DNA of 64,000 nt from Nodosilinea sp. P-1105 (GTDB lineage Bacteria; Cyanobacteriota; Cyanobacteriia; Phormidesmidales; Phormidesmidaceae). The stretch is taken from contig NZ_SMDQ01000028.1 of assembly GCF_012911975.1 (NCBI RefSeq), positions 1 to 64,000 of the forward strand, in the 5' to 3' direction. Positions 1 through 64,000 of this stretch are shown here, piece by piece. How positions within the stretch are numbered: position 1 is the stretch's first letter; every line of letters starts with the position of its first letter. Under the pieces are notes generated by a model. The model did no database searches. It saw only the letters and a program-made list of their open reading frames with translations, and was not told the origin of the DNA. The position numbers and the translations under genes are program-made.

Positions 1-68
1 CCTTGCCCGTCAGTCACTAAAAGCACAAACCCTCAGTCCCTTTCACTTAGAGGGTTTCCCGGCTTAAA

Positions 69-311
69 TCACACCCCAAATTCGTTGAGATAAACCTCGG
101 AATGCCCCAAATTTCTAAGAAATCGTTTGACCCCAATCTTTTTTTTCAAAAAGTCGGCTTCATCTTGGGCCAGTTGCTTGCGCTCAAAGGCGTAGGGTTG
201 CCGCTCTAGAACTTGGGCATAGATTTGATACAGGGCGCATTGCCGTTCTTCTCGGGCAGATTGGTAACTGACCGTAATCTCTTGAATTGCAAATTCATCA
301 GCAGATGTCAT
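69..311 (-). CDS. Short phycobilisome-linker-like protein (single partial PBS linker-type domain)
   Basis: ORF 69..347; ATG at 311 gives MTSADEFAIQEITVSYQ...ALYQIYAQVLERQPYAFERKQLAQDEADFLKKKIGVKRFLRNLGHSEVYLNEF, resembling the pattern of PBS linker domains (YxxVxxRxPYxxER...GxxxVxxFxRxLxxSExY). Family assignment from memory. Confidence 0.5.
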   Translation of the reverse strand: MTSADEFAIQEITVSYQSAREERQCALYQIYAQVLERQPYAFERKQLAQDEADFLKKKIGVKRFLRNLGHSEVYLNEFGV

Positions 312-514
312 GGTAAATCGTCCTGCTACTACAGGCAAAGCCAACAAACGTTACCCCGACCCAAGCCGACGACTCGGTGAACAATCGGCACAGGGAAACT
401 GGAGATAGCCACCTTACCTAGGGCTGGCTAAACGCGACTGCGGAAAGGCTGTATAGCCCCGCTACCGTGATAGTTGTAGATTGCCCAGGGGCGATCGCAG
501 GCTCCCCGATTGAT

Positions 515-1960
515 TCATTTCTTAATATCTAACATCTCGACAATGCCCATCATGCCTTGATCTTCGTGGTCTAGCATGTGACAGTGGTAAACCGTTTTGC
601 CCACAAATTGGCGAAAGGCAATCCGAATGGTGGCGGTTTCGTAGGCAGGCACATTCACCACGTCTTTCCAGGCTTTGAGCGGTTCCGGTTGGCCGTTGCG
701 GGCCACCACTTGAAACGGGTTGGTGTGCAAATGGAAGGAATGATCCATCCCCGCCCGGTTGATGATCACCCAGTCTTCTACGGTGCCGACGTTGACCTGT
801 ACATCGACCCGGTGATGGTCGAAGGCACGGCCATTGATTAAAAATTGGTCGCCGGTTTCGGGGTCAAGACCGTGGTCTAGAACAAATTCTCGGGTGGTGG
901 TGGGTTCCGGTAAGGGATCTACTGTTCCCAGTGTTTCTGGCCAATCCCCTGCTACCCTGGGCGCCCCATAGTTGATCTGGGCGATGGGCAAGGGCTCGGT
1001 TTGCCCCAAGCTACCCATGTGGCCACCATGGCGGTTTGCCATCCCTGCCATCATGTCAGCCAAGCCGCGATCGTAGGGCAGGGTGACGAGGGGGTAAGTT
1101 CCTGGGGGCTGATCACCGGGAATCAGCATATCCACCCGCTCCCCAGGGGACAGCAGCACCTCATCTTGGGCGGTGGGGGCCTGGAGTGTGCCACCATCGG
1201 TAGCTATCAGCCACCAGGGATGGTTCTGGAGTCGCAGCCGGTAGATCCGAGAAGGAGAGGCGTTCAATAGCCGCAACCGCAGCAGCCCGCCCAGGGCCAG
1301 GGAGAGAGCGGGGTTGGCCTGGCCATTGGCGGTGATCAGGTCCCCTTCTCGCCCCCACATGCGGGCCATGGGCATGGGCTCTCGGACCTGGCCCTGGCGG
1401 TTGAGATCAAAATCTTGCAGCACCAGTACGGTCTCCTGGGCTGACTGCAGGGCGGGCAGTCGATCATCTGCCCCGCGCACGATGAACTCTCCGGCCAATC
1501 CGCTAAAGAGTTGCTGGGCCACGAGCCCATGGTAGTGGGGGTGATACCAAAATAGGCCAGCTGGATGGTCGGCAGGAATATCAAAAACGTAGTCAACGGT
1601 TTCGTTAGGGTTAACCGCTCGAAACGGGTTGTCGGCTAGCCCGGTGGGATCAACGTGGAGGCCGTGAAAATGGAGGTTAGTGGGCTGTTCAAGCTGGTTG
1701 GTAAAGCGAATTTGGACGCGATCGCCAGGGTTGACCTCTAACCTAGGGCCAGGCACCTGCTGGTTATAGGTCATTAGCTGGGCCGTACGACCAGCCAAAG
1801 GTACAGAGGTCAGCTGGGCGGTCAAATCTACCTCTAGCAACCCAGCTTGGCTGCGGTACAGGGTTGATTTGGGGGCAGATAGCTGGCTTGTGGCACAACG
1901 GGGTAGTAGGGCGATCCCAGCGATCGCCGTAGAGAAGGCTAAAAATTGTCGCCGGTCCAT
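515..1960 (-). CDS. Multicopper oxidase (TAT-exported, cupredoxin domains)
   Basis: N-terminal MDRRQFLAFSTAIAGIALLPRCA signal; copper motifs HFHGLHVDP, FWYHPHYHG, HSFHLHTNPFQ and YHCHMLDHEDQGMMG. Confidence 0.93.
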   Translation of the reverse strand: MDRRQFLAFSTAIAGIALLPRCATSQLSAPKSTLYRSQAGLLEVDLTAQLTSVPLAGRTAQLMTYNQQVPGPRLEVNPGDRVQIRFTNQLEQPTNLHFHGLHVDPTGLADNPFRAVNPNETVDYVFDIPADHPAGLFWYHPHYHGLVAQQLFSGLAGEFIVRGADDRLPALQSAQETVLVLQDFDLNRQGQVREPMPMARMWGREGDLITANGQANPALSLALGGLLRLRLLNASPSRIYRLRLQNHPWWLIATDGGTLQAPTAQDEVLLSPGERVDMLIPGDQPPGTYPLVTLPYDRGLADMMAGMANRHGGHMGSLGQTEPLPIAQINYGAPRVAGDWPETLGTVDPLPEPTTTREFVLDHGLDPETGDQFLINGRAFDHHRVDVQVNVGTVEDWVIINRAGMDHSFHLHTNPFQVVARNGQPEPLKAWKDVVNVPAYETATIRIAFRQFVGKTVYHCHMLDHEDQGMMGIVEMLDIKK

Positions 1961-2142
1961 CCGCCCCTAATGTGTGGTGAAGACTACCCTCTTATTTTAA
2001 GGGGTGATTTTTAAACAGGTTATTTTGAAAGGTAAAGCGATCGCGGTTGGCGATCCAGCGATAGGCTGGCCCAATCAATCCATCTCTCCATGGAGCTGGA
2101 GATTTGAGCTATGGTAAAGGCACGAGCTTAGGGAGTAAACCG

Positions 2143-2571
2143 ATGGCAACCACTACTGTTCTAAATCCGCCAGCGCTAATGCGCATTGGTGACCTTAGCC
2201 GCCAGAGCCAAGTGCCGATTAAAACCATTCGGTATTACGAAGAACTGGGACTACTAAGCGCTGAGAGCCGTAGCGAAGGAGGGTTTCGCCAATTTTCGCC
2301 CAGTTGCTTGCAGCGGCTAAACTTTATCAAGCAAGCTAAGGCGCTGGGGCTGAGTCTGCAAGAGATTCACCACATTTTGCAGATTTATGACGAAGGGCAA
2401 AAACCCTGTGACGAGGTGAAGCAAACTCTGCACAGCAAAATTCAAGACATTGAGCAGCGAATTCAGCAATTGAGCTTGCTGAAGGCCCATCTTCAACAAC
2501 TACTCACCGACGCCGATGTCACGACCCAGCCAGGGGCTACCATATGCCCCATCATTGAGCATCAGGGGTAA
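2143..2571 (+). CDS. MerR-family heavy-metal-responsive transcriptional regulator
   Basis: [43 protein letters not shown] plus dimerisation helix; Cys in GQKPCDEV and C-terminal CPIIEH typical of metal-sensing MerR proteins; divergent from the multicopper oxidase. Confidence 0.9.
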
Positions 2572-3301
2572 GCGATGTTTTCTCGTTGGCGATCGCGGCT
2601 TGTTGGGCCGTTAGCAGTTGCTGAATCCCTGTTTCTCCCAGGTCCAGCATTTGGTTCAACTGCTGACGGCTAAAGCTGCCCTCTTCGGCAGTGCCTTGCA
2701 TTTCTACAATGGCCAGATTTTCGTTCAGCACCAGGTTAAAGTCCACTGCGGCCGCCACATCTTCTTCGTATTTCAAGTCCAGCAACGCCTGCTGGTCTAC
2801 CAGGCCGATTGACACTGCCGCCACCTGATGGACTAAAGGAGATTGGGCTAAATCACCGCGATCGAGCAGGCTCTGGATGGCATCCTGGAGGGCGACAAAG
2901 CCCCCGGTAATCGAGGCCGTGCGGGTGCCTGCATCCGCTTGTAGCACATCCGCATCCACCGTCAGGGTGCGCTCCCCCAGTCGGGCAAAGTCGAGGGTAG
3001 AGCGCAAGCTGCGACCAATGAGCCGTTGAATCTCCTGGGTCCGACCAGACAACTTCAACAGTTCTCGGGAATGGCGCTGCGGCGTAGCCCCCGGCAGCAT
3101 TCGGTATTCTGCGGTTAGCCAGCCCTGGCCCGATCCTTCCAGAAATCGGGGCACCCCGTCTGTTACCGAAACGGTGCATAGCACTTTGGTGTTGCCACAG
3201 TGGGTCAGCACTGACCCGGCGGCATACTTGGTAAAGTGTCGTTCAAACTTGACAGGTCGGAGTTGATCAGGACGTCGACCATCTGGGCGCTGCCAAACCA
3301 T
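2552..3301 (-). CDS. rph: Ribonuclease PH
   Basis: [42 protein letters not shown]...[21 protein letters not shown]...[26 protein letters not shown] at 3301. Confidence 0.95.
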
Positions 3302-3506
3302 AAAGGCTCCCTTAACGATGCCGTCCCTAGAATACAGCAGGCTGGGTTGCGCGGATCGGGTCAATTAGCGGCGGCAAGGAACAAAAATATCGCTAGCAAT
3401 ACATTTGAACTTAAAATACATCTAGGGTTACTTAGCGATTCACAGGGTAAAAAGTACGCTATATTTAGCCCAGCCTTTCCCAATATTGCCCCTAGTCAGT
3501 GGTCTG

Positions 3507-4064
3507 ATGGTCTCTCAACTTAAAGTTACTGGTTTCTCCAATGCTCCCCAGGGGGCGATCGCCCGCCACCCCCTATTACAAACCGTTGAGGGAACGGTAC
3601 AGGTGTTTACCGCTGTACACCGTAGCTTTTTCACCAATGTGATGGTGCAGGCCCTACGCATTGCCGACCAGGGTAAGGCCGTGCTGGTGGTGCAATTCCT
3701 CAAAGGAGGCATGCATCAGGGGCCTGATCACCCTATGCAGCTAGGTCAAAACCTCGACTGGGTACGCTGCGCCATGCCCAGCTGTATCCATGGTCCAGAC
3801 GTAACCGCGACCGAGCAGCAGGCTGTACAAGACCTGTGGCGGCACACCCAACAGTTGGTTAGTAAAGGACGCTACGGCTTGGTGGTGCTGGATGAGTTGA
3901 GCCTGGCGGTCAATTACCAACTAATTCCCACCCAAGAGGTGATTGACTTAGTCCAGCAGCGTCCCCCCCAGGTGGATGTGATTTTAACTGGCCCAGAAAT
4001 GCCCGAAGCCATCCTCGGCATCGCTGACCAAGTGACTGAATTTCGCCGTCAGTTTTTACCCTAG
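3507..4064 (+). CDS. CobO/CobA-type adenosyltransferase-like P-loop protein with degenerate Walker A
   Basis: GTVQVFTAVHRSFFTNVMVQALRIADQGKAVLVVQFLKGG...YGLVVLDELSLAVNYQLI...VDVILTGPEMPEAILGIADQVTEF matches the CobO layout but lacks the GxGKGKTT P-loop. Confidence 0.7.
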   Translation: MVSQLKVTGFSNAPQGAIARHPLLQTVEGTVQVFTAVHRSFFTNVMVQALRIADQGKAVLVVQFLKGGMHQGPDHPMQLGQNLDWVRCAMPSCIHGPDVTATEQQAVQDLWRHTQQLVSKGRYGLVVLDELSLAVNYQLIPTQEVIDLVQQRPPQVDVILTGPEMPEAILGIADQVTEFRRQFLP

Positions 4065-4219
4065 GGCTACCTGGCAGCAATCTGACTACCGCTGCTGAGG
4101 GTGTCAGGTATCAGGTGTCAGGTGTCAGGAATAGTTAGCTGTCCTCTGCCTTTTGCCTTTTGCCTTTTGCCTTCCGCCCTCTGCCCTCTGCCTCGTTACA
4201 CCGCCTTACCCCACTAACT

Positions 4220-5473
4220 ATGATTAAAAACGACGCCTGGATTCATAAAATGGCCACCGCTGGGATGATTCATCCCTTCCAACCATCCCTAGTTAGACAT
4301 GTGGAGCAAGGAGACAGTGGCCCGGCCCAAGCCGTGATTAGCTATGGGCTTTCATCCTACGGGTATGACATTCGTCTATCCCCGGCAGAGTTTCGTATCT
4401 TTCGCCACATTCCTGGCACCGTGGTCGATCCCAAGCGCTTTAGCCCCGACAACCTGGAACCCACGGCCCTGAAAACCGATGATAGCGGCAGCTACTTTAT
4501 TTTGCCGGCCCACTCCTATGGTCTCGGGGTGGCCCTGGAAAAAATTGCAGTACCCAACAACATCAGTGTGATTTGCATTGGCAAGTCTACCTATGCCCGC
4601 TGTTTTCGGGGAGATACCCGGGTGGCTTTGGTAGATGGTACAGCTCCAACCTTGGCAGACATGGCCGAGCGATCCCGGCAGGGAGAACTATTTTGGGGCT
4701 ACAGTATTGGTCCCCATGGGCGGCTGATGGTTACTTTGCTGGAGCAACCCCGCTATATCGGGCATGATTCACTCATCGAGATTGTGCTGGATAACGATGA
4801 GTCCATTTTTTGCACCCCTGATCACCAGTTTTTAACCCGTGATGGGCGTATGGTTGAGGCACATCAGCTAAGACCCCAGGACTCTCTGATGCCGCTTTAT
4901 CGCCACCTAGCTAGGGGCTATGAAATGGTGTATCAACCGCTCAACGGCCATCTCTACCCAACCCATCGTCTGAGTGATGAATGGAATCTACGCCACGGTA
5001 TCTATGCCGCTCAACCCAATAGAACTGGGTCCATTCGAGGTGCCGCTCGGTATCTGAATTGTGATCGATCTGTGTTTAGGCGATTTCCAGAAGAGATCCG
5101 GGCGTTCCGAGGCCAAGACGCCAAGAGCACCGCAGGGTATAGAAACCATAAAGTAGCGGCCGTACGTGATGTAGCCGGAACCCATGATGTGTACTGCCTC
5201 ACTGTGCCTGAAGCTGGAAACTTTGCCTTAGAAGCTGGGGTTTTCGTTCATAACTGCGGCATTATTGCCAACCTGACCCCTGCCGAAGCGGGTTGGCGAG
5301 GGCATTTGACGTTGGAGTTCTCTAACTCCTCCAGTGCCGACTGCCGCATTTATGCCAACGAGGGTGTTGTCCAGTTGATTTTCTTTGAAGGGGAACCCTG
5401 CCAAGTCAGCTATGACACTCGCCAGGGCAAATACCAGGACCAGGGGGAGCAGGTCACCCTGGCTAAGGTATAA
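4220..5473 (+). CDS. dcd: dCTP deaminase interrupted by an in-frame intein
   Basis: Exteins: MIKNDAWIHKMATAGMIHPF...YGLSSYGYDIRLSP...VCIGKSTYAR / CGIIANLTPAEAGWRGHLTLEFSNSSSADCRIYANEGVVQLIFFEG. ATG at 4220 rather than the ORF start 4160. Confidence 0.95.
   Translation: MIKNDAWIHKMATAGMIHPFQPSLVRHVEQGDSGPAQAVISYGLSSYGYDIRLSPAEFRIFRHIPGTVVDPKRFSPDNLEPTALKTDDSGSYFILPAHSYGLGVALEKIAVPNNISVICIGKSTYARCFRGDTRVALVDGTAPTLADMAERSRQGELFWGYSIGPHGRLMVTLLEQPRYIGHDSLIEIVLDNDESIFCTPDHQFLTRDGRMVEAHQLRPQDSLMPLYRHLARGYEMVYQPLNGHLYPTHRLSDEWNLRHGIYAAQPNRTGSIRGAARYLNCDRSVFRRFPEEIRAFRGQDAKSTAGYRNHKVAAVRDVAGTHDVYCLTVPEAGNFALEAGVFVHNCGIIANLTPAEAGWRGHLTLEFSNSSSADCRIYANEGVVQLIFFEGEPCQVSYDTRQGKYQDQGEQVTLAKV
4601..5254 (+). 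other. Intein (218 aa) within dcd, inserted after ...GKSTYAR and before CGIIANL
   Basis: Begins Cys (CFRGDTRVALVDG), block B-like CTPDHQFLTRDGRMVEAHQL, C-terminal HDVYCLTVPEAGNFALEAGVFVHN followed by +1 Cys; frame maintained. Confidence 0.95.
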
Positions 5474-5478
5474 AGCAT

Positions 5479-5566
5479 CGGTACAGTATGCAAGATCCCA
5501 GGGTTCTGCTCTGGGATATTCCAAAATTCCGGGCTAACCAGTCTAAGAACCCTGGGATCTGTACCG
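5479..5566. repeat. Long imperfect inverted repeat between convergent dcd and Rieske gene
   Basis: CGGTACA-(gtatgcaa)-GATCCCAGGGTTCT ... AGAACCCTGGGATC-TGTACCG; 14 bp perfect inner arms plus 7 bp outer arms; additional alternative hairpin ATCCCAG/CTGGGAT. Confidence 0.75.
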
Positions 5567-5625
5567 GCGTTATAGGGATTAAAGACGTCTGAGTACTATC
5601 CTGTCTTATGTGAATCGTGGAAAGT

Positions 5626-6078
5626 CTACGACACCCTGACTAAAACCACATTTTCCTCGATTTTAGCTTCAAACTGACCTAGAGCCTGGCTGGCTGGCCC
5701 AGCGGTGACATCACCATCAGCATCAAACTGAGATCCATGGCAAGGACAAGCAAATAATCCCTGATCATCCTCCCAAGCTACGGTGCAACCTTGGTGGGGA
5801 CATAGGGCATCAACGGTAATGAGGGTGTCTGGGTTATCGGGACTACGAATAACTGCTACAGTTTGGCCCTGGAAGGAATTGCTAGAGAGGGACCCAGTGG
5901 CATCTAGCTGATCAACTGTGCCCAGGGCGGCAAAGCCATCATCTCGGGAGGAACCGTTAGGGGCAATATCCTGTGCAGCAGTGGTGGTGGAGTCATCGGT
6001 TTGGCAGGCGGCGATCGCGATCGGTAGAGTACTGGCCAGAAGCCCGAGGCTAAGCAGGTTGAAGTGGCGGCGGTTCAT
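5626..6078 (-). CDS. Rieske [2Fe-2S] domain lipoprotein
   Basis: N-terminal signal ending IAIAAC (lipobox); CPHQGCTV and CPCHGSQF cluster motifs. Confidence 0.93.
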   Translation of the reverse strand: MNRRHFNLLSLGLLASTLPIAIAACQTDDSTTTAAQDIAPNGSSRDDGFAALGTVDQLDATGSLSSNSFQGQTVAVIRSPDNPDTLITVDALCPHQGCTVAWEDDQGLFACPCHGSQFDADGDVTAGPASQALGQFEAKIEENVVLVRVS

Positions 6079-6260
6079 AGAGAGTGGATGGGTAGAGGGG
6101 CGATGGGTGGTAAACGCGGAGCGCCTTCCCGCAGGGTAGGAGGGACGGCGTAGGGGCGGATCTGGGTATCCGCCCTATCCCGAGGAATTGGGAGATGGGG
6201 AGTTTTGAGTTAGATAGGGAAGGAACAGATCGAGGTGTCCGCCCAGAGGAAGTAAGTAAC

Positions 6261-7946
6261 CTAATTTTCTGGAGAATATTGGGTTACGGTCTGGGGCCAG
6301 CGCAGCCAGCCCTTGTGGCGGGCGGCAGTGACCAGTACAAACAGTAGATCTAGGCCAACGACACTGGCGATCGCCAGTTCAGAACCGCCAGTGCCAAAGC
6401 CGTAGCTGTGTAGCCCGGTGCCCAGGACAAAATTGACCCCGTACCAGGCCATCAACACCCCATTGAACGAAACAACGCTGGCAACGGTGAGGCCGAAGTC
6501 ACCAATCCAGCCCACCAGGCGGCCGTGCAGGGGGGCCAGGTAGCACAGCAGGGCAATCAGAGCCCAGGTTTCCTTCGGATCCCAGCCCCAGAATCGGCCC
6601 CAGGAGAAGTGCGCCCAAATCCCCCCCAGGATGATGCCAGCGGTCAGCAGCAGCACCCCCACTTGCAACACCTGATAGTTCAGCTGGGAGAGGGTTTTAA
6701 TTCGTCCTTTGGCCTGGGGGGTAAACAGGTAGTTGCCCAGGGTAAGGTGGCCTAGGCCCAGGGCTAAGGCAAAGCTGGCGTAGCTAAGGGCGATGGTAGG
6801 CACATGGATACTCAGCCAAAAATTATCCCGCAGTACCGGTACCAGGGGTGAAATGCTGGGATCGAGCACGGCGGGCAGGCTATCGGCCAACACCAGACAC
6901 ACCACGGCCAGGGGGGCCGCCACCAGCAGGTAGTAACGACGGCGAGAGATGAGCTCAAACATCAACGCGATCGCAGCAATGCCAAAGCCCACCCACACGA
7001 CTGACTCGTACATGTTGGTTACCGGCGGCCGTCCGGCAATCTGCATGCGCAGGAAAAAGCCGTAACTTTGCACCGCAATACCAGCGGTAAACAGGCCTAG
7101 GGCACTCCAGTAGACTGGCCAGCGCAGGCTTAGCAGCATCGCCCCCAACGCCAACGCATAGAGCTGCCAAGCCTTGCCAAAGGGATGAAAGTGGTTAAAG
7201 TGCACTTCCTCGGCCAGCTTTGCTTGATTGGGATAGATCGTCGGGCTCAGCTGTTGCAGTCCAGCCTTGAGGTCGATCGCCAGCTGCCCCACCAGCGGCA
7301 GGTGATTCCCATGGCTGAGTAGGCTTTGCTGCATCATGGCAAACTGAGCCAGCAGCGGTGCCACGGCGTCTGGATCATAGTATTGCTGAGCCGTTGCCAG
7401 CCCTACCCAGGTACCCTTGCTATCTGTGGGGTGGGGTACGATCGGCAGTTGCTGATCTCCCACGGTTTGATACAGCAGATTCACCCGGTCTTCTACGGTC
7501 AGAGCCTCCCGCTGATTGCGGCTGAGATCATCGTCGTTGATCTGCTGCTGGTGGGCCTGCTGCACCAGTGCCCCCAAGGCACCGTTCCCCATCAGTTCCT
7601 GAAAGGTAAACTGCTTGCGGTCTAAGTCCAGACCCACCGCCTCCTTCAGGGGCCGATAGCTGACTAGAATAAACGGCTCCTCGTTCCAGTTGCGGGTGTT
7701 AAACCACAGTTGTAGGTAGGTACTGAGGTAGTCCTGGGTCTCTCCCTCTGGGGGCTGATAGGTGGTAGCACCGTGAATTTGGGCCACGGTTTCCTTGGCC
7801 ACCGTGTCCAGGGGTTTCTTGCGACCATCTAGCTGCACGGCTAAAGTGCGCAGAGGGTCTAAACCATCGGGTTGAAACTGGCTCAGGGGTATGATCAACA
7901 CCAGGCAGCCGAGGCAGAGTCCGATCAGAAATTTGGTTAGGTTCAT
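6261..7946 (-). CDS. ccsA: System II cytochrome c biogenesis protein, CcsA/ResC type (WWD family) with extended N-terminal region
   Basis: WGRFWGWDPKETWALIALLCYLAPLHGRLVG WWD motif, multiple TM helices; about 230 aa N-terminal extension with QLDGRKKPLDTVAKETV. Confidence 0.92.
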   Translation of the reverse strand: MNLTKFLIGLCLGCLVLIIPLSQFQPDGLDPLRTLAVQLDGRKKPLDTVAKETVAQIHGATTYQPPEGETQDYLSTYLQLWFNTRNWNEEPFILVSYRPLKEAVGLDLDRKQFTFQELMGNGALGALVQQAHQQQINDDDLSRNQREALTVEDRVNLLYQTVGDQQLPIVPHPTDSKGTWVGLATAQQYYDPDAVAPLLAQFAMMQQSLLSHGNHLPLVGQLAIDLKAGLQQLSPTIYPNQAKLAEEVHFNHFHPFGKAWQLYALALGAMLLSLRWPVYWSALGLFTAGIAVQSYGFFLRMQIAGRPPVTNMYESVVWVGFGIAAIALMFELISRRRYYLLVAAPLAVVCLVLADSLPAVLDPSISPLVPVLRDNFWLSIHVPTIALSYASFALALGLGHLTLGNYLFTPQAKGRIKTLSQLNYQVLQVGVLLLTAGIILGGIWAHFSWGRFWGWDPKETWALIALLCYLAPLHGRLVGWIGDFGLTVASVVSFNGVLMAWYGVNFVLGTGLHSYGFGTGGSELAIASVVGLDLLFVLVTAARHKGWLRWPQTVTQYSPEN

Positions 7947-8041
7947 GGTTGGTGGGGGAGATGGGGGAGATGGGGGAGTGATGGAGTGGGGAATCGGGTA
8001 GGGGCAGACTGGTGTGTCTGCCCTGGCGGGTAACGAGGCCG

Positions 8042-9823
8042 TTATTTGGTGACAGCAGCTGGGGCCAGGTCTGGAGTAGGGGCTTGGCTGGATACTACAG
8101 ATTCGGGCTGAGGGGTGGAGACCTTGGGGTGGCGGAACCGTTTAGTTACGGCGGGACCATAGAACATGACAGCGATGCCGCTAACCACCAGCAAAGAGCC
8201 GATCCAGGTGAGCGCGGTGACCCACCAGGGTTCTCGTTTGAGCTGCAGGGTAGACTGCTTCAGGTCTCCAGGATTCCAGGAGGCTTGGGCCAGTTTCCAG
8301 CCTTTGAACCAAGTGGGATGATTCATCCAGACAGAGCGCTGGATGGCCTTTTCTGCCTGGGGGTCGATTAGGGTGATTTGACTAGTCCACATGGCTACCG
8401 ATTCGCTGCCCTCGTTGCGTTCGACGATGAAGTCATCGAGCTTTACCCAAAAGGGCAGCTGTAGAAGTTTGGGGCTAAACGCCGCCAGGTAGGGACCGTC
8501 CTTTGTCCTTAGGGCGGTGGGTTCCCCCCAGGGCAGCCACTGGTCTTGGCCGTCGGGGGTAGCCACATGCAAGGCTGGATTTCCCTGGCCTGCGGTCACT
8601 GCACCGTTGACTGGGGTAACAGGCACCACCTGCCGCTGCACCTGGGCCTGCTCCAGAGTCTCAACTAGAGAAATTTCGAAGTCGGCCCAGCCAGGGGCAA
8701 CGGCGATACCAGGCTGTAGCGGACCCTGAGTGAACCCCTGGGACGAGCGGGCGGCATAAAAGAGTTTATGGGAGGGAGAGACCACCACCCGAAAATAGTC
8801 AGCGGCGGTAGAGCTAGGGGGGGCATAGGTCACTGATAGGGAAAGGGTATCGCCAGAGCGCACGGGCTCAAAGTCATCTCGGCCAAACACAAACCAACGT
8901 TCCTGTACATCTCCCTGGGTGAGGTTGATCTGCACCGCCGGATTGCGTACCTGATTAGAGGCGGAGATCGGCTGGTTATTGGCGTCCAGGCGGAAGTCTG
9001 GCCAGAATTGGGTAAGGGTGAGTTCAAGGTTGTTGGCCAAGGCCAGGGTTTTTCCCATCTGCTGCTGCACATCGATGGGATCGTTGCCATCAATCTGCAA
9101 TGTGCCCCAGGCCGGTGTCGGGGCCGGTGGGCTGAGCAGCTGATCAAGTTCTTCTAGGCTCTGGGCCTGGACAATTTCAAGCTGGGCCGGGCCAATATCA
9201 ACCTGGCGATACATGGCAGGGGCCAGGGCTAGCCATCGCTCTAGGGTTTGGTCCATGCGATCGCTGGTTAGCCGCAATTTCACCGCTGGATTGTCTACCC
9301 CGTCCGCTTCCTCGAAGCGAACGGTCTTGATCGCCTGGTCGCTATAACCCAACAACTGTAGGCCAGCCAACTGAGCCGGGGTAACCGAACCATCGGGGCG
9401 AACCCAGACATCGGTCTGCTGAGGGCTTTGGCCCGGAGCAACCACTTCTAATAGATCGCCCTCTACCCGAATTTGATTACTGGGACCGCTGTCGGTGCGT
9501 ACCAATAACATCCCTTCGGTGCTGAGATGAATCACCGCTGCTGAACCGGCAATAATCACAATTAATCCCCAGTGGGTCAGGGCAAAGCCGATTTTTCTGG
9601 TCCCCCGCCAAGGATAGCGGCTGAGGGTAGATAGCCCTAGATTTACCGCCAGCAAAAACATCAATGCGCCGAACCAGGGACTCTTATAAACCAGTTGTTG
9701 TACAGTCCTCGACCCTACACTAGATTCATAAAAAGTCGCCCCGATTAAAATAGCAGCGATCGCGATTAATAACGGCACAGCCAGGCGCACTGACCCTAAA
9801 AAACGGATTAACTGAACGACCAT
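8042..9823 (-). CDS. ccs1: System II cytochrome c biogenesis protein, Ccs1/ResB type
   Basis: RFLGSVRLAVPLLIAIAAILIGATFYESSVG...WFGALMFLLAVNLGLSTLSRYPW...THWGLIVIIAGS; C-terminal TM GLLVVSGIAVMFYGP; partner of the adjacent CcsA. Confidence 0.9.
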   Translation of the reverse strand: MVVQLIRFLGSVRLAVPLLIAIAAILIGATFYESSVGSRTVQQLVYKSPWFGALMFLLAVNLGLSTLSRYPWRGTRKIGFALTHWGLIVIIAGSAAVIHLSTEGMLLVRTDSGPSNQIRVEGDLLEVVAPGQSPQQTDVWVRPDGSVTPAQLAGLQLLGYSDQAIKTVRFEEADGVDNPAVKLRLTSDRMDQTLERWLALAPAMYRQVDIGPAQLEIVQAQSLEELDQLLSPPAPTPAWGTLQIDGNDPIDVQQQMGKTLALANNLELTLTQFWPDFRLDANNQPISASNQVRNPAVQINLTQGDVQERWFVFGRDDFEPVRSGDTLSLSVTYAPPSSTAADYFRVVVSPSHKLFYAARSSQGFTQGPLQPGIAVAPGWADFEISLVETLEQAQVQRQVVPVTPVNGAVTAGQGNPALHVATPDGQDQWLPWGEPTALRTKDGPYLAAFSPKLLQLPFWVKLDDFIVERNEGSESVAMWTSQITLIDPQAEKAIQRSVWMNHPTWFKGWKLAQASWNPGDLKQSTLQLKREPWWVTALTWIGSLLVVSGIAVMFYGPAVTKRFRHPKVSTPQPESVVSSQAPTPDLAPAAVTK

Positions 9824-10410
9824 AATTATTCACAAACAGTTGTCGAAGTTAATCCACACCTTTCCGGCTTTACCCATTTTCTTTTGTATAAATAGCTGCA
9901 AAATAATCAAAAAAAACTGGAAAAATGCAAAGCTTGCACCACCTTAATGCGCTATTCACATCATCGAGGCAATGGGCTTGACTATGCATAATAGCCATGG
10001 AATTCATGCGATTTACGGATATTTAATCGCCTCTCTGTAGCCTTATTTACAAAAAAACTGGGATTTACCCCATAGTCTCAGTAGCAAGTTGATTTTCTAG
10101 GTAGCCGCGATCGCGAATACCTGTGTGGCGCTATAGTTGCGTTGCAATATTTGCTTTTCCCAGGCAAATCTAATATTCAATGATTTGCTGGGCTGGCTTA
10201 GAGTTTTCTTGAGAGTTTCCTTGGAAAAATAACAGCCTCCAGTCTAGAGAAACGACAAGTGTCTTCTTTCTGTCTGCCAAACTTGGACAGGTTTCCCTGC
10301 TTAGTTTGATAGTGGATTGTGGCGTTTTTCTGACGTTGATACTCTGAAATCTTGCAATCTAAGTTTTTGGCACCTAGCTTCGTACTTTACTTAGGAGATT
10401 GGTAGATCCT

Positions 10411-10890
10411 ATGACTACCCATGTTGAGAGTTCCCCGCAGCCTCCGACATTGCAGGTGACGCTGCTAGAGGAAAGCTTTTCCCAGGTTAAACCCCAGGCC
10501 AATGAGTTTGCCAGCAGCTTTTACGACAACCTGTTCACCGACTATCCAGCGGCTAAACCCCTATTCGCGAGTACAGATATCACCGCCCAAAGTAAAAAAC
10601 TGCTGGCTTCGCTAGTATTTGTAGTCGAAAACCTTAAACAGCCCGAAGCCCTGAGCGAGGCGCTGAAAGGTCTAGGCGCCCGCCATGTGGAATATGGGGC
10701 CTTACCCGCGCACTATCCCCTGGTGGGTAACAGTCTGCTCAAGACCTTTGAACAATACTTAGGCGGCGGCTGGACTCCAGAAGTAAAGCAGGCCTGGGTC
10801 GATGCCTATGGCGTCATTACCGAGGTCATGTTAGAAGGTGCCGATTATTCCCCAACTGATGTGGAGTTGGAGAGTACCCCAGAGGGATAA
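10411..10890 (+). CDS. Bacterial haemoglobin-like globin
   Basis: LLEESFSQVKPQANEFASSFYDNLFTDYPAAKPLFASTDITAQSKKLLASLVFVVENL...LGARHVEYGALPAHYPLVGNSLLKTFEQYLG...WVDAYGVITEVML (proximal His in RHVEYG). Confidence 0.93.
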   Translation: MTTHVESSPQPPTLQVTLLEESFSQVKPQANEFASSFYDNLFTDYPAAKPLFASTDITAQSKKLLASLVFVVENLKQPEALSEALKGLGARHVEYGALPAHYPLVGNSLLKTFEQYLGGGWTPEVKQAWVDAYGVITEVMLEGADYSPTDVELESTPEG

Positions 10891-10893
10891 CCC

Positions 10894-11541
10894 ATGGTGC
10901 CGAACAGCTCCCGCTGGTTCAGCTGGAAAAACCTGATTAGCTTCCGTGTCGCCATGGTGGTGTTTTGTCTGGTGCTAGTGGCCTGGTTTGGAGCGGCCTT
11001 TGCATTAAACCAGAGGCAGATTTTTCTGCCGGGGGAAACTTCCGTTGGCCACCACCTGTTTGAGACCTCTTGCAGTTCTTGTCACCAGGCTTTTCAGCCG
11101 GTCAACAATGACGCCTGCATGAGCTGCCACCAGGCTGAATTAGCCGAAGATGCCCACGGTCCCTCCAAATTCAGAGATCCTCGTTGGGCTGCAGAGTTGG
11201 CCAATCTCGATGTAATGACCTGTACCACTTGCCACAGCGAACATGTCCACATGTTTGGCCGCGGCGTTCACCTGCAACCCGATTTGTGTATGAACTGCCA
11301 CCAGGGCCTGATTGAGGGAGATCTGGCCAGCCATAACGGGTTTGCCCCGGATGGCTGCTGGACAGGGGGGTGCCATAACTACCATGACCAGCGCTCAATT
11401 TCCACTGGCTTTTTGCGCCGCAATATGGGGGAACCGCCGATGCTGCCGGTGCAGCAACTGCCGGAGCGTACTGTGGTGCTTCAGCGTGCCGTGGCCCCAG
11501 CCCCCGACTTGACCCAAGAGTTTTTGGAGGGGAGACAATGA
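10894..11541 (+). CDS. Membrane-anchored multiheme cytochrome c (4 CXXCH plus one CX4CH)
   Basis: N-terminal TM anchor; motifs CSSCH, CMSCH, CTTCH, CMNCH, and CWTGGCH. Confidence 0.88.
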   Translation: MVPNSSRWFSWKNLISFRVAMVVFCLVLVAWFGAAFALNQRQIFLPGETSVGHHLFETSCSSCHQAFQPVNNDACMSCHQAELAEDAHGPSKFRDPRWAAELANLDVMTCTTCHSEHVHMFGRGVHLQPDLCMNCHQGLIEGDLASHNGFAPDGCWTGGCHNYHDQRSISTGFLRRNMGEPPMLPVQQLPERTVVLQRAVAPAPDLTQEFLEGRQ

Positions 11542-12338
11542 CAGGTTTCATGGCCGGTCTACTCTCTTTGCTCTTTTGCTTGCTTTCAGGGTTGTCCTGG
11601 GCTCTTCCGGCCTGGGCTAATGGGGTCGATCAGGCCGTTGTGCAGGACGCTACTCAGCTTTGGCAGGGTAGTGCCCATGCCTTGAATGACATCAATTGCT
11701 CTAGCTGTCACCAGGCCTCTGAAACCCAGGCTTTTGTGCTCAGTCCTAAGGAGGAAAGCTGTCAATCCTGCCATCAGCAGGCGGTGGAGACGTTTCATCT
11801 GGGTAAGCACGGCATTCGTTTACGGGAGGGGCAGTCTCCCCTGACGCCAGCTTTAGGGCGGCTGCCCATGCAGGCCGAGGCCCAAGGACTGCAAATGACT
11901 TGCAACACTTGCCATGACGCCCATTCCGTTAATACGGTGCAGGCGGCGGTGGATTCGTGCCTAGGCTGCCACAGCGACACCCACTCCCTCAACTACGGTA
12001 ACTCTAGCCATAGCGAACTGTTTGCTGCCGCTAGCAGTTCGCCTCGCCCTGGCCCTGAGGCCGTGAGCTGTGCCACCTGCCATTTACCCAGGCACCAGGT
12101 AGGACAGGGAGATAGCGCCACTACCCTAGTCAATCACAACAATACCTATACCCTACTGCCCCGCGATCGCATGGTGGCAGAGGTGTGCATGAACTGCCAT
12201 GGGGTTGAGTTTAGCTACAACAGCATTTTTGACGATGACCTGGTGGAGGCTAATTTTGATCATCCCCCCACCCAAAAGCTACAGACCCTGGAAATGATGC
12301 GAGCCCTAGAGCAGCGTCGCACTGGCCAGGGCAGCTAG
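11538..12338 (+). CDS. Secreted multiheme cytochrome c (6 CXXCH)
   Basis: Signal peptide; CSSCH, CQSCH, CNTCH, CLGCH, CATCH, CMNCH; overlaps upstream gene by 4 nt (ATGA-type). Confidence 0.9.
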   Translation: MTGFMAGLLSLLFCLLSGLSWALPAWANGVDQAVVQDATQLWQGSAHALNDINCSSCHQASETQAFVLSPKEESCQSCHQQAVETFHLGKHGIRLREGQSPLTPALGRLPMQAEAQGLQMTCNTCHDAHSVNTVQAAVDSCLGCHSDTHSLNYGNSSHSELFAAASSSPRPGPEAVSCATCHLPRHQVGQGDSATTLVNHNNTYTLLPRDRMVAEVCMNCHGVEFSYNSIFDDDLVEANFDHPPTQKLQTLEMMRALEQRRTGQGS

Positions 12339-12393
12339 TTCAGGTCCGTCAAATCAGGTCTTGAACGTACACAATTTATAAGGAGAGATACCA

Positions 12394-13050
12394 ATGACAA
12401 CTGTAGAACGATGGATGGGAGCCCTTCGCACCCGCACCTTGGCCTTTATTTCGATAGTCTTAGCCGTAGCCGTAGTGGCGGCAGCCTGTGGCGGTGGCGG
12501 CGGCACCACCGCCCAAGCTGGGGGTGGAATTTCCCCTGAATTGGTTACCGACTATATTCACACTGTCTTAGAAGCAGACCGCACCGCTTATACCCGCCAT
12601 GTGGTTAACCGGGCCCAGGTACTGGAAGGGCAAACCAAAGAAGATGGTGTCGTTCCAGTAGAAGCAACGGAAGGCTGGCAGCAAACCGATGGGATTCCGT
12701 TACCGGCGCAAATGTTTCGCCTGGGCTCTGAAATTGCCAATGAGGCTGGCTATTTCACCTACAACTTAATTTCTCCCTGGTATATCAACGACAGCCAGGC
12801 CCCCAAGAGTGGCTTTGAGGAAACGGCCATGGCGGAGGTGATTGAAACCGGAGAGCCCTACAAGGACTACCAGGAGGTGGGTAACCAGCAGTTTTTCTCG
12901 GCTGTCTACCCTGATGTGGCCGTGGCAGAAGCCTGCGTTAGCTGCCATAACCAGCACCCGGTGCACCTGGAACGTTACCCCGACAAGCAGTTTGAAATGG
13001 GTGAAGTAATGGGGGGAGTGGTGATTAATATCCCCATGACCGGGGCCTAG
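12394..13050 (+). CDS. Tll0287-like (DUF3365-type) monoheme c lipoprotein
   Basis: Lipobox VAAAC; FTYNLISPWYINDSQAPKSGFEETAM; single CVSCHNQHP heme motif. Confidence 0.82.
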   Translation: MTTVERWMGALRTRTLAFISIVLAVAVVAAACGGGGGTTAQAGGGISPELVTDYIHTVLEADRTAYTRHVVNRAQVLEGQTKEDGVVPVEATEGWQQTDGIPLPAQMFRLGSEIANEAGYFTYNLISPWYINDSQAPKSGFEETAMAEVIETGEPYKDYQEVGNQQFFSAVYPDVAVAEACVSCHNQHPVHLERYPDKQFEMGEVMGGVVINIPMTGA

Positions 13051-13227
13051 ATCCCCGATGATCTGGGGCGCAGCTGCCTGTGCCCCTGCTAGTACTGACT
13101 GGCAAAAATATGACCACCGTTGCTGAGGGTGTCAGGTGTTAGGTGTCAGGAATGGTTGGCCGACTTATGCCGCAGAGTACTAGTCCGTTATTAAGTGATC
13201 TGATGTACTGTTAATCCCCCAGGGCTG

Positions 13228-13992
13228 ATGACGTTTAACCAGCAAGAGCCGCAACATCCCGACTCCCAGGTAACGGGTAACCCCTCCCCAGACATCGGGG
13301 AGCCGATATCACCTGAGTTATCGATTCCTGATAGTCAAAAAATCGCTCCCCAGCGGCGGCAGCCGCGACGGCCTAAGGGCATACGACCGACATTTAGAAT
13401 GCTGATTGGCTTGACTCTAATGACGGCGTTGCTACTGCTTCCCTTTGTGTTTAGCGATCAGTACCTCGAGATCATGCGATCGCGGGCCGTAGACCTGCAT
13501 GGTGTGCTGCGGGGAGGGGCCTACAAACAAATTACGGGTTTCTTAGCCGTGGGATTAGTGGCCGTTGAGATGTTGCTCACTGTTCGCAAACGCAGTCGTA
13601 GTTGGATTGGCCGGATTAAACTGCCGGGCTCGATGCAGCTATGGCGCAGTGTGCATATTTTCCTAGGCGTCGCCCTGGTGGGTATGGTGCTGATACACAC
13701 CGTAGGTGCCAACGGGTTTAACTTTAATGCCCTCTTTCTCTGGGTCTTTTTTGGCACCACCCTGACCGCCCTGGTGGGGGTCGGAGCCGAAACCGGCATT
13801 TTAGAATCCTCCCGGCAGTTTTTTGGGCGACTGCCCGGCCACCGCCGACCCCTAACTAAAGGGCCGCTGATTCGCAATCTGCGAGCGTTTTGGCTGGCTA
13901 GCCATCTCTTTTTTGTCGGGGCATTTCTGATTATGCTAGTTTTTCATATTTTTCTGGTGTACTACCACCGGGGTCCCCTGGGTCTGGGATAG
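13228..13992 (+). CDS. Cytochrome b-type (b561/DUF4405-like) integral membrane protein
   Basis: Four hydrophobic segments with paired His: SVHIFLGVALVGMVLIHTVG and ASHLFFVGAFLIMLVFHIFLVYYHRG. Confidence 0.7.
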   Translation: MTFNQQEPQHPDSQVTGNPSPDIGEPISPELSIPDSQKIAPQRRQPRRPKGIRPTFRMLIGLTLMTALLLLPFVFSDQYLEIMRSRAVDLHGVLRGGAYKQITGFLAVGLVAVEMLLTVRKRSRSWIGRIKLPGSMQLWRSVHIFLGVALVGMVLIHTVGANGFNFNALFLWVFFGTTLTALVGVGAETGILESSRQFFGRLPGHRRPLTKGPLIRNLRAFWLASHLFFVGAFLIMLVFHIFLVYYHRGPLGLG

Positions 13993-14025
13993 GGCCTGTG
14001 GATTGACGTTAAGGATGTAAAAACA

Positions 14026-14499
14026 ATGGCTATGACGGGTTTGAAAAGTCACTGGGGACAAGGCTGGCTAGCCGTGGGTTTGGTGGGTCTATTTGCGATC
14101 GCCACCCTGCTGCTGACTCGACCCCAGGCAGGCCCCAGGTTTTCTCCCCTCTCTGGCCTGATGGCCCTGCAAGCCAGCGCCCAAGCAGCCATGCCCTATG
14201 ATCAGGCCCTGGGCAGCCAAAAGCCCACCCTGATTGAGTTCTATGCCGACTGGTGCACCACCTGTCAGGCCCTTGCACCCACCCTACAGACCTTGCACCA
14301 CCGCTATGGGGAGCAGGTCAACTTTGTCATGCTCAATATTGACGACCCCCGCTGGAACCAGCAGATCGAGCAGTTCCAGGTGAGTGGCGTACCCCAGCTC
14401 ACCTTGCTGCGCCCCGATCGCTCTGTCGTTGATAGCTTTATTGGCAAGGTGCCAAAGTCTGTCTTAAGTGACAGCTTGATCACACTGTTGAAGGCTTAG
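14026..14499 (+). CDS. Membrane-anchored thioredoxin-like protein (TxlA/HCF164-like)
   Basis: N-terminal TM; YADWCTTCQALAPTL active site; VSGVPQLTLLRPD cis-Pro loop. Confidence 0.88.
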   Translation: MAMTGLKSHWGQGWLAVGLVGLFAIATLLLTRPQAGPRFSPLSGLMALQASAQAAMPYDQALGSQKPTLIEFYADWCTTCQALAPTLQTLHHRYGEQVNFVMLNIDDPRWNQQIEQFQVSGVPQLTLLRPDRSVVDSFIGKVPKSVLSDSLITLLKA

Positions 14500-14652
14500 T
14501 GCGGCAAGGTGTCAGGTGTCAGGTGTTAGGTGTTAGGTGTTAGGTGTTAGGAAGTACCCGATACCCGGATAACCCACCCCTGCCCCTTCCAGGAGGGGAT
14601 ACCGATCCCCGAAACCCAGCTTTATCACCTACCGCCATTGAGGTCCTGAACC

Positions 14653-14883
14653 ATGGCATTACTGAATCAATTCTTGAGACTATTGGAGTTTATCGAGCAT
14701 TTATGTACCGATTTAGTCGATTATGGGGACTGGCTAACCTCGTCTATAGGGCTGGTATTCAACGTTTGTCTGCTGAGTTATACCGGATTGCTGATAACTG
14801 GCTGTACAGCTCCAACAGCGGCTATATTGGCCAGCGTGGTGGCCTTAGCCTGCCACTGTGTAGTACAAGAACCTGAGGCGTAG
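14653..14883 (+). CDS. Small hydrophobic hypothetical protein
   Basis: ORF 76 aa with two hydrophobic stretches, ends directly before the ChaN-like gene; no recognised family. Confidence 0.4.
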   Translation: MALLNQFLRLLEFIEHLCTDLVDYGDWLTSSIGLVFNVCLLSYTGLLITGCTAPTAAILASVVALACHCVVQEPEA

Positions 14884-14885
14884 GG

Positions 14886-15785
14886 GTGGGTAATCGATCC
14901 TGTTCAAAACCTGTTCGCTGGAGCACCTTGGCCCTGAGTGGGTTGCTGGTGGTGGTCGCCTGCGCTTATACAGAGTCTCCCAGGGGAGTCATTCCCACCC
15001 CAGGGACTGAACAGGCATCCGAAGCCGAGTCAGCCAACCTAAATCAGTCCTTCCAACCGCTGCTCGAAGCTGATGTGGTGTATCTAGGGGAACGGCACGA
15101 CAGTGCGGCAGACCACAGGGCGCAGCTAGAGATTATCCAACGGTTGCAAGCCGAGAATGCCCAGGTGGCAATCGCCCTAGAGATGTTCCAACGCCCTTTC
15201 CAACCAGTGATTGATCGCTATCTGGCTGGAGAGATCACCGAAGCAGACTTGGTAGCCCAAACTGAATACGAACAGCGCTGGGGCTTCCCCTGGGAATTTT
15301 ATGCGCCGATTTTGCGCTTGGCCCAGGAACAGGGGTTACCGGTGTTAGCCTTGAATGCCCCCAGCGAAGTGGTACGCCAAGTGGCTCGCCAGGGGCTAGA
15401 TAGTCTAGAGGGGGATGATTTTCGCTACATTCCACCCCTCGATCAGATCGACATTACCAACGAAGCCTATCAAGCCTTTGTATTTAGTGCTTTTGGAGCC
15501 CATGGTGCCCATGGCGGCATGGACTTTGACAATTTTTTTGCCGCCCAGGTGCTGTGGGATGAAACCATGGCAGAGACCATCGCCACATTTCGTCAGGAGA
15601 ATCCTGACTATCAAGTGGTGGTGCTGGCGGGACAGGGCCACGTTGTCTATGGGTACGGTATTCCTGACCGAGTTAGCCGTCGCCTGGAATCGTCCCTAAA
15701 CCAGCACATTGTGTTGCTAAACCCCCCGGAGGCAGCCACCGAGGAAGCGGCCATTGCCGACCAGTTTTGGTACAGCCAGGACTAG
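14886..15785 (+). CDS. ChaN-family (haem-binding uptake, Tiki superfamily) lipoprotein
   Basis: Lipobox VVVAC; DVVYLGERHDSAADHRAQLEIIQRL...VAIALEMFQRPFQPVIDRYL...VVVLAGQGHVVYGYGIPDR. Confidence 0.88.
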   Translation: MGNRSCSKPVRWSTLALSGLLVVVACAYTESPRGVIPTPGTEQASEAESANLNQSFQPLLEADVVYLGERHDSAADHRAQLEIIQRLQAENAQVAIALEMFQRPFQPVIDRYLAGEITEADLVAQTEYEQRWGFPWEFYAPILRLAQEQGLPVLALNAPSEVVRQVARQGLDSLEGDDFRYIPPLDQIDITNEAYQAFVFSAFGAHGAHGGMDFDNFFAAQVLWDETMAETIATFRQENPDYQVVVLAGQGHVVYGYGIPDRVSRRLESSLNQHIVLLNPPEAATEEAAIADQFWYSQD

Positions 15786-15792
15786 AGGAACA

Positions 15793-16716
15793 TCAGCCGA
15801 CATTCAGCGCCCCCTGGCGGCGGAGTTCGTCTTTTTGGTCCGCAGTCAAGCCTGTGGATCCAGTAAACAAAGCACCCTTGACCTGGGCTCCAGTGAAATC
15901 GGCCCCGTTCAACTGGGCATTTTCTAGGCTGGCCTGACTGAGATTAGCCCCGACACAGTTGGCTCCGGCTAAATTAGCCAGCTCTAAATTAGCCAGGGTC
16001 AGGTTAGCCCCTCGCAAATCGGCATCCACAAGCACGGCATTCCAAAAGTCGCTATAGCTAAGCTGGGTCTTTTGCAGTAAGGCACCAGTCAAATCCGCCT
16101 GCTGAAAAATAGCACTAAGACCGTTCGCCCCTGACAAATTAGCCCCAGTCAAAATGGCGTCATTGAAATCAGCCCTTTCCAAATCAGCCTGATATAGGGC
16201 GACCCCCACCAGAGTGGCCTGACACCAGCGGGATTGGGCCAGCCGCGCCTCCCGAAAACTGGCCTGACTAAAGTTCGCTTGGGTGGCGATCGCGCCCACC
16301 AAGCTCGCCCCCTGTAATTCTGCCTGGGGCGCCTCAACATATTGCAAATCGGCACGATCGAAGTTGGCTTTAGGGGCTTTCACCGCTGTCATCGTCGCGC
16401 CATAAAACTTAGCCCCAGCGCCCCGAGCCTGGCTCAAGTTGCTGTGATCCAACGTTGCCCGGGTCAGTACCGCCCCTGCCAATTCCCCCTGTTCTAGATT
16501 GACCTCGGTCAAATCCGCCAGAATCAGGGTGGCCCCAGCAAAGTTTGTCCCATGGCACGATGCCTGGGCTAGCCGGGCCTGACGCAAATAGGCGTCTGAA
16601 AAATCTCCGCCATCCAGGATCGCACCGGTTAAGTCGATTTGGCTGAGCTCAGCTTTTTGCAGGGTTTGCCCTGTGCTCAGCCGTGTCAGCACCGCTTGAG
16701 AAGAAAGTTGCGTCAT
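15793..16716 (-). CDS. Pentapeptide repeat protein
   Basis: Repeated A(D/N)LxxA pentapeptides, e.g. ADLRGANLTLANLELANLAGANCVGANLSQASLENAQLNGADFTGAQ. Confidence 0.95.
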   Translation of the reverse strand: MTQLSSQAVLTRLSTGQTLQKAELSQIDLTGAILDGGDFSDAYLRQARLAQASCHGTNFAGATLILADLTEVNLEQGELAGAVLTRATLDHSNLSQARGAGAKFYGATMTAVKAPKANFDRADLQYVEAPQAELQGASLVGAIATQANFSQASFREARLAQSRWCQATLVGVALYQADLERADFNDAILTGANLSGANGLSAIFQQADLTGALLQKTQLSYSDFWNAVLVDADLRGANLTLANLELANLAGANCVGANLSQASLENAQLNGADFTGAQVKGALFTGSTGLTADQKDELRRQGALNVG

Positions 16717-16820
16717 GGATAGTCCTGATGGATAGTCCTAATGTTCTACCGATTAAGCCCTGGGCGTTATGCAGAGAATACATGACTGCTATGCACAAGA
16801 GGCGTTATTTAGGGTAAACG

Positions 16821-16834
16821 GTAACTAAAAATAC
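16821..16834. promoter_or_regulatory. Candidate NtcA-binding site GTAACTAAAAATAC (GTAN8TAC)
   Basis: Exact GTA-N8-TAC match in the intergenic region between the pentapeptide gene and nrtA. Confidence 0.45.
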
Positions 16835-17280
16835 AAAATGTCAGGTGACATTTGAATAACTTAATAATCAAATGTTGCAGAAACAGCCTGAGAAATAATC
16901 ACTATGTTCTGCAGTATTATCCGAAATTACGACCCAGTATTTAGTATCTGAGATGACTTAATGAGTGTTCAAATGTTGATCATCACTTTTAATGGCTTCA
17001 AAGGTTTGACAATCTTGAAATAACTCAAATAGATGCTTTACACGGCTGGACTAATTTATCAACCCCAAAGGGTAAGTCATGCTTGGCTGTGCTAAGTTCT
17101 TAACCCAAATCTAGATGTTGAACTTGACTTAGAGTTCCAGTTAATCTTTCATTCAGACGGCTGGTTGGGTTCGTCTATTTAGCCGAGTTCAGTATTCATA
17201 CTGCGGATGCTGTTTTAGATAGAACACACTTAGGAGTACTTTCGAAGATCTTAGGAGTTTGCCCCTTGGGTTAGGTTTAG

Positions 17281-17409
17281 AGGGTGTTTGAAAAGGGTTG
17301 TCCCAGGTATGGCTTGCCGCTAAGAGTCAGCAAAAACGCTGAATCTTGAGGCCATTAGTCTACGACCCAGGTGTAATCTGAGACACTCTTTGGCTTCTCA
17401 AACACCCTC
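17281..17409. mobile_element. Candidate MITE (about 129 bp) upstream of nrtA
   Basis: Terminal inverted repeats AGGGTGTTTGAAAAG / CTTCTCAAACACCCTC flanked on both sides by TTAG; no coding capacity. Confidence 0.6.
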
Positions 17410-17468
17410 TTAGCCTGATGTTCTCTGTTCGCTGATGAATCGCAAATAATCTTGGAGAGATTGCAAAC

Positions 17469-18773
17469 ATGACTCGATTGAATCGCCGTAGGTTTTTAAT
17501 GACAACTGGTACGGCTGCTGCTGGCACGTTGTTGCTTCATGCTTGCGGTCAAAATGATCCTGGGTCAACCTCTCAGGTTGACGTAGAGATTGATCCTGCC
17601 GACGCCCCAGAAACCCCCACCGCCAAGCTCGGATTTATTGCCCTGACGGACTCAGCCCCTCTGATCATCGCCTACGAGAAGGGCTTCTATGCTAAGTACG
17701 GCATGACCGATGTCTCTGTAGAGAAGCAGGCATCCTGGGGCACCACTCGGGACAACCTGGTGCTGGGATCTGGGGGTGGCGGCATTGATGGGGCGCACAT
17801 CTTAACCCCCATGCCCTACTTGATTTCTGAGGGCATCGTCACCGATGGTCGCAAGGTACCGATGTATATCTTGGCTCGTTTGAACGTCAACGGCCAGGGG
17901 ATTTGCTTATCCAATGATTATGCCGATCTAAACGTCGGTGTGGATAGCACACCTCTTAGTGACGCATTTGCTCAGCGTAAAGCGGCTGGGGCTGATCTGC
18001 GGGCCGCCATGACTTTTCCCGGTGGCACCCACGATCTCTGGATTCGCTACTGGTTGGCAGCGGGCGGCATTGACCCCGATCAAGATGTGTCGACCATCGT
18101 TGTTCCGCCGCCCCAGATGGTGGCTAATGTGCGTGTCGGCAATATGGATGCCTTCTGTGTGGGTGAACCCTGGCCTCTACAAACAGTGAACCAAGATGTT
18201 GGCTACAATGCCTTGACCACCGGAGAAATTTGGCGAGATCACCCAGAGAAGGCCCTAGGTATGCGGGCTGATTGGGTTGATCAGAATCCTAAGGCGGCTA
18301 AGGCGCTGTTGATGGGTACTTTAGAGGGGCAAATGTGGTGTAGCCAGCCTGAAAATAAAGAGGAAATGTGCCAGATTCTCTCTCGGCGAGCCTGGTTTAA
18401 TGTGCCTTTTGAAGACATCATTGACCGCTCGGTGGGCAAGTTTGACTTTGGCAATGGCAGAGTAGAGGAACTGCCAGATTTGATGCAGAAATACTGGGAT
18501 GATTACGCTTCCTATCCTTTCAAGAGTCACGACCTGTGGTTCTTAACCGAAAATATTCGCTGGGGTTACCTACCGGCTGATACCGATATCAACGCCATGG
18601 TGGAAGCTGTCAATCGGGAAGATCTGTGGCGTGAAGCCGCCGAGGCAATCGGTCAAGCTGACATGATTCCTGAAAGCACCTCCCGAGGTGTAGAGACCTT
18701 CTTCGACGGGACTATCTTCGACCCCGAAGATCCCCAAGGCTATCTAGACAGCCTTGACATTAAGCGGATTTAA
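17469..18773 (+). CDS. nrtA: Nitrate ABC transporter substrate-binding lipoprotein
   Basis: TAT/lipobox N-terminus; GGGGIDGAHILTPMPYLISEG, PGGTHDLWIRYWLAAGGIDPD, SHDLWFLTENIRWGYLPADTD characteristic of NrtA. Confidence 0.93.
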   Translation: MTRLNRRRFLMTTGTAAAGTLLLHACGQNDPGSTSQVDVEIDPADAPETPTAKLGFIALTDSAPLIIAYEKGFYAKYGMTDVSVEKQASWGTTRDNLVLGSGGGGIDGAHILTPMPYLISEGIVTDGRKVPMYILARLNVNGQGICLSNDYADLNVGVDSTPLSDAFAQRKAAGADLRAAMTFPGGTHDLWIRYWLAAGGIDPDQDVSTIVVPPPQMVANVRVGNMDAFCVGEPWPLQTVNQDVGYNALTTGEIWRDHPEKALGMRADWVDQNPKAAKALLMGTLEGQMWCSQPENKEEMCQILSRRAWFNVPFEDIIDRSVGKFDFGNGRVEELPDLMQKYWDDYASYPFKSHDLWFLTENIRWGYLPADTDINAMVEAVNREDLWREAAEAIGQADMIPESTSRGVETFFDGTIFDPEDPQGYLDSLDIKRI

Positions 18774-18852
18774 GCGTTTTCTCTGCCTCCGTGGCTAAAG
18801 CCGTGGAGGTAAACCCTCTTTCCTGCCGTAATCTCTGGAGATCAAACCATCC

Positions 18853-19698
18853 ATGACTGCACCCCTTGATGTTCGGCCCACGCGATCGCGCTTTACCCCC
18901 CAGCGGTTACTTGGTCATGTTCTGCACCAAATTAAAGAGTTGATCCCAGCTGCGATCGCATTCCTGATTTTCCTGGTGATCTGGCAAATTTTTACGATGA
19001 GCCCCGATGCCAATTTGCCTAGCCCAGTGCGCACCGTGACTGAAACCTGGGAACTGATTATCAACCCATTTTTTGACTACGGTGGTAATGATAAAGGCTT
19101 GTTCTGGCAGGTGTTCACCAGTTTGCAACGGGTAGCTTTGGGCTTTTCCTTAGCCGCGATCGTTGGTATTGGCTTAGGCATCTTGATCGGCACCAGCAGC
19201 CTGATGTACAAGGCCCTGGACCCGCTATTTCAAATTTTGCGTACCATCCCCCCCCTGGCCTGGTTACCCATTTCTTTGGCCGCGTTTCAACAGGCTAACC
19301 CAGCGGCTATTTTCGTAATTTTTATTACGGCAATCTGGCCGATCATCATCAATACTACAGAGGGAGTGCTGCAAATTCCCCAGGACTATAACAACGTAGC
19401 CCGAGTATTGCGGCTCTCAAGGCGCGAGTACTTCTTCAAGATTCTGTTTCCATCCACTGTCCCCTATATTTTTACGGGTTTACGGATTGGCATTGGTCTG
19501 TCTTGGCTGGCGATCGTGGCTGCAGAAATGTTGATTGGCGGTGTCGGTATTGGGTTCTTTATCTGGGATGCCTGGAATAGCTCTCGCATGAGCGACATTA
19601 TTATCGCCATTGTCTACGTGGGTATTGTGGGGCTGTTGCTAGATCGACTGATTGTGTTTATTGGAGGCTTGGTCTTGCCGGAAGAGCAGAAGCAGTAA
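18853..19698 (+). CDS. nrtB: Nitrate ABC transporter permease
   Basis: Binding-protein-dependent permease; EYFFKILFPSTVPYIFTGLRIGIGLSWLAIVAAEML EAA loop region; position between nrtA and nrtC. Confidence 0.92.
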   Translation: MTAPLDVRPTRSRFTPQRLLGHVLHQIKELIPAAIAFLIFLVIWQIFTMSPDANLPSPVRTVTETWELIINPFFDYGGNDKGLFWQVFTSLQRVALGFSLAAIVGIGLGILIGTSSLMYKALDPLFQILRTIPPLAWLPISLAAFQQANPAAIFVIFITAIWPIIINTTEGVLQIPQDYNNVARVLRLSRREYFFKILFPSTVPYIFTGLRIGIGLSWLAIVAAEMLIGGVGIGFFIWDAWNSSRMSDIIIAIVYVGIVGLLLDRLIVFIGGLVLPEEQKQ

Positions 19699-19891
19699 TC
19701 AACGCTTCGTTCAGTGGGCAGTGCCCGCCATTTCATTCCCGGTTTCCCAAAATTAATCTGTGATTCTGCCAAAAGTTTGTGGTGGGCGATGCCCACCCTA
19801 CCCTCTCATCGTCAACATGCATTCATTCAACATTCCCTAAAAGGGACCTCCGAAATCCTGCTGTTCGTCTGCACTCTATTCCTGTCGCACC

Positions 19892-21892
19892 ATGGCTGTT
19901 TTTGTTGAAGTTGACCACGTCGATCGCGTCTTTAAACTGCCCGAAGGGGGTCAGTATATTGCCCTGAAGAACATTGATCTGCAAGTTCATAAGGGGGAGT
20001 TTGTTTCCCTAGTGGGCCACTCGGGCTGTGGCAAGTCTACCCTGTTGAACATTCTCTCGGGGCTCGATAAACCCACCGTTGGGGGCATTGTGCTAGAAGG
20101 GCGGCAAGTGACCGAGCCCGGTCCCGATCGCATGGTGGTGTTTCAAAATTACTCCCTGCTGCCCTGGCTGACGGTGCGAGAAAATATTGCCCTGGCGGTG
20201 AACCAGGTGATGCAAAAGCATCCCAAACCGGTGCGCAACCGGATGATCGATCACCATATTGAGCTGGTTGGCCTACAAAAAGCGGCCCACAAGCGGCCTG
20301 GGGAAATCTCTGGGGGTATGAAGCAGCGGGTAGCCATTGCCCGAGCTTTGGCGATTCGGCCGAAGCTGCTGCTGCTGGATGAGCCTTTTGGTGCCCTCGA
20401 CGCCCTTACCCGGGGCGGGCTACAAGAGCAGCTCATGAAAATCTGCCAGGAAAATGAGGTCACCTGCATCATGGTCACCCACGATGTGGATGAGGCCCTG
20501 CTGCTGTCTGACCGGGTAGTGCTGATGACCAACGGCCCCGAAGCCCATGTGGGCCAGATTGTGGATGTGCCCTTTCCGCGACCCCGGGAGCGGATGGAGG
20601 TGGTGAAGCACCCCAACTACTACAGCCTGCGCAACGAGATTGTCTACTTCTTAAACCAGCAGAAGCGGGCTAAGCAGCACAAGGCCAAACCCGTGGTGGC
20701 GATGGCGGCCAACGGCCTGGAAAAGGTGAATCTAGAACTGGGCTTTATTCCGCTGGTCGACTGTGCCCCGCTGGTGGTGGCCAAAGAAATGGGCTTTTTT
20801 GAGGCCCACGGTCTGGCTAATGTCACCCTGAATCGAGAACCCAGCTGGAATGCGATCGCCGATGGGGTCACCACCGGTCGCCTGGATGCCGCCATGATGG
20901 TGGCAGGCATGCCCCTGGGCATTACCCTGGGCTACGGCAACCAGCGCCCCCGACCCATGGTCAGCGCCCTTACCCTCAGCCGCAACGGCAACGCCATTAC
21001 CTTTAGCAAGCACCTCTACGACCAGGGGGTCCGCTCCCTGGCAGACTTCAAAGCTGCCCTGGATCGCCGTCCCGACCAAGTCCACACCCTGGCGGCGGTA
21101 CACCCCACCTCCATGCATAACCTGCTGCTGCGCTACTGGCTGGCCAGCGGTGGCATCGACCCCGATCGCGATGTCAGTGTGACGGTAATTCCCCCAGCCC
21201 AGATGGCCTCAAACTTGAAGGCGGGCACCATCGACGGCTACTGTGTTGGCGAGCCCTGGAATGTGCGGGCGGTGCAGGAAGGCATAGGGGTGGTGATGGC
21301 CATCGACAATGACATTTGGCCTGGCCACCTTGAAAAAGTGCTAGGGGTGACCGAAACCTGGGCCAACCAGTACCCCAAAACCCATGTGGCTCTGGTTAAA
21401 GCCCTGCTCGAAGCCTGCGAATACTGTGACGATCGCCGCAATCGGGAAGAGATTGCTGAGTTGCTGGCTCGACCCGAGTATGTGGGCGCGTCAGAACCCT
21501 ACATTCGCCAGGGTTTCCTAGATCCCTATGACCGGGGCGACGGCAGCGAGCCCAGCCAGGTGCTGAACTACATTCAGTTCTTTACCGGCAAGGCCAACTA
21601 CCCCGATGTGTCGGAGGCCGTCTGGCTAATGACTCAGATGGCCCGCTGGGGCATTACCCCCTTCCCCCGAAACTGGCTGGAAGTGGCGGAGCGGGTGAAG
21701 CGGGCCGATATCTTTGGCCAGGCTGCTCGAGAACTGGGGCTGCTGGATATTGGCCGCGATCGCCGTCCCACCCAGCTCTTTGATGGCATCCAGTTTGATC
21801 CTGACGAACCGCTGAAATATCTAGAGAAGTTTGCCATCAAGCGCGACCTGCGGATTGAAGAAGTGCCGATGGAGTCTGTTTCAGTTTCTTAA
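19892..21892 (+). CDS. nrtC: Nitrate ABC transporter ATP-binding protein with C-terminal NrtA-like domain
   Basis: [39 protein letters not shown]-terminal NrtA-like half [22 protein letters not shown]...[16 protein letters not shown]. Confidence 0.95.
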
Positions 21893-22030
21893 CTCGTGCC
21901 CTGAGTATCCTGACCTCGTGCCCTGAGTATCCTTAACTCGTGCCCTGAGTATCCTGACCTCGTGCCCTGAGTATCCTGACCTCGTGCCCTGAGTATCCTG
22001 ACCTCGTGCCCTGAGCGGAGTCGAAGGGCA
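21893..22030. repeat. 22-bp tandem repeat (CTCGTGCCCTGAGTATCCTGAC), five copies plus a sixth partial copy running into CCCTGAGCGGAGTCGAAGGGCA
   Basis: Copy starts at 21893, 21915, 21937, 21959, 21981, 22003 read directly. Confidence 0.95.
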
Positions 22031-22032
22031 CC

Positions 22033-22112
22033 CATCCACCCATCCACCCATCCACCCATCCACCCATCCACCCATCCACCCATCCACCCATCCACCCATC
22101 CACCCATCCACC
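22033..22112. repeat. 8-bp tandem repeat (CATCCACC) x10
   Basis: Ten exact consecutive units between nrtC and nrtD. Confidence 0.97.
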
Positions 22113-22130
22113 CACACACCTACCCAGACT

Positions 22131-22970
22131 ATGCAAGTGCTTAACTCTCCTACCAACGCTCATTCCCAACTGCTCACCCAAGAACCCTTTCTGGTAATTG
22201 ATAACCTGTCCAAGGTTTACCCCACCCCCAAGGGCGACTTTGTGGTGCTCGATGGCATTGACCTAGTGGTTAACGAAGGAGAATTTGTCTGTGTCATTGG
22301 TCACTCGGGCTGTGGCAAGTCAACGTTGCTAGATATGGTGGCCGGGTTTCGCCAGCCTACCCAAGGCCAAGTACGTCTAGAAACTCAGCCCATCCAAGAG
22401 CCCGGCCCCGATCGCATGGTGGTGTTTCAAAACTATTCCCTGCTGCCCTGGCTGACGGCCTACGACAATATTTACCTGGGGGTGAAGTCCGTATTCCCTA
22501 ACAAGCCAGAAAAGGTGAAAAAGCGCATCGTCATGGAACACCTGGCCATGGTGGGTTTAGCTGATGTGGCCAACAAAAAGCCCGGTGCCCTGTCTGGGGG
22601 CATGAAACAGCGGGTCTGCATTGCCCGAGCCCTGGCCCTGCGTCCTAAGGTGCTGATTTTAGACGAACCCTTTGGTGCCCTCGACCCTATCACCCGGGAA
22701 GAACTGCAAGAAGAACTGCTCACCATCTGGCGAGATCACAAAATCACGGTGCTGATGATCACCCACGATATCGATGAAGCCCTGTTCCTCGCCGATCGGA
22801 TTGTGATGATGACCAATGGCCCCGCTGCCAAAGTTGGCGAGATTATGATGGTGCCCTTTGACCGGCCCCGCGATCGCAGCCGCCTGATGGAAGATCCGAA
22901 GTTCTACGAACTGCGCAACGAAGCCCTCGACTTCCTCTACAACCGCTATGCCCATGACGACACCGAGTAA
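22131..22970 (+). CDS. nrtD: Nitrate ABC transporter ATP-binding protein
   Basis: [38 protein letters not shown]; follows nrtC. Confidence 0.93.
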
Positions 22971-23218
22971 TGGGCCTCATCAGCCGTTTGGAGACAAGGC
23001 ACCTCCAAAAAAAATGAGGTAGCTGACAGATTTTGGGCCGCTACCAAAACTTGTAGCCGATAGGTTGTGGCCGCAGGCATTACCAGTTGGGTGAGTTGAA
23101 CCAGGCAAGGCTGATTTTCGTTAAACCATAGATTGACCCGGCGATTACCCAAGTACAAGGTATGGTGGCTCAACAGATTGTAGAGGCTTACAAAGCAGTT
23201 TGCTTTCGACGGCGTCAA
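22946..23218 (-). CDS. Hypothetical small protein (doubtful)
   Basis: ORF only; overlaps nrtD 3' end by 25 nt. Confidence 0.25.
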   Translation of the reverse strand: MTPSKANCFVSLYNLLSHHTLYLGNRRVNLWFNENQPCLVQLTQLVMPAATTYRLQVLVAAQNLSATSFFLEVPCLQTADEAHYSVSSWA

Positions 23219-23288
23219 GCCTTAGTCGACCGCTTTAATGCTTTATTGGACTGATTTTGAGGCAAGTCATGTAGTAGATCCTCGCCAC

Positions 23289-23912
23289 TCAATCTCCCAG
23301 CTTTGCATCAGTGGAATTGATTAACGGCTCTTCCGCAGCAATTTCTTGTTTCAAGGTCTCTTTTAGGGCTTCTAGCACCGTCAGGGGGTCAGCCGCCTGC
23401 TGCATCACCTCGGCTTCTGGGTCGTGGCGCTGTGCCATGTTGGGAATGTCCTCTCGCAGTTCCTCCAGCAGGGCAATGATTTTGGCGATTTTTTTCTCAG
23501 ACAGCAGGTTCAACTGCAACATCAGCTGGGTGCGCTGCTCGGCAAAGCTTTCCTGGCGGGTTTGGCGAATCAGTACCCCGGTTGAAATCAACAGGGCCGC
23601 CGCATCAAGCCCCTGCTCTTCCCAGCTAAATACCGGCAGGGTAAAGGGTAGCACCCCCAAAGAGTTGATGAAGTGGCCCCCCAGCCAGAGCCCTAGACTA
23701 ACAACCAGCCCATAGAGAAAGGCCGGACGGCTAAAAAACGCCGCCACAGAAGCCAACAACCGTTCTTGTAGCGGAGTGTCTTGGGCTTCCTGGCGGTGAA
23801 TTTCAATAATCGCCTCAATGTTTTCAGCCACAGGATCCGGTAAAGGAGCGGTGATAATCCGGCGCCGCCCACGCCAGCCAAACCGGCTAGTTACTCTGGT
23901 CGAGTCGGTCAT
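23289..23912 (-). CDS. DUF1003-like / low-affinity iron-permease-like small membrane protein
   Basis: Two TM segments (SRPAFLYGLVVSLGLWLGGHF, ALLISTGVLIRQTRQ) then cytosolic helix LMLQLNLLSEKKIAKIIALLEELREDIP, pattern of DUF1003 proteins. Confidence 0.6.
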   Translation of the reverse strand: MTDSTRVTSRFGWRGRRRIITAPLPDPVAENIEAIIEIHRQEAQDTPLQERLLASVAAFFSRPAFLYGLVVSLGLWLGGHFINSLGVLPFTLPVFSWEEQGLDAAALLISTGVLIRQTRQESFAEQRTQLMLQLNLLSEKKIAKIIALLEELREDIPNMAQRHDPEAEVMQQAADPLTVLEALKETLKQEIAAEEPLINSTDAKLGD

Positions 23913-23928
23913 GGAAAGCTATCCCACC

Positions 23929-24432
23929 CTACTTAGCGAGTAAACTACGCAGCATCCAGGCCGTTTTCTCATGCACCTGCATACGCTGGGTTAGCAGATC
24001 AGCGGTGGGCTCGTCATGGGCCTTGTCTACCGCTGGAAATACCGATCGCGCTGTGCGCACCACTGCCTCTTGCCCTTCCACCAATTGGCGAATCATGTCC
24101 TCAGCAACTGGCACGCCATCATCTTCTTGGATAGACGATAGTTTGCCAAAGGCTTTATAGGTGCCCGGTGCCGGAAAGCCTAGGGCCCGAATGCGCTCGG
24201 CAATTTGATCGACCGCCAGGGCCAACTCGTTGTATTGCTCTTCAAACATTAGGTGCAGGGTTTGGAACATGGGGCCGGTCACATTCCAATGGAAGTTGTG
24301 GGTTTTGAGGTACAGAGTGTAGGTGTCAGCCAACAACTTTGATAGTCCATCGGCGATCGCCTGCCGATCTTTTTCGTCGATGCCAATGTCGATGGGCATG
24401 ACAGCGGTTTCAGCGGCAGTTTTCTTGGCCAT
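23929..24432 (-). CDS. dps: Dps-family ferritin-like DNA-binding/iron storage protein
   Basis: [52 protein letters not shown] ferroxidase region. Confidence 0.93.
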
Positions 24433-25198
24433 GGTTTATATCCTCGTCACAATAAATGAATGACAACAGGCACCGGAATTAATCGCTAGTACAGCTTGAT
24501 CAATGCTGCCTGCTGCCCTTAGAGAAGTGGTGACCCTGCCTGCATTTGGCCTGGCATTTAGGCCAGGGGCAAGCCAAGCCTTCTTCACACAATCATAGAT
24601 TCAGCCAAGCTAACAAAAACCTAAGTCTCACCGCAATCTGCCCCAGGGCAGACAAACCCATAGCCGTCGACCGTGCTGATTCATCCCAGGCCTGCCCCCC
24701 TGGTTAGGGGCTGCTGACTGAGGGCCGCAGCGTTCACTGCCCTTAGGCGACTTCTGGAAAACTTTCTCTCTAATGGTGGGCAATGCCCACCCTACGGTGG
24801 TTGCAGTCGCCGGATAGGGCAGGGATCTTCGTTTCCAGAAATCTCCTTAGCTAGCTCAGTAATGAGATTAAATTTTATCAAACAAGTATTCTTTGGCTGG
24901 CCATGAACCGCAGCCATAAACCGCAAGCTCTCGTTTGCAGAACCTGCCATGATCAGCTTGGCCAAGCCATAGAGTCACTCAACTCTGGAAAAACGTCAAG
25001 CTTTATATAAACCGCGCAAGCACCAAGCAGCAAGCGAATGAGCTGCCTGTGACTGAGCCAAACCAATTTTTCGCAACAAAAGTTAACCAATTACTATTGA
25101 GAACTATTCCGATTTGTGGTGGAATCAACTTGTTGAGAATAAAGCTCAATAAGCTCTCAATCCGCATTGAGGCTACTGTCCTTGGAGGATCGAATACT

Positions 25199-26224
25199 AT
25201 GCAAACCTATGGAAATACTGATGTTACCTACAACTGGTGGGCGGGCAATGCCCGATTCGCCAACCTATCTGGGTTGTTTATTTCAGCCCATGTGGGCCAA
25301 GCGGCGCTAATTACCCTGTGGGCCGGGGCTTTTACCTTATTCGAGCTGTCTTGGTTTGACCCAAGCATCCCCATGGGGGAACAGGGGCTGATTTTGCTGC
25401 CCCACCTAGCCACCCTGGGTCTAGGCGTCGGGGATGGGGGTCAGATTGTTGATACCTACCCCTACTTTGTGGTGGGGGCAGTGCATCTGATTTCGTCTGC
25501 AGTCCTAGGAGCTGGTGCTCTGTTTCATACCTTTAAGGCGCCAGCGGACCTGAAGCAAGCCCAAGGGCAAGCTCGTAAATTCCACTTTGAGTGGGATGAC
25601 CCCGCTAAGCTGGGCTTGATTCTAGGCCATCACCTGCTGTTTTTAGGGGCTGGGGCCTTGCTGCTGGTAGCGAAAGCGACCCTCTGGGGTGGTCTGTACG
25701 ATGCTACGACTCAAACGGTGCGGACGGTACAGCCGACCCTCGATCCCCTGGTAATTTATGGCTATCAAACCCACTTTGCTAGCGTCAGCAGCCTGGAAGA
25801 TTTGGTCGGTGGTCATGTCTTTGTGGGGGTACTGCTGATTGCAGGAGGTATCTGGCATATTTTGGTACCGCCTCTGAAATGGGCTAAAAACCTGCTGCTG
25901 TTTTCCGGGGAAGCGATTTTGTCCTACTCCTTGGGAGGCATTGCCCTGGCTGGATTTGTGGCGGCCTACTTCTGTGCGGTCAATACCTTAGCCTATCCGC
26001 CAGAGTTCTACGGTCCTCCCTTGGAGGTGAAGCTGGGGGTGATGCCCTATTTTGCTGACACCGTGGTGCTGCCCCTCAATGCCCACACCTCCCGTTGTTG
26101 GCTGGCTAATGCGCACTTTATTCTGGCGTTTCTATTTTTACAGGGACACCTGTGGCATGCCCTGCGAGCGATTGGATTTGACTTTCGCCGGGTAGAGAAG
26201 GCCCTAAGCGCCGTCGAATCCTAA
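25199..26224 (+). CDS. isiA: Iron-stress-induced chlorophyll-binding protein (CP43-like, IsiA/Pcb family)
   Basis: [89 protein letters not shown] at 25199 (upstream in-frame extension is unlikely). Confidence 0.93.
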
Positions 26225-26252
26225 CTTTCAACGTTGGTCTCTCCTCTCTTTT

Positions 26253-26287
26253 GGGGGGCAATAAAGGGCTCCAACATCCTGCCCCCC
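26253..26287 (+). terminator. Hairpin downstream of isiA
   Basis: GGGGGGCA - 19 nt - TGCCCCCC followed by TTTCCTAATTTTT. Confidence 0.6.
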
Positions 26288-26330
26288 TTTCCTAATTTTT
26301 AACTTACTAGACACAAGGAATGTCTTGGCC

Positions 26331-27080
26331 ATGATGCCTTCCAACTCTCCAGACGCCGTGTGGATCAACGTTAGTCCTAGTTTCCAGAGACTTGATCGTA
26401 GGCTGCTACAATCTCTGGCTGGACATACCTCTGTAACCCACTGGGCCTATTGCCAAACGCCGGATGAACCCAGCAGCTTGGAGGTGGCCATGACCCTACT
26501 CCATGACTACATCAAGGGCTGCGATCGCCCCCTGCATCTTTTGGGCCACGGTACTGGAGGACTGCTAGGCCTCCTATATGCTCGCCAACATAGCCACCGG
26601 GTGAAGTCGCTGACCTTGCTATCGGTGGGGGTTAACCCCATGGTGGACTGGCAGTCCCATTATTATGCTCAGCTAGAGACCATGCCCTGTAGCCGTTACC
26701 AGGTGTTGTCGCAGATGGTGTACACCCTGTTTGGCCACCAGGCTCGACCGCTGGTGCACGGCTGGGTGCGGTTACTAGAGCAGGAATTATCCCAATCCCT
26801 CTCCCCCCATTCCCTGGTCAAGCGAGTCAGTCTTTTCCCCGGTTCGGTACCGGTGCCGCTGTTGGTGTGTGGCAGTGCTGACGATGGGGTCACTGACCCA
26901 GAGCAAATTCAAGGCTGGCGTCCCTGGCTAAAACCCGGCGATCGCATTTGGCAATGTCCTGACGGTCGCCATTTTTTCCATTCAGTTCATCCGCAGGTGG
27001 TGGCCAACCAAATTCTTAGCTTTTGGGCCACGACCACACCGGCGTTGATCTGCCCCTTGAGCTTAGAACAGGCCTGCTAA
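26331..27080 (+). CDS. Alpha/beta hydrolase fold protein
   Basis: LHLLGHGTGGLLGLLYARQHSHRVKSLTLLSVG; nucleophile elbow has Thr in GHGTGG instead of canonical Ser/Asp; DGRHFFHS near C-terminus. Confidence 0.75.
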   Translation: MMPSNSPDAVWINVSPSFQRLDRRLLQSLAGHTSVTHWAYCQTPDEPSSLEVAMTLLHDYIKGCDRPLHLLGHGTGGLLGLLYARQHSHRVKSLTLLSVGVNPMVDWQSHYYAQLETMPCSRYQVLSQMVYTLFGHQARPLVHGWVRLLEQELSQSLSPHSLVKRVSLFPGSVPVPLLVCGSADDGVTDPEQIQGWRPWLKPGDRIWQCPDGRHFFHSVHPQVVANQILSFWATTTPALICPLSLEQAC

Positions 27081-27120
27081 GTCCGACGTGTTGAGTATTT
27101 AGTGTCAAGTTTTACTGCCT

Positions 27121-27588
27121 ATGTCTGCTTCTGAGACAGTTCTTGCGGTGTTGATGCCTGCAGCCATTTGGGTCACAGTGCTGGCCTTTACCCTGGCGAT
27201 TCTGTTCGCCCTAGATGACGGTATCAGACGGCTGAGGCGGCTGCATCAAATTCCCTGCTACCGCTGTCGGTTTTACACCGGTAGCCCCTACCTAAAATGT
27301 CCGGTACATCCCATAGACGCTGGTTCAGAGGTGGCCATCACCTGCCAAGACTACGAACAGGTTGAACCAGGGTGGTCCCCGTCTGCCCCCCCTGTCCAGG
27401 GCAAGCCTCTGGTGCCCAGGTTATCGATTACCTTCGCGACGTTATTCCATCCCTCTGCTACTCACCATGTATCGCCCCCAACTGTCTATTCTGCAAACGT
27501 TTACCCCCAAGACCCATCTACCCCTCAGCCGCGATCGCGTTTGGCTGATCGAACAGGGCATTGTCCGCACCTTCACCTGGAGCGATAG
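27121..27588 (+). CDS. Small membrane protein with Cys-rich cytosolic domain
   Basis: TM helix then CYRCRFYTGSPYLKCPVHP...TCQDYEQ; 3' part overlaps the next gene in another frame, so the true end is uncertain. Confidence 0.5.
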   Translation: MSASETVLAVLMPAAIWVTVLAFTLAILFALDDGIRRLRRLHQIPCYRCRFYTGSPYLKCPVHPIDAGSEVAITCQDYEQVEPGWSPSAPPVQGKPLVPRLSITFATLFHPSATHHVSPPTVYSANVYPQDPSTPQPRSRLADRTGHCPHLHLER

Positions 27589-28075
27589 TGGCTACTTGAC
27601 TATCCTAGGAATCTGGGGCCAGGGAGATATTGTCGGTCTCCCCCTTAGCCCCACGACCCCCTACCAGGTGGAATGTCTGACGTCGGTGGCGGTGGCCGAA
27701 GTGCCCCTGGGCAGCCAAAGCCGCTATTGGCAAGAGCTCCTCCTGACCCATCTGTGGCGTAGCCAAGAACTGTTCCACATTTTGCATAATCCCCAAATGA
27801 CAGACCGGTTGCTGGCACTGCTGCATTGGCTGGCCCAGCGGTTTGGTCAATCCACCCCTCAAGGGTTACTTTTAGACGCCATCCTCACCCACCACCAACT
27901 TGCCGAAACCCTTGGCAGTAGCCGAGTCACCGTTACTCGGCTATTGTCGCGACTAGAACAGCAAGGAAAAATTGTGCGGCTTAGAAAGCAGATGGCCTAT
28001 GGCGCTAGCCCCCGTACCCATCGGGCACTGCTGCTGCCAGCGGTAACCGAGGAGCGTATATCAGTAGGGACTTAA
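27467..28075 (+). CDS. Crp/Fnr-family transcriptional regulator
   Basis: cNMP-like domain (LIEQGIVRTFTWSDSGYLTILGIWGQGDIVG) and HTH (THHQLAETLGSSRVTVTRLLSRLEQQGKIVR); internal ATG at 27467. Confidence 0.85.
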   Translation: MYRPQLSILQTFTPKTHLPLSRDRVWLIEQGIVRTFTWSDSGYLTILGIWGQGDIVGLPLSPTTPYQVECLTSVAVAEVPLGSQSRYWQELLLTHLWRSQELFHILHNPQMTDRLLALLHWLAQRFGQSTPQGLLLDAILTHHQLAETLGSSRVTVTRLLSRLEQQGKIVRLRKQMAYGASPRTHRALLLPAVTEERISVGT

Positions 28076-28082
28076 GGGACAT

Positions 28083-29741
28083 CTAAGCCACCAAGAGACC
28101 CAACAAGCCTGCCATCACCAGGTAATACACCACTACCGGCAGCAGTTGACGGATGATGATGCCCTCGCGCCCCAGTAACCCCACCGTAGCCGCCGCCGCT
28201 ACGATGTTGGATACGCAAAACACATTGCCCGCCGAGGCCCCTACCGTTTGCAGCGCCAGAATCGTTTCGGGCACCTTACCAATGGCCTCGGCCACCCCAA
28301 ACTGAAACAGAGAAAACATCATATTGCTGACGGTGACACTGCCCGCCACAAAGGAGCCTACCATCCCCACGATCGCCGCAAATAGCGGCCAGGTTTGCCC
28401 GGCGATCGCCGACATGCCCGCCGCCAGGGTCAGGGGCATACTGGCCAGCCCGGCCCCATTCACATCCGAGTTAATAAACACCCGGGCCATCAGTACCGCC
28501 GCCCCCAGGGCCAGGGCGGTTTTTCGCAATATGGGAACGGCGCGTCCCAGGGCCATTTGGATGTCCTGGGGTTTCATCCGGTGTAAAAAATAGGTAATGA
28601 CCACCACCACCAAAAACATGGTGGCAGGCAGGTAAAGGGGGGTAGAAGTGACCGTAATCGTGGTACCAAAAATAGTCGGCCATCCTGGCCTTAACGACTG
28701 TAGCCACCCCCTCAGGGGCAATGCCTCTAGCCGCGACAGCACTAGCAACAAACCCAACAGCACATAGGGCAACCAGGCGGTCAACACCGTCATCGGTTTG
28801 AGGGGAGGGGCTAGATGCGGGGTTACACTGCCAGACCAGATGTCAGGCCAGGTGTCAGGGGCAGGAAAATCCCAGGGTTGCTGAGGCTGTAGCCACCCCC
28901 GGCGCACTACCACAACGATGATGCCCAACCCCACCAAACCGCCAATCATGGCTGGAAACTCTGGTCCTAGTAACACTGCGGTCAGGCTATAGGGGACCGT
29001 AAACGCTAACCCAGCCACCAGACAAAAGGGCCATAGGGCCCAGCCGTCCTGCTGGGATTCTCCCTGGCCAAACAGGCGGGTAATGGTGACCACTAAAATC
29101 AGCGGAATCAGGCTGCCAATGGCGGCGTGGATCAAACCCGCTTGTCCCCCCACTCGGGCAATATAGGTCAAGTTATCCAGCCCTTGGGCCGCCAGGGCCG
29201 CCTCGACGTTGGGGGCACCGGCCAGGCCCGTGTCCATGCCAAACAGCAACGGCGTACCCACGGCCCCATAGGTGGAGGGAGTGCTTTGGATAATCAGTGC
29301 TGCAATCACTGCCGCCAGGGCCGGAAAACCCACCGCCACCAGCAGGGGCACACAAATGACCGCAGGGGTACCAAACCCAGAGGCCCCTTCAATAAAGCTG
29401 CCAAACAGCCAGGCAATGATAATCATCTGCACCCGGCGATCGGGGGATAGGCCCAAGAGGCTCTGGCGAATCACCGCGATCGCCCCTGACCCCTGCAGCA
29501 CATTCAGCAGCAAAATCGCCCCAAACACAATGAACAAAATCTCGGCGGCAATCACCACCCCTTGCACCAGGGAAGCGGCGATGTGGGGCAGCGGCACCTG
29601 CCAGATCAAGACCGCGATCGCGATCGTCACCGCCAACGCACCCGGCATCGCCTGGCTAGCGGGGCGTCGACCTACCACCAGCAGCAAAAATACGGTCACA
29701 ATCGGCAGCAGGGCGATGAAAAAAGCAAGTAGCAAAGACAT
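28083..29741 (-). CDS. L-lactate permease
   Basis: LctP/LldP family: [54 protein letters not shown]. Confidence 0.93.
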
Positions 29742-29753
29742 GGGGCAGGACTT

Positions 29754-30740
29754 CTAAAACCGAATCTGATTAATCACATCACGCAGAGTTTGGGCCGACG
29801 TTTTGAGCTGATCCCGTTCCAGATCGTTGAGGGAGAGCTTCAACAGTCGATTCACCCCAGTTCTGCCCACCACCGCTGGAATACTCAGGCTGACATCCTG
29901 GACCCCACAAATTTCATCTAAGATACAGCTGACACTAAAGACCCGATTTTGGTCGCGAATGATGGCCTGCACAATCTGGGCCACCGCTAGCCCAACAGCA
30001 TAGTTGGTATAGCCCTTGCGGCTAATGATTTCGTAGGCGGCATGCTTCGTCTGCTGAAAAATATCATCTAAAATGCCCCGTTCGTTGGCGGGCATGCCGT
30101 CATAGTAGAGGGGCGTCCCTGCCACATTGGCCTCGCTCCAAAAGGGCACCTCGCTATCCCCATGTTCCCCAATGATGTAGGCGTGCAAACTACGGGGGTC
30201 GATGCCCAAGTGGCGGCCCAGCAAAAACCGAAACCGGCCACTGTCCAGTACCGTACCCGACCCCAACACCCGGGCCTTAGGCAGTCCCGATAGCTTCCAT
30301 GCGGCATAGGTGAGCACATCTACTGGGTTCGATACAATCAGCAAAATGGCTTCCGGGCAATGGCTCACAATGTCAGGAATCAGCGACTTCAAAATTTCCA
30401 CATTTTTTTGCACCAGATCCAGCCGGGTTTCCCCCGGCTTTTGGGCGGCCCCAGCCGTCAGAATCACAATGTCGGCCCCAGCGGCATCAGCCAGAGTGCC
30501 CGCCTTAATCGTAGTGGGCTGCACAAAAGACATCCCCTGTTCTAGATCCATCACTTCCCCAATCAGCCGTTCCTGGTTGATGTCCACTAGCACCATTTCG
30601 TCCAGCACATTCTGAATTAACATGGCGTAGGCACAGGCCAAACCCACCTGCCCCGCCCCAATAATCACTCCCTTGAGGGGGCGCAGCGGGTCCACATGCA
30701 ACTCAGTAATCGGGTTGGGGGTGAATAGGGCGTCAAACAT
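29754..30740 (-). CDS. ldh: L-lactate dehydrogenase
   Basis: [72 protein letters not shown]. Confidence 0.95.
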
Positions 30741-31162
30741 CAGCTCACCAGGGATAACGACAGACCTTATCTTCCCTTAGGGACAAGACGGTGTCGTTGC
30801 TACTGTATACCAAGCTATCCCCAATACCCCAGCGGTGCATTGCGGCTAACCAAAGCGACTAGTACCGCTACGCGGAATTCAAAATGCAAAGTTCAAGGTG
30901 AAAAGTTGTTGCTGCGCAAGGATTTTAAGCGTCCTGAACAGTAGGTTGATTTCTGCCTTGGTGTACTAGGGCGTTCCCGGATGGCTCTTTAGCCGCGTAG
31001 GCAGAGCCGCGCCCTTGGCGCTATGCACCCTACGATAGACCTTTCGGGAATTGGGGTTGTGTGACTCGGATTTGGTATCACACAAAATTCTGATCGCTCC
31101 CATTTTGAACTTTGAACTTTGAATTTTTCCCTCTTCGTTCTTCCCTCTTCCCTCTCCCCTCC

Positions 31163-31783
31163 CTACATCCCTCCTCCCTGCAGCAGGCTCAGCCCGGCTT
31201 TAACGGCCTCATAGCCAAACACCAGAATCAGCAGGGTCAAAATGCCGCCACAGACACATAACACCAGCCCCCCTAAACTAATAGCGCCATCGTCATCGAG
31301 CAGCCCAAAGCCCGTGACAAAAATACCAATGGCTGGCAGGGTGTTGGTCAGGGGAATGGGTAGCATCATGCAGATGGCCATCAGGGCGATCGCCACCCCA
31401 ATCACCACTCGCCCGGGCAAGCTAGTACAGACATAGGTCATGCGGGGACGAGCCACGGTCTCCAACCGCCGTAGCCAGGGGGTGCCTGCCTTGACAAATT
31501 TCTGGACGGTCAGCAGGTCAAACTGCTTGGCTTTCCAGCCCTCGGGTACCCAGGGACGGGTGCGGCCAACAATGAGTTGCACCGCCAACCAAAACATGAC
31601 AATGCCAAAGGGGATGGAATAGCCAGGGGCCGGTACCGGCAGGGCCGAGGGTAGGGCCAGCAGTACAAACAGCACCCCAAAGGTGCGCTCCCCGGCCAGC
31701 ACCAGAATTTCTTTTAGGGTGACTTTAGGAGCCGTCACCTCTTGAAAAAAATAGCGGTTTAGCTCTGTAGACAGTCGCGCCAT
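31163..31783 (-). CDS. ExoD-family exopolysaccharide synthesis membrane protein
   Basis: VTLKEILVLAGERTFGVLFVLLALPSALPVPAPGYSIPFGIVMFWLAVQLIVGRTRPWVPEGW; ATG at 31783. Confidence 0.85.
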   Translation of the reverse strand: MARLSTELNRYFFQEVTAPKVTLKEILVLAGERTFGVLFVLLALPSALPVPAPGYSIPFGIVMFWLAVQLIVGRTRPWVPEGWKAKQFDLLTVQKFVKAGTPWLRRLETVARPRMTYVCTSLPGRVVIGVAIALMAICMMLPIPLTNTLPAIGIFVTGFGLLDDDGAISLGGLVLCVCGGILTLLILVFGYEAVKAGLSLLQGGGM

Positions 31784-32119
31784 AGAGGTGCCTATAGACC
31801 CAAATAAATAGAGAGTAAAAAATAATCCCCAAGTTGGCGCGTAGGATCTACGCCTTGGGAAATAAACTAAAGCCAAGTCTAGACCTGGAGCTCTGCCTGT
31901 GGGAAAACTCTAGATCCCGAGCTGGACTTGATTATAGAAGTAATAGTCTCAGCTTACAGGACTAAGCCTGGTGCAACCCCATCTATCGGCAAGAGTTTAC
32001 CGCAACTTTGCAAGCTTGACGGCATGGCCTTGGCCGTGGGGTTCTGCTTCCAGGACGCGAACTGGGTCCGTGGGGCCGGTCGCGGTGAGACTCCAGCTCA
32101 GTCTTTAGTTGGAACCCGC

Positions 32120-33007
32120 TCAGCCTGCTTGGTTGACTAGGACATGGTCGCTTAAAAATTGGCTCAGGCGCTGTTCAAACTCGTCTCCCGCTAAGATCGC
32201 AATGTCGTTGTGGTCAGCATTGGGCACCAGCCATAAATCTCTGGAAGAGGCGGTGGCCTCATAGAGGTATTGGCTCATTTCAGCAGGTACCGACAAATCC
32301 GCCAAGCCATGCAGATAGAACACTGGCACCTGCAACTGCTGCACCCGAGTGATAGAGGGGAAGGATTGAGTCAGTAGCCAACGCACAGGAAACAATCGGT
32401 TATACCCAGACCGGGTAGCCATCGCCTCCATGGAAGTAAAAGAGCTTTCCACCACTAACCCGGCCAACTGGGGCCTATGGCTGGCGAGTTGAATGGCGAT
32501 CGCACCGCCTAGGGAGTGACCATAAAGCACCAAATGCCTGGGGTCTACCCCTTTTTGCTGGTGCAGGAACTGATAGGCGGCTTGGGCATCTTCGTAAAAC
32601 CGGGCTTCATTGGGAAACGGGCTTGAGCTTAGCCCATAGCCGCGATAATCCACCATCAAAACGGCGGCCCCCAGGGCATGCAGATGCCGGATTCGATCCA
32701 GATTAAAACTCGTCGAGATGTTACCGGCATTGCCGTGCAGGTATAAAAACGTCAGGGACTGGGGCTGTTCGCTGGGAATCCACCAGCCATGAAGCGTTCC
32801 TGGTTGATCCCCTGGCTGATCAGAGGTGACTGAAATCCATACCTCTTCATAGAACAAGCCAACAGCATCTGGGGTAGCCTCTATCGCCAGGGTCGGCAAA
32901 TACATGAGCCATCGCTGTCTTTGCCAAAGCCACCCACACAGGGCTAAATAAATCAGCCCAGATATGCCCAGACAGCCAATCAAAAGTTTAAGCATGGGCA
33001 TAGACAC
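32120..33007 (-). CDS. Alpha/beta hydrolase (BEM46/serine-aminopeptidase-like)
   Basis: FLYLHGNAGNIS, VLMVDYRGYGLSSSPFP, LVLYGHSLGGAIAIQLA, VVESSFTSMEAMA. Confidence 0.88.
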   Translation of the reverse strand: MSMPMLKLLIGCLGISGLIYLALCGWLWQRQRWLMYLPTLAIEATPDAVGLFYEEVWISVTSDQPGDQPGTLHGWWIPSEQPQSLTFLYLHGNAGNISTSFNLDRIRHLHALGAAVLMVDYRGYGLSSSPFPNEARFYEDAQAAYQFLHQQKGVDPRHLVLYGHSLGGAIAIQLASHRPQLAGLVVESSFTSMEAMATRSGYNRLFPVRWLLTQSFPSITRVQQLQVPVFYLHGLADLSVPAEMSQYLYEATASSRDLWLVPNADHNDIAILAGDEFEQRLSQFLSDHVLVNQAG

Positions 33008-33231
33008 GGATCAATTCAATATAAATAGATAAAGGCCAGCCCTCAACGGTGAGCTGGACGGGGTACGAAACTTATCTTTATATTATCGGGGATCACGTTC
33101 ATAGGGTTACCGGCGGTTGTGACGGTTTTTCCAGGAGGGGAATAACCACCCTGGGTAGACCCGTGAAGGTTTGTTACACTGAATACTCAGATGAATTCGC
33201 CACAACTTTCACCCCGTAAGGATTGATTGGT

Positions 33232-34716
33232 ATGACGGTTGCCACCTCCCCCGCTCCCCTGCTTAAGACCAATGATTTACTGGTTAGGGACTACTCTGCT
33301 CCCCGCGATCGCTTCGACCAGAGCTGGGAAGCGACCCTAGCGACATTGCTAGGGCTAGGACGGGCCGCTGGCGCTGACTTCATCGAATTTTTCCTGGAGC
33401 GCAGCAACTTCATTAGCTGTCAGGCAGAAGACGATATCATTAGCAGCCTTTCTCCCCGGATTATCACCGGAGCCGGGGTACGGGTGTTTTTAGGCAAAGC
33501 TGACTGCTACGTCAGCACTAATGATCTCTCGTTTGCGGGCCTCAAGGTCGCCCTAGACAAAGCCCTGTCGATCATGGGGCTAACGTTGCCCGGCCCCGCC
33601 ACCAACATCGCAGAGATCAACCTAGAGTTAATGCGGGACTATGCCAGTGTCCGGGGTAAAGACAACTGGCTAGCCCAGTGCAGTCCTATGCAAGAAATGG
33701 GGGATGTGCTGCTGGCCGCCAACAATGCTTTGGCCCAAACCGCAGACCATGTGCAGTCTCGTCGGGCTGCCTATTTCCGGGATTGGCAAGAGGTGTTGGT
33801 GGCGGCCAGCGATGGCACCTTTGCCCGCGATATTCGTCTTACCCAGTCCGTTGGGTATAACCTGCTCTGTGCCGATGGCGAGCATCGCTCCTCCATTGGT
33901 CAGCGATCGGGGGATACCAGCAACCCCGGATTCCTGCGCAGTTGGGACTACCAGAGCATTGCTGAGACTGTGGCTGAGTCAGCGGGCAAAATGCTCTACG
34001 CCGATTATGTGGAATCGGGTAGCTATCCCGTGGTGATGGCCAATAAGTTCGGAGGGGTGATCTTCCACGAAGCTTGCGGCCACCTGCTGGAAACCACCCA
34101 AATTGAACGGGGTACCACCCCCTTTATCAACAAAAAAGGCGAGAAAATCGCCCATGAGAACCTAACCGCCTGGGACGAAGGGCTGTCGCCCGACGCCTTT
34201 GGCACCATTGACATGGATGACGAGGGCATGCCTGCCCAGCGCACCCTGCTGATTGAAAATGGAGTGCTCAAGAACTTCCTTTCTGACCGAGCTGGGTCCA
34301 TGCGCACCGGCCACCCCCGCACCGGCAGCGGTCGCCGTCAGGGCTATACCTATGCCGCCGCCTCCCGCATGCGCAATACCTACATCGCCCCCGGAGACTA
34401 TTCCCTGGACGAGCTCTTTGGCTCCATTGATAAAGGGATCTACTGCAAGAAAATGGGCGGCGGCAGCGTCGGGGCCACTGGGCAGTTTAATTTTGCCGTG
34501 GACGAAGCCTACTTAATTGAAAACGGCAAGCTCACCAAGCCCCTGAAAGGAGCCACCCTAATCGGCGAAGCCACCGAGATCATGGACAAAATTTCCATGT
34601 GCTCCAATGATCTAGGCCTAGCCGCTGGGTTCTGTGGCTCCATTAGCGGCAGTGTTTACGTCACCGTCGGCCAGCCCCACCTGAAGGTGGACTCGATCAC
34701 CGTCGGTGGTCGGTAG
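33232..34716 (+). CDS. tldD: TldD-family metalloprotease subunit
   Basis: [22 protein letters not shown] (HExxxH), [51 protein letters not shown]. Confidence 0.93.
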
Positions 34717-34884
34717 ATGGGTATCAGGTAGCAGGTGTTAGATATCGGGTATCAGGTTTACAGTTTGCCGTCTACGGTTAGCACAGTTTACCTTTTACTG
34801 TTCACCGCTCACCTGACACCTTCACCTCCCCACCTCCCCCACCTCCCCACCCCTTCACCTCCCCACCTCCCCCACCCATCCCCC

Positions 34885-36228
34885 ATGCCTACTATCCAAG
34901 ACATCGCCACCTACGCCGAAACCAGTGCCAAAAAGCTCGGAATTGCCAAATACGACGTTTACGGGTCTTCCGTGGATGAAACCAGTGTTCAGGTTGACAA
35001 GGGTGATCCCAAGCAGGTCAAGGCCTCTAACCGTTCCAGTGTGATCGTGCGGGTATGGAACGGTGACGGTAAGGTCGGGGTAACCTCCACCAGTGATGTG
35101 GACCCCACTGGTATGACTCTGGCCCTAGAAACCGCCCAGGAGGCCAGTGCCTTTGGGGTGGCTGAGCATATTCCCGACTTTAGCCCCGAAGCCACAGCCC
35201 CGACGGCTGAGGTGCCCGTAGAGCAAGTGCCCCCTGTGCCCGTGGGCGATTTGGTCAGCACGCTGGTCAATTTGGAAAAGCAGCTGTTAGATGCCCACCC
35301 GGCGATCGCCAGTGTGCCTTACAATGGTCTGGCCCAACGGGATATTAATCGGTTCTACATCAATAGCGCTGGGGCTCTGCGCCATGAGGCCCGCTCCTAT
35401 GCGTCGCTATACCTATACACCAAAACCGAAGAAGAGGGCCGCAAACCCCGATCAGCTGGAGCGATCCGGGTCGATCGGGGGCTGTCGCGGCTGGATTTGC
35501 AAGGCTGCTTGCAGGAAGCGACTGAGAAAACCATCAGCCATCTGAACTACGCCAAAGTTAAATCTGGCAAGTACCGGGTGGTGTTTTCTGGGGAGGCGTT
35601 TCTTAGTCTATTGGGGGCTTTCTCCAACCTGTACAACGCCCAGAGCATTTTAGATAAGCGTAGCCTGTCGACCCCAGATTCCCTAGGTAGCACGGTGGCG
35701 TCGCCACTGCTGTCGGTCTATGACGATGCCCTACACCCGGAAAATGTCAGTGCCGAAACCTTTGACGGAGAAGGGACTCCTACCCGGCGGGTAGCCTTGA
35801 TTGAACAGGGGATACTGACTCAGTTTCTACACAGTGCCGGTACTGCCAAGCGGATGGGAGCGTCCCCCACGGGTCACGCCAGCATTGGGGCTAAGGTTTC
35901 CGTTGGTCCCAGCTTTTACCATGTGCTGCCAGGGGAGGCGGCTAACGCTGACTTTAGCCTTGACACCGCCGATCAGGTGATCTTTATTGATGAACTCCAG
36001 GCGCTGCATGCCGGGGTGAATGCCCTGCAAGGATCGTTCTCCCTCCCCTTTGATGGTTGGCTGGTGAACCAAGGTGAGCGGGTCAGCATTGAGTCGGCGA
36101 CGGTGGCTGGTGATTTTCGGGATCTACTCAAGGCGATCGCCCATGTGGAACCGGAGGTAGAGATTACCCCCGGTGGCCTCTGCCCTCGTATTTGGGTCGA
36201 GAACCTGTCAATCACAGGGGATGGCTAG
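34885..36228 (+). CDS. tldE: TldE/PmbA-family protein
   Basis: Partner of TldD; YRVVFSGEAFLSLLGAFSNLYNAQSILDKRSL...ALIEQGILTQFLHSAGTAKRMG...GSFSLPFDGWLVNQGE; ATG at 34885. Confidence 0.9.
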   Translation: MPTIQDIATYAETSAKKLGIAKYDVYGSSVDETSVQVDKGDPKQVKASNRSSVIVRVWNGDGKVGVTSTSDVDPTGMTLALETAQEASAFGVAEHIPDFSPEATAPTAEVPVEQVPPVPVGDLVSTLVNLEKQLLDAHPAIASVPYNGLAQRDINRFYINSAGALRHEARSYASLYLYTKTEEEGRKPRSAGAIRVDRGLSRLDLQGCLQEATEKTISHLNYAKVKSGKYRVVFSGEAFLSLLGAFSNLYNAQSILDKRSLSTPDSLGSTVASPLLSVYDDALHPENVSAETFDGEGTPTRRVALIEQGILTQFLHSAGTAKRMGASPTGHASIGAKVSVGPSFYHVLPGEAANADFSLDTADQVIFIDELQALHAGVNALQGSFSLPFDGWLVNQGERVSIESATVAGDFRDLLKAIAHVEPEVEITPGGLCPRIWVENLSITGDG

Positions 36229-36242
36229 AATGATGGGCCGGA

Positions 36243-36329
36243 TTATTTGGCCCGGCTGAAGGCAACAGCAGCGGCAATGATTAAGCTGAGTAATGCCAAC
36301 GGCACCCACAGGTCATTTACAGTCATCAT
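36243..36329 (-). CDS. Candidate 28-aa single-TM small protein
   Basis: Not in ORF track; reverse strand reads MMTVNDLWVPLALLSLIIAAAVAFSRAK*. Confidence 0.4.
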   Translation of the reverse strand: MMTVNDLWVPLALLSLIIAAAVAFSRAK

Positions 36330-36361
36330 AGGGCTACATCGGCTTGCAATAGGGAACTGCC

Positions 36362-38884
36362 ATGACTGTATCGGAACGCGTCACGTTTTTACAGGAGCGC
36401 ACCCCCCTGAGTGTCTTGAGCCCTGAGAGCTTGAGCGCGATCGCTGACAGCATGGAGACCTGCTCCATTGCGCCCCAGGAGATGATAGTAGAAGCCGGGC
36501 AGGAGCCAGCCGGGTTGTATATCCTCTGGGAGGGCAAGCTGGAAACTGTGGAAACCGGTATGGGGGGAGTGAGTTTCTTGCCGGGTACGGTGATTAACTT
36601 AGAAGCCCTGCTGCTGAGTCAGCCGGTGGAACAAACTATCCATGCCCTCTGCGATAGTACAGTCTGGTTCATTGGCCGCGATCGCGTCCAGCAGATCTTA
36701 GACACCCATCCAGATATTTTGCAGACCTTTACCCGCCAGCTGGTGGAAACCGTCAAACGGCTGTCGTTTCAGGTCAACTATGAACAAGAGCGTCAGACTG
36801 TGCTGCGCCCTTACCTGGTCACCCGGGCCAAGCGGGGGGTGATTGGCCGCAGTCGCTATGGGGATCGACTGCGATCGCAGCTGCGGGAAGCGGGCCACCA
36901 TCGTCGTCCGGTTCGGATTTTTGGAGAACCAGGGCTGGAAAAAGATAACCTGGCCGCCTTGATCCATTACGGCTCGGAGCAGCGCCGCCAACCGATCATC
37001 AAACTCGACTGTTCCAAGCTCCAGGCTAGCGGAGCTGACCTATTTGGTCGAGCCGGAGGCAAACCCGGTCTGATCGAAGCCCTGGGGCAGGGAACCCTGG
37101 TGCTAAACAACCCTGGCGAACTGGATGAAGACCTGATAGACCCAATCGTTCGATTGCTAAGAGACCGGGAGTACCAGCCGGTAGGACGCAATGGCACCAC
37201 CGTCCCACCCGTAAAGGCCCAGGCCCGGATTATTTTAATTTCAGAACAGGCCGTACCAGCCCTTGATAATCTAGTCAGCGACACCATCAAGGTACCCCCC
37301 TTGCGGGTCCGCAAGGCTGATTTAGAAGACTGGGTCAATTACTACCTGTCGCTGATTTGTCGGCGTCGGGGCATCGACCGCATCCAGGTGACCCCAGAGG
37401 CGATTCGCCGGTTACAATCCTATGACTTTCCCAACAACCTGCGAGAACTGGAAAACCTGGTGGAGCGCGCTACCGCCCAAATGGCTGGCGGCGGCCTGAT
37501 CACCGAGGAAATTATCTGGCCATCCCAAAGTAAGAAAAAGCAGTTTCGGTTGAACCTGCTGAATCGCTACCCTGGTCTGCGGCGGTTTCTGCGTAGCCCC
37601 TGGTGGCCCGATCGGCTCAATTATGGAATCACCCTGACTCTGTTTGCGCTGGTGGTGGGCGTGCTGTGGGTGGGGCCCCAGACCCGCCACCAGAATGTGG
37701 CCTTGACGGTGTTTTGGGCCTGGTGGTGGCCCCTGATCTTGGTGGGATTCCCCTTTGTGGGGCGGCTGTGGTGTGCTGTTTGCCCGTTTATGATCTACGG
37801 GGAGGTGACTCAAAAACTACGCCAGCGATGGTTTCCCGGACAGCTTAAACCCTGGCCCCGACGAGCGGCAGAACGCTGGGGAGGCTGGTTCTTATTTGGT
37901 CTATTTGTGCTGATTCTGGTGTGGGAAGAGGTGTGGGATTTAGAAAATACCGCCTACCTATCCGCCTGTCTGCTACTCCTGATTACCGCCGGGGCGATGA
38001 TTTTCTCGGCCCTGTTTGAGCGGCGATTTTGGTGTCGTTACCTGTGCCCCATCGGCGGCATGAATGGCATGTTTGCCAAGCTCTCGATCACCGAGTTGCG
38101 AGCCCAGCAGGGTACCTGCTCCGCCGAATGTACCACCTATCAATGCTATAAGGGCGGTCCCCAAAAAGGAGAAGGCCAGGAAACCAATGGCTGTCCCCTC
38201 TACTCCCATCCGGCCCAGTTGGAAGATAACCGCGACTGTGTGCTCTGTATGACCTGCCTCAAAGCCTGCCCCCATCGTTCGGTAGAGTTTAACCTACGCC
38301 CCCCCGGTATTGAACTGTGGACCACCCACCAGCCCCGCTCCTATGAAATCGCCTTAATGTTTCTGCTGTTGGGAGCCGTGTACCTGCGTCGCTTGCCCGA
38401 GCTGCAGCAGCGCCTGCACCTGCAGCTCCCTCTAGATACGGCCCTCCACCACAGCCTGGTGTCCTTCGGTATCTTGGCCCTACCGGCCCTGCTGCCCCTA
38501 ACGGTGGAAGCAGTGGGCTGGCTCTGGCAGCAAGGGCGATCGCGGTCCCAACCCCACTCCTTTGTCAAACTGGCCTATGGCTATCTACCTCTGGTGTGGG
38601 CGGCCAACCTAGCCCACTATCTCCGCCTAGGTCTATTGGAGGGAGGACGGGTTTTGCCAGTCTCTTTGGCCACCTTTGGGGCATCAGGGGCAAATCTGCC
38701 GGTTTGGGTGGCCCACCCCGCAGTGGTAGCCTTTCTACAGGGGGTGACCCTGCTTATGGGCATCGGGTTATCAATTTGGCTGACCCAGAAAATTGCCCGC
38801 CAACCCCTGGTCTATCGGCTGGCTAATCACAGTTGTACCGTGTTGCTGGGGGCCAGCCTATGGTGGATTGTGGTCGGGCTTTAG
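36362..38884 (+). CDS. Fusion protein: cNMP-binding domain + degenerate sigma-54-activator-type AAA+ + NosR/NapH-like membrane 4Fe-4S polyferredoxin
   Basis: cNMP-like N-terminus; KLDCSKLQASGADLFGRAGGKPGLIEALGQGTLVLNNPGEL...LRDREYQPVGRNG...PNNLRELENLVERA; then TM region with WCAVCPF, WCRYLCPIGG, CVLCMTCLKACPHRSVEF. Confidence 0.9.
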   Translation: MTVSERVTFLQERTPLSVLSPESLSAIADSMETCSIAPQEMIVEAGQEPAGLYILWEGKLETVETGMGGVSFLPGTVINLEALLLSQPVEQTIHALCDSTVWFIGRDRVQQILDTHPDILQTFTRQLVETVKRLSFQVNYEQERQTVLRPYLVTRAKRGVIGRSRYGDRLRSQLREAGHHRRPVRIFGEPGLEKDNLAALIHYGSEQRRQPIIKLDCSKLQASGADLFGRAGGKPGLIEALGQGTLVLNNPGELDEDLIDPIVRLLRDREYQPVGRNGTTVPPVKAQARIILISEQAVPALDNLVSDTIKVPPLRVRKADLEDWVNYYLSLICRRRGIDRIQVTPEAIRRLQSYDFPNNLRELENLVERATAQMAGGGLITEEIIWPSQSKKKQFRLNLLNRYPGLRRFLRSPWWPDRLNYGITLTLFALVVGVLWVGPQTRHQNVALTVFWAWWWPLILVGFPFVGRLWCAVCPFMIYGEVTQKLRQRWFPGQLKPWPRRAAERWGGWFLFGLFVLILVWEEVWDLENTAYLSACLLLLITAGAMIFSALFERRFWCRYLCPIGGMNGMFAKLSITELRAQQGTCSAECTTYQCYKGGPQKGEGQETNGCPLYSHPAQLEDNRDCVLCMTCLKACPHRSVEFNLRPPGIELWTTHQPRSYEIALMFLLLGAVYLRRLPELQQRLHLQLPLDTALHHSLVSFGILALPALLPLTVEAVGWLWQQGRSRSQPHSFVKLAYGYLPLVWAANLAHYLRLGLLEGGRVLPVSLATFGASGANLPVWVAHPAVVAFLQGVTLLMGIGLSIWLTQKIARQPLVYRLANHSCTVLLGASLWWIVVGL

Positions 38885-39002
38885 AACCAGTATGTAAAGT
38901 TTTCACCAAGCACCTACATTTGGGACCTCAGCCAACATTGTCTTGGCGTCTGAGTCTGTTAGATTACCACCACCGCCTGAATTAATCTTCACTGGTTGTC
39001 CC

Positions 39003-39866
39003 ATGCTCCAGGATAGTTCGCTGGACTTTAAGCTTGTTCAACGGGTCTGTTTACTACAGCATGCCCTGGACCAGGCTATGGAGACGCTGGAAGAGATGCA
39101 GCAGCAGGTGGCTAATCACCAAATGCTGCAAGCTCACTTGGCCCAGACGGAAGAATATGCCAACGTGCAGCAAAAGATCATTATTAACCTACAGCGACAA
39201 TTGCAGGGCAAGGACCAGTGGCAGCAACAGATGGTCAGCCAACTCCTGGTTGAGGTCAGAGCCCTGGTCACCGATCAACAGTTAGAGCTAGAACGGCTGC
39301 GGGTCAGAATTTACCAAAGCCAGGCGGAAGTACAAGACTACCTGGTGCGGTTGAAAAATCACTACCAAACCCTTTCCATCAGTTTCACTCCTGATCAAGA
39401 GCAGGACTTGAATTCAGAGGTGATGATTGTCCGGGCGCTGACGGTCAGCCTCAGCAGCCAGTTACAGGCCGCCCAGCAGCACATCCAACAGCTAGACAGT
39501 ACCCTGACCAAATATCAGGTGACCTTTGCTCGCCTGCACGCTCAAGTCAACCAGGGGCCCCCTCTAGAGACTAGTTTCCACAGCCCCACCCCTGATGGGC
39601 ATCAACCAGAACCGGCCCTAACGGCGATCGCCGATGACCCCATTGCCCTGCGGGCCATCGTGGAAGCCCAAAAACAAAAAATCGACGAACTCACCGACGA
39701 GCTAAGCTACCAGTTTCGCCAGCAGACCAGTCTCAAATATCGCTGTCAAGAAATCGCCGCCGAGCGCGATCGCCTGAGGCAGCAAGCGATCGTCCTAAAG
39801 CTAGAAAATGAGGCCCTGCAAGAACAAGTGATCCCCCAGAACTGGCTAATGGATTCGACGTCGTAG
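39003..39866 (+). CDS. Coiled-coil hypothetical protein
   Basis: Gln-rich long heptad-like helices; ATG at 39003. Confidence 0.6.
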   Translation: MLQDSSLDFKLVQRVCLLQHALDQAMETLEEMQQQVANHQMLQAHLAQTEEYANVQQKIIINLQRQLQGKDQWQQQMVSQLLVEVRALVTDQQLELERLRVRIYQSQAEVQDYLVRLKNHYQTLSISFTPDQEQDLNSEVMIVRALTVSLSSQLQAAQQHIQQLDSTLTKYQVTFARLHAQVNQGPPLETSFHSPTPDGHQPEPALTAIADDPIALRAIVEAQKQKIDELTDELSYQFRQQTSLKYRCQEIAAERDRLRQQAIVLKLENEALQEQVIPQNWLMDSTS

Positions 39867-39948
39867 ATTCATCCCTCAGCCGTGGGTTACGGCGGCAGTT
39901 AAGTGACCTAGCGATCGCCCTAACCCCGACCGCCTAACCCACGCTACG

Positions 39949-39969
39949 AATCCAAAATCCAAAATCCAA
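39949..39969. repeat. Heptanucleotide tandem repeat AATCCAA x3
   Basis: Read directly; STRR-like intergenic repeat. Confidence 0.85.
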
Positions 39970-39982
39970 AATTTCTTCACCC

Positions 39983-41602
39983 CTACCCCCGAGCCTCACC
40001 CTCCGGCAACACCTTAACCAGCAGGGGGGCTAGCTCATTCTTTAGCTGCCCGGCCCGAATAAACTCGGCGTAGGTATCCACTTCGATGGCCAGCAATTCT
40101 TCCCGCAGCTGCTCCGAGGCATATTCGCGGATGACGGTATGCTGCTGCTCCAGTTTGGTCACCCTGTCGTTAACCTCATTCAGTTGGCCATCCACTAGCG
40201 CCATTTGGTAACTGATAAACTCAGGGTCAAATTCTTGATTGGCCTTAATGTCCTCCAGCCGCTGCATGACTCGATTCAGGGCCACTCGGTGGGCGATCAT
40301 CTGGCTGTATTCTAGCCGCAAGGGCTGATCCCCCAGCAGACCCAAATACTCTAGCAGGGGCTTGGTGGTTAACCCCTGGACCAGCAAGGTAAACAGCATC
40401 ACCCCAAACACGATGGAAATAATTTCCTGACGATCGGCCAAGACTGTTGGCACACTTAGGGCCAGGGCGACGGAGACCGATCCCCGCAGGCCACCCCACC
40501 AGAGAATAATCTGTCCTTTTAGCGGTAGCTCCATATTGGGACCCGTGACCGCATTGCTAAAGGCCCCCAGGCCAAAGACACTCACCGCCCGGGCAACCAA
40601 CATAATCACAATGGCGATCAAAATTTTGTCTAACTCATCCAATAACCCCTGAAATTGCACCTGGTCGCCAATCAGCAAAAACACGATGGAGTTGATAAAA
40701 AACGAGACAAACTCCCAAAATTCCGATACCACCAGCCGGGTGCGGGGGCTCATACCAATACGAGAGCCAAAGTTACCTAAAATCAGGCCAGTGGTGACCA
40801 CAGCAATTACCCCAGATCCCCCCAATTCTTCAGCCACCAAGTAGGTACCATAGGCCGACACCAGAGTGAGCGACTGCTCGACTAGGGGAATGTCAAATCG
40901 CTGGGTCAAAAACGACAGGCCAAAGCCAATCAGCCCACCAATGCTAATACCCACCCCCACAAACACCAAAAACCGAGCCACGGTCACAGATAGGTCAAAC
41001 TGTTCAAGCCCCAGGGCAATACCCAACAGCAGGTTAAACGCCACTACAGCCACCCCGTCGTTAAACAGGCTTTCCCCTTCCATGATGGTGGTGAGTTTTT
41101 TGTCCACCCCCAGCTCACGAAATAGGGCCACCACCGACACGGGGTCAGTGGCTGATAGGCTAGCCCCCACCAACAGAGCCGTGGCCAAGGAGGCTCCCGC
41201 AAAAGCTTGCAGACCAAATACCAGACTGCCCACACAGATAACCACCCCGACAATTGCGTAGAGCACAATCGGCACGGCATACTGTTTCAGCCGCTTCCAG
41301 GGCAGGTTCCAGGCGGCTTCAAACAGCAGCGGCGGCAAAAAGATGAACAGAATCAACTGGGGAGAGAGGTTAATCAATCGCACATCCAGCACCGCCAGGC
41401 CCAACCCCACTAGCAACAGCAGCAGGGTATAGGGAATATTGCGTAGCACACTAAACACCCGGGACAGGGTGGCTACCCCCAGCGACACCGACAGCACCAG
41501 GCAAAACTGGCGCAGGTTCGCCTCAATATTTGGATCTTCAAGGACGGGTTCAACAACGGTCAGTAGTTCCATAAAGGTGCTAATCCTGATTGATAAGAAC
41601 AC
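39983..41602 (-). CDS. CPA1-family Na+/H+ antiporter
   Basis: GASLSATDPVSVVALFRELGVDKKLTTIMEGESLFNDGVAVV signature; multiple TM; C-terminal soluble helix. Confidence 0.92.
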   Translation of the reverse strand: MFLSIRISTFMELLTVVEPVLEDPNIEANLRQFCLVLSVSLGVATLSRVFSVLRNIPYTLLLLLVGLGLAVLDVRLINLSPQLILFIFLPPLLFEAAWNLPWKRLKQYAVPIVLYAIVGVVICVGSLVFGLQAFAGASLATALLVGASLSATDPVSVVALFRELGVDKKLTTIMEGESLFNDGVAVVAFNLLLGIALGLEQFDLSVTVARFLVFVGVGISIGGLIGFGLSFLTQRFDIPLVEQSLTLVSAYGTYLVAEELGGSGVIAVVTTGLILGNFGSRIGMSPRTRLVVSEFWEFVSFFINSIVFLLIGDQVQFQGLLDELDKILIAIVIMLVARAVSVFGLGAFSNAVTGPNMELPLKGQIILWWGGLRGSVSVALALSVPTVLADRQEIISIVFGVMLFTLLVQGLTTKPLLEYLGLLGDQPLRLEYSQMIAHRVALNRVMQRLEDIKANQEFDPEFISYQMALVDGQLNEVNDRVTKLEQQHTVIREYASEQLREELLAIEVDTYAEFIRAGQLKNELAPLLVKVLPEGEARG

Positions 41603-41676
41603 CGTTGAGAATCATGACCGATCCTCAGCTGGAGTGCAAACTTTAAGCGATAACAATTTTGCCCAACCAAGGCACC

Positions 41677-43470
41677 TCAAAAGGTTTTGCGAATCGTGTT
41701 CGCCTGGGATAAAAGCGCCTCTGCAAACGATAACGATTCCTGGTGGGTTTCTCCCCCCGCCAACTGGGCCAACTCTTCTCGCCGCTCTACTAGGGAGAGG
41801 GGAGCCACCCGGACCACGGTGCGAATCGCCTCGGAGGGATCGGCATCAGCAGGAGCCGCCGGCTTACTTCTAGCCTGGGCTTGTTGTCTTCGTTGCGATC
41901 GCGACGGCTCTACCGCTCCACTATCTACCACCTGCTTACCCACCCGGAAGTGGGCATCAGCCATGGCCGCCACCATCGGTTGGTGGGTGACGCACAGCAC
42001 CTGATGTTGACGACCCAGGTGGTAAAGCTTTTCGGCGATCGCCTGGGCCACCCGCCCCGATACCCCCACATCAATTTCGTCGAACACCAAGGTACCCACC
42101 GGGTCCACCTGGGAAAAGCAGGCCTTCAGGGCCAGCAAGAACCGGCTCATTTCTCCACCGGAGGCGGTCTCCGCTAGGGGCTGTAGGGGTTCACCCGGGT
42201 TGGGGCTAAACATAAACTGGATGGCATCGGCCCCAGTGGCCGTCGGCCCCACCGGGCGTAAATCCACCTTAAATTGCACCCGGTCCATCGCCAGGGGTTT
42301 GAGCTCGTGAATCAAGCGAATTTCCAGGTCCTGGGCCACGTCCCGCCGCAGCTGCGACAGGGTGGCACAGGCGGCATCCAGGGCCGCCTGACAGCGGGCC
42401 AACTGGGCCTCTAGGTCAGCGATCGACTCCCCCTCCCCCGATAGTTCCGCTAGGGACTGCTGCACCTGATCTCGGTAGGCCATCAGCTCCGGCAGAGGGC
42501 GGCCATACTTGCGCACCAAACCCTTCAGGGTACGAATCCGCTCTTCCACCTGCTCTAACCGCTCAGGGTCGGCCTCAACACTAGCGCCATAGGCATTAAT
42601 CGCTCGGCCCGCCTCTTCCACCTGGGTCAGGGCTTCACTGACCAAGGCCAAAATCGGGGTAATCTCCTGGTCATAACGTTCCATATCGACCAAAATGCCC
42701 TCGGCCTGGCCCAACAGGTCAGCACAGGCCCCCGCCCCAGTCTCCGTTTCGTACAAAATCTGATACGCCTGGTAGCTGTTTTGCTGGAGTTCCACACTGT
42801 GGTTCAGGCGTTGCTGCTCTTGCAACAGATGATCCAGCTCCTGGGGATCATCCAGGCTGGCCTGGTCTAGCTCCCGCTGATGCAGCTGTAGCAGGTCAAG
42901 CTGGTCGCGCCGTTCTTGGTCGGCCTGGCGCCGAGCCGTCAGCTTTTGTTTGGCCTGGGTCGCTGCCCCATAGGCCACAGCCACCTGCTGTCGCTGCTGC
43001 AATACTGACTCACCCCCAAAGCCATCCAACCACTCCCGCTGCAAATCCGGAGAGCCCAACTGAACGGTCTGCCCCTGGGCGGTAATTTCCACCAGTCGCT
43101 GTCGCAGGCCTTCCAGTTGAAGTTTTGTAACTGGGTTGCCATTCAGAAACGAACGACTGCGCACAGAGGTTTTACTCAAGGTCAACTCCCGCCGCAGGGT
43201 GAGAGGGCCTTCTACGGTGGGCAAGTTCTGGGTCGCCAACCAGGGGTACAGGTCTGGCGGTAGCTCAAACACGGCCTCGACCAGTGCCTTGGTGCTGCCC
43301 GATCGCACCAACCGCTGGCTAGCTTTACCCCCCAGCACCGCATCCAGGGCATCAAGGATAATCGACTTGCCTGCTCCGGTTTCTCCGGTCAGCACATTCA
43401 GCCCCGCCTCTAACCGCAGATCGATCTGGTCGATCAAAGCAAAGTTCTCAATGTGCAGGGCCGTTAGCAT
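41677..43470 (-). CDS. recN: DNA repair protein RecN
   Basis: MLTALHIENFALIDQIDLRLEAGLNVLTGETGAGKSIILDALDAVLGGKAS; LVFDEIDVGVSGRVAQAIAEKL. Confidence 0.95.
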   Translation of the reverse strand: MLTALHIENFALIDQIDLRLEAGLNVLTGETGAGKSIILDALDAVLGGKASQRLVRSGSTKALVEAVFELPPDLYPWLATQNLPTVEGPLTLRRELTLSKTSVRSRSFLNGNPVTKLQLEGLRQRLVEITAQGQTVQLGSPDLQREWLDGFGGESVLQQRQQVAVAYGAATQAKQKLTARRQADQERRDQLDLLQLHQRELDQASLDDPQELDHLLQEQQRLNHSVELQQNSYQAYQILYETETGAGACADLLGQAEGILVDMERYDQEITPILALVSEALTQVEEAGRAINAYGASVEADPERLEQVEERIRTLKGLVRKYGRPLPELMAYRDQVQQSLAELSGEGESIADLEAQLARCQAALDAACATLSQLRRDVAQDLEIRLIHELKPLAMDRVQFKVDLRPVGPTATGADAIQFMFSPNPGEPLQPLAETASGGEMSRFLLALKACFSQVDPVGTLVFDEIDVGVSGRVAQAIAEKLYHLGRQHQVLCVTHQPMVAAMADAHFRVGKQVVDSGAVEPSRSQRRQQAQARSKPAAPADADPSEAIRTVVRVAPLSLVERREELAQLAGGETHQESLSFAEALLSQANTIRKTF

Positions 43471-43550
43471 AGGAGCAGTGTTTTAGTACCCACGTATTTT
43501 AATGGGAACCGCTGTAGATACGCTGCAGAAGAAGTACTAGGTACAACACT

Positions 43551-44066
43551 CTAATCCAAACACCCCTCGTCTAAATCTCGGGCGGTGGTGGGTGGGTAAG
43601 TACCCATGGGTGGGTAGGTTGTGGGTTGGATGGGCCGCCCTAAGATTGACCTTTGGGGTTGGGGGGGCGAGACGCTGTCATTCTCACAGAGGGCTTCTAC
43701 TTCAATTTCCACTAGCATGTCAGGATTCATCAACCGGGGGATCTCGACAGTGGTATTGACTGGCGGATGATCGGCAAACAGTTCTTGATGCACCTGGGCG
43801 ACATCATCCCAGTAGCCTAAGTCAGTGAGATAAATTCGGGTCCTGACCACATCGTCTAAATCAGCGCCAAGCTCCTCTAGGGCCTCTTGAATAATCTCAA
43901 AGCACCGCTGGGCCTGGGCGTAGGCATCCCCTGGGGCAAAGGTGCCCCCCTGGCCATCGCTGGGAACTGTACCAGAGACAAACACCTGCTGGCCAACCCG
44001 CAAGGCTCGACAGTAGCCGACTTTGTCTTCCCAAGGGGTGCCCGAAAATGCACGCTGACGAACCAT
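43551..44066 (-). CDS. RidA family protein
   Basis: GVGRVGQQVFVSGTVPS-type core; RTRIYLTDLGYWDDVAQVHQELFADHPPVNTTVEIPRLMNPDMLVEIEVEAL; unusual C-terminal tail. Confidence 0.88.
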   Translation of the reverse strand: MVRQRAFSGTPWEDKVGYCRALRVGQQVFVSGTVPSDGQGGTFAPGDAYAQAQRCFEIIQEALEELGADLDDVVRTRIYLTDLGYWDDVAQVHQELFADHPPVNTTVEIPRLMNPDMLVEIEVEALCENDSVSPPQPQRSILGRPIQPTTYPPMGTYPPTTARDLDEGCLD

Positions 44067-44075
44067 GATGATGGA

Positions 44076-44981
44076 TTACTCTGGTAAGTTTCTTAGGTGG
44101 GTTTGCGCCTTAGAGGCCCAGGCACGGTTACCCATGGTGGCGTAGAGGCTTCTAGCGTACTCTAGTACAGGGCGGGCCTCCTCGTATCGCTCTAGCTGAA
44201 TAAACGCTAGCCCAGCACTATAGTAAGCATCAGCGTAACTACCATTGAGCTGGGTTGCCATCCGAAAAGAATCCAGCGCTAATTCTGTTTGGCCTTGGTT
44301 AAACCGGGCAATGCCCAAGTTGTAGTGGGCCTCGGCGTAGCGGGGCTGAATCTCTAGTGCCTGGGTTAAGGCCGCTTCCGCCTCTGTGTTTTGCCCTTGC
44401 TGCAGATAAATAATGCCCCGTTGAAAATGGGATTCAGGGGCGCTAGGGCTATACTCTCCGGCTCGCTCTAGCGCCGCTAGGGCGTCGGCAAATCGTTCTT
44501 GCCCCTGGTAAACCAGGCCTAGGTTGTAGTAAGCGTTACCCAGATCGGGTTGGATCTGTAGAGCTCGCTTTAAGTACGCTTCGGCCTGATCGAGATTATT
44601 CCCTTCGATCAAGGCCCCTCCCAGGTTGGCGTAGGCCATGGCAAAGTCGGGATCAGCTCGAATCGCCTGCCAAAAGGCCGAGGCGGCTTCCTGTAGTTCT
44701 CCTTTCTGGCGTAGGGCCAACCCCAGGTTGTAGTGGGCGGCGGCCAAATTGGGAGCCAAAGTGGCGGCCTGCTGAAACTGGGCGATCGCCGCGTCTACTT
44801 GCCCCTGCTGTATCAACCCTAGCCCCTGATTTAGGGCTGCTTCTGCGGCCTCGGGTTGGGCCTCAGCGGGTGGGGTATCAACGGACAGGGCAACGGGGAC
44901 ATGGACACAGGCCACTGACAGGCCGGTGATCAGCCCCAGGGCCAAAGAAATGCTGGTGTTAATCAAAGGAGCGTTTGTCAT
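44076..44981 (-). CDS. TPR repeat protein, exported
   Basis: Repeated AAAHYNLGLALRQKGELQEAASAFWQAIRADPDF units; N-terminal signal. Confidence 0.92.
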   Translation of the reverse strand: MTNAPLINTSISLALGLITGLSVACVHVPVALSVDTPPAEAQPEAAEAALNQGLGLIQQGQVDAAIAQFQQAATLAPNLAAAHYNLGLALRQKGELQEAASAFWQAIRADPDFAMAYANLGGALIEGNNLDQAEAYLKRALQIQPDLGNAYYNLGLVYQGQERFADALAALERAGEYSPSAPESHFQRGIIYLQQGQNTEAEAALTQALEIQPRYAEAHYNLGIARFNQGQTELALDSFRMATQLNGSYADAYYSAGLAFIQLERYEEARPVLEYARSLYATMGNRAWASKAQTHLRNLPE

Positions 44982-45257
44982 AGGGCACAGCTTAGCGCTA
45001 TGAAAGGGCCTTAACCATAAAAAAAGAACACAATTTTTTCAAGTTTATCCAGACCATGGCCTCATGTACATGAAGAGATTGTTAGTGTTAGGCCAGGGCA
45101 GTGGTCAACGGACCATCTAGTTGCTAGCCAATTAAAGAACTGTCCCTCAGGTGCGGAGATCCCATCTTCGCAGTTGAGGTATTCCCTATCACAAAACCTG
45201 TGGTTGTTCCCGGATGACGTCTCACTAACTCGTTCCTGCTTAAAACCAGGTAGTCCT

Positions 45258-45848
45258 ATGGTCACTATGAGTTCATCCGTTATGTTTTCAATGCCCCTGC
45301 AATCTACCTTGTCCCATTCTGATAATGTTTTTCTCAAAGCTGTATTAGAGGGATTCGCCGATGGGATCTTAATTCTTGCAGAAGACGGATCCTGCATTCA
45401 CAGCAATCAGGAGGGCCGTGCCCTCTGCCTTAACCTTAGCCCTAATAGCCATGGGGTGCCCCCCTGTCTGTGGGCGATGGGCAAACACCTGCTGGAGAGT
45501 CGCGATTTGTTTCCCGATCATTCCCTGGTGCTAACTCAGCAGTTTACTGCCCAGGGGGGCGATCAAATTCGGGCTCGGGTGCAGTGGTTAGATTTACCCT
45601 CTGCCTCAGAGACCTACTTGCTGATTTCCTTGGAAAACCAAACCCGTTCGCTCTATACGTCGGCCCTGCTAGAAGCGGTGCAGTATAACCTTACCCCTCG
45701 GGAAAAGGATGTTTGGTTACTGCGGCGCGCCAGCCGCAGCTACGACGAAATTGCCAAGGCCCTTTACATCACTGTGAATACGGTCAAGCGCCATATCAAG
45801 AACATTAACGCTAAGCGCCGCGAGGTAATCGAGTTGATGGCTAACTAG
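45258..45848 (+). CDS. LuxR-type HTH regulator with PAS-like N-terminus
   Basis: FLKAVLEGFADGILILAEDGSCIHSNQEGRALC; C-terminal NLTPREKDVWLLRRASRSYDEIAKALYITVNTVKRHIKNINAKR. Confidence 0.85.
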   Translation: MVTMSSSVMFSMPLQSTLSHSDNVFLKAVLEGFADGILILAEDGSCIHSNQEGRALCLNLSPNSHGVPPCLWAMGKHLLESRDLFPDHSLVLTQQFTAQGGDQIRARVQWLDLPSASETYLLISLENQTRSLYTSALLEAVQYNLTPREKDVWLLRRASRSYDEIAKALYITVNTVKRHIKNINAKRREVIELMAN

Positions 45849-45991
45849 GCAGCGGAGTGGGTATCGGCTGCCAGGGACCCAAACCCCGGTCTCCGATACC
45901 CAAATCCTGCCCTTGGGGCAGGCCGCGATCGCTTAAGCTAGTGCTTAACAGGCTACTCCTTGCCCCTACTGTTATTCTTGAAACCCTGCCT

Positions 45992-46771
45992 ATGTTGCCT
46001 AAGGAAGAGTTGCTGAAATCGGTGGACAATCGCGACTGCCTAGCCCGGGTGCTTGACCAGGCCGAACAAGCTATTCGCACCTGGGAGACGGTGGTCACCG
46101 ATTTTCTGTCCCCACCGGAACGGGTGGAAGCCGAGACCATCTTTCAGCGCCTGACGGATGTTCATGTCCTGTCGTGGGGAGGCTATCCCCAGGCAGAACG
46201 GCAGCGGTTGGCGATCGCCCGCACCGATCTCCCCCTGGACCAGAGTCAGATTTCCCTGGCCCTGATCAACCTGGCGGGCAACTTTATGTTTGACCCTGCC
46301 ACCCATCGCGATTTTCTGGGGGCGATTCTGGGCACCGGCATTGTCCGCGAAAAGGTGGGTGACATCATTGTGCTGGGGGAACGGGGAGCCCAGGCGATTG
46401 TGGTGCCAGAGCTGGTGGAGTTCTTTACCCAGGCCCTGACCCAGGTGCGATCGGTGCCGGTTAAGACCCAACCTCTGGACTGGGACCAGCTCAGGGTGCG
46501 CCCCCCCAAAAAGAAAGAAATGACCACTGTGGAAGCCTCCTTAAGGCTGGATGCAGTGGCCTCTGCTGGGTTTGGCATGTCCCGCAGCAAAATGGCCGAT
46601 CTGATCGGTGCCGGTGACGTGCGGGTCAATTGGCAGGCCGTCACCCAGCCCAGCCACACCCTAGCCGCTGGCGATCTGGTGGCTATTCGCGGCAAGGGAC
46701 GGTTGGAAATTGGCGACGTAGCCATCACTAAAAAAGAACGGTACCGGGTTAACCTCACCCGGTACCTATAG
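45992..46771 (+). CDS. Photosystem II S4 domain protein (YlmH-like RNA-binding)
   Basis: HVLSWGGYPQAERQRLAIAR...GNFMFDPATHRDFLGAILGTGIVREKVGDI; S4 domain RLDAVASAGFGMSRSKMADLIGAGDVRVNW. Confidence 0.92.
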   Translation: MLPKEELLKSVDNRDCLARVLDQAEQAIRTWETVVTDFLSPPERVEAETIFQRLTDVHVLSWGGYPQAERQRLAIARTDLPLDQSQISLALINLAGNFMFDPATHRDFLGAILGTGIVREKVGDIIVLGERGAQAIVVPELVEFFTQALTQVRSVPVKTQPLDWDQLRVRPPKKKEMTTVEASLRLDAVASAGFGMSRSKMADLIGAGDVRVNWQAVTQPSHTLAAGDLVAIRGKGRLEIGDVAITKKERYRVNLTRYL

Positions 46772-46815
46772 GATCGCCTGTCAGACCAGAGCTACCAGGC
46801 TACCCTGCCCAAAAC

Positions 46816-48153
46816 CTACAGGCCAATCCCTTCGTAGCGGGCGATCGTAGCCTTGTCTAGCATACGACGACCATCTACTACCAGCGGCGGGTTAGCGGCT
46901 CCTTGCAGCAGCCCCGGCAGCACTTTGAAGTCATTCCAGCGGGTGAGCAATAGAATCACATCCACATCCTGGACGGTTTCAGCCAGGGTATCGCAGTACT
47001 GAATAGGCTGGTTTTCAAAGATCTTTTGGGCTTCGTGCATGGCCACCGGGTCAAAGGCCTTGACCTTGGCCGATCCGGCCAGTAGTTCCTGGACAATGGG
47101 AATCGCTGGCGACTCGCGCATGTCATCGGTACCGGGTTTGAAGGCTAGGCCCAGCACCGCCACCCGCACTGCATCCAGGTTGGGATAGTGCTTGTGCAGC
47201 CGTGCCATCACCTGCTTATACTGCACCGCGTTCACGTCGATCACAGCATTGAGCAGTTGCATCGGCAATCCTTTCTTCTCCCCATATGCATTCAGTGCCT
47301 TCACATCTTTGGGGAAACAACTGCCACCGAAGCCGCAGCCGGCCTCGATGTAGGTGGTGAAGCTGGGGAAGATGCGATCGCCGTTGGCTAGAATCGGTGT
47401 CAGGCGCTTGTCCAGATGAACCCCTCGGGTCACCTCTGTGACATCGACATCGCCGATAGCGGCACAGAGGTTGCCAATTTCATTGGCAAAGGAAATCATG
47501 GTCGCCAGCAGGGAGTTAGCGGTGTACTTGATCATCTCAGCGGTTTTGCAGTTGGTTTCCAACTGGTCCACCCCGTCAAACACCTGATATAGTTCCCGCA
47601 GCGCCCCGAGGCTGCGATCGTCAATGCCCCCCAGCACAATCCGGTCCGGATACATAAAGTCAGGGATGGCTTCTCCTTCTTTGAGAAATTCGGGGTTCAT
47701 GCCCACCCCAAAGTCAGCCCCGGCCTTTTTGCCAGACGCCTCCTCTAGAATCGACAACACCACGTCATCGGTGGTGCCGGGAACGACGGTACTCTTAACC
47801 ACCACCACGTGGTAACCATCTTTGTCCCTCAACACTTCGCCAATCTGGCGGGCGACGGTCTTAATAAAGGTCAGGTCGATTTCATCGCCGCGAAAGGGGG
47901 TACCCACCGCAATCAAAGACATCTCAGAGTCCAGGACAGCGGTGCGCAAGTCAGTGGTGGCCTGCAGGCGGCGGCCCACATTGGCTTTAAGCATGTCTTC
48001 CAGTCCCGCCTCATAAATCGGCGGTATACCCTGGTTAATCTGATCGACCTTCGCCTGGTCAATGTCAACACAGACCACATCATGGCCTTTCTCGGCCAGG
48101 CAGGTACCCGACACCAACCCGACGTAGCCTGTTCCTACTACAGATACCTTCAT
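46816..48153 (-). CDS. UDP-glucose 6-dehydrogenase
   Basis: MKVSVVGTGYVGLVSGTCLAEKGHDVVCVDID; GCGFGGSCFPKDVKAL; GLAFKPGTDDMRESPAI. Confidence 0.95.
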   Translation of the reverse strand: MKVSVVGTGYVGLVSGTCLAEKGHDVVCVDIDQAKVDQINQGIPPIYEAGLEDMLKANVGRRLQATTDLRTAVLDSEMSLIAVGTPFRGDEIDLTFIKTVARQIGEVLRDKDGYHVVVVKSTVVPGTTDDVVLSILEEASGKKAGADFGVGMNPEFLKEGEAIPDFMYPDRIVLGGIDDRSLGALRELYQVFDGVDQLETNCKTAEMIKYTANSLLATMISFANEIGNLCAAIGDVDVTEVTRGVHLDKRLTPILANGDRIFPSFTTYIEAGCGFGGSCFPKDVKALNAYGEKKGLPMQLLNAVIDVNAVQYKQVMARLHKHYPNLDAVRVAVLGLAFKPGTDDMRESPAIPIVQELLAGSAKVKAFDPVAMHEAQKIFENQPIQYCDTLAETVQDVDVILLLTRWNDFKVLPGLLQGAANPPLVVDGRRMLDKATIARYEGIGL

Positions 48154-49497
48154 TTATGCGTCCTCCGCTTGGCGGTTGCCGGAATACCAGACCATGGATC
48201 GTTTTAGCCCTTCATCAACTGTAATGCTGGGGTTATAGCCCAGGTGTTGACGCGCCTTGTCGATGATCGGGCAGCGGCGGTTGGGGTTGTCGATCAAATA
48301 GTCTTGATCGCTGCTGGTTTGACGCACGACTTTACCGCTGTAGTCAAACAAGTCACGGGCGATATCGACAACTCGCTCGGCCAAATTAGCCATGGAAATT
48401 TCAGGCGTTTCTACCCCAATGTTGTAGGCTTCCCCAGTGTGACCTTTGACCAGGATTTTGTAGTAACCGACGATGGCATCAGCAATATAACAAAAGGTGC
48501 GGGTGGGAGACCCATCGGACAGCATGACAATGTCGCGATCGCTGAAGATATCGCGGGCAAAGTCGGGTAGCACCCGGCGATCAGTAATCTTTAAGCCTGG
48601 ACCATAGTTGTTGAATGGTCGAGCGGTCTTGATCGGCAGATCATGCTGAAGGGCAAAGTTAACACAGAGGGTTTCGCCATAGCGTTTCGACTCATCGTAA
48701 CAAGCCCGCGGGCCGGTGCAGGAGACATTGCCTCGATAGGTTTCTGGGGTGGGAATGTTTTCCGGGGTGGGGTCGCCGTAAATCTCGCTGGTAGAGTAAA
48801 ACAGAAACCCTTCTATCGGCTTACCCTTAGCTTTTTGCTGCAGGCAATATTCCAACAAAAACCGCAGTCCATTGACATTGGCGTCCATCGTTTCAATCGG
48901 ATATTTCCGATAAAACGTAGGTGAGGCAATGGATGCAGCATGAATAATAAATTGAAAATCAGCGATATCGTCGGGTATAGGGTTAGTGATATCGTGCTTA
49001 ACTAGCACAAGATTGGGATTATCAGACAGACTGGTCAGCCAATCGGGCACACCCCGAATATAGTTATCATAAATCGTCAGGTGAATCGGCTTAGCGGTGG
49101 GGTTAACCTGATTCCAGTGGAGGACTGACTGGACAAGGTAGTAACCCAGGAAACCGGCGCCACCGGTAATCAACAGATTTTTGCCAGATAGGGTGGCAAA
49201 TTCCTCAAAGAGGTGATCACAAATATAGGTTAAATCAGCTTGGACGACATCATCAGCCGTTTTTAGTGACGTTAAACTAGGTGCTTGAACCATTACGTTT
49301 TCCTTATACCAATTAGAGATTTGAGGGACTAAACTCTGGGCTAACGAGTACCGTTGTTCGGTGCTCTTACCCACCCATTTAGCGTCATGAACATGGGCAG
49401 ATGCTCCGGTCATTATTCCGGCAATAACAATGTAGATAGGATGGCGATTTCCAGGACTAGCGGATTTTAGTTCATGGCTTGTCCATGAACTGGACAA
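48154..49497 (-). CDS. NAD-dependent epimerase/dehydratase (UDP-glucuronate decarboxylase-like SDR)
   Basis: NLLITGGAGFLGYYLVQS; YDESKRYGETL; ITDRRVLPDFARDIF. True start probably MVQAPSLTSLKTADD (internal). Confidence 0.88.
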   Translation of the reverse strand: MSSSWTSHELKSASPGNRHPIYIVIAGIMTGASAHVHDAKWVGKSTEQRYSLAQSLVPQISNWYKENVMVQAPSLTSLKTADDVVQADLTYICDHLFEEFATLSGKNLLITGGAGFLGYYLVQSVLHWNQVNPTAKPIHLTIYDNYIRGVPDWLTSLSDNPNLVLVKHDITNPIPDDIADFQFIIHAASIASPTFYRKYPIETMDANVNGLRFLLEYCLQQKAKGKPIEGFLFYSTSEIYGDPTPENIPTPETYRGNVSCTGPRACYDESKRYGETLCVNFALQHDLPIKTARPFNNYGPGLKITDRRVLPDFARDIFSDRDIVMLSDGSPTRTFCYIADAIVGYYKILVKGHTGEAYNIGVETPEISMANLAERVVDIARDLFDYSGKVVRQTSSDQDYLIDNPNRRCPIIDKARQHLGYNPSITVDEGLKRSMVWYSGNRQAEDA

Positions 49498-49575
49498 GAT
49501 AAACTCATGCAGTCACGTGAGCTTAGGGTCTATACCATGGCTACTGTTTAGGTGGACTGCTTAGATGGACTAGGA

Positions 49576-50886
49576 TTAAACCGTTGCGGCTACTTTAGGG
49601 CTGGCAAAGTAGGCGTTTTGTTCAACCCGCAGCCGATGGGCGATGCTATCAGTTGGCACCTCTACATCGTCGTAGGTGAGCACTTGGTCTTTGGCGACCG
49701 GACGCTTCAGTCGGCACCCTTCTGCTAAGCCCATGGGTAAGAGGTTTTGCTGGCTGACAATGTCGGCGTTGTCGCATTGGCCATAGGTGTGGTACCCGCC
49801 TAGCCCATCCAGGGTTTGGCCGGCCTGGAGATCGATTTTGGCGGTGGTCACCACGTCTACCACTGGACCGCCCAGGGGGGCGATAATCACATCGTTAAAT
49901 AAGGCCACCCGGGCGGCGGACAGGGGCACCTCAAATACAGTCAGGTGGTAGGGCACGTAGAAGCTATACAGCGGACCTTCCCCAAGCTTGCCGTAGTTGA
50001 GGTAGTGGGCTTGGGTGGGCTCGTTGCAGGTGGCGTAAACAAATACCCCTGGGCTGGGTTTAGGACCAACCACATAGTCAACGATGCCGCCTAGTGCCTT
50101 TAGTTGTTCCACATCGTAGCGATCGAGCATGTCATCAACATGGCCCTTGTAGTGATAGCCCAACATCCCCCGCTGGGCTACTTTCATGCCAGTAGCGTTA
50201 GCCACGATCGCCTGTTCAAAGGAAATTTTAGTGCCATCGGCAAAACTGGTGACCATGTGGGCGGTTTGGCCCCACTGCTTGGCAAAGCTCTCTTGGGTGG
50301 TGGGGTTGCGGTAGCGGTCTTGTAGCCCTTTGATATTGCCGCAAAGTACCGGATTCAAGCCAATACTCTTGACGAAGCGATAGAGATTTAGCTGGACACC
50401 GGGTTGATCACCATCGCAGCCAGTTAGCACAACCCCAGCTTTATCGGCATAGACTTTGAGAATCGGGCCGACGGTGCCATCGAGTTCGGCATTCATCAGC
50501 ACCATGGGCTTTTTGTGCTCGATCGCCGCCAGGGTGACCCGTGCTCCGTACTCCACATGGCCGGTAGCCTCAATCAAGACGTCGATGTTTTCTGACTGGC
50601 ACAGCAACATCGGATCATCCGTGACCGCATATTGCCCCTGGGTAATCGCATCTTCCAGGTCGCCCAGGGTAGACACGGTTTTGACGGTGTCTACGCCTAC
50701 TTTTGTATAGGCGTCGGCGGCAGCTTCGACGGTACGGTTGGCGATCGCCACCAGGACCATGCCTGGGGTGTAGTTGAAGATTTGATTGACGACACCACGG
50801 CCCATAAAGCCAGCGCCAAATAGACCAACCCGCACAGGATTGCCCGCCTCATGGCGCGCCTTCAAAGCTGTATCAACAATGATCAT
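49576..50886 (-). CDS. NAD(P)-dependent oxidoreductase with SAF-like C-terminus (homoserine-dehydrogenase-like)
   Basis: VRVGLFGAGFMGRGVVNQIF; DVLIEATGHVEYGARVTLAAIEHKKPMVLMNAELDGTVG; C-terminal CRLKRPVAKDQVLTYDDVEVP. Confidence 0.82.
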   Translation of the reverse strand: MIIVDTALKARHEAGNPVRVGLFGAGFMGRGVVNQIFNYTPGMVLVAIANRTVEAAADAYTKVGVDTVKTVSTLGDLEDAITQGQYAVTDDPMLLCQSENIDVLIEATGHVEYGARVTLAAIEHKKPMVLMNAELDGTVGPILKVYADKAGVVLTGCDGDQPGVQLNLYRFVKSIGLNPVLCGNIKGLQDRYRNPTTQESFAKQWGQTAHMVTSFADGTKISFEQAIVANATGMKVAQRGMLGYHYKGHVDDMLDRYDVEQLKALGGIVDYVVGPKPSPGVFVYATCNEPTQAHYLNYGKLGEGPLYSFYVPYHLTVFEVPLSAARVALFNDVIIAPLGGPVVDVVTTAKIDLQAGQTLDGLGGYHTYGQCDNADIVSQQNLLPMGLAEGCRLKRPVAKDQVLTYDDVEVPTDSIAHRLRVEQNAYFASPKVAATV

Positions 50887-51443
50887 AGGGAAACCTCGGT
50901 TTGGGTAGTGGGCAAGCCAGGCAATAGCGGCCAGGCGGTATCTTTCTCAGAAATTACAGTCACAGGCAATGGCCATTGAATGCCCAAGACAGGATCGTCA
51001 TACCGTAACCCCTGCTCGCAGCCGGGGGTGTAGTACTCGCTGACCATGTAAAAGGCTTCTGACCCATCAACCAGGGCTTGATAGCCATGGGCAAACATTT
51101 CCGGGACATAGAGGCCCAGCCGGTTATCAGCGGATAGCTCAATGCCAAAATGCCTGAGGTAGGTAGGGGAGTCTGGCCGCATATCCACAATCACGTGGTA
51201 ATTAGCCCCTCGGATACAGCGAAAAAACTTGGCTTCAGAGGCAGGGGGCACCTGATAATGGAGCCCCCGCAGGGTTCCTTTGAGATAGTTAGTAGCGAGG
51301 TTGCATTGAACGCCAACCGGCTTTAAGCCATGCTGTTCAAATTCTTTAGTGCAAAAGGCCCGGGCAAAGAAGCCGCGATCATCACCTCGTTTGTCGAGGG
51401 AGACCACGAATGCTCCACTTAGGCAAATTTCCTCAAAAATCAT
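50883..51443 (-). CDS. dTDP-4-dehydrorhamnose 3,5-epimerase-like cupin
   Basis: DDRGFFARAFCTKEFEQHGL...NYLKGTLRGLHYQVPPASEAKFFRCIRGANYHVIVDMRPDSPTYL...PEMFAHGYQAL. Confidence 0.92.
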   Translation of the reverse strand: MIFEEICLSGAFVVSLDKRGDDRGFFARAFCTKEFEQHGLKPVGVQCNLATNYLKGTLRGLHYQVPPASEAKFFRCIRGANYHVIVDMRPDSPTYLRHFGIELSADNRLGLYVPEMFAHGYQALVDGSEAFYMVSEYYTPGCEQGLRYDDPVLGIQWPLPVTVISEKDTAWPLLPGLPTTQTEVSL

Positions 51444-51522
51444 GCAGGTTCTCCAGGCACTGACCTATGGAACATTAAAATCAGCTCAAAAATGAGATAA
51501 AGGCTATAGGTTTATGGTTTTT

Positions 51523-52296
51523 TCACCAAACTTTCCAGGGTGCTTTACCCGAAGCCCACAAGTCTTCCAGCTTGTTTCTATCCCGCAAGGTATCCATGGG
51601 TTGCCAGAACCCAGCATGCCTGAAGGCTGAGAGCTGATCCATTTGGGCTAACTTGGTTAAGGGCTCTTGCTCCCAAACGGTGTCGTCCCCAGGGATGAAG
51701 TCAATCACGTCCGGTTCCACCACAAAGTAGCCACCGTTAATCCAGGCTCCATCTCCCTCTGGCTTTTCTTGGAAGGATTCGATCTTGGTCTGACCTTCAT
51801 GCAGAGCGATCGCCCCAAATCGGCCAGGGGGTTGCACGGCAGTCAGGGTAGCTAGGGTGCCTTGCTGTTTATGAAACTCGATCAGTTCAGTTACATTAAC
51901 GTCGCTGACCCCATCGCCGTAAGTGAGGCAAAAGGTTTCATTACCGATGTGCTCACGCACCCGCTTCAGGCGACCACCCGTCATGGTGGTTTCCCCGGTG
52001 TCAATCAGGGTGATTTTCCAGGGCTCGGCATTACCCAGGTGAACATTCATCTGGTTGTAGCGTAGGTCGAAGGTGACATCTGACATATGTAAGAAGTAAT
52101 TGGCGAAATACTCCTTAATTACATATCCCTTATAACCGCAACAAATAACAAAGTCATTAATTCCGTGGGAGGAGTAAATTTTCATAATGTGCCATAAAAT
52201 TGGCCGATTTCCCACCTCCACCATAGGCTTGGGCTTGATACTAGTTTCTTCACTAAGTCGAGTGCCAAGACCACCCGCAAAAATAACGGCTTTCAT
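51523..52296 (-). CDS. rfbF: Glucose-1-phosphate cytidylyltransferase
   Basis: [68 protein letters not shown]. Confidence 0.93.
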
Positions 52297-52718
52297 ATAA
52301 ACCTCAATTCAGGTAGATTTTGAGTATTTCGTAGTCACCAAAATGCTTTACAGCATCTTCTAAGACCTTAAAAGTAACACCTTCAAGTAATTACTTGAAA
52401 TCAGGCATTCCCCTAAAACTTCTAGCAAGAGTTTACGCCAGGTGGAGGAGCCTGAAGCAGCATCACAGTAGCATTGCGCAAATTGCGCAACTAATAGTAG
52501 TAAGGCTAGCCTAGAAAAGCCGTATCGCTATAAACAGCAAGTAAATGCTGGTACTGGCTTCATGAAAGTTTTGTAAAAATTGTGGCTATCGCTGTTGGAG
52601 GCGGAATGCATTCTCTGTAGGATAGTCATTGTAAGATTTACTACCATAAATAGCTTAAAAATACGGGGGGCATGGCCCCTACGATGCACTTGGGTGTTGT
52701 ATCCCTATGAATAAATGC

Positions 52719-52747
52719 TCCTCCTCCAGAGGATATCTGGAGGAGGA
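52719..52747 (-). terminator. Strong hairpin downstream of the ribonucleotide reductase gene
   Basis: TCCTCCTCCAGA - GGATA - TCTGGAGGAGGA, 12 bp perfect stem. Confidence 0.75.
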
Positions 52748-52777
52748 ACAGAGAGGGGCCTTAAAGGAGTTGTTACC

Positions 52778-55700
52778 TTATTCGGGCTTTTGCTCGGGCA
52801 TCATGCATTTATCAGAGTCACAACCGGCAGGACCTGCTTCGATCAAGTCTCCAGCGTCATAGCGAGAGAGGGCGGCATGGAAGTTGTCGGTGCCACGCCG
52901 GGCTTCCACCTGACGACGCTGGGCTTCGTATGCGGCCTTATCAATGGGCTCGAAGGGTAAGCGGGGGAAGGTTTGCAAATCGTCAAACCGGGCGAGGAGG
53001 GCGGCAGAAATGTAGCCTTCGTCGTGGTGGATTGCCTGGAAGATGCGATCGCCCAGGGCCTCAAGCTCGGGCTCGCGAAACTCGATGGTGGCCGAGGTGT
53101 TGTGGGTGGTGTAGTGCTGCTGCACTTGCATATAGAAGTCGAACTGGGCCGCTGCCGAGAATTTTTCGATGGCGATTTCATCGGCCCCTGGCAGGTTGGC
53201 CCAGGGGACTTCCACCGGAATTTCCACCAGCCACTCGGTGCAGCGAGGATCAAAGGGATCGTTCAGCAGGTTGCCGCTCTCGTCTTTGTCGGACTGGGAG
53301 GGCACCACCGAATAGCCATAGTCAATGCAGGCCATGGCTACGGGGTCATTTTTGCGGAAGGTAATCCGTCGGATAAACCGCTGGGCCTTGGGGGGGTGCC
53401 AGCCGGGGCTAGCCCCCGTTAGCAATGACTTGGTCCCAGCGGGCTGCACGGTGGTGCAGCGGTTGGGCCGCTGGAGACCATGGCGATCGCAGTAGTCCCA
53501 TACGGTTTGATGGACAATCTCTTTCCAGCGGGTCAGGTATTCCCGCTCTTTTTGCTTGAACTCCAGCCCAGCCATGGTGTCGGGGCGACCTTCTTCCCAC
53601 CAGCACAGCCAATCGACGCCAAAGGCATTGACAAAGAAGTCGAACAGGCCCGTAAAGGAAACCCCGACGATGGGATCCTCCAGGCGCGATCGCTGGTAGC
53701 GAGGCTCGATGAACTGGTGGTTGAGCAACACCGCCACCGATAGGGCTCCGGCAGTAAAGGCCGCCGCTTGCTCGTCTAGGTTGTCTGGATCGAGCTGATT
53801 GAGATGAACCTCCGCCAAATTACAGTGAAAATTGGATCCAATTATCTCACCGCATGGATTTAGACCGTAGCGATCGTCACCTCCAGCCCGACGTTTAGCC
53901 TCACCCGCCCACTGGATTGCGCCCTCACCAGAGTAGAACTGCTTGCGTACAGAATCAATGCAGTCCTGACGGCTGGGCTTTTCGTGGAACACCCGGGTAT
54001 GGTTGGCCATCCGCAGCACGTCCCGCTCGGGGTCAATGCGCCAATTGCCCTCGGCATCCTGCTGCCAAAGGTTGTCTTTGGCACCGGCCGCTAACTCATC
54101 GTTGCTGTCGAATTGGCGCATTCCGGCACTATTCGAGACAAGAATTCCCTCGCACATGAATTCATGGACTGTAGCTACTTCAATGTCGTAAGTAGGCGCA
54201 GTACGAACATTAAGATCAACCCCTTTGACCATTATTGGAACCAAGTCAGTGACCTCAGGAATATATTTTCTGAGAGTTTTCTGGTTCATTTGCTTATGCA
54301 CTTCACCCCAGTGGTAAAGGGCTGAACTTACCACTGGCCTGACCATTTCTTTTGGAAAACCATGATCATGAAATTTTTTACGAACTTTCCCTCGGTGACT
54401 GGAAAATTGAATAGAGTAAGTTTCAAAGGCAGAAACTACCGACTCAAAAGCTGCCTGGCCAACGGTAACCAGTTCGCCTTCCCACTTGTTATTGCGTTTT
54501 CTAACGCTGCCACACATCCGCACTGTGATGCCAAGGGAAGCATAAAGAGCCTGTACCTGTTGAAGAAATCGCTTGTGCACCGAGGCAACTAAGACACCTT
54601 GTGAATGACATCCATCAGCATCAGCTAGTCCAGCTAAGAATGCCTTACGAATTTCAACCGTCCCCATCAGAATGCAGTCTGGAACAGTCAAAGGCTGTGA
54701 TGCTCGCTTAAACTGTTGCAAATATTGATTCAGGGCCGAGGAATTAAATTGCAGCTCGTATGCTTTGGTCTTGCACTGCTCAGGTGTTCTTAGTGTGTGG
54801 GTATCGAGGCCAAATTCTTGGCCAACCTCAATCAAACGTTCTAAAACCGCTGGACTATCTTCATGTACCCTAAACCGTACTCGCCAACCGTCGGAGGCTA
54901 CAGAGCCATCACCCAGGAGATAGCCTAGAAAATAGGCCACTTGGGTAGTCAACGCCGGAGCTTGAATTGGCTTGGTCTTACCTTTTATTTCCCCACTAAA
55001 TTCGGGTAGCTCGGTGGGGGTGCCAGGTATGGCTTGGGGCACAAACACCAGGCGATCGCCAGACTGGAGATCCTTCGCCTTAACCATTCGATATTGGCCG
55101 AAGACATCTGTCAGCACAGCAACCTTGTGATCTGCCGTACATTCAAATTCGCCGTCTTGGGTACAAATGCGGCAAAGCTGCTGTTCTCCTTGCACAAAGA
55201 AATTCGTGACGGGATAGAGTCCTTTGCTGGTTAACACTCGGTCCCCGACCCTCACTTTCGCAATAGGGACTAAGCCTGCCTCGGTATGGACCAGGGCATC
55301 TTCGGGCAGACAGCGGCGGATATTTCCGGCTACCACACAGGCGGCGGCTTCGTCGATCAGCAGGCAGCACTCGACGGAGGTGAGCTGACGGCCCAGGGCT
55401 TTGTTGAGGATAGTGGCGCAGCGATCGTAGAGCAGCGACAGCCGCACCGGGTTAGCAACGCCACCGAACCCTTTCAGCTTTTCCCCGGCGGGGCGCACAT
55501 CCCGCAGGTCGATAGTCACCTGCACATCGTCGGTAAACCGTTCATCGCTGGAGAGTTCCAGCAGGGTTTGGTAAGACTGCACCCAGCCCTGGCGACTATC
55601 TCCCACCCGGATAACCACCTGATTGCCATCGATGGTGACTTCAGTGATCTCTTGTCGCTCACCGGCTGGGGTTTCGCCAATGTCCCCGGCCATGGTCACC

Positions 55701-56143
55701 ACCAGGCGGTTACGGATGACTGGAATTTGGTTGATGTACTTGGGTTCTAGGACAGCCCCGGTGCCACAGCCCATCATCGCCAGGTCCATCATCAGGCCAA
55801 AGGCGCGCCAGTCGACGACATTGGTGCTGGTGCAGTTGTAGGCACCGGAAAAATTCTCGGGCTGTTTGCTCCAGCCGGTGCCCCCCACCCACAGCCAGCG
55901 CCCCGATGGTAGAGCTTTCACCTGGCGCTGCATCCGGTTGAGCAGGGCGACCTCGTCATCGGTCAGGTTACCGAGTTCCTTAAGCCCAGCCAGGGTGCGA
56001 TCGCACACCTGATCCCAAGTCTCCCGCTCCCCGTCGACCACCTCACCCCGGCGGCTGTAGGTGCGATAAAACACTGGGAATGCCGCTGGCGCTGTTTCGG
56101 GGAAAGGCCCCTGCTGCCGAGTACGGGGAAGTTCTTGAACCAT
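52778..56143 (-). CDS. nrdJ: Adenosylcobalamin-dependent (class II) ribonucleoside reductase interrupted by an intein
   Basis: Exteins: LPSGRWLWVGGTGWSKQPENFSGAYNCTSTNVVDW...CGTGAVLEPKYI...AACVVAGNIRR / SAGMRQFDSND...GLNPCGEIIGSNFHCNLAEVHL...TTVQPAGTKSLLTGASPGWHPP; ATG at 56143. Confidence 0.95.
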   Translation of the reverse strand: MVQELPRTRQQGPFPETAPAAFPVFYRTYSRRGEVVDGERETWDQVCDRTLAGLKELGNLTDDEVALLNRMQRQVKALPSGRWLWVGGTGWSKQPENFSGAYNCTSTNVVDWRAFGLMMDLAMMGCGTGAVLEPKYINQIPVIRNRLVVTMAGDIGETPAGERQEITEVTIDGNQVVIRVGDSRQGWVQSYQTLLELSSDERFTDDVQVTIDLRDVRPAGEKLKGFGGVANPVRLSLLYDRCATILNKALGRQLTSVECCLLIDEAAACVVAGNIRRCLPEDALVHTEAGLVPIAKVRVGDRVLTSKGLYPVTNFFVQGEQQLCRICTQDGEFECTADHKVAVLTDVFGQYRMVKAKDLQSGDRLVFVPQAIPGTPTELPEFSGEIKGKTKPIQAPALTTQVAYFLGYLLGDGSVASDGWRVRFRVHEDSPAVLERLIEVGQEFGLDTHTLRTPEQCKTKAYELQFNSSALNQYLQQFKRASQPLTVPDCILMGTVEIRKAFLAGLADADGCHSQGVLVASVHKRFLQQVQALYASLGITVRMCGSVRKRNNKWEGELVTVGQAAFESVVSAFETYSIQFSSHRGKVRKKFHDHGFPKEMVRPVVSSALYHWGEVHKQMNQKTLRKYIPEVTDLVPIMVKGVDLNVRTAPTYDIEVATVHEFMCEGILVSNSAGMRQFDSNDELAAGAKDNLWQQDAEGNWRIDPERDVLRMANHTRVFHEKPSRQDCIDSVRKQFYSGEGAIQWAGEAKRRAGGDDRYGLNPCGEIIGSNFHCNLAEVHLNQLDPDNLDEQAAAFTAGALSVAVLLNHQFIEPRYQRSRLEDPIVGVSFTGLFDFFVNAFGVDWLCWWEEGRPDTMAGLEFKQKEREYLTRWKEIVHQTVWDYCDRHGLQRPNRCTTVQPAGTKSLLTGASPGWHPPKAQRFIRRITFRKNDPVAMACIDYGYSVVPSQSDKDESGNLLNDPFDPRCTEWLVEIPVEVPWANLPGADEIAIEKFSAAAQFDFYMQVQQHYTTHNTSATIEFREPELEALGDRIFQAIHHDEGYISAALLARFDDLQTFPRLPFEPIDKAAYEAQRRQVEARRGTDNFHAALSRYDAGDLIEAGPAGCDSDKCMMPEQKPE
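54131..55312 (-). other. Large intein (394 aa) with LAGLIDADG homing endonuclease in nrdJ
   Basis: Starts CLPEDALVHTEAGLVPIAKVRVGDRVLT; endonuclease motifs YFLGYLLGDGSV and FLAGLADADGC; ends YDIEVATVHEFMCEGILVSN followed by +1 Ser. Confidence 0.95.
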
Positions 56144-56303
56144 GGAATCAGCCTTTGAGAAAAATACAGGATTTACCGGTCGGTGTCTTGCCGCAGCCCA
56201 GGGGCAGAACCTGATGCCAGATCCCAGGCTTGTAGCATAGCCCAATGGTCGATCATCATAGCGGATTATTCTTAGATGTAGCGTTGAAAAATAAAATTGT
56301 GCT

Positions 56304-56321
56304 AGATCTAGCGCTAGATCT
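56304..56321. repeat. 18-bp perfect palindrome AGATCTAGCGCTAGATCT upstream of nrdJ
   Basis: Read directly; self reverse-complementary. Confidence 0.85.
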
Positions 56322-56378
56322 GGAAGCCCTCATGCAGTTCTCGACCCTGGCTGGCTAGCATAGGACGACCCTTTGGGC

Positions 56379-57059
56379 TTATGACTTATACAATCCCATG
56401 AAGTCGATTAGCTGGTGTACCAGCTGGGGTTTAGTTACAGCCAAAATGGTTGACCCACTTTCTAATACTGTGCTGCCGTTGGGAATAGTCAGGTCTTCGT
56501 GGGGGTGGGCTTGATAGCCAATAATCAAGGTGCCGTCAGGGAATCGGGGATCTTGGGCCACCTCCGCCAGGCTCCGTCCGACAATGTAGCACTGTTGGGG
56601 CAGGGACAGCTTCAATACCTCGATTTGCCCCTGCTCAAAGTGCATCATGGCATCCACCTGGGGATATTCGATCGCATTGATCACCCGATTGATCGCCAGT
56701 TCAGTGGTGCTGATGGTGTGGGTGGCTCCAGCTAAGGTGTAGGGCTCGGTAAAGTCGCGATCGCTCATGCGCACCACAATCTGGGGCACGCCATAGTGTT
56801 TTGATAGGGTGACCATCGCTAAATTCAAGGCATCTTCCCGTAAGGTGGCAATCACAGCCTGGGCTTTGCGAATGCCCGCCTCCAGCAGTACCGTCGTATT
56901 CACGGCGCTGCCCTCAAAGGCCATCACCCCGATTTTCTCGCGCGCATACTGACAGGCTAGGGGGTTAGTATCCACGATAGCGATGGTATGGCCCATGGCC
57001 AATAGGGCCTTGGCCAGATCCAGCCCCATCATGCCAGCTCCACCAATTAACACGTACAT
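56379..57059 (-). CDS. TrkA-N/TrkA-C domain K+ transport regulatory protein
   Basis: MYVLIGGAGMMGLDLAKALLAMGHTIAIVDTNPLACQYAREKIGVMAFEGSAVNTTVLLEAGIRKAQAVIATLREDALNL; C-terminal RCK_C-like. Confidence 0.92.
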   Translation of the reverse strand: MYVLIGGAGMMGLDLAKALLAMGHTIAIVDTNPLACQYAREKIGVMAFEGSAVNTTVLLEAGIRKAQAVIATLREDALNLAMVTLSKHYGVPQIVVRMSDRDFTEPYTLAGATHTISTTELAINRVINAIEYPQVDAMMHFEQGQIEVLKLSLPQQCYIVGRSLAEVAQDPRFPDGTLIIGYQAHPHEDLTIPNGSTVLESGSTILAVTKPQLVHQLIDFMGLYKS

Positions 57060-57214
57060 GGTTACCTCTGCTTGGGAACGCTAGGCATCAAAACCCTAGA
57101 CACTCAAGCTAGCAGAAAGGCAGAACAACCAAGTACATTCGCTGACTTACCTTGGGGATCTTCATTTTTCGGAAATCGGCTTATCCCGCTTTAGAGAGAT
57201 CCCCAAACTAAGTG

Positions 57215-58837
57215 CTAATTGATCGCAACTTGGTCTAACTGTTGCAGCGCATTACGACGATTGGGTGTTCGCTCCAGGGAGGCCTCAAAGGCGGCTTCAG
57301 CTTCGGCCAGTCGATTTTCTTGCAGCAGCAGTTCTCCGTACAGCTCACGTACGGGCAGCACTTCCCCAGGAGTGGTGGGGTGTTTGTCCATCGAGTCTTC
57401 CAGGTCAGCAGCAGCGCTCATTAGAGCCAGAGCCTGGTCGGTGTCACCCCGTTCGTACAGGGTCCAGGCCTCCACCGCCTGGCTTAGGGCTTCGGTCATG
57501 TAGGCCCAGTAGTCATCCCCCGCCGCCTGTAGGGTATCAGCCAGGGCTTGCAGCTGCTCCCCTTCCACCTCGGCCTGGGCTAGATCACCAGAGCGAGCCG
57601 CCCCTAGACCCCGAGCGTAGTAGAAAAGGGCCTCCCCAGCTGGAAAGTCTTCCCACACCAGGGCATCGGGAGTTCTGGGTTCTAGCTGGGCAGCAGCCTG
57701 CCAATCCTGTTGTTCCAGGTAATACCGGGCTTGCAGGGCCGCTGTGTTATAGGCCGCAAACGATGCGGAATAAATCTCGTCTAGATCGTGAACACGCTCC
57801 AGGGTTTGCTGCGCCTCAGCTTCATTCCCCAGTTGCAGATGGCCGTACATGATGTAGTCCAGGGCATGGACATAGTGGGCACTGGCATGGGGATCGTCCT
57901 CCATCTCTCGCCGGGCAGCTGCGGCAGAGCGCTCATTCCACTCAATGGTTTCCTCCCACAGCCCCATGCGTACGAAGATGTGGCTTGGCATGTGGAGAGC
58001 GTGGACGGTCTCCGGCGCTAACTGATCGTATTCCCGGGCAATGTCTTCGGCTTTAGGGGCTAACTCGGTGCTGTCGTAGGCGTGAATCAGGTAGTGAAAC
58101 AGGCCGGGATGCTGGGGATGGTCTTCCAAGTAGTCCTCCAGGAGGGCACCGGCCTGGCGCTGGCGGGTATAGTCAGCCTCCTGGTCGGGGGAAAACTGGG
58201 TAGTGGCATAGGAGACATTGGCCAGGGCGTAAAACGCAGCGGCGTCTACATCCTCAGGGTAGGCGGTGTGCAGTTCTCGCTGGGCTTGTTTCCAGGCCAT
58301 CACCCGAGCTTCATGGTCCCGGGCTCGGCTGTCCTGGGCGGGCTCAGGGTCGGTAAAGAAAGCACTGACAGCCGCCAGATACTGTTCTTCTCGGTCTGTG
58401 TCTACGCCCAGTGCCAGGGCGGTCTCAACGGCCGCCTTACCCCGTTCCATGTCGGTATCGCTGGTGGGATGCCACAGGGGTTGGAAGCTGGTCATCGCCA
58501 CCCCCCAGTGGGCCATGGCACAGTCGGCATCGAGGTCAGCGGCGGTGCTAAAGTGGGGACGGGCCTGCTCGTACATCATGTGATGCAGGTGGGCCAGGCC
58601 GGTTTCAATCTCCGACTGGGCGGCCGTGTCGCAGGAAACGGGAAAATCGACGACCCCCATCTGGTGATCGTGAACCTGGCTGTCCTGACTATCGGGTCGC
58701 TGGTCGAGTTGCGCACACCCAGCGCTGACCGCCAGAATTCCCACAAAGGCCAGGGTGGTGGCCCGGTGTCCCAGGATGGTCCCTGACTTAGGGGTGCCAC
58801 CAGGCTTTGGCAACGAAAGAGGGTTGCGAGGTGTCAT
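57215..58837 (-). CDS. TPR-repeat lipoprotein
   Basis: Lipobox VSAGC; HHMMYEQARPHFSTAADLDADCAMAHWGVAMTSFQPLWHPT; TPR helices. Confidence 0.85.
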   Translation of the reverse strand: MTPRNPLSLPKPGGTPKSGTILGHRATTLAFVGILAVSAGCAQLDQRPDSQDSQVHDHQMGVVDFPVSCDTAAQSEIETGLAHLHHMMYEQARPHFSTAADLDADCAMAHWGVAMTSFQPLWHPTSDTDMERGKAAVETALALGVDTDREEQYLAAVSAFFTDPEPAQDSRARDHEARVMAWKQAQRELHTAYPEDVDAAAFYALANVSYATTQFSPDQEADYTRQRQAGALLEDYLEDHPQHPGLFHYLIHAYDSTELAPKAEDIAREYDQLAPETVHALHMPSHIFVRMGLWEETIEWNERSAAAARREMEDDPHASAHYVHALDYIMYGHLQLGNEAEAQQTLERVHDLDEIYSASFAAYNTAALQARYYLEQQDWQAAAQLEPRTPDALVWEDFPAGEALFYYARGLGAARSGDLAQAEVEGEQLQALADTLQAAGDDYWAYMTEALSQAVEAWTLYERGDTDQALALMSAAADLEDSMDKHPTTPGEVLPVRELYGELLLQENRLAEAEAAFEASLERTPNRRNALQQLDQVAIN

Positions 58838-59134
58838 TGTTATTCTCCTCCACCAGAATCAATGGCTGGCTCTGCTGGGGCCAAGGTCAGCGATTCTAGT
58901 GGCTAACAGCACGCTATCTGAAATCGTCAGGTTACGAAATCGTCAAGCTAGTAAGGGGTGCTGCTGATTGACACCATCTAGGGGTGCCCGTGCAGCCCCC
59001 TTCTATGTAAATCATCTTACCTAGGGATGTAGGCCAATCAGTCTAGAGCTTCAAGGACTGTAAAGGCGTGATAGTTTGCTTTTATGGCAAAAAAAGCAGA
59101 AAGCAGAAAACCCTACCCGCTCAGCCATGGTTGA

Positions 59135-59335
59135 GGCCACATTGCGCCTGAGCTGATTACCGATGGTCTTGAACCGGGGCGATCGCAACAGCTAGCCACG
59201 GTGATCTTAGCGGCCATAGAAGGGGGAATTCTAATGGCCCGGGTCCACCAAGATGTGGCGATTCTAGATACAATCGCAAAGGAAATGATGGCCTTGGTGC
59301 AGCGGGCTACAGCCGAGCAACCGCCAGCTATCTAA
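59135..59335 (+). pseudogene. TetR-family C-terminal domain remnant
   Basis: Open frame without start reads HIAPELITDGLEPGRSQQLATVILAAIEGGILMARVHQDVAILDTIAKEMMALVQRATAEQPPAI*; no N-terminal HTH upstream. Confidence 0.6.
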
Positions 59336-59387
59336 CTGTTAGGTCTGTGTCATGGCCCCATCCTCTCCGCCACCCAAACCATTGCCC

Positions 59388-60278
59388 ATGGCCACTAAAC
59401 TTGCTTGGATCGATCGCCTTTCCCATGATCGATGGCTGGGTCCGGTGACCCTGTTAGGCCCGGCAGGGGTTTGGTTGCTGTTGCTGCTGGTCATTCCCAC
59501 CCTGTTGATCTTAGATATTAGTTTGGTGCCAGGATTGCGGTTGGGGCAGCCCAGTGGCGGCTATGGGTTGGGTAACTACCTGCAAATTTTGCAACCTGTC
59601 TACCTGCGGGTAATGTTCCGCTCGTTGTCATTTGCCCTGGGGACGACGGTGCTATGCCTGGGGCTGGGGTTTCCAGTAGCCTACTGGATAGCGCTGATGG
59701 CTCCCCAGCGCTGGCGGAATGTGTTGCTGGTGGGGTTTGTGTTGCCCCTGTGGACGTCATCCCTGTTACGGGCTTACGCCTGGACGACCATTTTGCGGCC
59801 CACGGGGGTGCTCAATAGTGTGTTGGGCGTGCTGGGGCTACCCTCTCAAAATTGGTTGAATACGCCCACAGCGGTGTTTATTGGGTTGACCTACAGCTTT
59901 TTGCCCTACATGGTGCTGATTCTCTATGCCTCTCTAGAAAAGTTAGATACCCGACTGCTAGAAGCCGCCGCTGACCTGGGGGCTACCCCACGCCAGAGTT
60001 TTTGGACCATTACGGTGCCCCAGACCTTGCCCGGTATTGCCGCTGGCTGCCTGCTGGTGTTTATTACCTCCCTGGGGGACTTTGTGGTGCCCACCCTGCT
60101 GGGAGGAGCGTCGTCGATGAATATTGCTCGGTTGATTTACAACCAGTTTTTGGGGCCGACCCGGGCCTGGGGGTTTGGTTCAGCCCTGAGTATGGTGCTG
60201 ATTTTGGCGGTCAGTTTGGCCATTGCCCTGTTGCTGAAATACGGCGATCGCAGTACCCTGACCGAAACCTCCCAGTAG
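59388..60278 (+). CDS. ABC transporter permease, PotB-type (polyamine family)
   Basis: Six TM; EAA loop LEKLDTRLLEAAADLGATPRQSFWTITVPQTLPGIAAGCLLVFITSLGDFVVPTLLGG. Confidence 0.9.
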   Translation: MATKLAWIDRLSHDRWLGPVTLLGPAGVWLLLLLVIPTLLILDISLVPGLRLGQPSGGYGLGNYLQILQPVYLRVMFRSLSFALGTTVLCLGLGFPVAYWIALMAPQRWRNVLLVGFVLPLWTSSLLRAYAWTTILRPTGVLNSVLGVLGLPSQNWLNTPTAVFIGLTYSFLPYMVLILYASLEKLDTRLLEAAADLGATPRQSFWTITVPQTLPGIAAGCLLVFITSLGDFVVPTLLGGASSMNIARLIYNQFLGPTRAWGFGSALSMVLILAVSLAIALLLKYGDRSTLTETSQ

Positions 60279-60284
60279 CCGCCT

Positions 60285-61088
60285 ATGACTCCGTCGTCGT
60301 CGAAAGTCACCTGGCCCAGCCTGTTTACGGCTCTGATGTACGCCTTTATGTACGCCCCAATTATTGTGTTGGCGGTGTATAGCTTTAACGAATCCCGCTA
60401 TAGCGCTGGCTGGGAAGGGTTTAGTCTGCGTTGGTATCGGGCTCTGTTTAGCGATCGCCGCATTTTTGCCGCCCTGCAAGACAGTTTGACCGTGGCGATC
60501 GTAGCGGTCGCTGTTTCAGCGGTGCTGGGCACCCTGATGGCGATCGGTTTGGCCCGCTACCAGTTTCGGGGTAAAGCCCTCTATCGGGGTGTCTCTTACC
60601 TGCCGCTGATTATTCCAGACATTGCGATCGCGGTAGCTACCCTAGTTTTTCTGACCTCGGTGGCCGTCCCCCTCAGCCTGAGCACCGTCATTGCCGCCCA
60701 CATGGTCTTCTGCCTGGCCTACATTGCCGTCGTGGTCTCCAGTCGTCTGCAAAGCCTGGACCCCAACTTAGAAGAGGCGGCCCTAGACCTAGGGGCTACC
60801 CCTACCCAAGCAATGATCAAGGTGCTGATTCCCCAGTTGGCCCCGGGCATTTTGGCGGGTTGTCTGCTGGCCTTTGTACTCAGCATGGATGACTTGCTGA
60901 TTTCTAGCTTTACCGCCGGGGGTGGGGCCAACCCCTTACCCTTGGAAATTTTTAGCCGGGTGCGTACTGGGGTAAAGCCTGACATTAACGCCCTCAGCGT
61001 TGTGTTGATTTTAGGGTCAGCCCTGCTGTCTGGTTTAGCGGAATATGTGCGCTACCGCAGTGAAAAACGGCGGCGGCTGAGCGGGTGA
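60285..61088 (+). CDS. ABC transporter permease, PotC-type (polyamine family)
   Basis: ALMYAFMYAPIIVLAVYSFNESRYSAGWEGFSLRWYRALF; EAA loop LEEAALDLGATPTQAMIKVLIPQLAPGILAGCLLAFVLSMDDLLISSF. Confidence 0.92.
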   Translation: MTPSSSKVTWPSLFTALMYAFMYAPIIVLAVYSFNESRYSAGWEGFSLRWYRALFSDRRIFAALQDSLTVAIVAVAVSAVLGTLMAIGLARYQFRGKALYRGVSYLPLIIPDIAIAVATLVFLTSVAVPLSLSTVIAAHMVFCLAYIAVVVSSRLQSLDPNLEEAALDLGATPTQAMIKVLIPQLAPGILAGCLLAFVLSMDDLLISSFTAGGGANPLPLEIFSRVRTGVKPDINALSVVLILGSALLSGLAEYVRYRSEKRRRLSG

Positions 61089-61162
61089 TGGGGAGGTGGG
61101 AAGTTCTGGAAAATTCAGGCTAGACTAAACCTCAATTAGGGGTAGTCTGGTTAGCTTGATCC

Positions 61163-64000
61163 ATGAACTTTGAGGACATTGCCACACTTGTTAATCACAA
61201 AGTACTCGAGCGCCAGGGCAGACCCCTCAAAGATGTAGAGCGCCTGGTGTTGCAGGGCGCTTGGGAAAATCAGACCTACGCGGCGATGGCGGCCCCATCG
61301 GTGGGCTACACCGAAGACTACTTAAAAAAGGACGTTGGCCCCAAACTATGGCGAATGCTGTCGCAAACGGTGGCGGTTGACCAGCCAGGGATTAAAGTTA
61401 CCAAGCGCAATATCCAGAATGTGTTGCGCACCTGGGCTAATCAAACTCGGCAGGATGCCTTTGACAGCCCGGACCCAGCGTCTGGGAACCTGGGCAGAAT
61501 CATGCCCCCGTCTAGCTTACCCCCAGTGCGATCGCAGCCGCCAGTTAACATCACAAACTGTTGTGGCCGCCAAACGGAACTCACAACCCTGAGCCAATGG
61601 GTGATGGGCGATCGCTGCCGATTGATTGTGCTGTGGGGGCTGGCGGGCAGTGGTAAAACCACCCTGGCGGCCCAGCTAATGGCCCACCTGGAGTCCCAGA
61701 TGGAGGTAGTCGGCTATCTGGCCCTGGGGAAGTCGGCCCCTGCCCCCCTGGTTGTCCCGGCTCTCAGTTGCTGGCTAGGAGCCAGTGATCCTCCCGTTTC
61801 CCCAGATACCCCTGAGGTATTAATCGATCAGTTACAACGCCGCCGCTGTCTAGCGCTGATCGATAACTTGGAGCAGGGATTTATGCCCCGGCAAATGGCC
61901 GGTACCTATAGCCCAGAGGCTGAAGGGTTGGCCCGGTGGCTGCAACAGGTGGCCGACAGCGACCACCAAAGTTGTGTGGTGCTGATCAGCCAAGAGCGTC
62001 CCGCCGACCTGCCCCAGCGGCTGAATCTACGGGTCAGAGAAATGAATCTCAGTGACCTGGCCCCGACGGCGATGGCCCCTTACCTGAGCCCATCAGGTGC
62101 GATCAAGGGCAGTGCCGCTACCTGGTCTAGCTTGGCCCAGCGCTATGGCGGTAACCCGCTGTTGCTCCGGGAACTGGGGGCTACGGTACAGGCGGTATAC
62201 CAGGGGCAACTGCAGCCATTTTTGGCCGCTGAACCCGCTTTTTTGCCGACCCCGGTTCAACAGCGCCTCGATGACCTATTCGATCGCCTTACCCCAGAAG
62301 AGCAAGGGCTGCTATACTGGCTGATCCTGATTCAAGCGCCAGCCCCGCTGACGGATGTAATGGCCGCTACCGTTGACCCGATCGGGGCCGAGGCCGTGCA
62401 GTCTTTGCTGGGCCGTGCCCTGGGTCACGGGGTGTCTGGGCCTGAGGGGTCAACCCTGGTACTGGCCCTGAAGCCGATGGTGCAGATCTGGGGATTGCAC
62501 CATCTGCGATCGCGTCTGGAGCACGAACTAGACACCGAGCAACTGGACTGGTTTTGCCGGTTACCGCTGGTGACCATGACGGCGCGGGAAGTGGTGCAAG
62601 AACAGCAACGAGCGGCCCTACTGCATCCTCTAGTAGCCGCTCTGGAGCTGCGATATCCTTCCCCAGCGGAGCGCACAGCCAAAGGGCAGCGACTGCGGCA
62701 AGCTATTCCTGACGGGGTGCCAGGCTATGGGGCAGGCAACCTGATCCACCTCTGCCAGGCGTTGGGTATCAGCCTGAGTGGCTCCGACCTTTCTAACCTG
62801 GCCATTTGGCAGGGAGACTTGCGCCGGGTGAGCTTACAGGGGGCCAATCTCAGTCAAGTGCAGTTCAAAGATACGGTGTTTGCCACCGCCTTGGGGCGCA
62901 GCCCAGTGGCTGCTTTTAGTGCCGTGGGCGATCGCTCTCCCCATGCCAATATCCACTACCTAGCTACCGGTGACCACGAGGGGCGCCTGCTGCTGTGGGA
63001 TCGGTGGCGGGGGCGACTGCTCAGGGTGCTCGACGATGGGGTGTCCCCAGCGATCCATACCCTTGCCTTTAGTCCCCAGGGGGATGTGCTAGCGGTGGGG
63101 ACTGAGACCGGTCAAATCTGGCTGCGGCCCGTGCAGACGAGTTATCAGGGAGACGGTCTCTTTGACCATTCTGCGGCGGTGCGAGCCCTGGCCTTTAGCC
63201 CCGATGGTCGCCAGCTCGCCTCGGGGGATGATGCAGGCCGCATCTGCCTGTGGGATGTGGCTTCCGGCTTAATTCAGGGGAAGTTGCAGGCCCACCAGGG
63301 GGCCATTCACAGCTTAGCCTTTGACCCGACTGGCACCCAATTGGTCAGCGGTGACGATGACCAGCGCGCTTGCCTGTGGGATGTGCCGCACCAAACCCTG
63401 ATCTGTCCATTTCAGGCCCGGACCACCGGCTGGGTGCGTACAGCTGGCTTTTTACCCGACCCAGAAGACCCCACCTGTGCCCCCCTCCCTTGCGCCGCAG
63501 GCTATGACGAACATGGCTTAACCCTTTGGAATCTAAAAACGGGCCGCCCTTGCTGGATGCTGCCCGCCGATGGTCAGGCCGTGCTGGCCATGGCCCTCAG
63601 CCCCAATGGTCGCTACCTGGTGTGCAGCCGCCAAGACTTTACCGTCACCCTGTGGGATATTCCCCGCCGCACCAAGTGCCATACCCTACCCAGCTTGGGC
63701 CTGCCGATCTGGACCCTGGCCTTTAGTGCCGATAGCCGCTACTTGGTGACCGGTAGTGACTATACCGTTAAGCTCTGGAGTACGGAAACTGGCGATGGCT
63801 TGCGTAGCTTAATCAGCCAGGCCCATCCCTTGCGCACCTGGGCTTTTGGTGCGGATCAACTGTTGACCGGCCATCACGATACCGCCTTACGGCTGTGGCA
63901 CCTCACGGCCACCGGCATCAGCGGCCCCCAACTGCTCACGGGCCATAGTGGGGCGATTCAGGCGGTGGCTGTCAGTGAAGATGGGATGGCCGTGGCCAGC
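61163..64000 (+). CDS. STAND-type NTPase with N-terminal vMAP-like HTH domain and C-terminal WD40 repeats, truncated by window end
   Basis: Open frame of 946 codons with no stop; MNFEDIATLVNHKVLERQGRPLKDVERLVLQGAWENQTYAAMA; Walker A GLAGSGKTTLAAQL; repeated AFSPDGRQLASGDDAGRICLWDVASG WD40 units. Missing from ORF track because it runs off the end. Confidence 0.9.
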   Translation, partial: MNFEDIATLVNHKVLERQGRPLKDVERLVLQGAWENQTYAAMAAPSVGYTEDYLKKDVGPKLWRMLSQTVAVDQPGIKVTKRNIQNVLRTWANQTRQDAFDSPDPASGNLGRIMPPSSLPPVRSQPPVNITNCCGRQTELTTLSQWVMGDRCRLIVLWGLAGSGKTTLAAQLMAHLESQMEVVGYLALGKSAPAPLVVPALSCWLGASDPPVSPDTPEVLIDQLQRRRCLALIDNLEQGFMPRQMAGTYSPEAEGLARWLQQVADSDHQSCVVLISQERPADLPQRLNLRVREMNLSDLAPTAMAPYLSPSGAIKGSAATWSSLAQRYGGNPLLLRELGATVQAVYQGQLQPFLAAEPAFLPTPVQQRLDDLFDRLTPEEQGLLYWLILIQAPAPLTDVMAATVDPIGAEAVQSLLGRALGHGVSGPEGSTLVLALKPMVQIWGLHHLRSRLEHELDTEQLDWFCRLPLVTMTAREVVQEQQRAALLHPLVAALELRYPSPAERTAKGQRLRQAIPDGVPGYGAGNLIHLCQALGISLSGSDLSNLAIWQGDLRRVSLQGANLSQVQFKDTVFATALGRSPVAAFSAVGDRSPHANIHYLATGDHEGRLLLWDRWRGRLLRVLDDGVSPAIHTLAFSPQGDVLAVGTETGQIWLRPVQTSYQGDGLFDHSAAVRALAFSPDGRQLASGDDAGRICLWDVASGLIQGKLQAHQGAIHSLAFDPTGTQLVSGDDDQRACLWDVPHQTLICPFQARTTGWVRTAGFLPDPEDPTCAPLPCAAGYDEHGLTLWNLKTGRPCWMLPADGQAVLAMALSPNGRYLVCSRQDFTVTLWDIPRRTKCHTLPSLGLPIWTLAFSADSRYLVTGSDYTVKLWSTETGDGLRSLISQAHPLRTWAFGADQLLTGHHDTALRLWHLTATGISGPQLLTGHSGAIQAVAVSEDGMAVAS

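Follow-up and report, generated by a model that had tools for sequence, protein, structure and literature searches.

A conserved cluster of multihaem cytochrome, globin and haem-Cache genes with predicted nitrogen control in Nodosilinea sp. P-1105 and other bacteria

The window analysed here is a stretch of 64,000 nucleotides (64 kb) from Nodosilinea sp. P-1105. Genes for haem attachment and a Rieske protein on the minus strand face a series of haem-protein genes on the plus strand, followed by a nitrate/nitrite transporter. The features are as follows.

5626..6078, minus strand: Rieske lipoprotein, a cyanobacterial accessory (Pfam Rieske, 7.6e-13), syntenic in at least 22 relatives
6261..7946, minus strand: ccsA-like gene with a long N-terminal extension, a module-specific second copy (Cytochrom_C_asm, 1.9e-30)
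8042..9823, minus strand: ccs1 (ResB-like), a module-specific second copy (ResB, 2.2e-15)
10037..10078, plus strand: predicted NtcA-type activated promoter, GTAGCCTTATTTAC (10037-10050), a 22-nt spacer and the -10 box TAGTCT (10073-10078), facing the globin operon
10411..10890, plus strand: single-domain globin (Pfam Globin, 1.6e-19, for the ORF from 10399)
10894..11541, plus strand: mhcA, a membrane-anchored pentahaem cytochrome c (4 CXXCH + CX4CH; Cytochrom_c3_2)
11538..12338, plus strand: mhcB, a hexahaem cytochrome c (6 CXXCH; Cytochrom_c3_2)
12394..13050, plus strand: Tll0287-like haem-Cache lipoprotein lacking the axial Cys (Pfam Tll0287-like, 7.2e-18)
13228..13992, plus strand: di-haem cytochrome b membrane protein (His143, 157, 226 and 240 invariant)
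14026..14499, plus strand: membrane-anchored thioredoxin (WCTTC), a cyanobacterial accessory (Thioredoxin, 4.8e-19)
14653..14883, plus strand: small hydrophobic protein of no known family, conserved in at least 15 relatives
14886..15785, plus strand: ChaN-like haem-binding lipoprotein, a cyanobacterial accessory (ChaN, 1.5e-73), conserved in a subset of relatives
15793..16716, minus strand: pentapeptide-repeat protein, a frequent syntenic neighbour in relatives, membership uncertain
16821..16862, plus strand: second predicted NtcA-type promoter, before nrtABCD, which serves as an internal positive control
17469..22970, plus strand: nrtABCD nitrate/nitrite ABC transporter (TIGR01183, 358 bits; TIGR01184, 422/388 bits; above cut-offs)

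All genes that a first-pass annotation of this DNA had named are present at about the coordinates it gave. Its identities are right for every gene, with Pfam support for the named families, and its haem counts for the two multihaem proteins stand. The globin more likely starts at ATG 10411 than at TTG 10399. The nrtABCD genes adjoin the haem module here; elsewhere among cyanobacteria this adjacency is not conserved.

The order globin–mhcA–mhcB–Tll0287–cytochrome b(–thioredoxin) was found in about 10% of the sampled Cyanobacteriia genomes, among them the named strains Leptolyngbya sp. PCC 7375, Xenococcus sp. PCC 7305 and Moorena bouillonii PNG. Gene order is conserved in more than 55 contigs of cyanobacteria, far more than chance would give, and in about 40 non-cyanobacterial loci. 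The neighbourhood that the first-pass annotation had proposed to search for is thus conserved among cyanobacteria, and its view of the genes as one functional island holds. The cluster is an ancient module and not a local oddity. No prior account of it was found in a search of mainly open-access literature, and the conserved set of haem proteins is apparently undescribed so far. Within the genus, mhcB is present in 0 of 27 genomes, yet short remnants of ccs1 and the Rieske gene lie next to each other in one congener (G036), which suggests loss; a recent horizontal gain in Nodosilinea sp. P-1105 is therefore disfavoured.

A compact form of the module occurs in Proteobacteria, Verrucomicrobiota, Planctomycetes, Dadabacteria and Poribacteria. 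It consists of a fusion of an FAD/BFD part with cytochrome b, one fused 11-haem protein, Tll0287 and usually the globin; in Dadabacteria the cytochrome b stands alone, with no FAD/BFD fusion. A class I cytochrome c accompanies many of the non-cyanobacterial copies. Sampling across Verrucomicrobiota gave no further strong match to the module. The compact form lacks the Rieske, thioredoxin and ChaN genes and, in most cases, ccs; these are additions of the cyanobacterial clusters and so do not belong to the module core.

The CcsA and ResB/Ccs1 domains of the module score 106.6 and 56.9 bits, above cut-offs. They belong to the same Cytochrom_C_asm and ResB families as System II (CcsA/Ccs1), of which the module pair is a divergent second copy. 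Separate housekeeping copies lie elsewhere in the genome, ccs1 at C57 (5e-76) and ccsA at C192 (2e-72), which answers the question raised in the first-pass annotation of whether another pair exists. The divergent pair is almost wholly confined to module-bearing genomes and co-occurs with mhcB in 33 of 35 genomes (p=4e-41), so that in cyanobacteria the maturation genes do travel with their multihaem clients, as had been proposed. Judged from the sequences, the module CcsA/Ccs1 presumably attach the haems of mhcA and mhcB. A general rule that CX4CH requires its own lyase is unsupported, as the non-cyanobacterial copies share CX4CH and, except for L126, have no linked ccs genes.

The mhcA and mhcB products correspond to the N-terminal and C-terminal parts, respectively, of the fused 11-haem protein of other phyla. 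Besides its 11 haem motifs, the relay has another 11 His that are invariant. Because each c haem has an invariant candidate distal His, the relay is read as a wire. All 11 motifs end in CH, with no conserved CX2CK among the 11-haem proteins, and no Lys-ligated or open catalytic haem of the kind found in cytochrome c nitrite reductase or octahaem nitrite reductase was recognised. The 11-haem protein as a nitrite reductase was accordingly rejected as the main reading, a candidate sixth ligand being available to every haem. These features support the first-pass view of an electron relay of c haems outside the cytoplasm that connects with the b cytochrome, a di-haem protein. An AlphaFold2 model of the 11-haem protein (pLDDT 52.6) was too poor for structure search.

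The relay shares paired CXXCH repeats and weak profile matches with DmsE/MtrA, NrfB, ActA and octahaem nitrite reductase/NrfA. It differs from them in its 11 haems, the single CX4CH, a distal His for each haem and another operon. No porin or other outer-membrane component recurs among the neighbours when these are clustered by family, and an Mtr-type extracellular conduit was set aside for this reason. An eleven-haem cytochrome is also part of the Uet conduit of Tenderiales and Gallionella. As described, however, Uet comprises a porin, trihaem cytochromes, NHL proteins and a PPIase, which set it apart, and the descriptions make no link to a globin, Tll0287 or an FAD–cytochrome b fusion (PMC5371394, PMC10734462).

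The cytochrome b matches DUF4405 weakly (3e-4, below cut-off). Four of its His are invariant across lineages, and it is homologous to the C-terminal domain of the FAD/BFD–cytochrome b fusion of other phyla. In a fold search with its AlphaFold model (pLDDT 72.5), no match was better than E 0.8. The FAD and BFD [2Fe-2S] parts of the non-cyanobacterial fusion resemble the NirB/NorW-type FAD reductases (TIGR02374, NF003437) and match NirB residues 1-465; unlike in NirB, the sirohaem sulfite/nitrite reductase half is missing and a di-haem membrane cytochrome b is fused instead. Cyanobacteria and Dadabacteria lack the FAD part. Since this domain is of the NAD(P)H type, its fusion to cytochrome b points to input from pyridine nucleotide, not quinol, in other phyla. 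The quinol-to-Rieske route of the first-pass annotation is unsupported, and the Rieske protein is missing from the compact form. None of the module proteins has a recognisable catalytic domain of an NO or nitrite reductase.

The Tll0287 protein carries CXXCH in a PF11845 domain, like the Tll0287/DUF3365 haem-Cache domain (PDB 5B82; PMC12889525). It differs from the latter by Pro102 at the position of the axial Cys (His/Cys ligation in canonical Tll0287) and by being a stand-alone lipoprotein in an electron-transfer operon. The residue change, absent from the first-pass reading, is found as Pro in 57/57 cyanobacterial module proteins and as Pro (11) or Val (3) in 14 non-cyanobacterial copies, none of which has Cys. 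A canonical Cys-bearing paralogue is encoded elsewhere in the same genome, at C184. A PDB search with the module protein gave no match. A related haem-Cache protein lacking the axial Cys binds NO tightly and the Cys form weakly; in the P. putida protein, mutation of the Cys alone was insufficient for tight binding (PMC12889525), so that the argument from the residue is weak by itself. With its axial Cys lost, the gas-sensor-like module Tll0287 is a candidate open-site, ligand-binding haem.

The globin is the sole PF00042 copy in the genome and has the conserved residues Gln60 (E7), His92 (F8) and Tyr102. Its closest solved structures are Hell's Gate globin (3s1i/3ubc), next VHb and flavohaemoglobins, in keeping with the NO/O2-binding type assigned to it earlier.

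Nitrogen regulation, missing from the first-pass annotation, is the main functional clue. NtcA-activated promoters have the pattern GTAN8TAC, then 21–24 nt, then TAN3T upstream of the gene (PMC3898017). The predicted globin promoter has this canonical form, GTAN8TAC-N22-TAN3T at 10037, and the full pattern has just two matches in the window, upstream of the globin and of nrtA. Among cyanobacterial upstream regions it occurs in 24/48, compared with a mean of 1.4 (maximum 6, of 200) for random windows from the same loci; half-site spacers other than N8 gave 0–4 matches. Against control genes, the comparison is 23 of 47 loci to 1 of 112 (p=1e-13). Xenococcus sp. PCC 7305 and Moorena bouillonii PNG have the pattern. 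About half of the cyanobacterial loci do not have the full pattern, and these include some of the nearest relatives (SIOISBB, RL_3_1, Adonisia and PCC 7375).

In other phyla, different regulators accompany the module. Among 34 Thiobacillus-class/proteobacterial loci, a NasT-type ANTAR regulator is encoded no more than about 10 kb away in 13, Nrt-type transporter genes are near in 14 and NirB in five. For instance, L195 has the one-strand order NasT–globin–FAD/cytochrome b–11-haem–Tll0287–NrtA–NrtB–ATPase–NirB, and the module sits inside nas operons in L195, L127 and L132. The substrate of the NrtA-like transporter beside many proteobacterial copies is uncertain, because its score falls below the nitrate cut-off. 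In Opitutae the module has NsrR-like repressors as neighbours, and an NsrR-like Rrf2 protein adjoins it in L114, L115, L121 and L201. NtcA and NasT sense nitrogen status and nitrate/nitrite, not NO. The sequences thus strongly suggest that the module is tied to nitrogen, and three regulators (NtcA, NasT-type ANTAR and NsrR-like) independently point to nitrogen or nitric-oxide control. From such control it would follow that the module probably handles NO or nitrite arising during nitrate use.

A partial precedent is the narK-bjgb-flp-nasC operon of Bradyrhizobium, a nitrate-assimilation and NO-detoxification unit under NasT in which Bjgb removes NO in the cytoplasm and Flp partners NasC (PMC4724949). 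Both systems place a single-domain globin of the FHb/VHb type in a nitrogen-controlled unit, as judged here from the promoter sequence and the NasT-type neighbours. The Bradyrhizobium unit includes an FAD pyridine-nucleotide reductase, which the cyanobacterial operon lacks and most non-cyanobacterial loci have as a fusion. It is cytoplasmic only, and without cytochrome b, multihaem c, haem-Cache or ccs genes.

We consider it somewhat probable, from these sequence features, that the module is a membrane electron relay, switched on with nitrate assimilation, that would act on NO or related nitrogen oxides at either side of the cytoplasmic membrane. We infer its chemical reaction as follows. A donor in the cytoplasm would supply the electrons: NAD(P)H through FAD/BFD in the fused forms, quinol or another donor in cyanobacteria. 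The electrons would pass cytochrome b and then the c-haem wire to the Tll0287 haem. This haem may bind or reduce NO (or nitrite or hydroxylamine) in the periplasm, and the globin would clear NO in the cytoplasm, as does Bjgb in Bradyrhizobium (PMC4724949). More tentatively, and with the balance of our judgement against it, the module may represent an undescribed class of respiratory complex, in which cytochrome b and the 11-haem relay feed an open-site haem-Cache protein as a periplasmic reductase or scavenger of NO (or nitrite or hydroxylamine), together with a cytoplasmic globin, and which oxygenic cyanobacteria and members of several other phyla use while they assimilate nitrate.

Alternatively, the relay could be a nitrogen-regulated electron sink or redox balancer that passes surplus reductant to a periplasmic or extracellular acceptor, with NO incidental and the globin serving O2 supply or protection. 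Every c haem resembles a pure electron carrier, an NAD(P)H-type domain is fused to cytochrome b in other phyla, and the class I cytochrome c of many non-cyanobacterial copies offers a possible outlet. Nevertheless, we regard a sink as unlikely: the clustered neighbours include no recurring porin or outer-membrane component, the regulators in three lineages indicate nitrogen oxides, and the residue change in Tll0287 is left unexplained. The location inside nas operons, the NirB-N-like FAD/BFD domain and the precedent of Flp (PMC4724949) would also fit a relay that gives or takes electrons for nitrate or nitrite assimilation itself, as Flp does for NasC, with the globin protecting this step. However, the relay faces the periplasm, whereas the reductases of assimilation work in the cytoplasm. 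In cyanobacteria, NarB and NirA are ferredoxin-dependent, and about 90% of the sampled cyanobacterial genomes lack the module, yet nitrate assimilation is widespread among cyanobacteria. Such a role is improbable.

Those Tll0287/Cache-haem relatives that carry a fused signalling domain act as NO sensors (PMC12889525), and the module might likewise be a redox- or NO-sensing device adjusting respiration, with Tll0287 as sensor and not terminal redox partner. The module protein, however, is a lipoprotein on its own, not joined to a signalling domain, and it always has an 11-haem wire beside it, for which a sensor would have no use; we give this reading little credence. Chance clustering of haem genes around housekeeping ccs genes is refuted by the separate ccs copies, the synteny and the co-occurrence, and we hold it to be almost certainly wrong.

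Multihaem respiratory chains are not a known hallmark of oxygenic cyanobacteria, and the way in which these organisms deal with NO from nitrate assimilation is not well understood. A conserved relay together with three nitrogen/NO regulators makes the question of NO handling testable in named strains. The module also provides a natural example of cytochrome-maturation machinery reserved for a multihaem client, and it gives the Tll0287/haem-Cache family a biological setting.

The positions and family assignments that the first-pass annotation had given for ten genes of the window were borne out by the analysis. The plus-strand module genes are tightly packed: the globin gene lies 3 bp from mhcA (pentahaem c protein), mhcA overlaps mhcB (hexahaem c protein) by 4 bp, and the small hydrophobic ORF (sORF) is spaced 2 bp from the ChaN gene. 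An AT-rich gap of 587 bp (GC 0.40 vs. 0.55 in the surroundings) separates the globin from the divergent minus-strand Rieske-ccsA-ccs1 string. The source genome (6.0 Mb, 195 contigs) contains a further ccs1 (contig C57) and ccsA (contig C192) that fit their families far better, which makes the pair in the window an additional, divergent copy. PF00042 globins are represented in the genome by the module globin alone, and a canonical Tll0287 paralogue is located on contig C184. Elsewhere in the window, the following were observed:

515-2571: CueO-like multicopper oxidase gene with a divergent MerR-type regulator (regulator by eye)
4160-5473: in-frame intein inside a dCTP deaminase gene (Intein_splicing 1e-13; deaminase halves on either side)
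21880-22180: short tandem-like repeat between nrtC and nrtD (GWMGGWVD..., translated from the minus strand)
25049-26224: chlorophyll antenna gene of CP43-like/IsiA type, with a Dps-like gene (by eye) close by at 23929-24432; genes of these two types are typically linked to iron stress
28083-30740: adjoining lactate permease-like and L-lactate dehydrogenase-like genes (by eye, from translations)
36362-38884: 840-residue fusion of cyclic-nucleotide-binding, sigma-54-activator-type AAA (closest NCBIfam models NorR and NifA) and NapH-like membrane 4Fe-4S domains, unusual because cyanobacteria are not known to have sigma-54

Of 390 Cyanobacteriia genomes sampled, 37, from 18 of 159 genera, carry an mhcB orthologue at 55–73% identity; 27 further genomes from the window's genus have none. 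When 85,462 species genomes were scanned, 161 relatives came up, and 80 of them were kept. These comprise 59 cyanobacterial contigs, and the non-cyanobacterial carriers include Thiobacillus, Marinobacter, other Proteobacteria, Dadabacteria, Poribacteria, Planctomycetes/Phycisphaerales and, in the Verrucomicrobiota, Cerasicoccus and Pelagicoccus. The cyanobacterial order globin(s)-mhcA-mhcB-Tll0287-cytochrome b-thioredoxin is nearly constant, many contigs being incomplete, with one to four tandem globins per locus. Rieske-ccsA-ccs1 lies either divergent and upstream or downstream; common additions are the sORF, ChaN and a pentapeptide protein.

The maturation genes travel with the multihaem genes: 33 of 35 strong class-wide matches to the window-type ccs1 fall in mhcB genomes (Fisher p=4e-41). 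One of the two exceptions, genome G201, retains ccs1, ccsA, Rieske, ChaN, cytochrome b and thioredoxin genes near transposase-like ORFs, globin-mhcA-mhcB-Tll0287 having been lost. This partial module, L218 (G201:C1), is a natural deletion that could show what the remaining genes do alone. In the congener G036, ccs1 and Rieske are present only as short remnants (L217, G036:C135, 7208-7487); the patchy distribution within the genus is therefore best explained by loss, not by recent gain.

Outside cyanobacteria, mhcA and mhcB are fused into a single protein of ~450 residues; this homology of split and fused forms makes it very likely that the two act as a single 11-haem unit. Cytochrome b is there the C-terminal domain of a ~650-residue protein, whose N-terminal 470 residues (FAD, NAD(P)H, BFD [2Fe-2S]) match NirB residues 1-465; in Dadabacteria it stands alone, unfused. 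The compact order is FAD/cytochrome b, 11-haem protein, Tll0287, often a class I cytochrome c, and a truncated or single-domain globin, permuted in Opitutae. In the class of Thiobacillus, 26 of 321 sampled genomes carry it, two of them already-known carriers.

Four CXXCH, one CX4CH and six CXXCH motifs are conserved across the split and fused proteins, together with exactly 11 non-motif His at 98–100% conservation:

mhcA: A53, A88, A117, A147, A164
mhcB: B47, B91, B129, B149, B158, B200

By this counting, a candidate distal His would be available for each of the 11 haems. Profile searches of solved structures gave only weak, partial matches to octahaem nitrite reductases, NrfA and ActA-like cytochromes. 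For both reasons the c-type part is most likely a wire, so that catalysis would have to sit elsewhere. Cytochrome b has four invariant His, sufficient for two b haems.

Two other haem proteins are candidates for ligand binding. In canonical stand-alone Tll0287 proteins the haem is ligated by His and Cys, and the one from P. putida binds NO weakly; in a relative that has a HAMP domain and no such Cys, NO is bound and released slowly (PMC12889525). In the module protein, Pro takes the place of this Cys in 57 of 57 cyanobacterial copies; 14 further sequences have Pro or Val there. A ligand-binding site at this haem is suggested as a lead rather than proof, since a Cys-to-Ala mutant of the P. putida protein still released NO quickly (PMC12889525). 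The module globin, nearest to Hell's Gate globin, Vitreoscilla globin and flavohaemoglobins, has conserved Gln-E7 and His-F8 (helix positions set by eye).

The upstream regions point to nitrogen control of the module. NtcA-activated cyanobacterial promoters carry GTAN8TAC centred near -41.5 (PMC3898017). This motif occurs in 32 of 47 regions of 450 bp 5′ of the first globin, vs. 2.4 ± 1.6 (max 9) in 300 dinucleotide shuffles; spacers other than N8 gave 0–4. The full pattern, with a TAN3T -10 box ~22 nt downstream, was found in 24 of 48 regions (random same-locus windows: mean 1.4, max 6), on the opposite strand in 4, and once upstream of 112 other genes of the same loci (p=1e-13); related contigs in these counts are not fully independent, and the positives cover many genera. 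The window locus has a full match:

10037-10078: predicted NtcA-type promoter before the globin

The only other full match in the 64 kb, on both strands, is at 16821, before nrtABCD, and operons of this type are under NtcA control. Some near relatives of the window locus are without the full pattern; there, regulation may differ or the sites may have drifted.

Among 34 loci of the Thiobacillus class and other proteobacteria, a NasT-type ANTAR response regulator is close to the module in 13, often on the same strand and directly upstream (three confirmed by Pfam, and that of L195 separately), NrtA/NrtB-like transporter genes are found in 14, and a true NirB in five. At locus L195, NasT-globin-FAD/cytochrome b-11-haem-Tll0287-NrtA-NrtB-ATPase-NirB all lie on one strand. 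An NsrR-like Rrf2 regulator adjoins the module in Opitutae (L114, L115, L121) and in L201. The same module thus appears to be placed under three different nitrogen/NO regulators in three lineages.

The nearest working precedent is narK-bjgb-flp-nasC of Bradyrhizobium, in which a single-domain globin and a flavoprotein, under NasT control, detoxify NO that arises as a by-product when nitrate is assimilated (PMC4724949). By analogy, the module would serve this purpose too, with an added membrane arm. Reductant, supplied by NAD(P)H where cytochrome b is fused, would enter at cytochrome b and pass along the 11-haem wire to the periplasmic haem of the Cys-less Tll0287 protein; this haem may bind or reduce NO or a related nitrogen oxide, and the globin would clear NO inside the cell. 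Haem attachment to the wire would fall to the dedicated CcsA/Ccs1 and the thioredoxin, and ChaN may hold haem. The sequence comparisons show the module's composition, its conservation and co-occurrence, the promoter pattern, the gene neighbourhoods and the ligand residues; we infer the direction of electron flow, the substrate and the partner contacts, and likewise any role of the Rieske protein. A description of the cluster was not found in the openly accessible literature. The parts belong to known families and the nitrate/NO-globin theme already has a precedent; there is a real chance that the module represents a new class of complex.

Follow-up and report, generated by a model that had tools for sequence, protein, structure and literature searches.

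A CRP-like domain, an NtrC-class AAA+ domain and a NapH-like membrane Fe-S module joined in one conserved cyanobacterial protein

A single 840-codon frame opening with ATG was found on the forward strand of the window, the whole 64,000-nucleotide stretch of Nodosilinea sp. P-1105 DNA that was analysed (Table 1). From N- to C-terminus its product consists of a CRP-like (cNMP) fold, an NtrC-type AAA+ domain and a NapH-like Fe-S membrane module. All Pfam matches within the ORF exceeded the curated cut-offs, among them PF00027, PF00158 and PF12801, the three families expected from the fusion proposed in a preliminary description of this DNA. An AlphaFold2 model of the full protein, built with 59 homologues, had a mean pLDDT of 77.8. 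Directly downstream in the window (38943-39866) lies a gene for a coiled-coil protein, which is kept near the fusion gene in 13 other loci, all apparently from the window's own group. TldD/PmbA genes also adjoin the window gene, yet they are not among its recurrent neighbours. A short scan upstream of the gene gave no convincing Zur or CRP boxes.

Table 1. Features of the fusion gene, with window positions, strand and supporting evidence.
Feature	Position	Strand	Evidence
Whole ORF, 840 aa: cNMP-like / pseudo-bEBP AAA+ / NapH-like membrane Fe-S protein (clade A)	36362..38884	+	ORF call, Pfam, homologues
CRP-like domain with a cNMP-binding fold (residues 35-116) and no conserved cyclic-nucleotide signature	36464..36709	+	PF00027 E 3.6e-11; alignment
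Long helix joining CRP-like and AAA+ domains, residues 118-151	36713..36814	+	AlphaFold2 secondary structure
NtrC-class AAA+ core, residues 161-295	36842..37246	+	PF00158 E 2.3e-11; Foldseek
GEPGLEKDN, a variant Walker A (residues 188-196) whose Lys194 never varies in the clade A alignment	36923..36949	+	Alignment
Stretch at the expected GAFTGA loop; loop deleted	37037..37081	+	Pairwise alignment with NifA and PspF
GTLVLNN at the Walker B site, without its acidic residues	37091..37111	+	Alignment
AAA+ lid (AAA_lid_14), residues 315-390; preceding arginine-finger segment deleted	37304..37531	+	PF25601 E 2.3e-12
Membrane Fe-S module of NapH-like type (residues 396-840) with about nine TM helices	37547..38881	+	NCBIfam TIGR02163 E 6.7e-15; AlphaFold2; charge pattern
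WCAVCP motif, residues 470-475 (C471, C474)	37769..37786	+	Cysteines invariant in clades A, B, C and Deinococcus
WCRYLCP motif, residues 557-563 (C558, C562)	38030..38050	+	Cysteines invariant
C586, C590, C595, C611, C626, C629, C632, C636; probable two [4Fe-4S] clusters	38117..38272	+	Invariant
C-terminal helices past the NapH-like part; E760 conserved	38339..38878	+	Alignment, AlphaFold2, Deinococcus stand-alone protein

The protein family falls into three clades, designated A (which includes the window gene), B and C. In a tree of the membrane module clade B had a support of 1.0 and stood apart from A (0.79) and C, and the branching order of the three was left unresolved by this tree. Matches to the gene came from 49 of the 59 related genomes, usually in a single full-length frame, and relatives with 72-77% identity bear the names Nodosilinea, Leptolyngbya and Phormidium. 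A domain scan of the clade A alignment found the full domain set, in one frame each, in all 59 members, and the conservation of the gene is far beyond chance. A sequencing or frame-fusion artefact uniting separate genes, one of two outcomes by which the preliminary description considered that its proposal could fail, would be in keeping with the few relatives that are frameshift-split at differing places (clade B and C copies L042, L156 and L148, probably pseudogenes or sequence errors). Since all 59 aligned relatives share the architecture within intact single frames, and since each of the three clades keeps the AAA+ domain joined to the membrane module, members that have lost the cNMP domain included, we rejected this explanation, to which we assign a minute probability. 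The triple-domain ORF is thus genuine.

The distribution of the AAA+ domain was surveyed in 292 genomes across the phylum using PF00158 (Sigma54_activat) at E ≤ 1e-9. Within the photosynthetic class this yielded 67 matches from 62 genomes, every one of which (67/67) lay inside this protein family, making it the sole sigma-54-activator-like AAA+ domain detected in the sampled photosynthetic cyanobacteria at that threshold, which clade C, through its divergence, does not reach. Synechococcus elongatus likewise gives a PF00158 match at this threshold. When a second sample of the class was searched with a clade B query, 216 of 291 genomes matched (E ≤ 0.001), most of them very strongly; the protein is wholly absent from some lineages. 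Genomes of the same phylum outside the photosynthetic class also gave strong PF00158 matches of 145-240 bits (e.g. G157 contig 1:127803-129032, G184 contig 5 and G094 contig 42), and a single 660-aa frame among them holds two of these AAA+ domains. A 202-aa ORF in one cyanobacterial genome (L243:1915-2523; G175 contig 1, about 411956-412339) matched the RpoN DNA-binding domain with 62 bits, over the cut-off; it is a lone C-terminal piece of RpoN in a phylum from which sigma-54 is said to be missing.

The assignment of the central domain to the NtrC class of bacterial enhancer-binding proteins (bEBPs), as first proposed, was borne out by its PF00158 and lid matches and by Foldseek searches with the AlphaFold2-predicted head, for which the best PDB matches were NtrX (E 5e-13), FlrC, NtrC1 and PspF. 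Alignment with NifA and PspF located deletions of both the arginine-finger segment and the GAFTGA loop, and GAFTGA, already reported as missing from the window gene, was found in none of the 63 family sequences checked (41 from clade A, 17 from B and 5 from C). At Walker B, LNN replaces LDE, with the NN almost always present in clade A. The Walker A motif had been described as degraded, which is correct insofar as it takes a variant form; however, its lysine is retained, being invariant in both the 59-member clade A alignment and the wider 63-sequence alignment, and the variant is itself conserved, GEPGLEKD being the form in 35 of the 41 sequences from clade A and in all 5 from clade C. The clade B Walker A is near-canonical, G[TSG]GK[TI]. 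The clearer losses are those of the Walker B acids, the arginine finger and GAFTGA. An invariant Walker A lysine amid these lost motifs suggests that the head binds nucleotide without hydrolysing it, and no power stroke would be expected because the Walker B acids and arginine finger are gone.

As the preliminary description had also noted, the protein does not end in a DNA-binding domain: no Pfam match to a C-terminal HTH or other DNA-binding domain was obtained in the ORF, in which the membrane module follows the lid. Nor does the genome contain rpoN (no PF04552 match), whose presence was the other outcome named as refuting the proposal; cyanobacteria are reported to be without sigma-54 (PMC3162934). 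With no rpoN in the genome and no GAFTGA in the protein, a role as sigma-54 activator was rejected, and the earlier suggestion that its AAA+ domain has been repurposed away from sigma-54 activation and attached to an Fe-S membrane unit is supported. A Spirosoma match considered as an ancestor of the cNMP-AAA+ combination was discarded, being a receiver-GAF bEBP with an HTH.

The N-terminal fold was recognised by PF00027 in 59 of 59 members of the clade A alignment, confirming the cNMP-binding-like fold that had been proposed. The phosphate-binding Glu/Arg signature is not conserved in clades A and B, at positions where the alignment is approximate. The domain is absent from clade C and has been lost at least three separate times within clade A (L149/L150, L151 and L152), which marks it as an optional add-on. 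With the signature unconserved and the domain repeatedly lost, the further suggestion of a ligand-sensing N-terminus is not supported as far as cyclic nucleotides are concerned.

The membrane module contains the WCAVCP and WCRYLCP motifs together with CVLCMTCLKACP (residues 626-637), exactly as initially described, and PF12801 (Fer4_5) matches at the membrane cysteine motifs (E 6.6e-8). The match to TIGR02163 (NapH/MauN) spans profile positions 76-254 of 255, at a score of 55 bits that is far below the NCBIfam cut-off of 213 bits; the CcoG family model was not among the NCBIfam matches listed for the module. All 12 cysteines of the module are retained without exception in clades A (41/41), B (17/17) and C (5/5) as well as in a stand-alone '4Fe-4S binding protein' of Deinococcus ficus, WP_027463891.1, which aligns over nearly the whole module with 32% identity and 12 of 12 cysteines. 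The gene upstream of the Deinococcus protein, considered as a separate head, showed no similarity. In the C-terminal helices H752 is mostly conserved and is not retained in clade C. Predicted topology and loop charges would place the head and all of the cysteines on the same, cytoplasmic side of the membrane. Modelled alone, the module had a pLDDT of 74 and a pTM of 0.75, with low confidence (pLDDT <50) in the cluster-binding stretch, and a structure search with the predicted module gave no convincing solved structure resembling it.

Gene neighbourhoods were compared among the clades. Clade A genes showed no conserved neighbours beyond the window's own group, no recurrent metal-related neighbours and no linked NapG-type partner or terminal reductase; nap genes, including NapG, likewise did not turn up among the clustered recurrent neighbours, of which a part was annotated. 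A cysteine synthase A gene exceeding the TIGR01139 cut-off lies directly downstream on the same strand, often less than 50 bases away, in 28 of 39 distinct clade B loci (a raw count in which shared ancestry is included), compared with none of 126 clade A loci, many of which had only 1.5 kb of flank. The surroundings of clade B further include psbA, Rieske PetC, rhodanese, DsrE, a YgaP-like TM protein, ArsR, cydB, hemN and FeoB, and, more weakly matched, proteins resembling sulfide quinone reductase and persulfide dioxygenase. Several of the neighbour annotations are based on below-cut-off matches. Clade B belongs to sulfide/low-oxygen gene sets, and a linkage of sqr, arsR-type genes and psbA variants has been reported in cyanobacteria (PMC5061849). 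One gene near clade B, considered as a heme oxygenase, proved to be an aldehyde deformylating oxygenase. On plasmids of Aulosira laxa (L133) and Pseudanabaena galeata (L134) the clade B gene occurs together with cysteine synthase, Rieske PetC and psbA, the P. galeata set also having DsrE and rhodanese genes; these sets are possibly mobile sulfide/low-oxygen photosynthesis islands.

Clade C derives from a small-genome family and appears to be marine-Synechococcus-like, judging in part from the match of its neighbouring Zur to the WH8102 protein 7NE9 (E 8.8e-66). In one genus (L146, L163-L165) the clade C gene sits between an upstream SDR gene and zur, from which 8-35 bases separate it, and in another (L147, L166-L168) it adjoins znuB/znuC, encoding a zinc ABC transporter; this adjacency is confined to the two genera. 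ArsR-type regulators are found near some genes of clades A, B and C, and genes for P-type ATPases and for a metal regulator occur close to that of a distant haloarchaeal relative.

Our tentative interpretation, held with somewhat less than even confidence, is that of a NapH-type quinone-linked membrane electron-transfer protein carrying a pseudo-AAA+ regulatory or scaffold head. NapH has been reported to be a menaquinol oxidiser (PMC3475470), and by analogy the membrane module would shuttle electrons between quinone and its own clusters, probably exchanging them with the quinone pool via two [4Fe-4S] clusters on the cytoplasmic side. The head would be a former sigma-54-activator AAA+ domain that no longer acts on sigma-54, probably cannot hydrolyse ATP and may still bind nucleotide; positioned directly before the first helix on the cluster side, it most likely oligomerises as a scaffold for the Fe-S module or regulates it in response to nucleotide, and the CRP-like domain would supply an additional, dispensable input. 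Clade B is seemingly the version for sulfide and low oxygen, beside its own cysteine synthase. More specifically, a single sigma-54-activator descendant may have been kept as a dead, nucleotide-reading ring gating quinone-linked electron flow according to nucleotide state, with a sulfide/low-oxygen copy, a possible but doubtful elaboration. The sub-cut-off NapH score, the lack of a linked clade A partner, of conserved clade A neighbours or of a structural match, the low model confidence in the cluster-binding stretch, and the clade C context of two genera, which favours zinc over quinones, count against the quinone reading.

Other functions were weighed against the same evidence. The Fe-S module could instead read the plastoquinone or cytoplasmic redox state and relay it, by way of the AAA+ and CRP-like domains, to a second protein, so that electron transfer would be no more than the sensing step. 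The origin of the head domains in transcriptional regulators, the ArsR-type regulators near some genes of each clade and the redox sensing required by the clade B gene sets would all agree with such a sensor, yet it would have no DNA-binding or kinase output domain and an often-lost CRP-like input domain, and the retention of 12 cysteines and an entire large membrane module seems beyond a sensor's needs, making this fairly unlikely. AAA+ domains of the NtrC class form rings, and the long helix at residues 118-151 could dimerise in the predicted structure, so that the head might act solely in building a membrane redox complex (e.g. one used under anoxia), as its chaperone or scaffold, and take no part in electron flow. 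We feel that this is very unlikely given the loss of the Walker B acids and arginine finger, which leaves no expected power stroke, and a cysteine conservation that favours redox chemistry.

A metal reductase or metal-handling helper resembling CcoG, with a head coupling activity to energy or metal state, is suggested by the zur and zinc-transporter neighbours of clade C, by the P-type ATPases and metal regulator near the haloarchaeal relative, and by CcoG itself, a cupric reductase with similar cysteine motifs that reduces Cu(II) (PMC8267372). Zinc, however, is not redox-active, the zinc link is restricted to two clade C genera, clade A has no recurrent metal neighbours and the CcoG model is missing from the listed matches; this function is decidedly unlikely.

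Members of the family were met in databases under names such as 'nitrogen assimilation regulatory protein' and 'cyclic nucleotide-binding domain-containing protein', and annotation as a nitrogen or sigma-54 regulator is misleading. Full-text literature searches, with subscription papers outside their coverage, found no published study of the protein. An invariant Fe-S membrane core with an unusual regulatory head is conserved over much of the photosynthetic phylum, widely enough that it looks like a real, unstudied part of the cyanobacterial redox machinery. Should it exchange electrons with the plastoquinone pool, the protein would fill a gap in cyanobacterial redox control, to which clade B would add a player in growth under sulfide. 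The head also clearly exemplifies how a transcription motor can be put to use away from transcription.

Among known systems, bEBPs such as NtrC, NifA and PspF (PF00158) resemble the protein in the sequence and predicted fold of the AAA+ core and lid, whereas the protein described here is without GAFTGA, the arginine finger, the Walker B acids, a DNA-binding domain and a genomic sigma-54. TyrR, DhaR and VpsR are soluble DNA-binding regulators. They likewise have an NtrC-class AAA+ domain without an intact GAFTGA (PMC3162934), but the present protein has no DNA-binding domain and is membrane-bound. CRP-type cNMP receptors share the fold of the N-terminal domain and differ by their conserved phosphate-binding Glu/Arg signature. 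CcoG (FixG/RdxA) is also a membrane protein with ferredoxin-like cysteine motifs (PMC8267372), unlike ours in the head and C-terminal part. With NapH/MauN (TIGR02163) the protein has in common two CxxCP/CxxxCP motifs and a two-cluster cysteine region, although its first motif is CxxCP rather than the CxxxCP of NapH, and it has about five additional C-terminal helices and a 395-residue cytoplasmic head. The Deinococcus ficus protein WP_027463891.1 corresponds to nearly the whole membrane module and has neither the cNMP nor the AAA+ part of that head.
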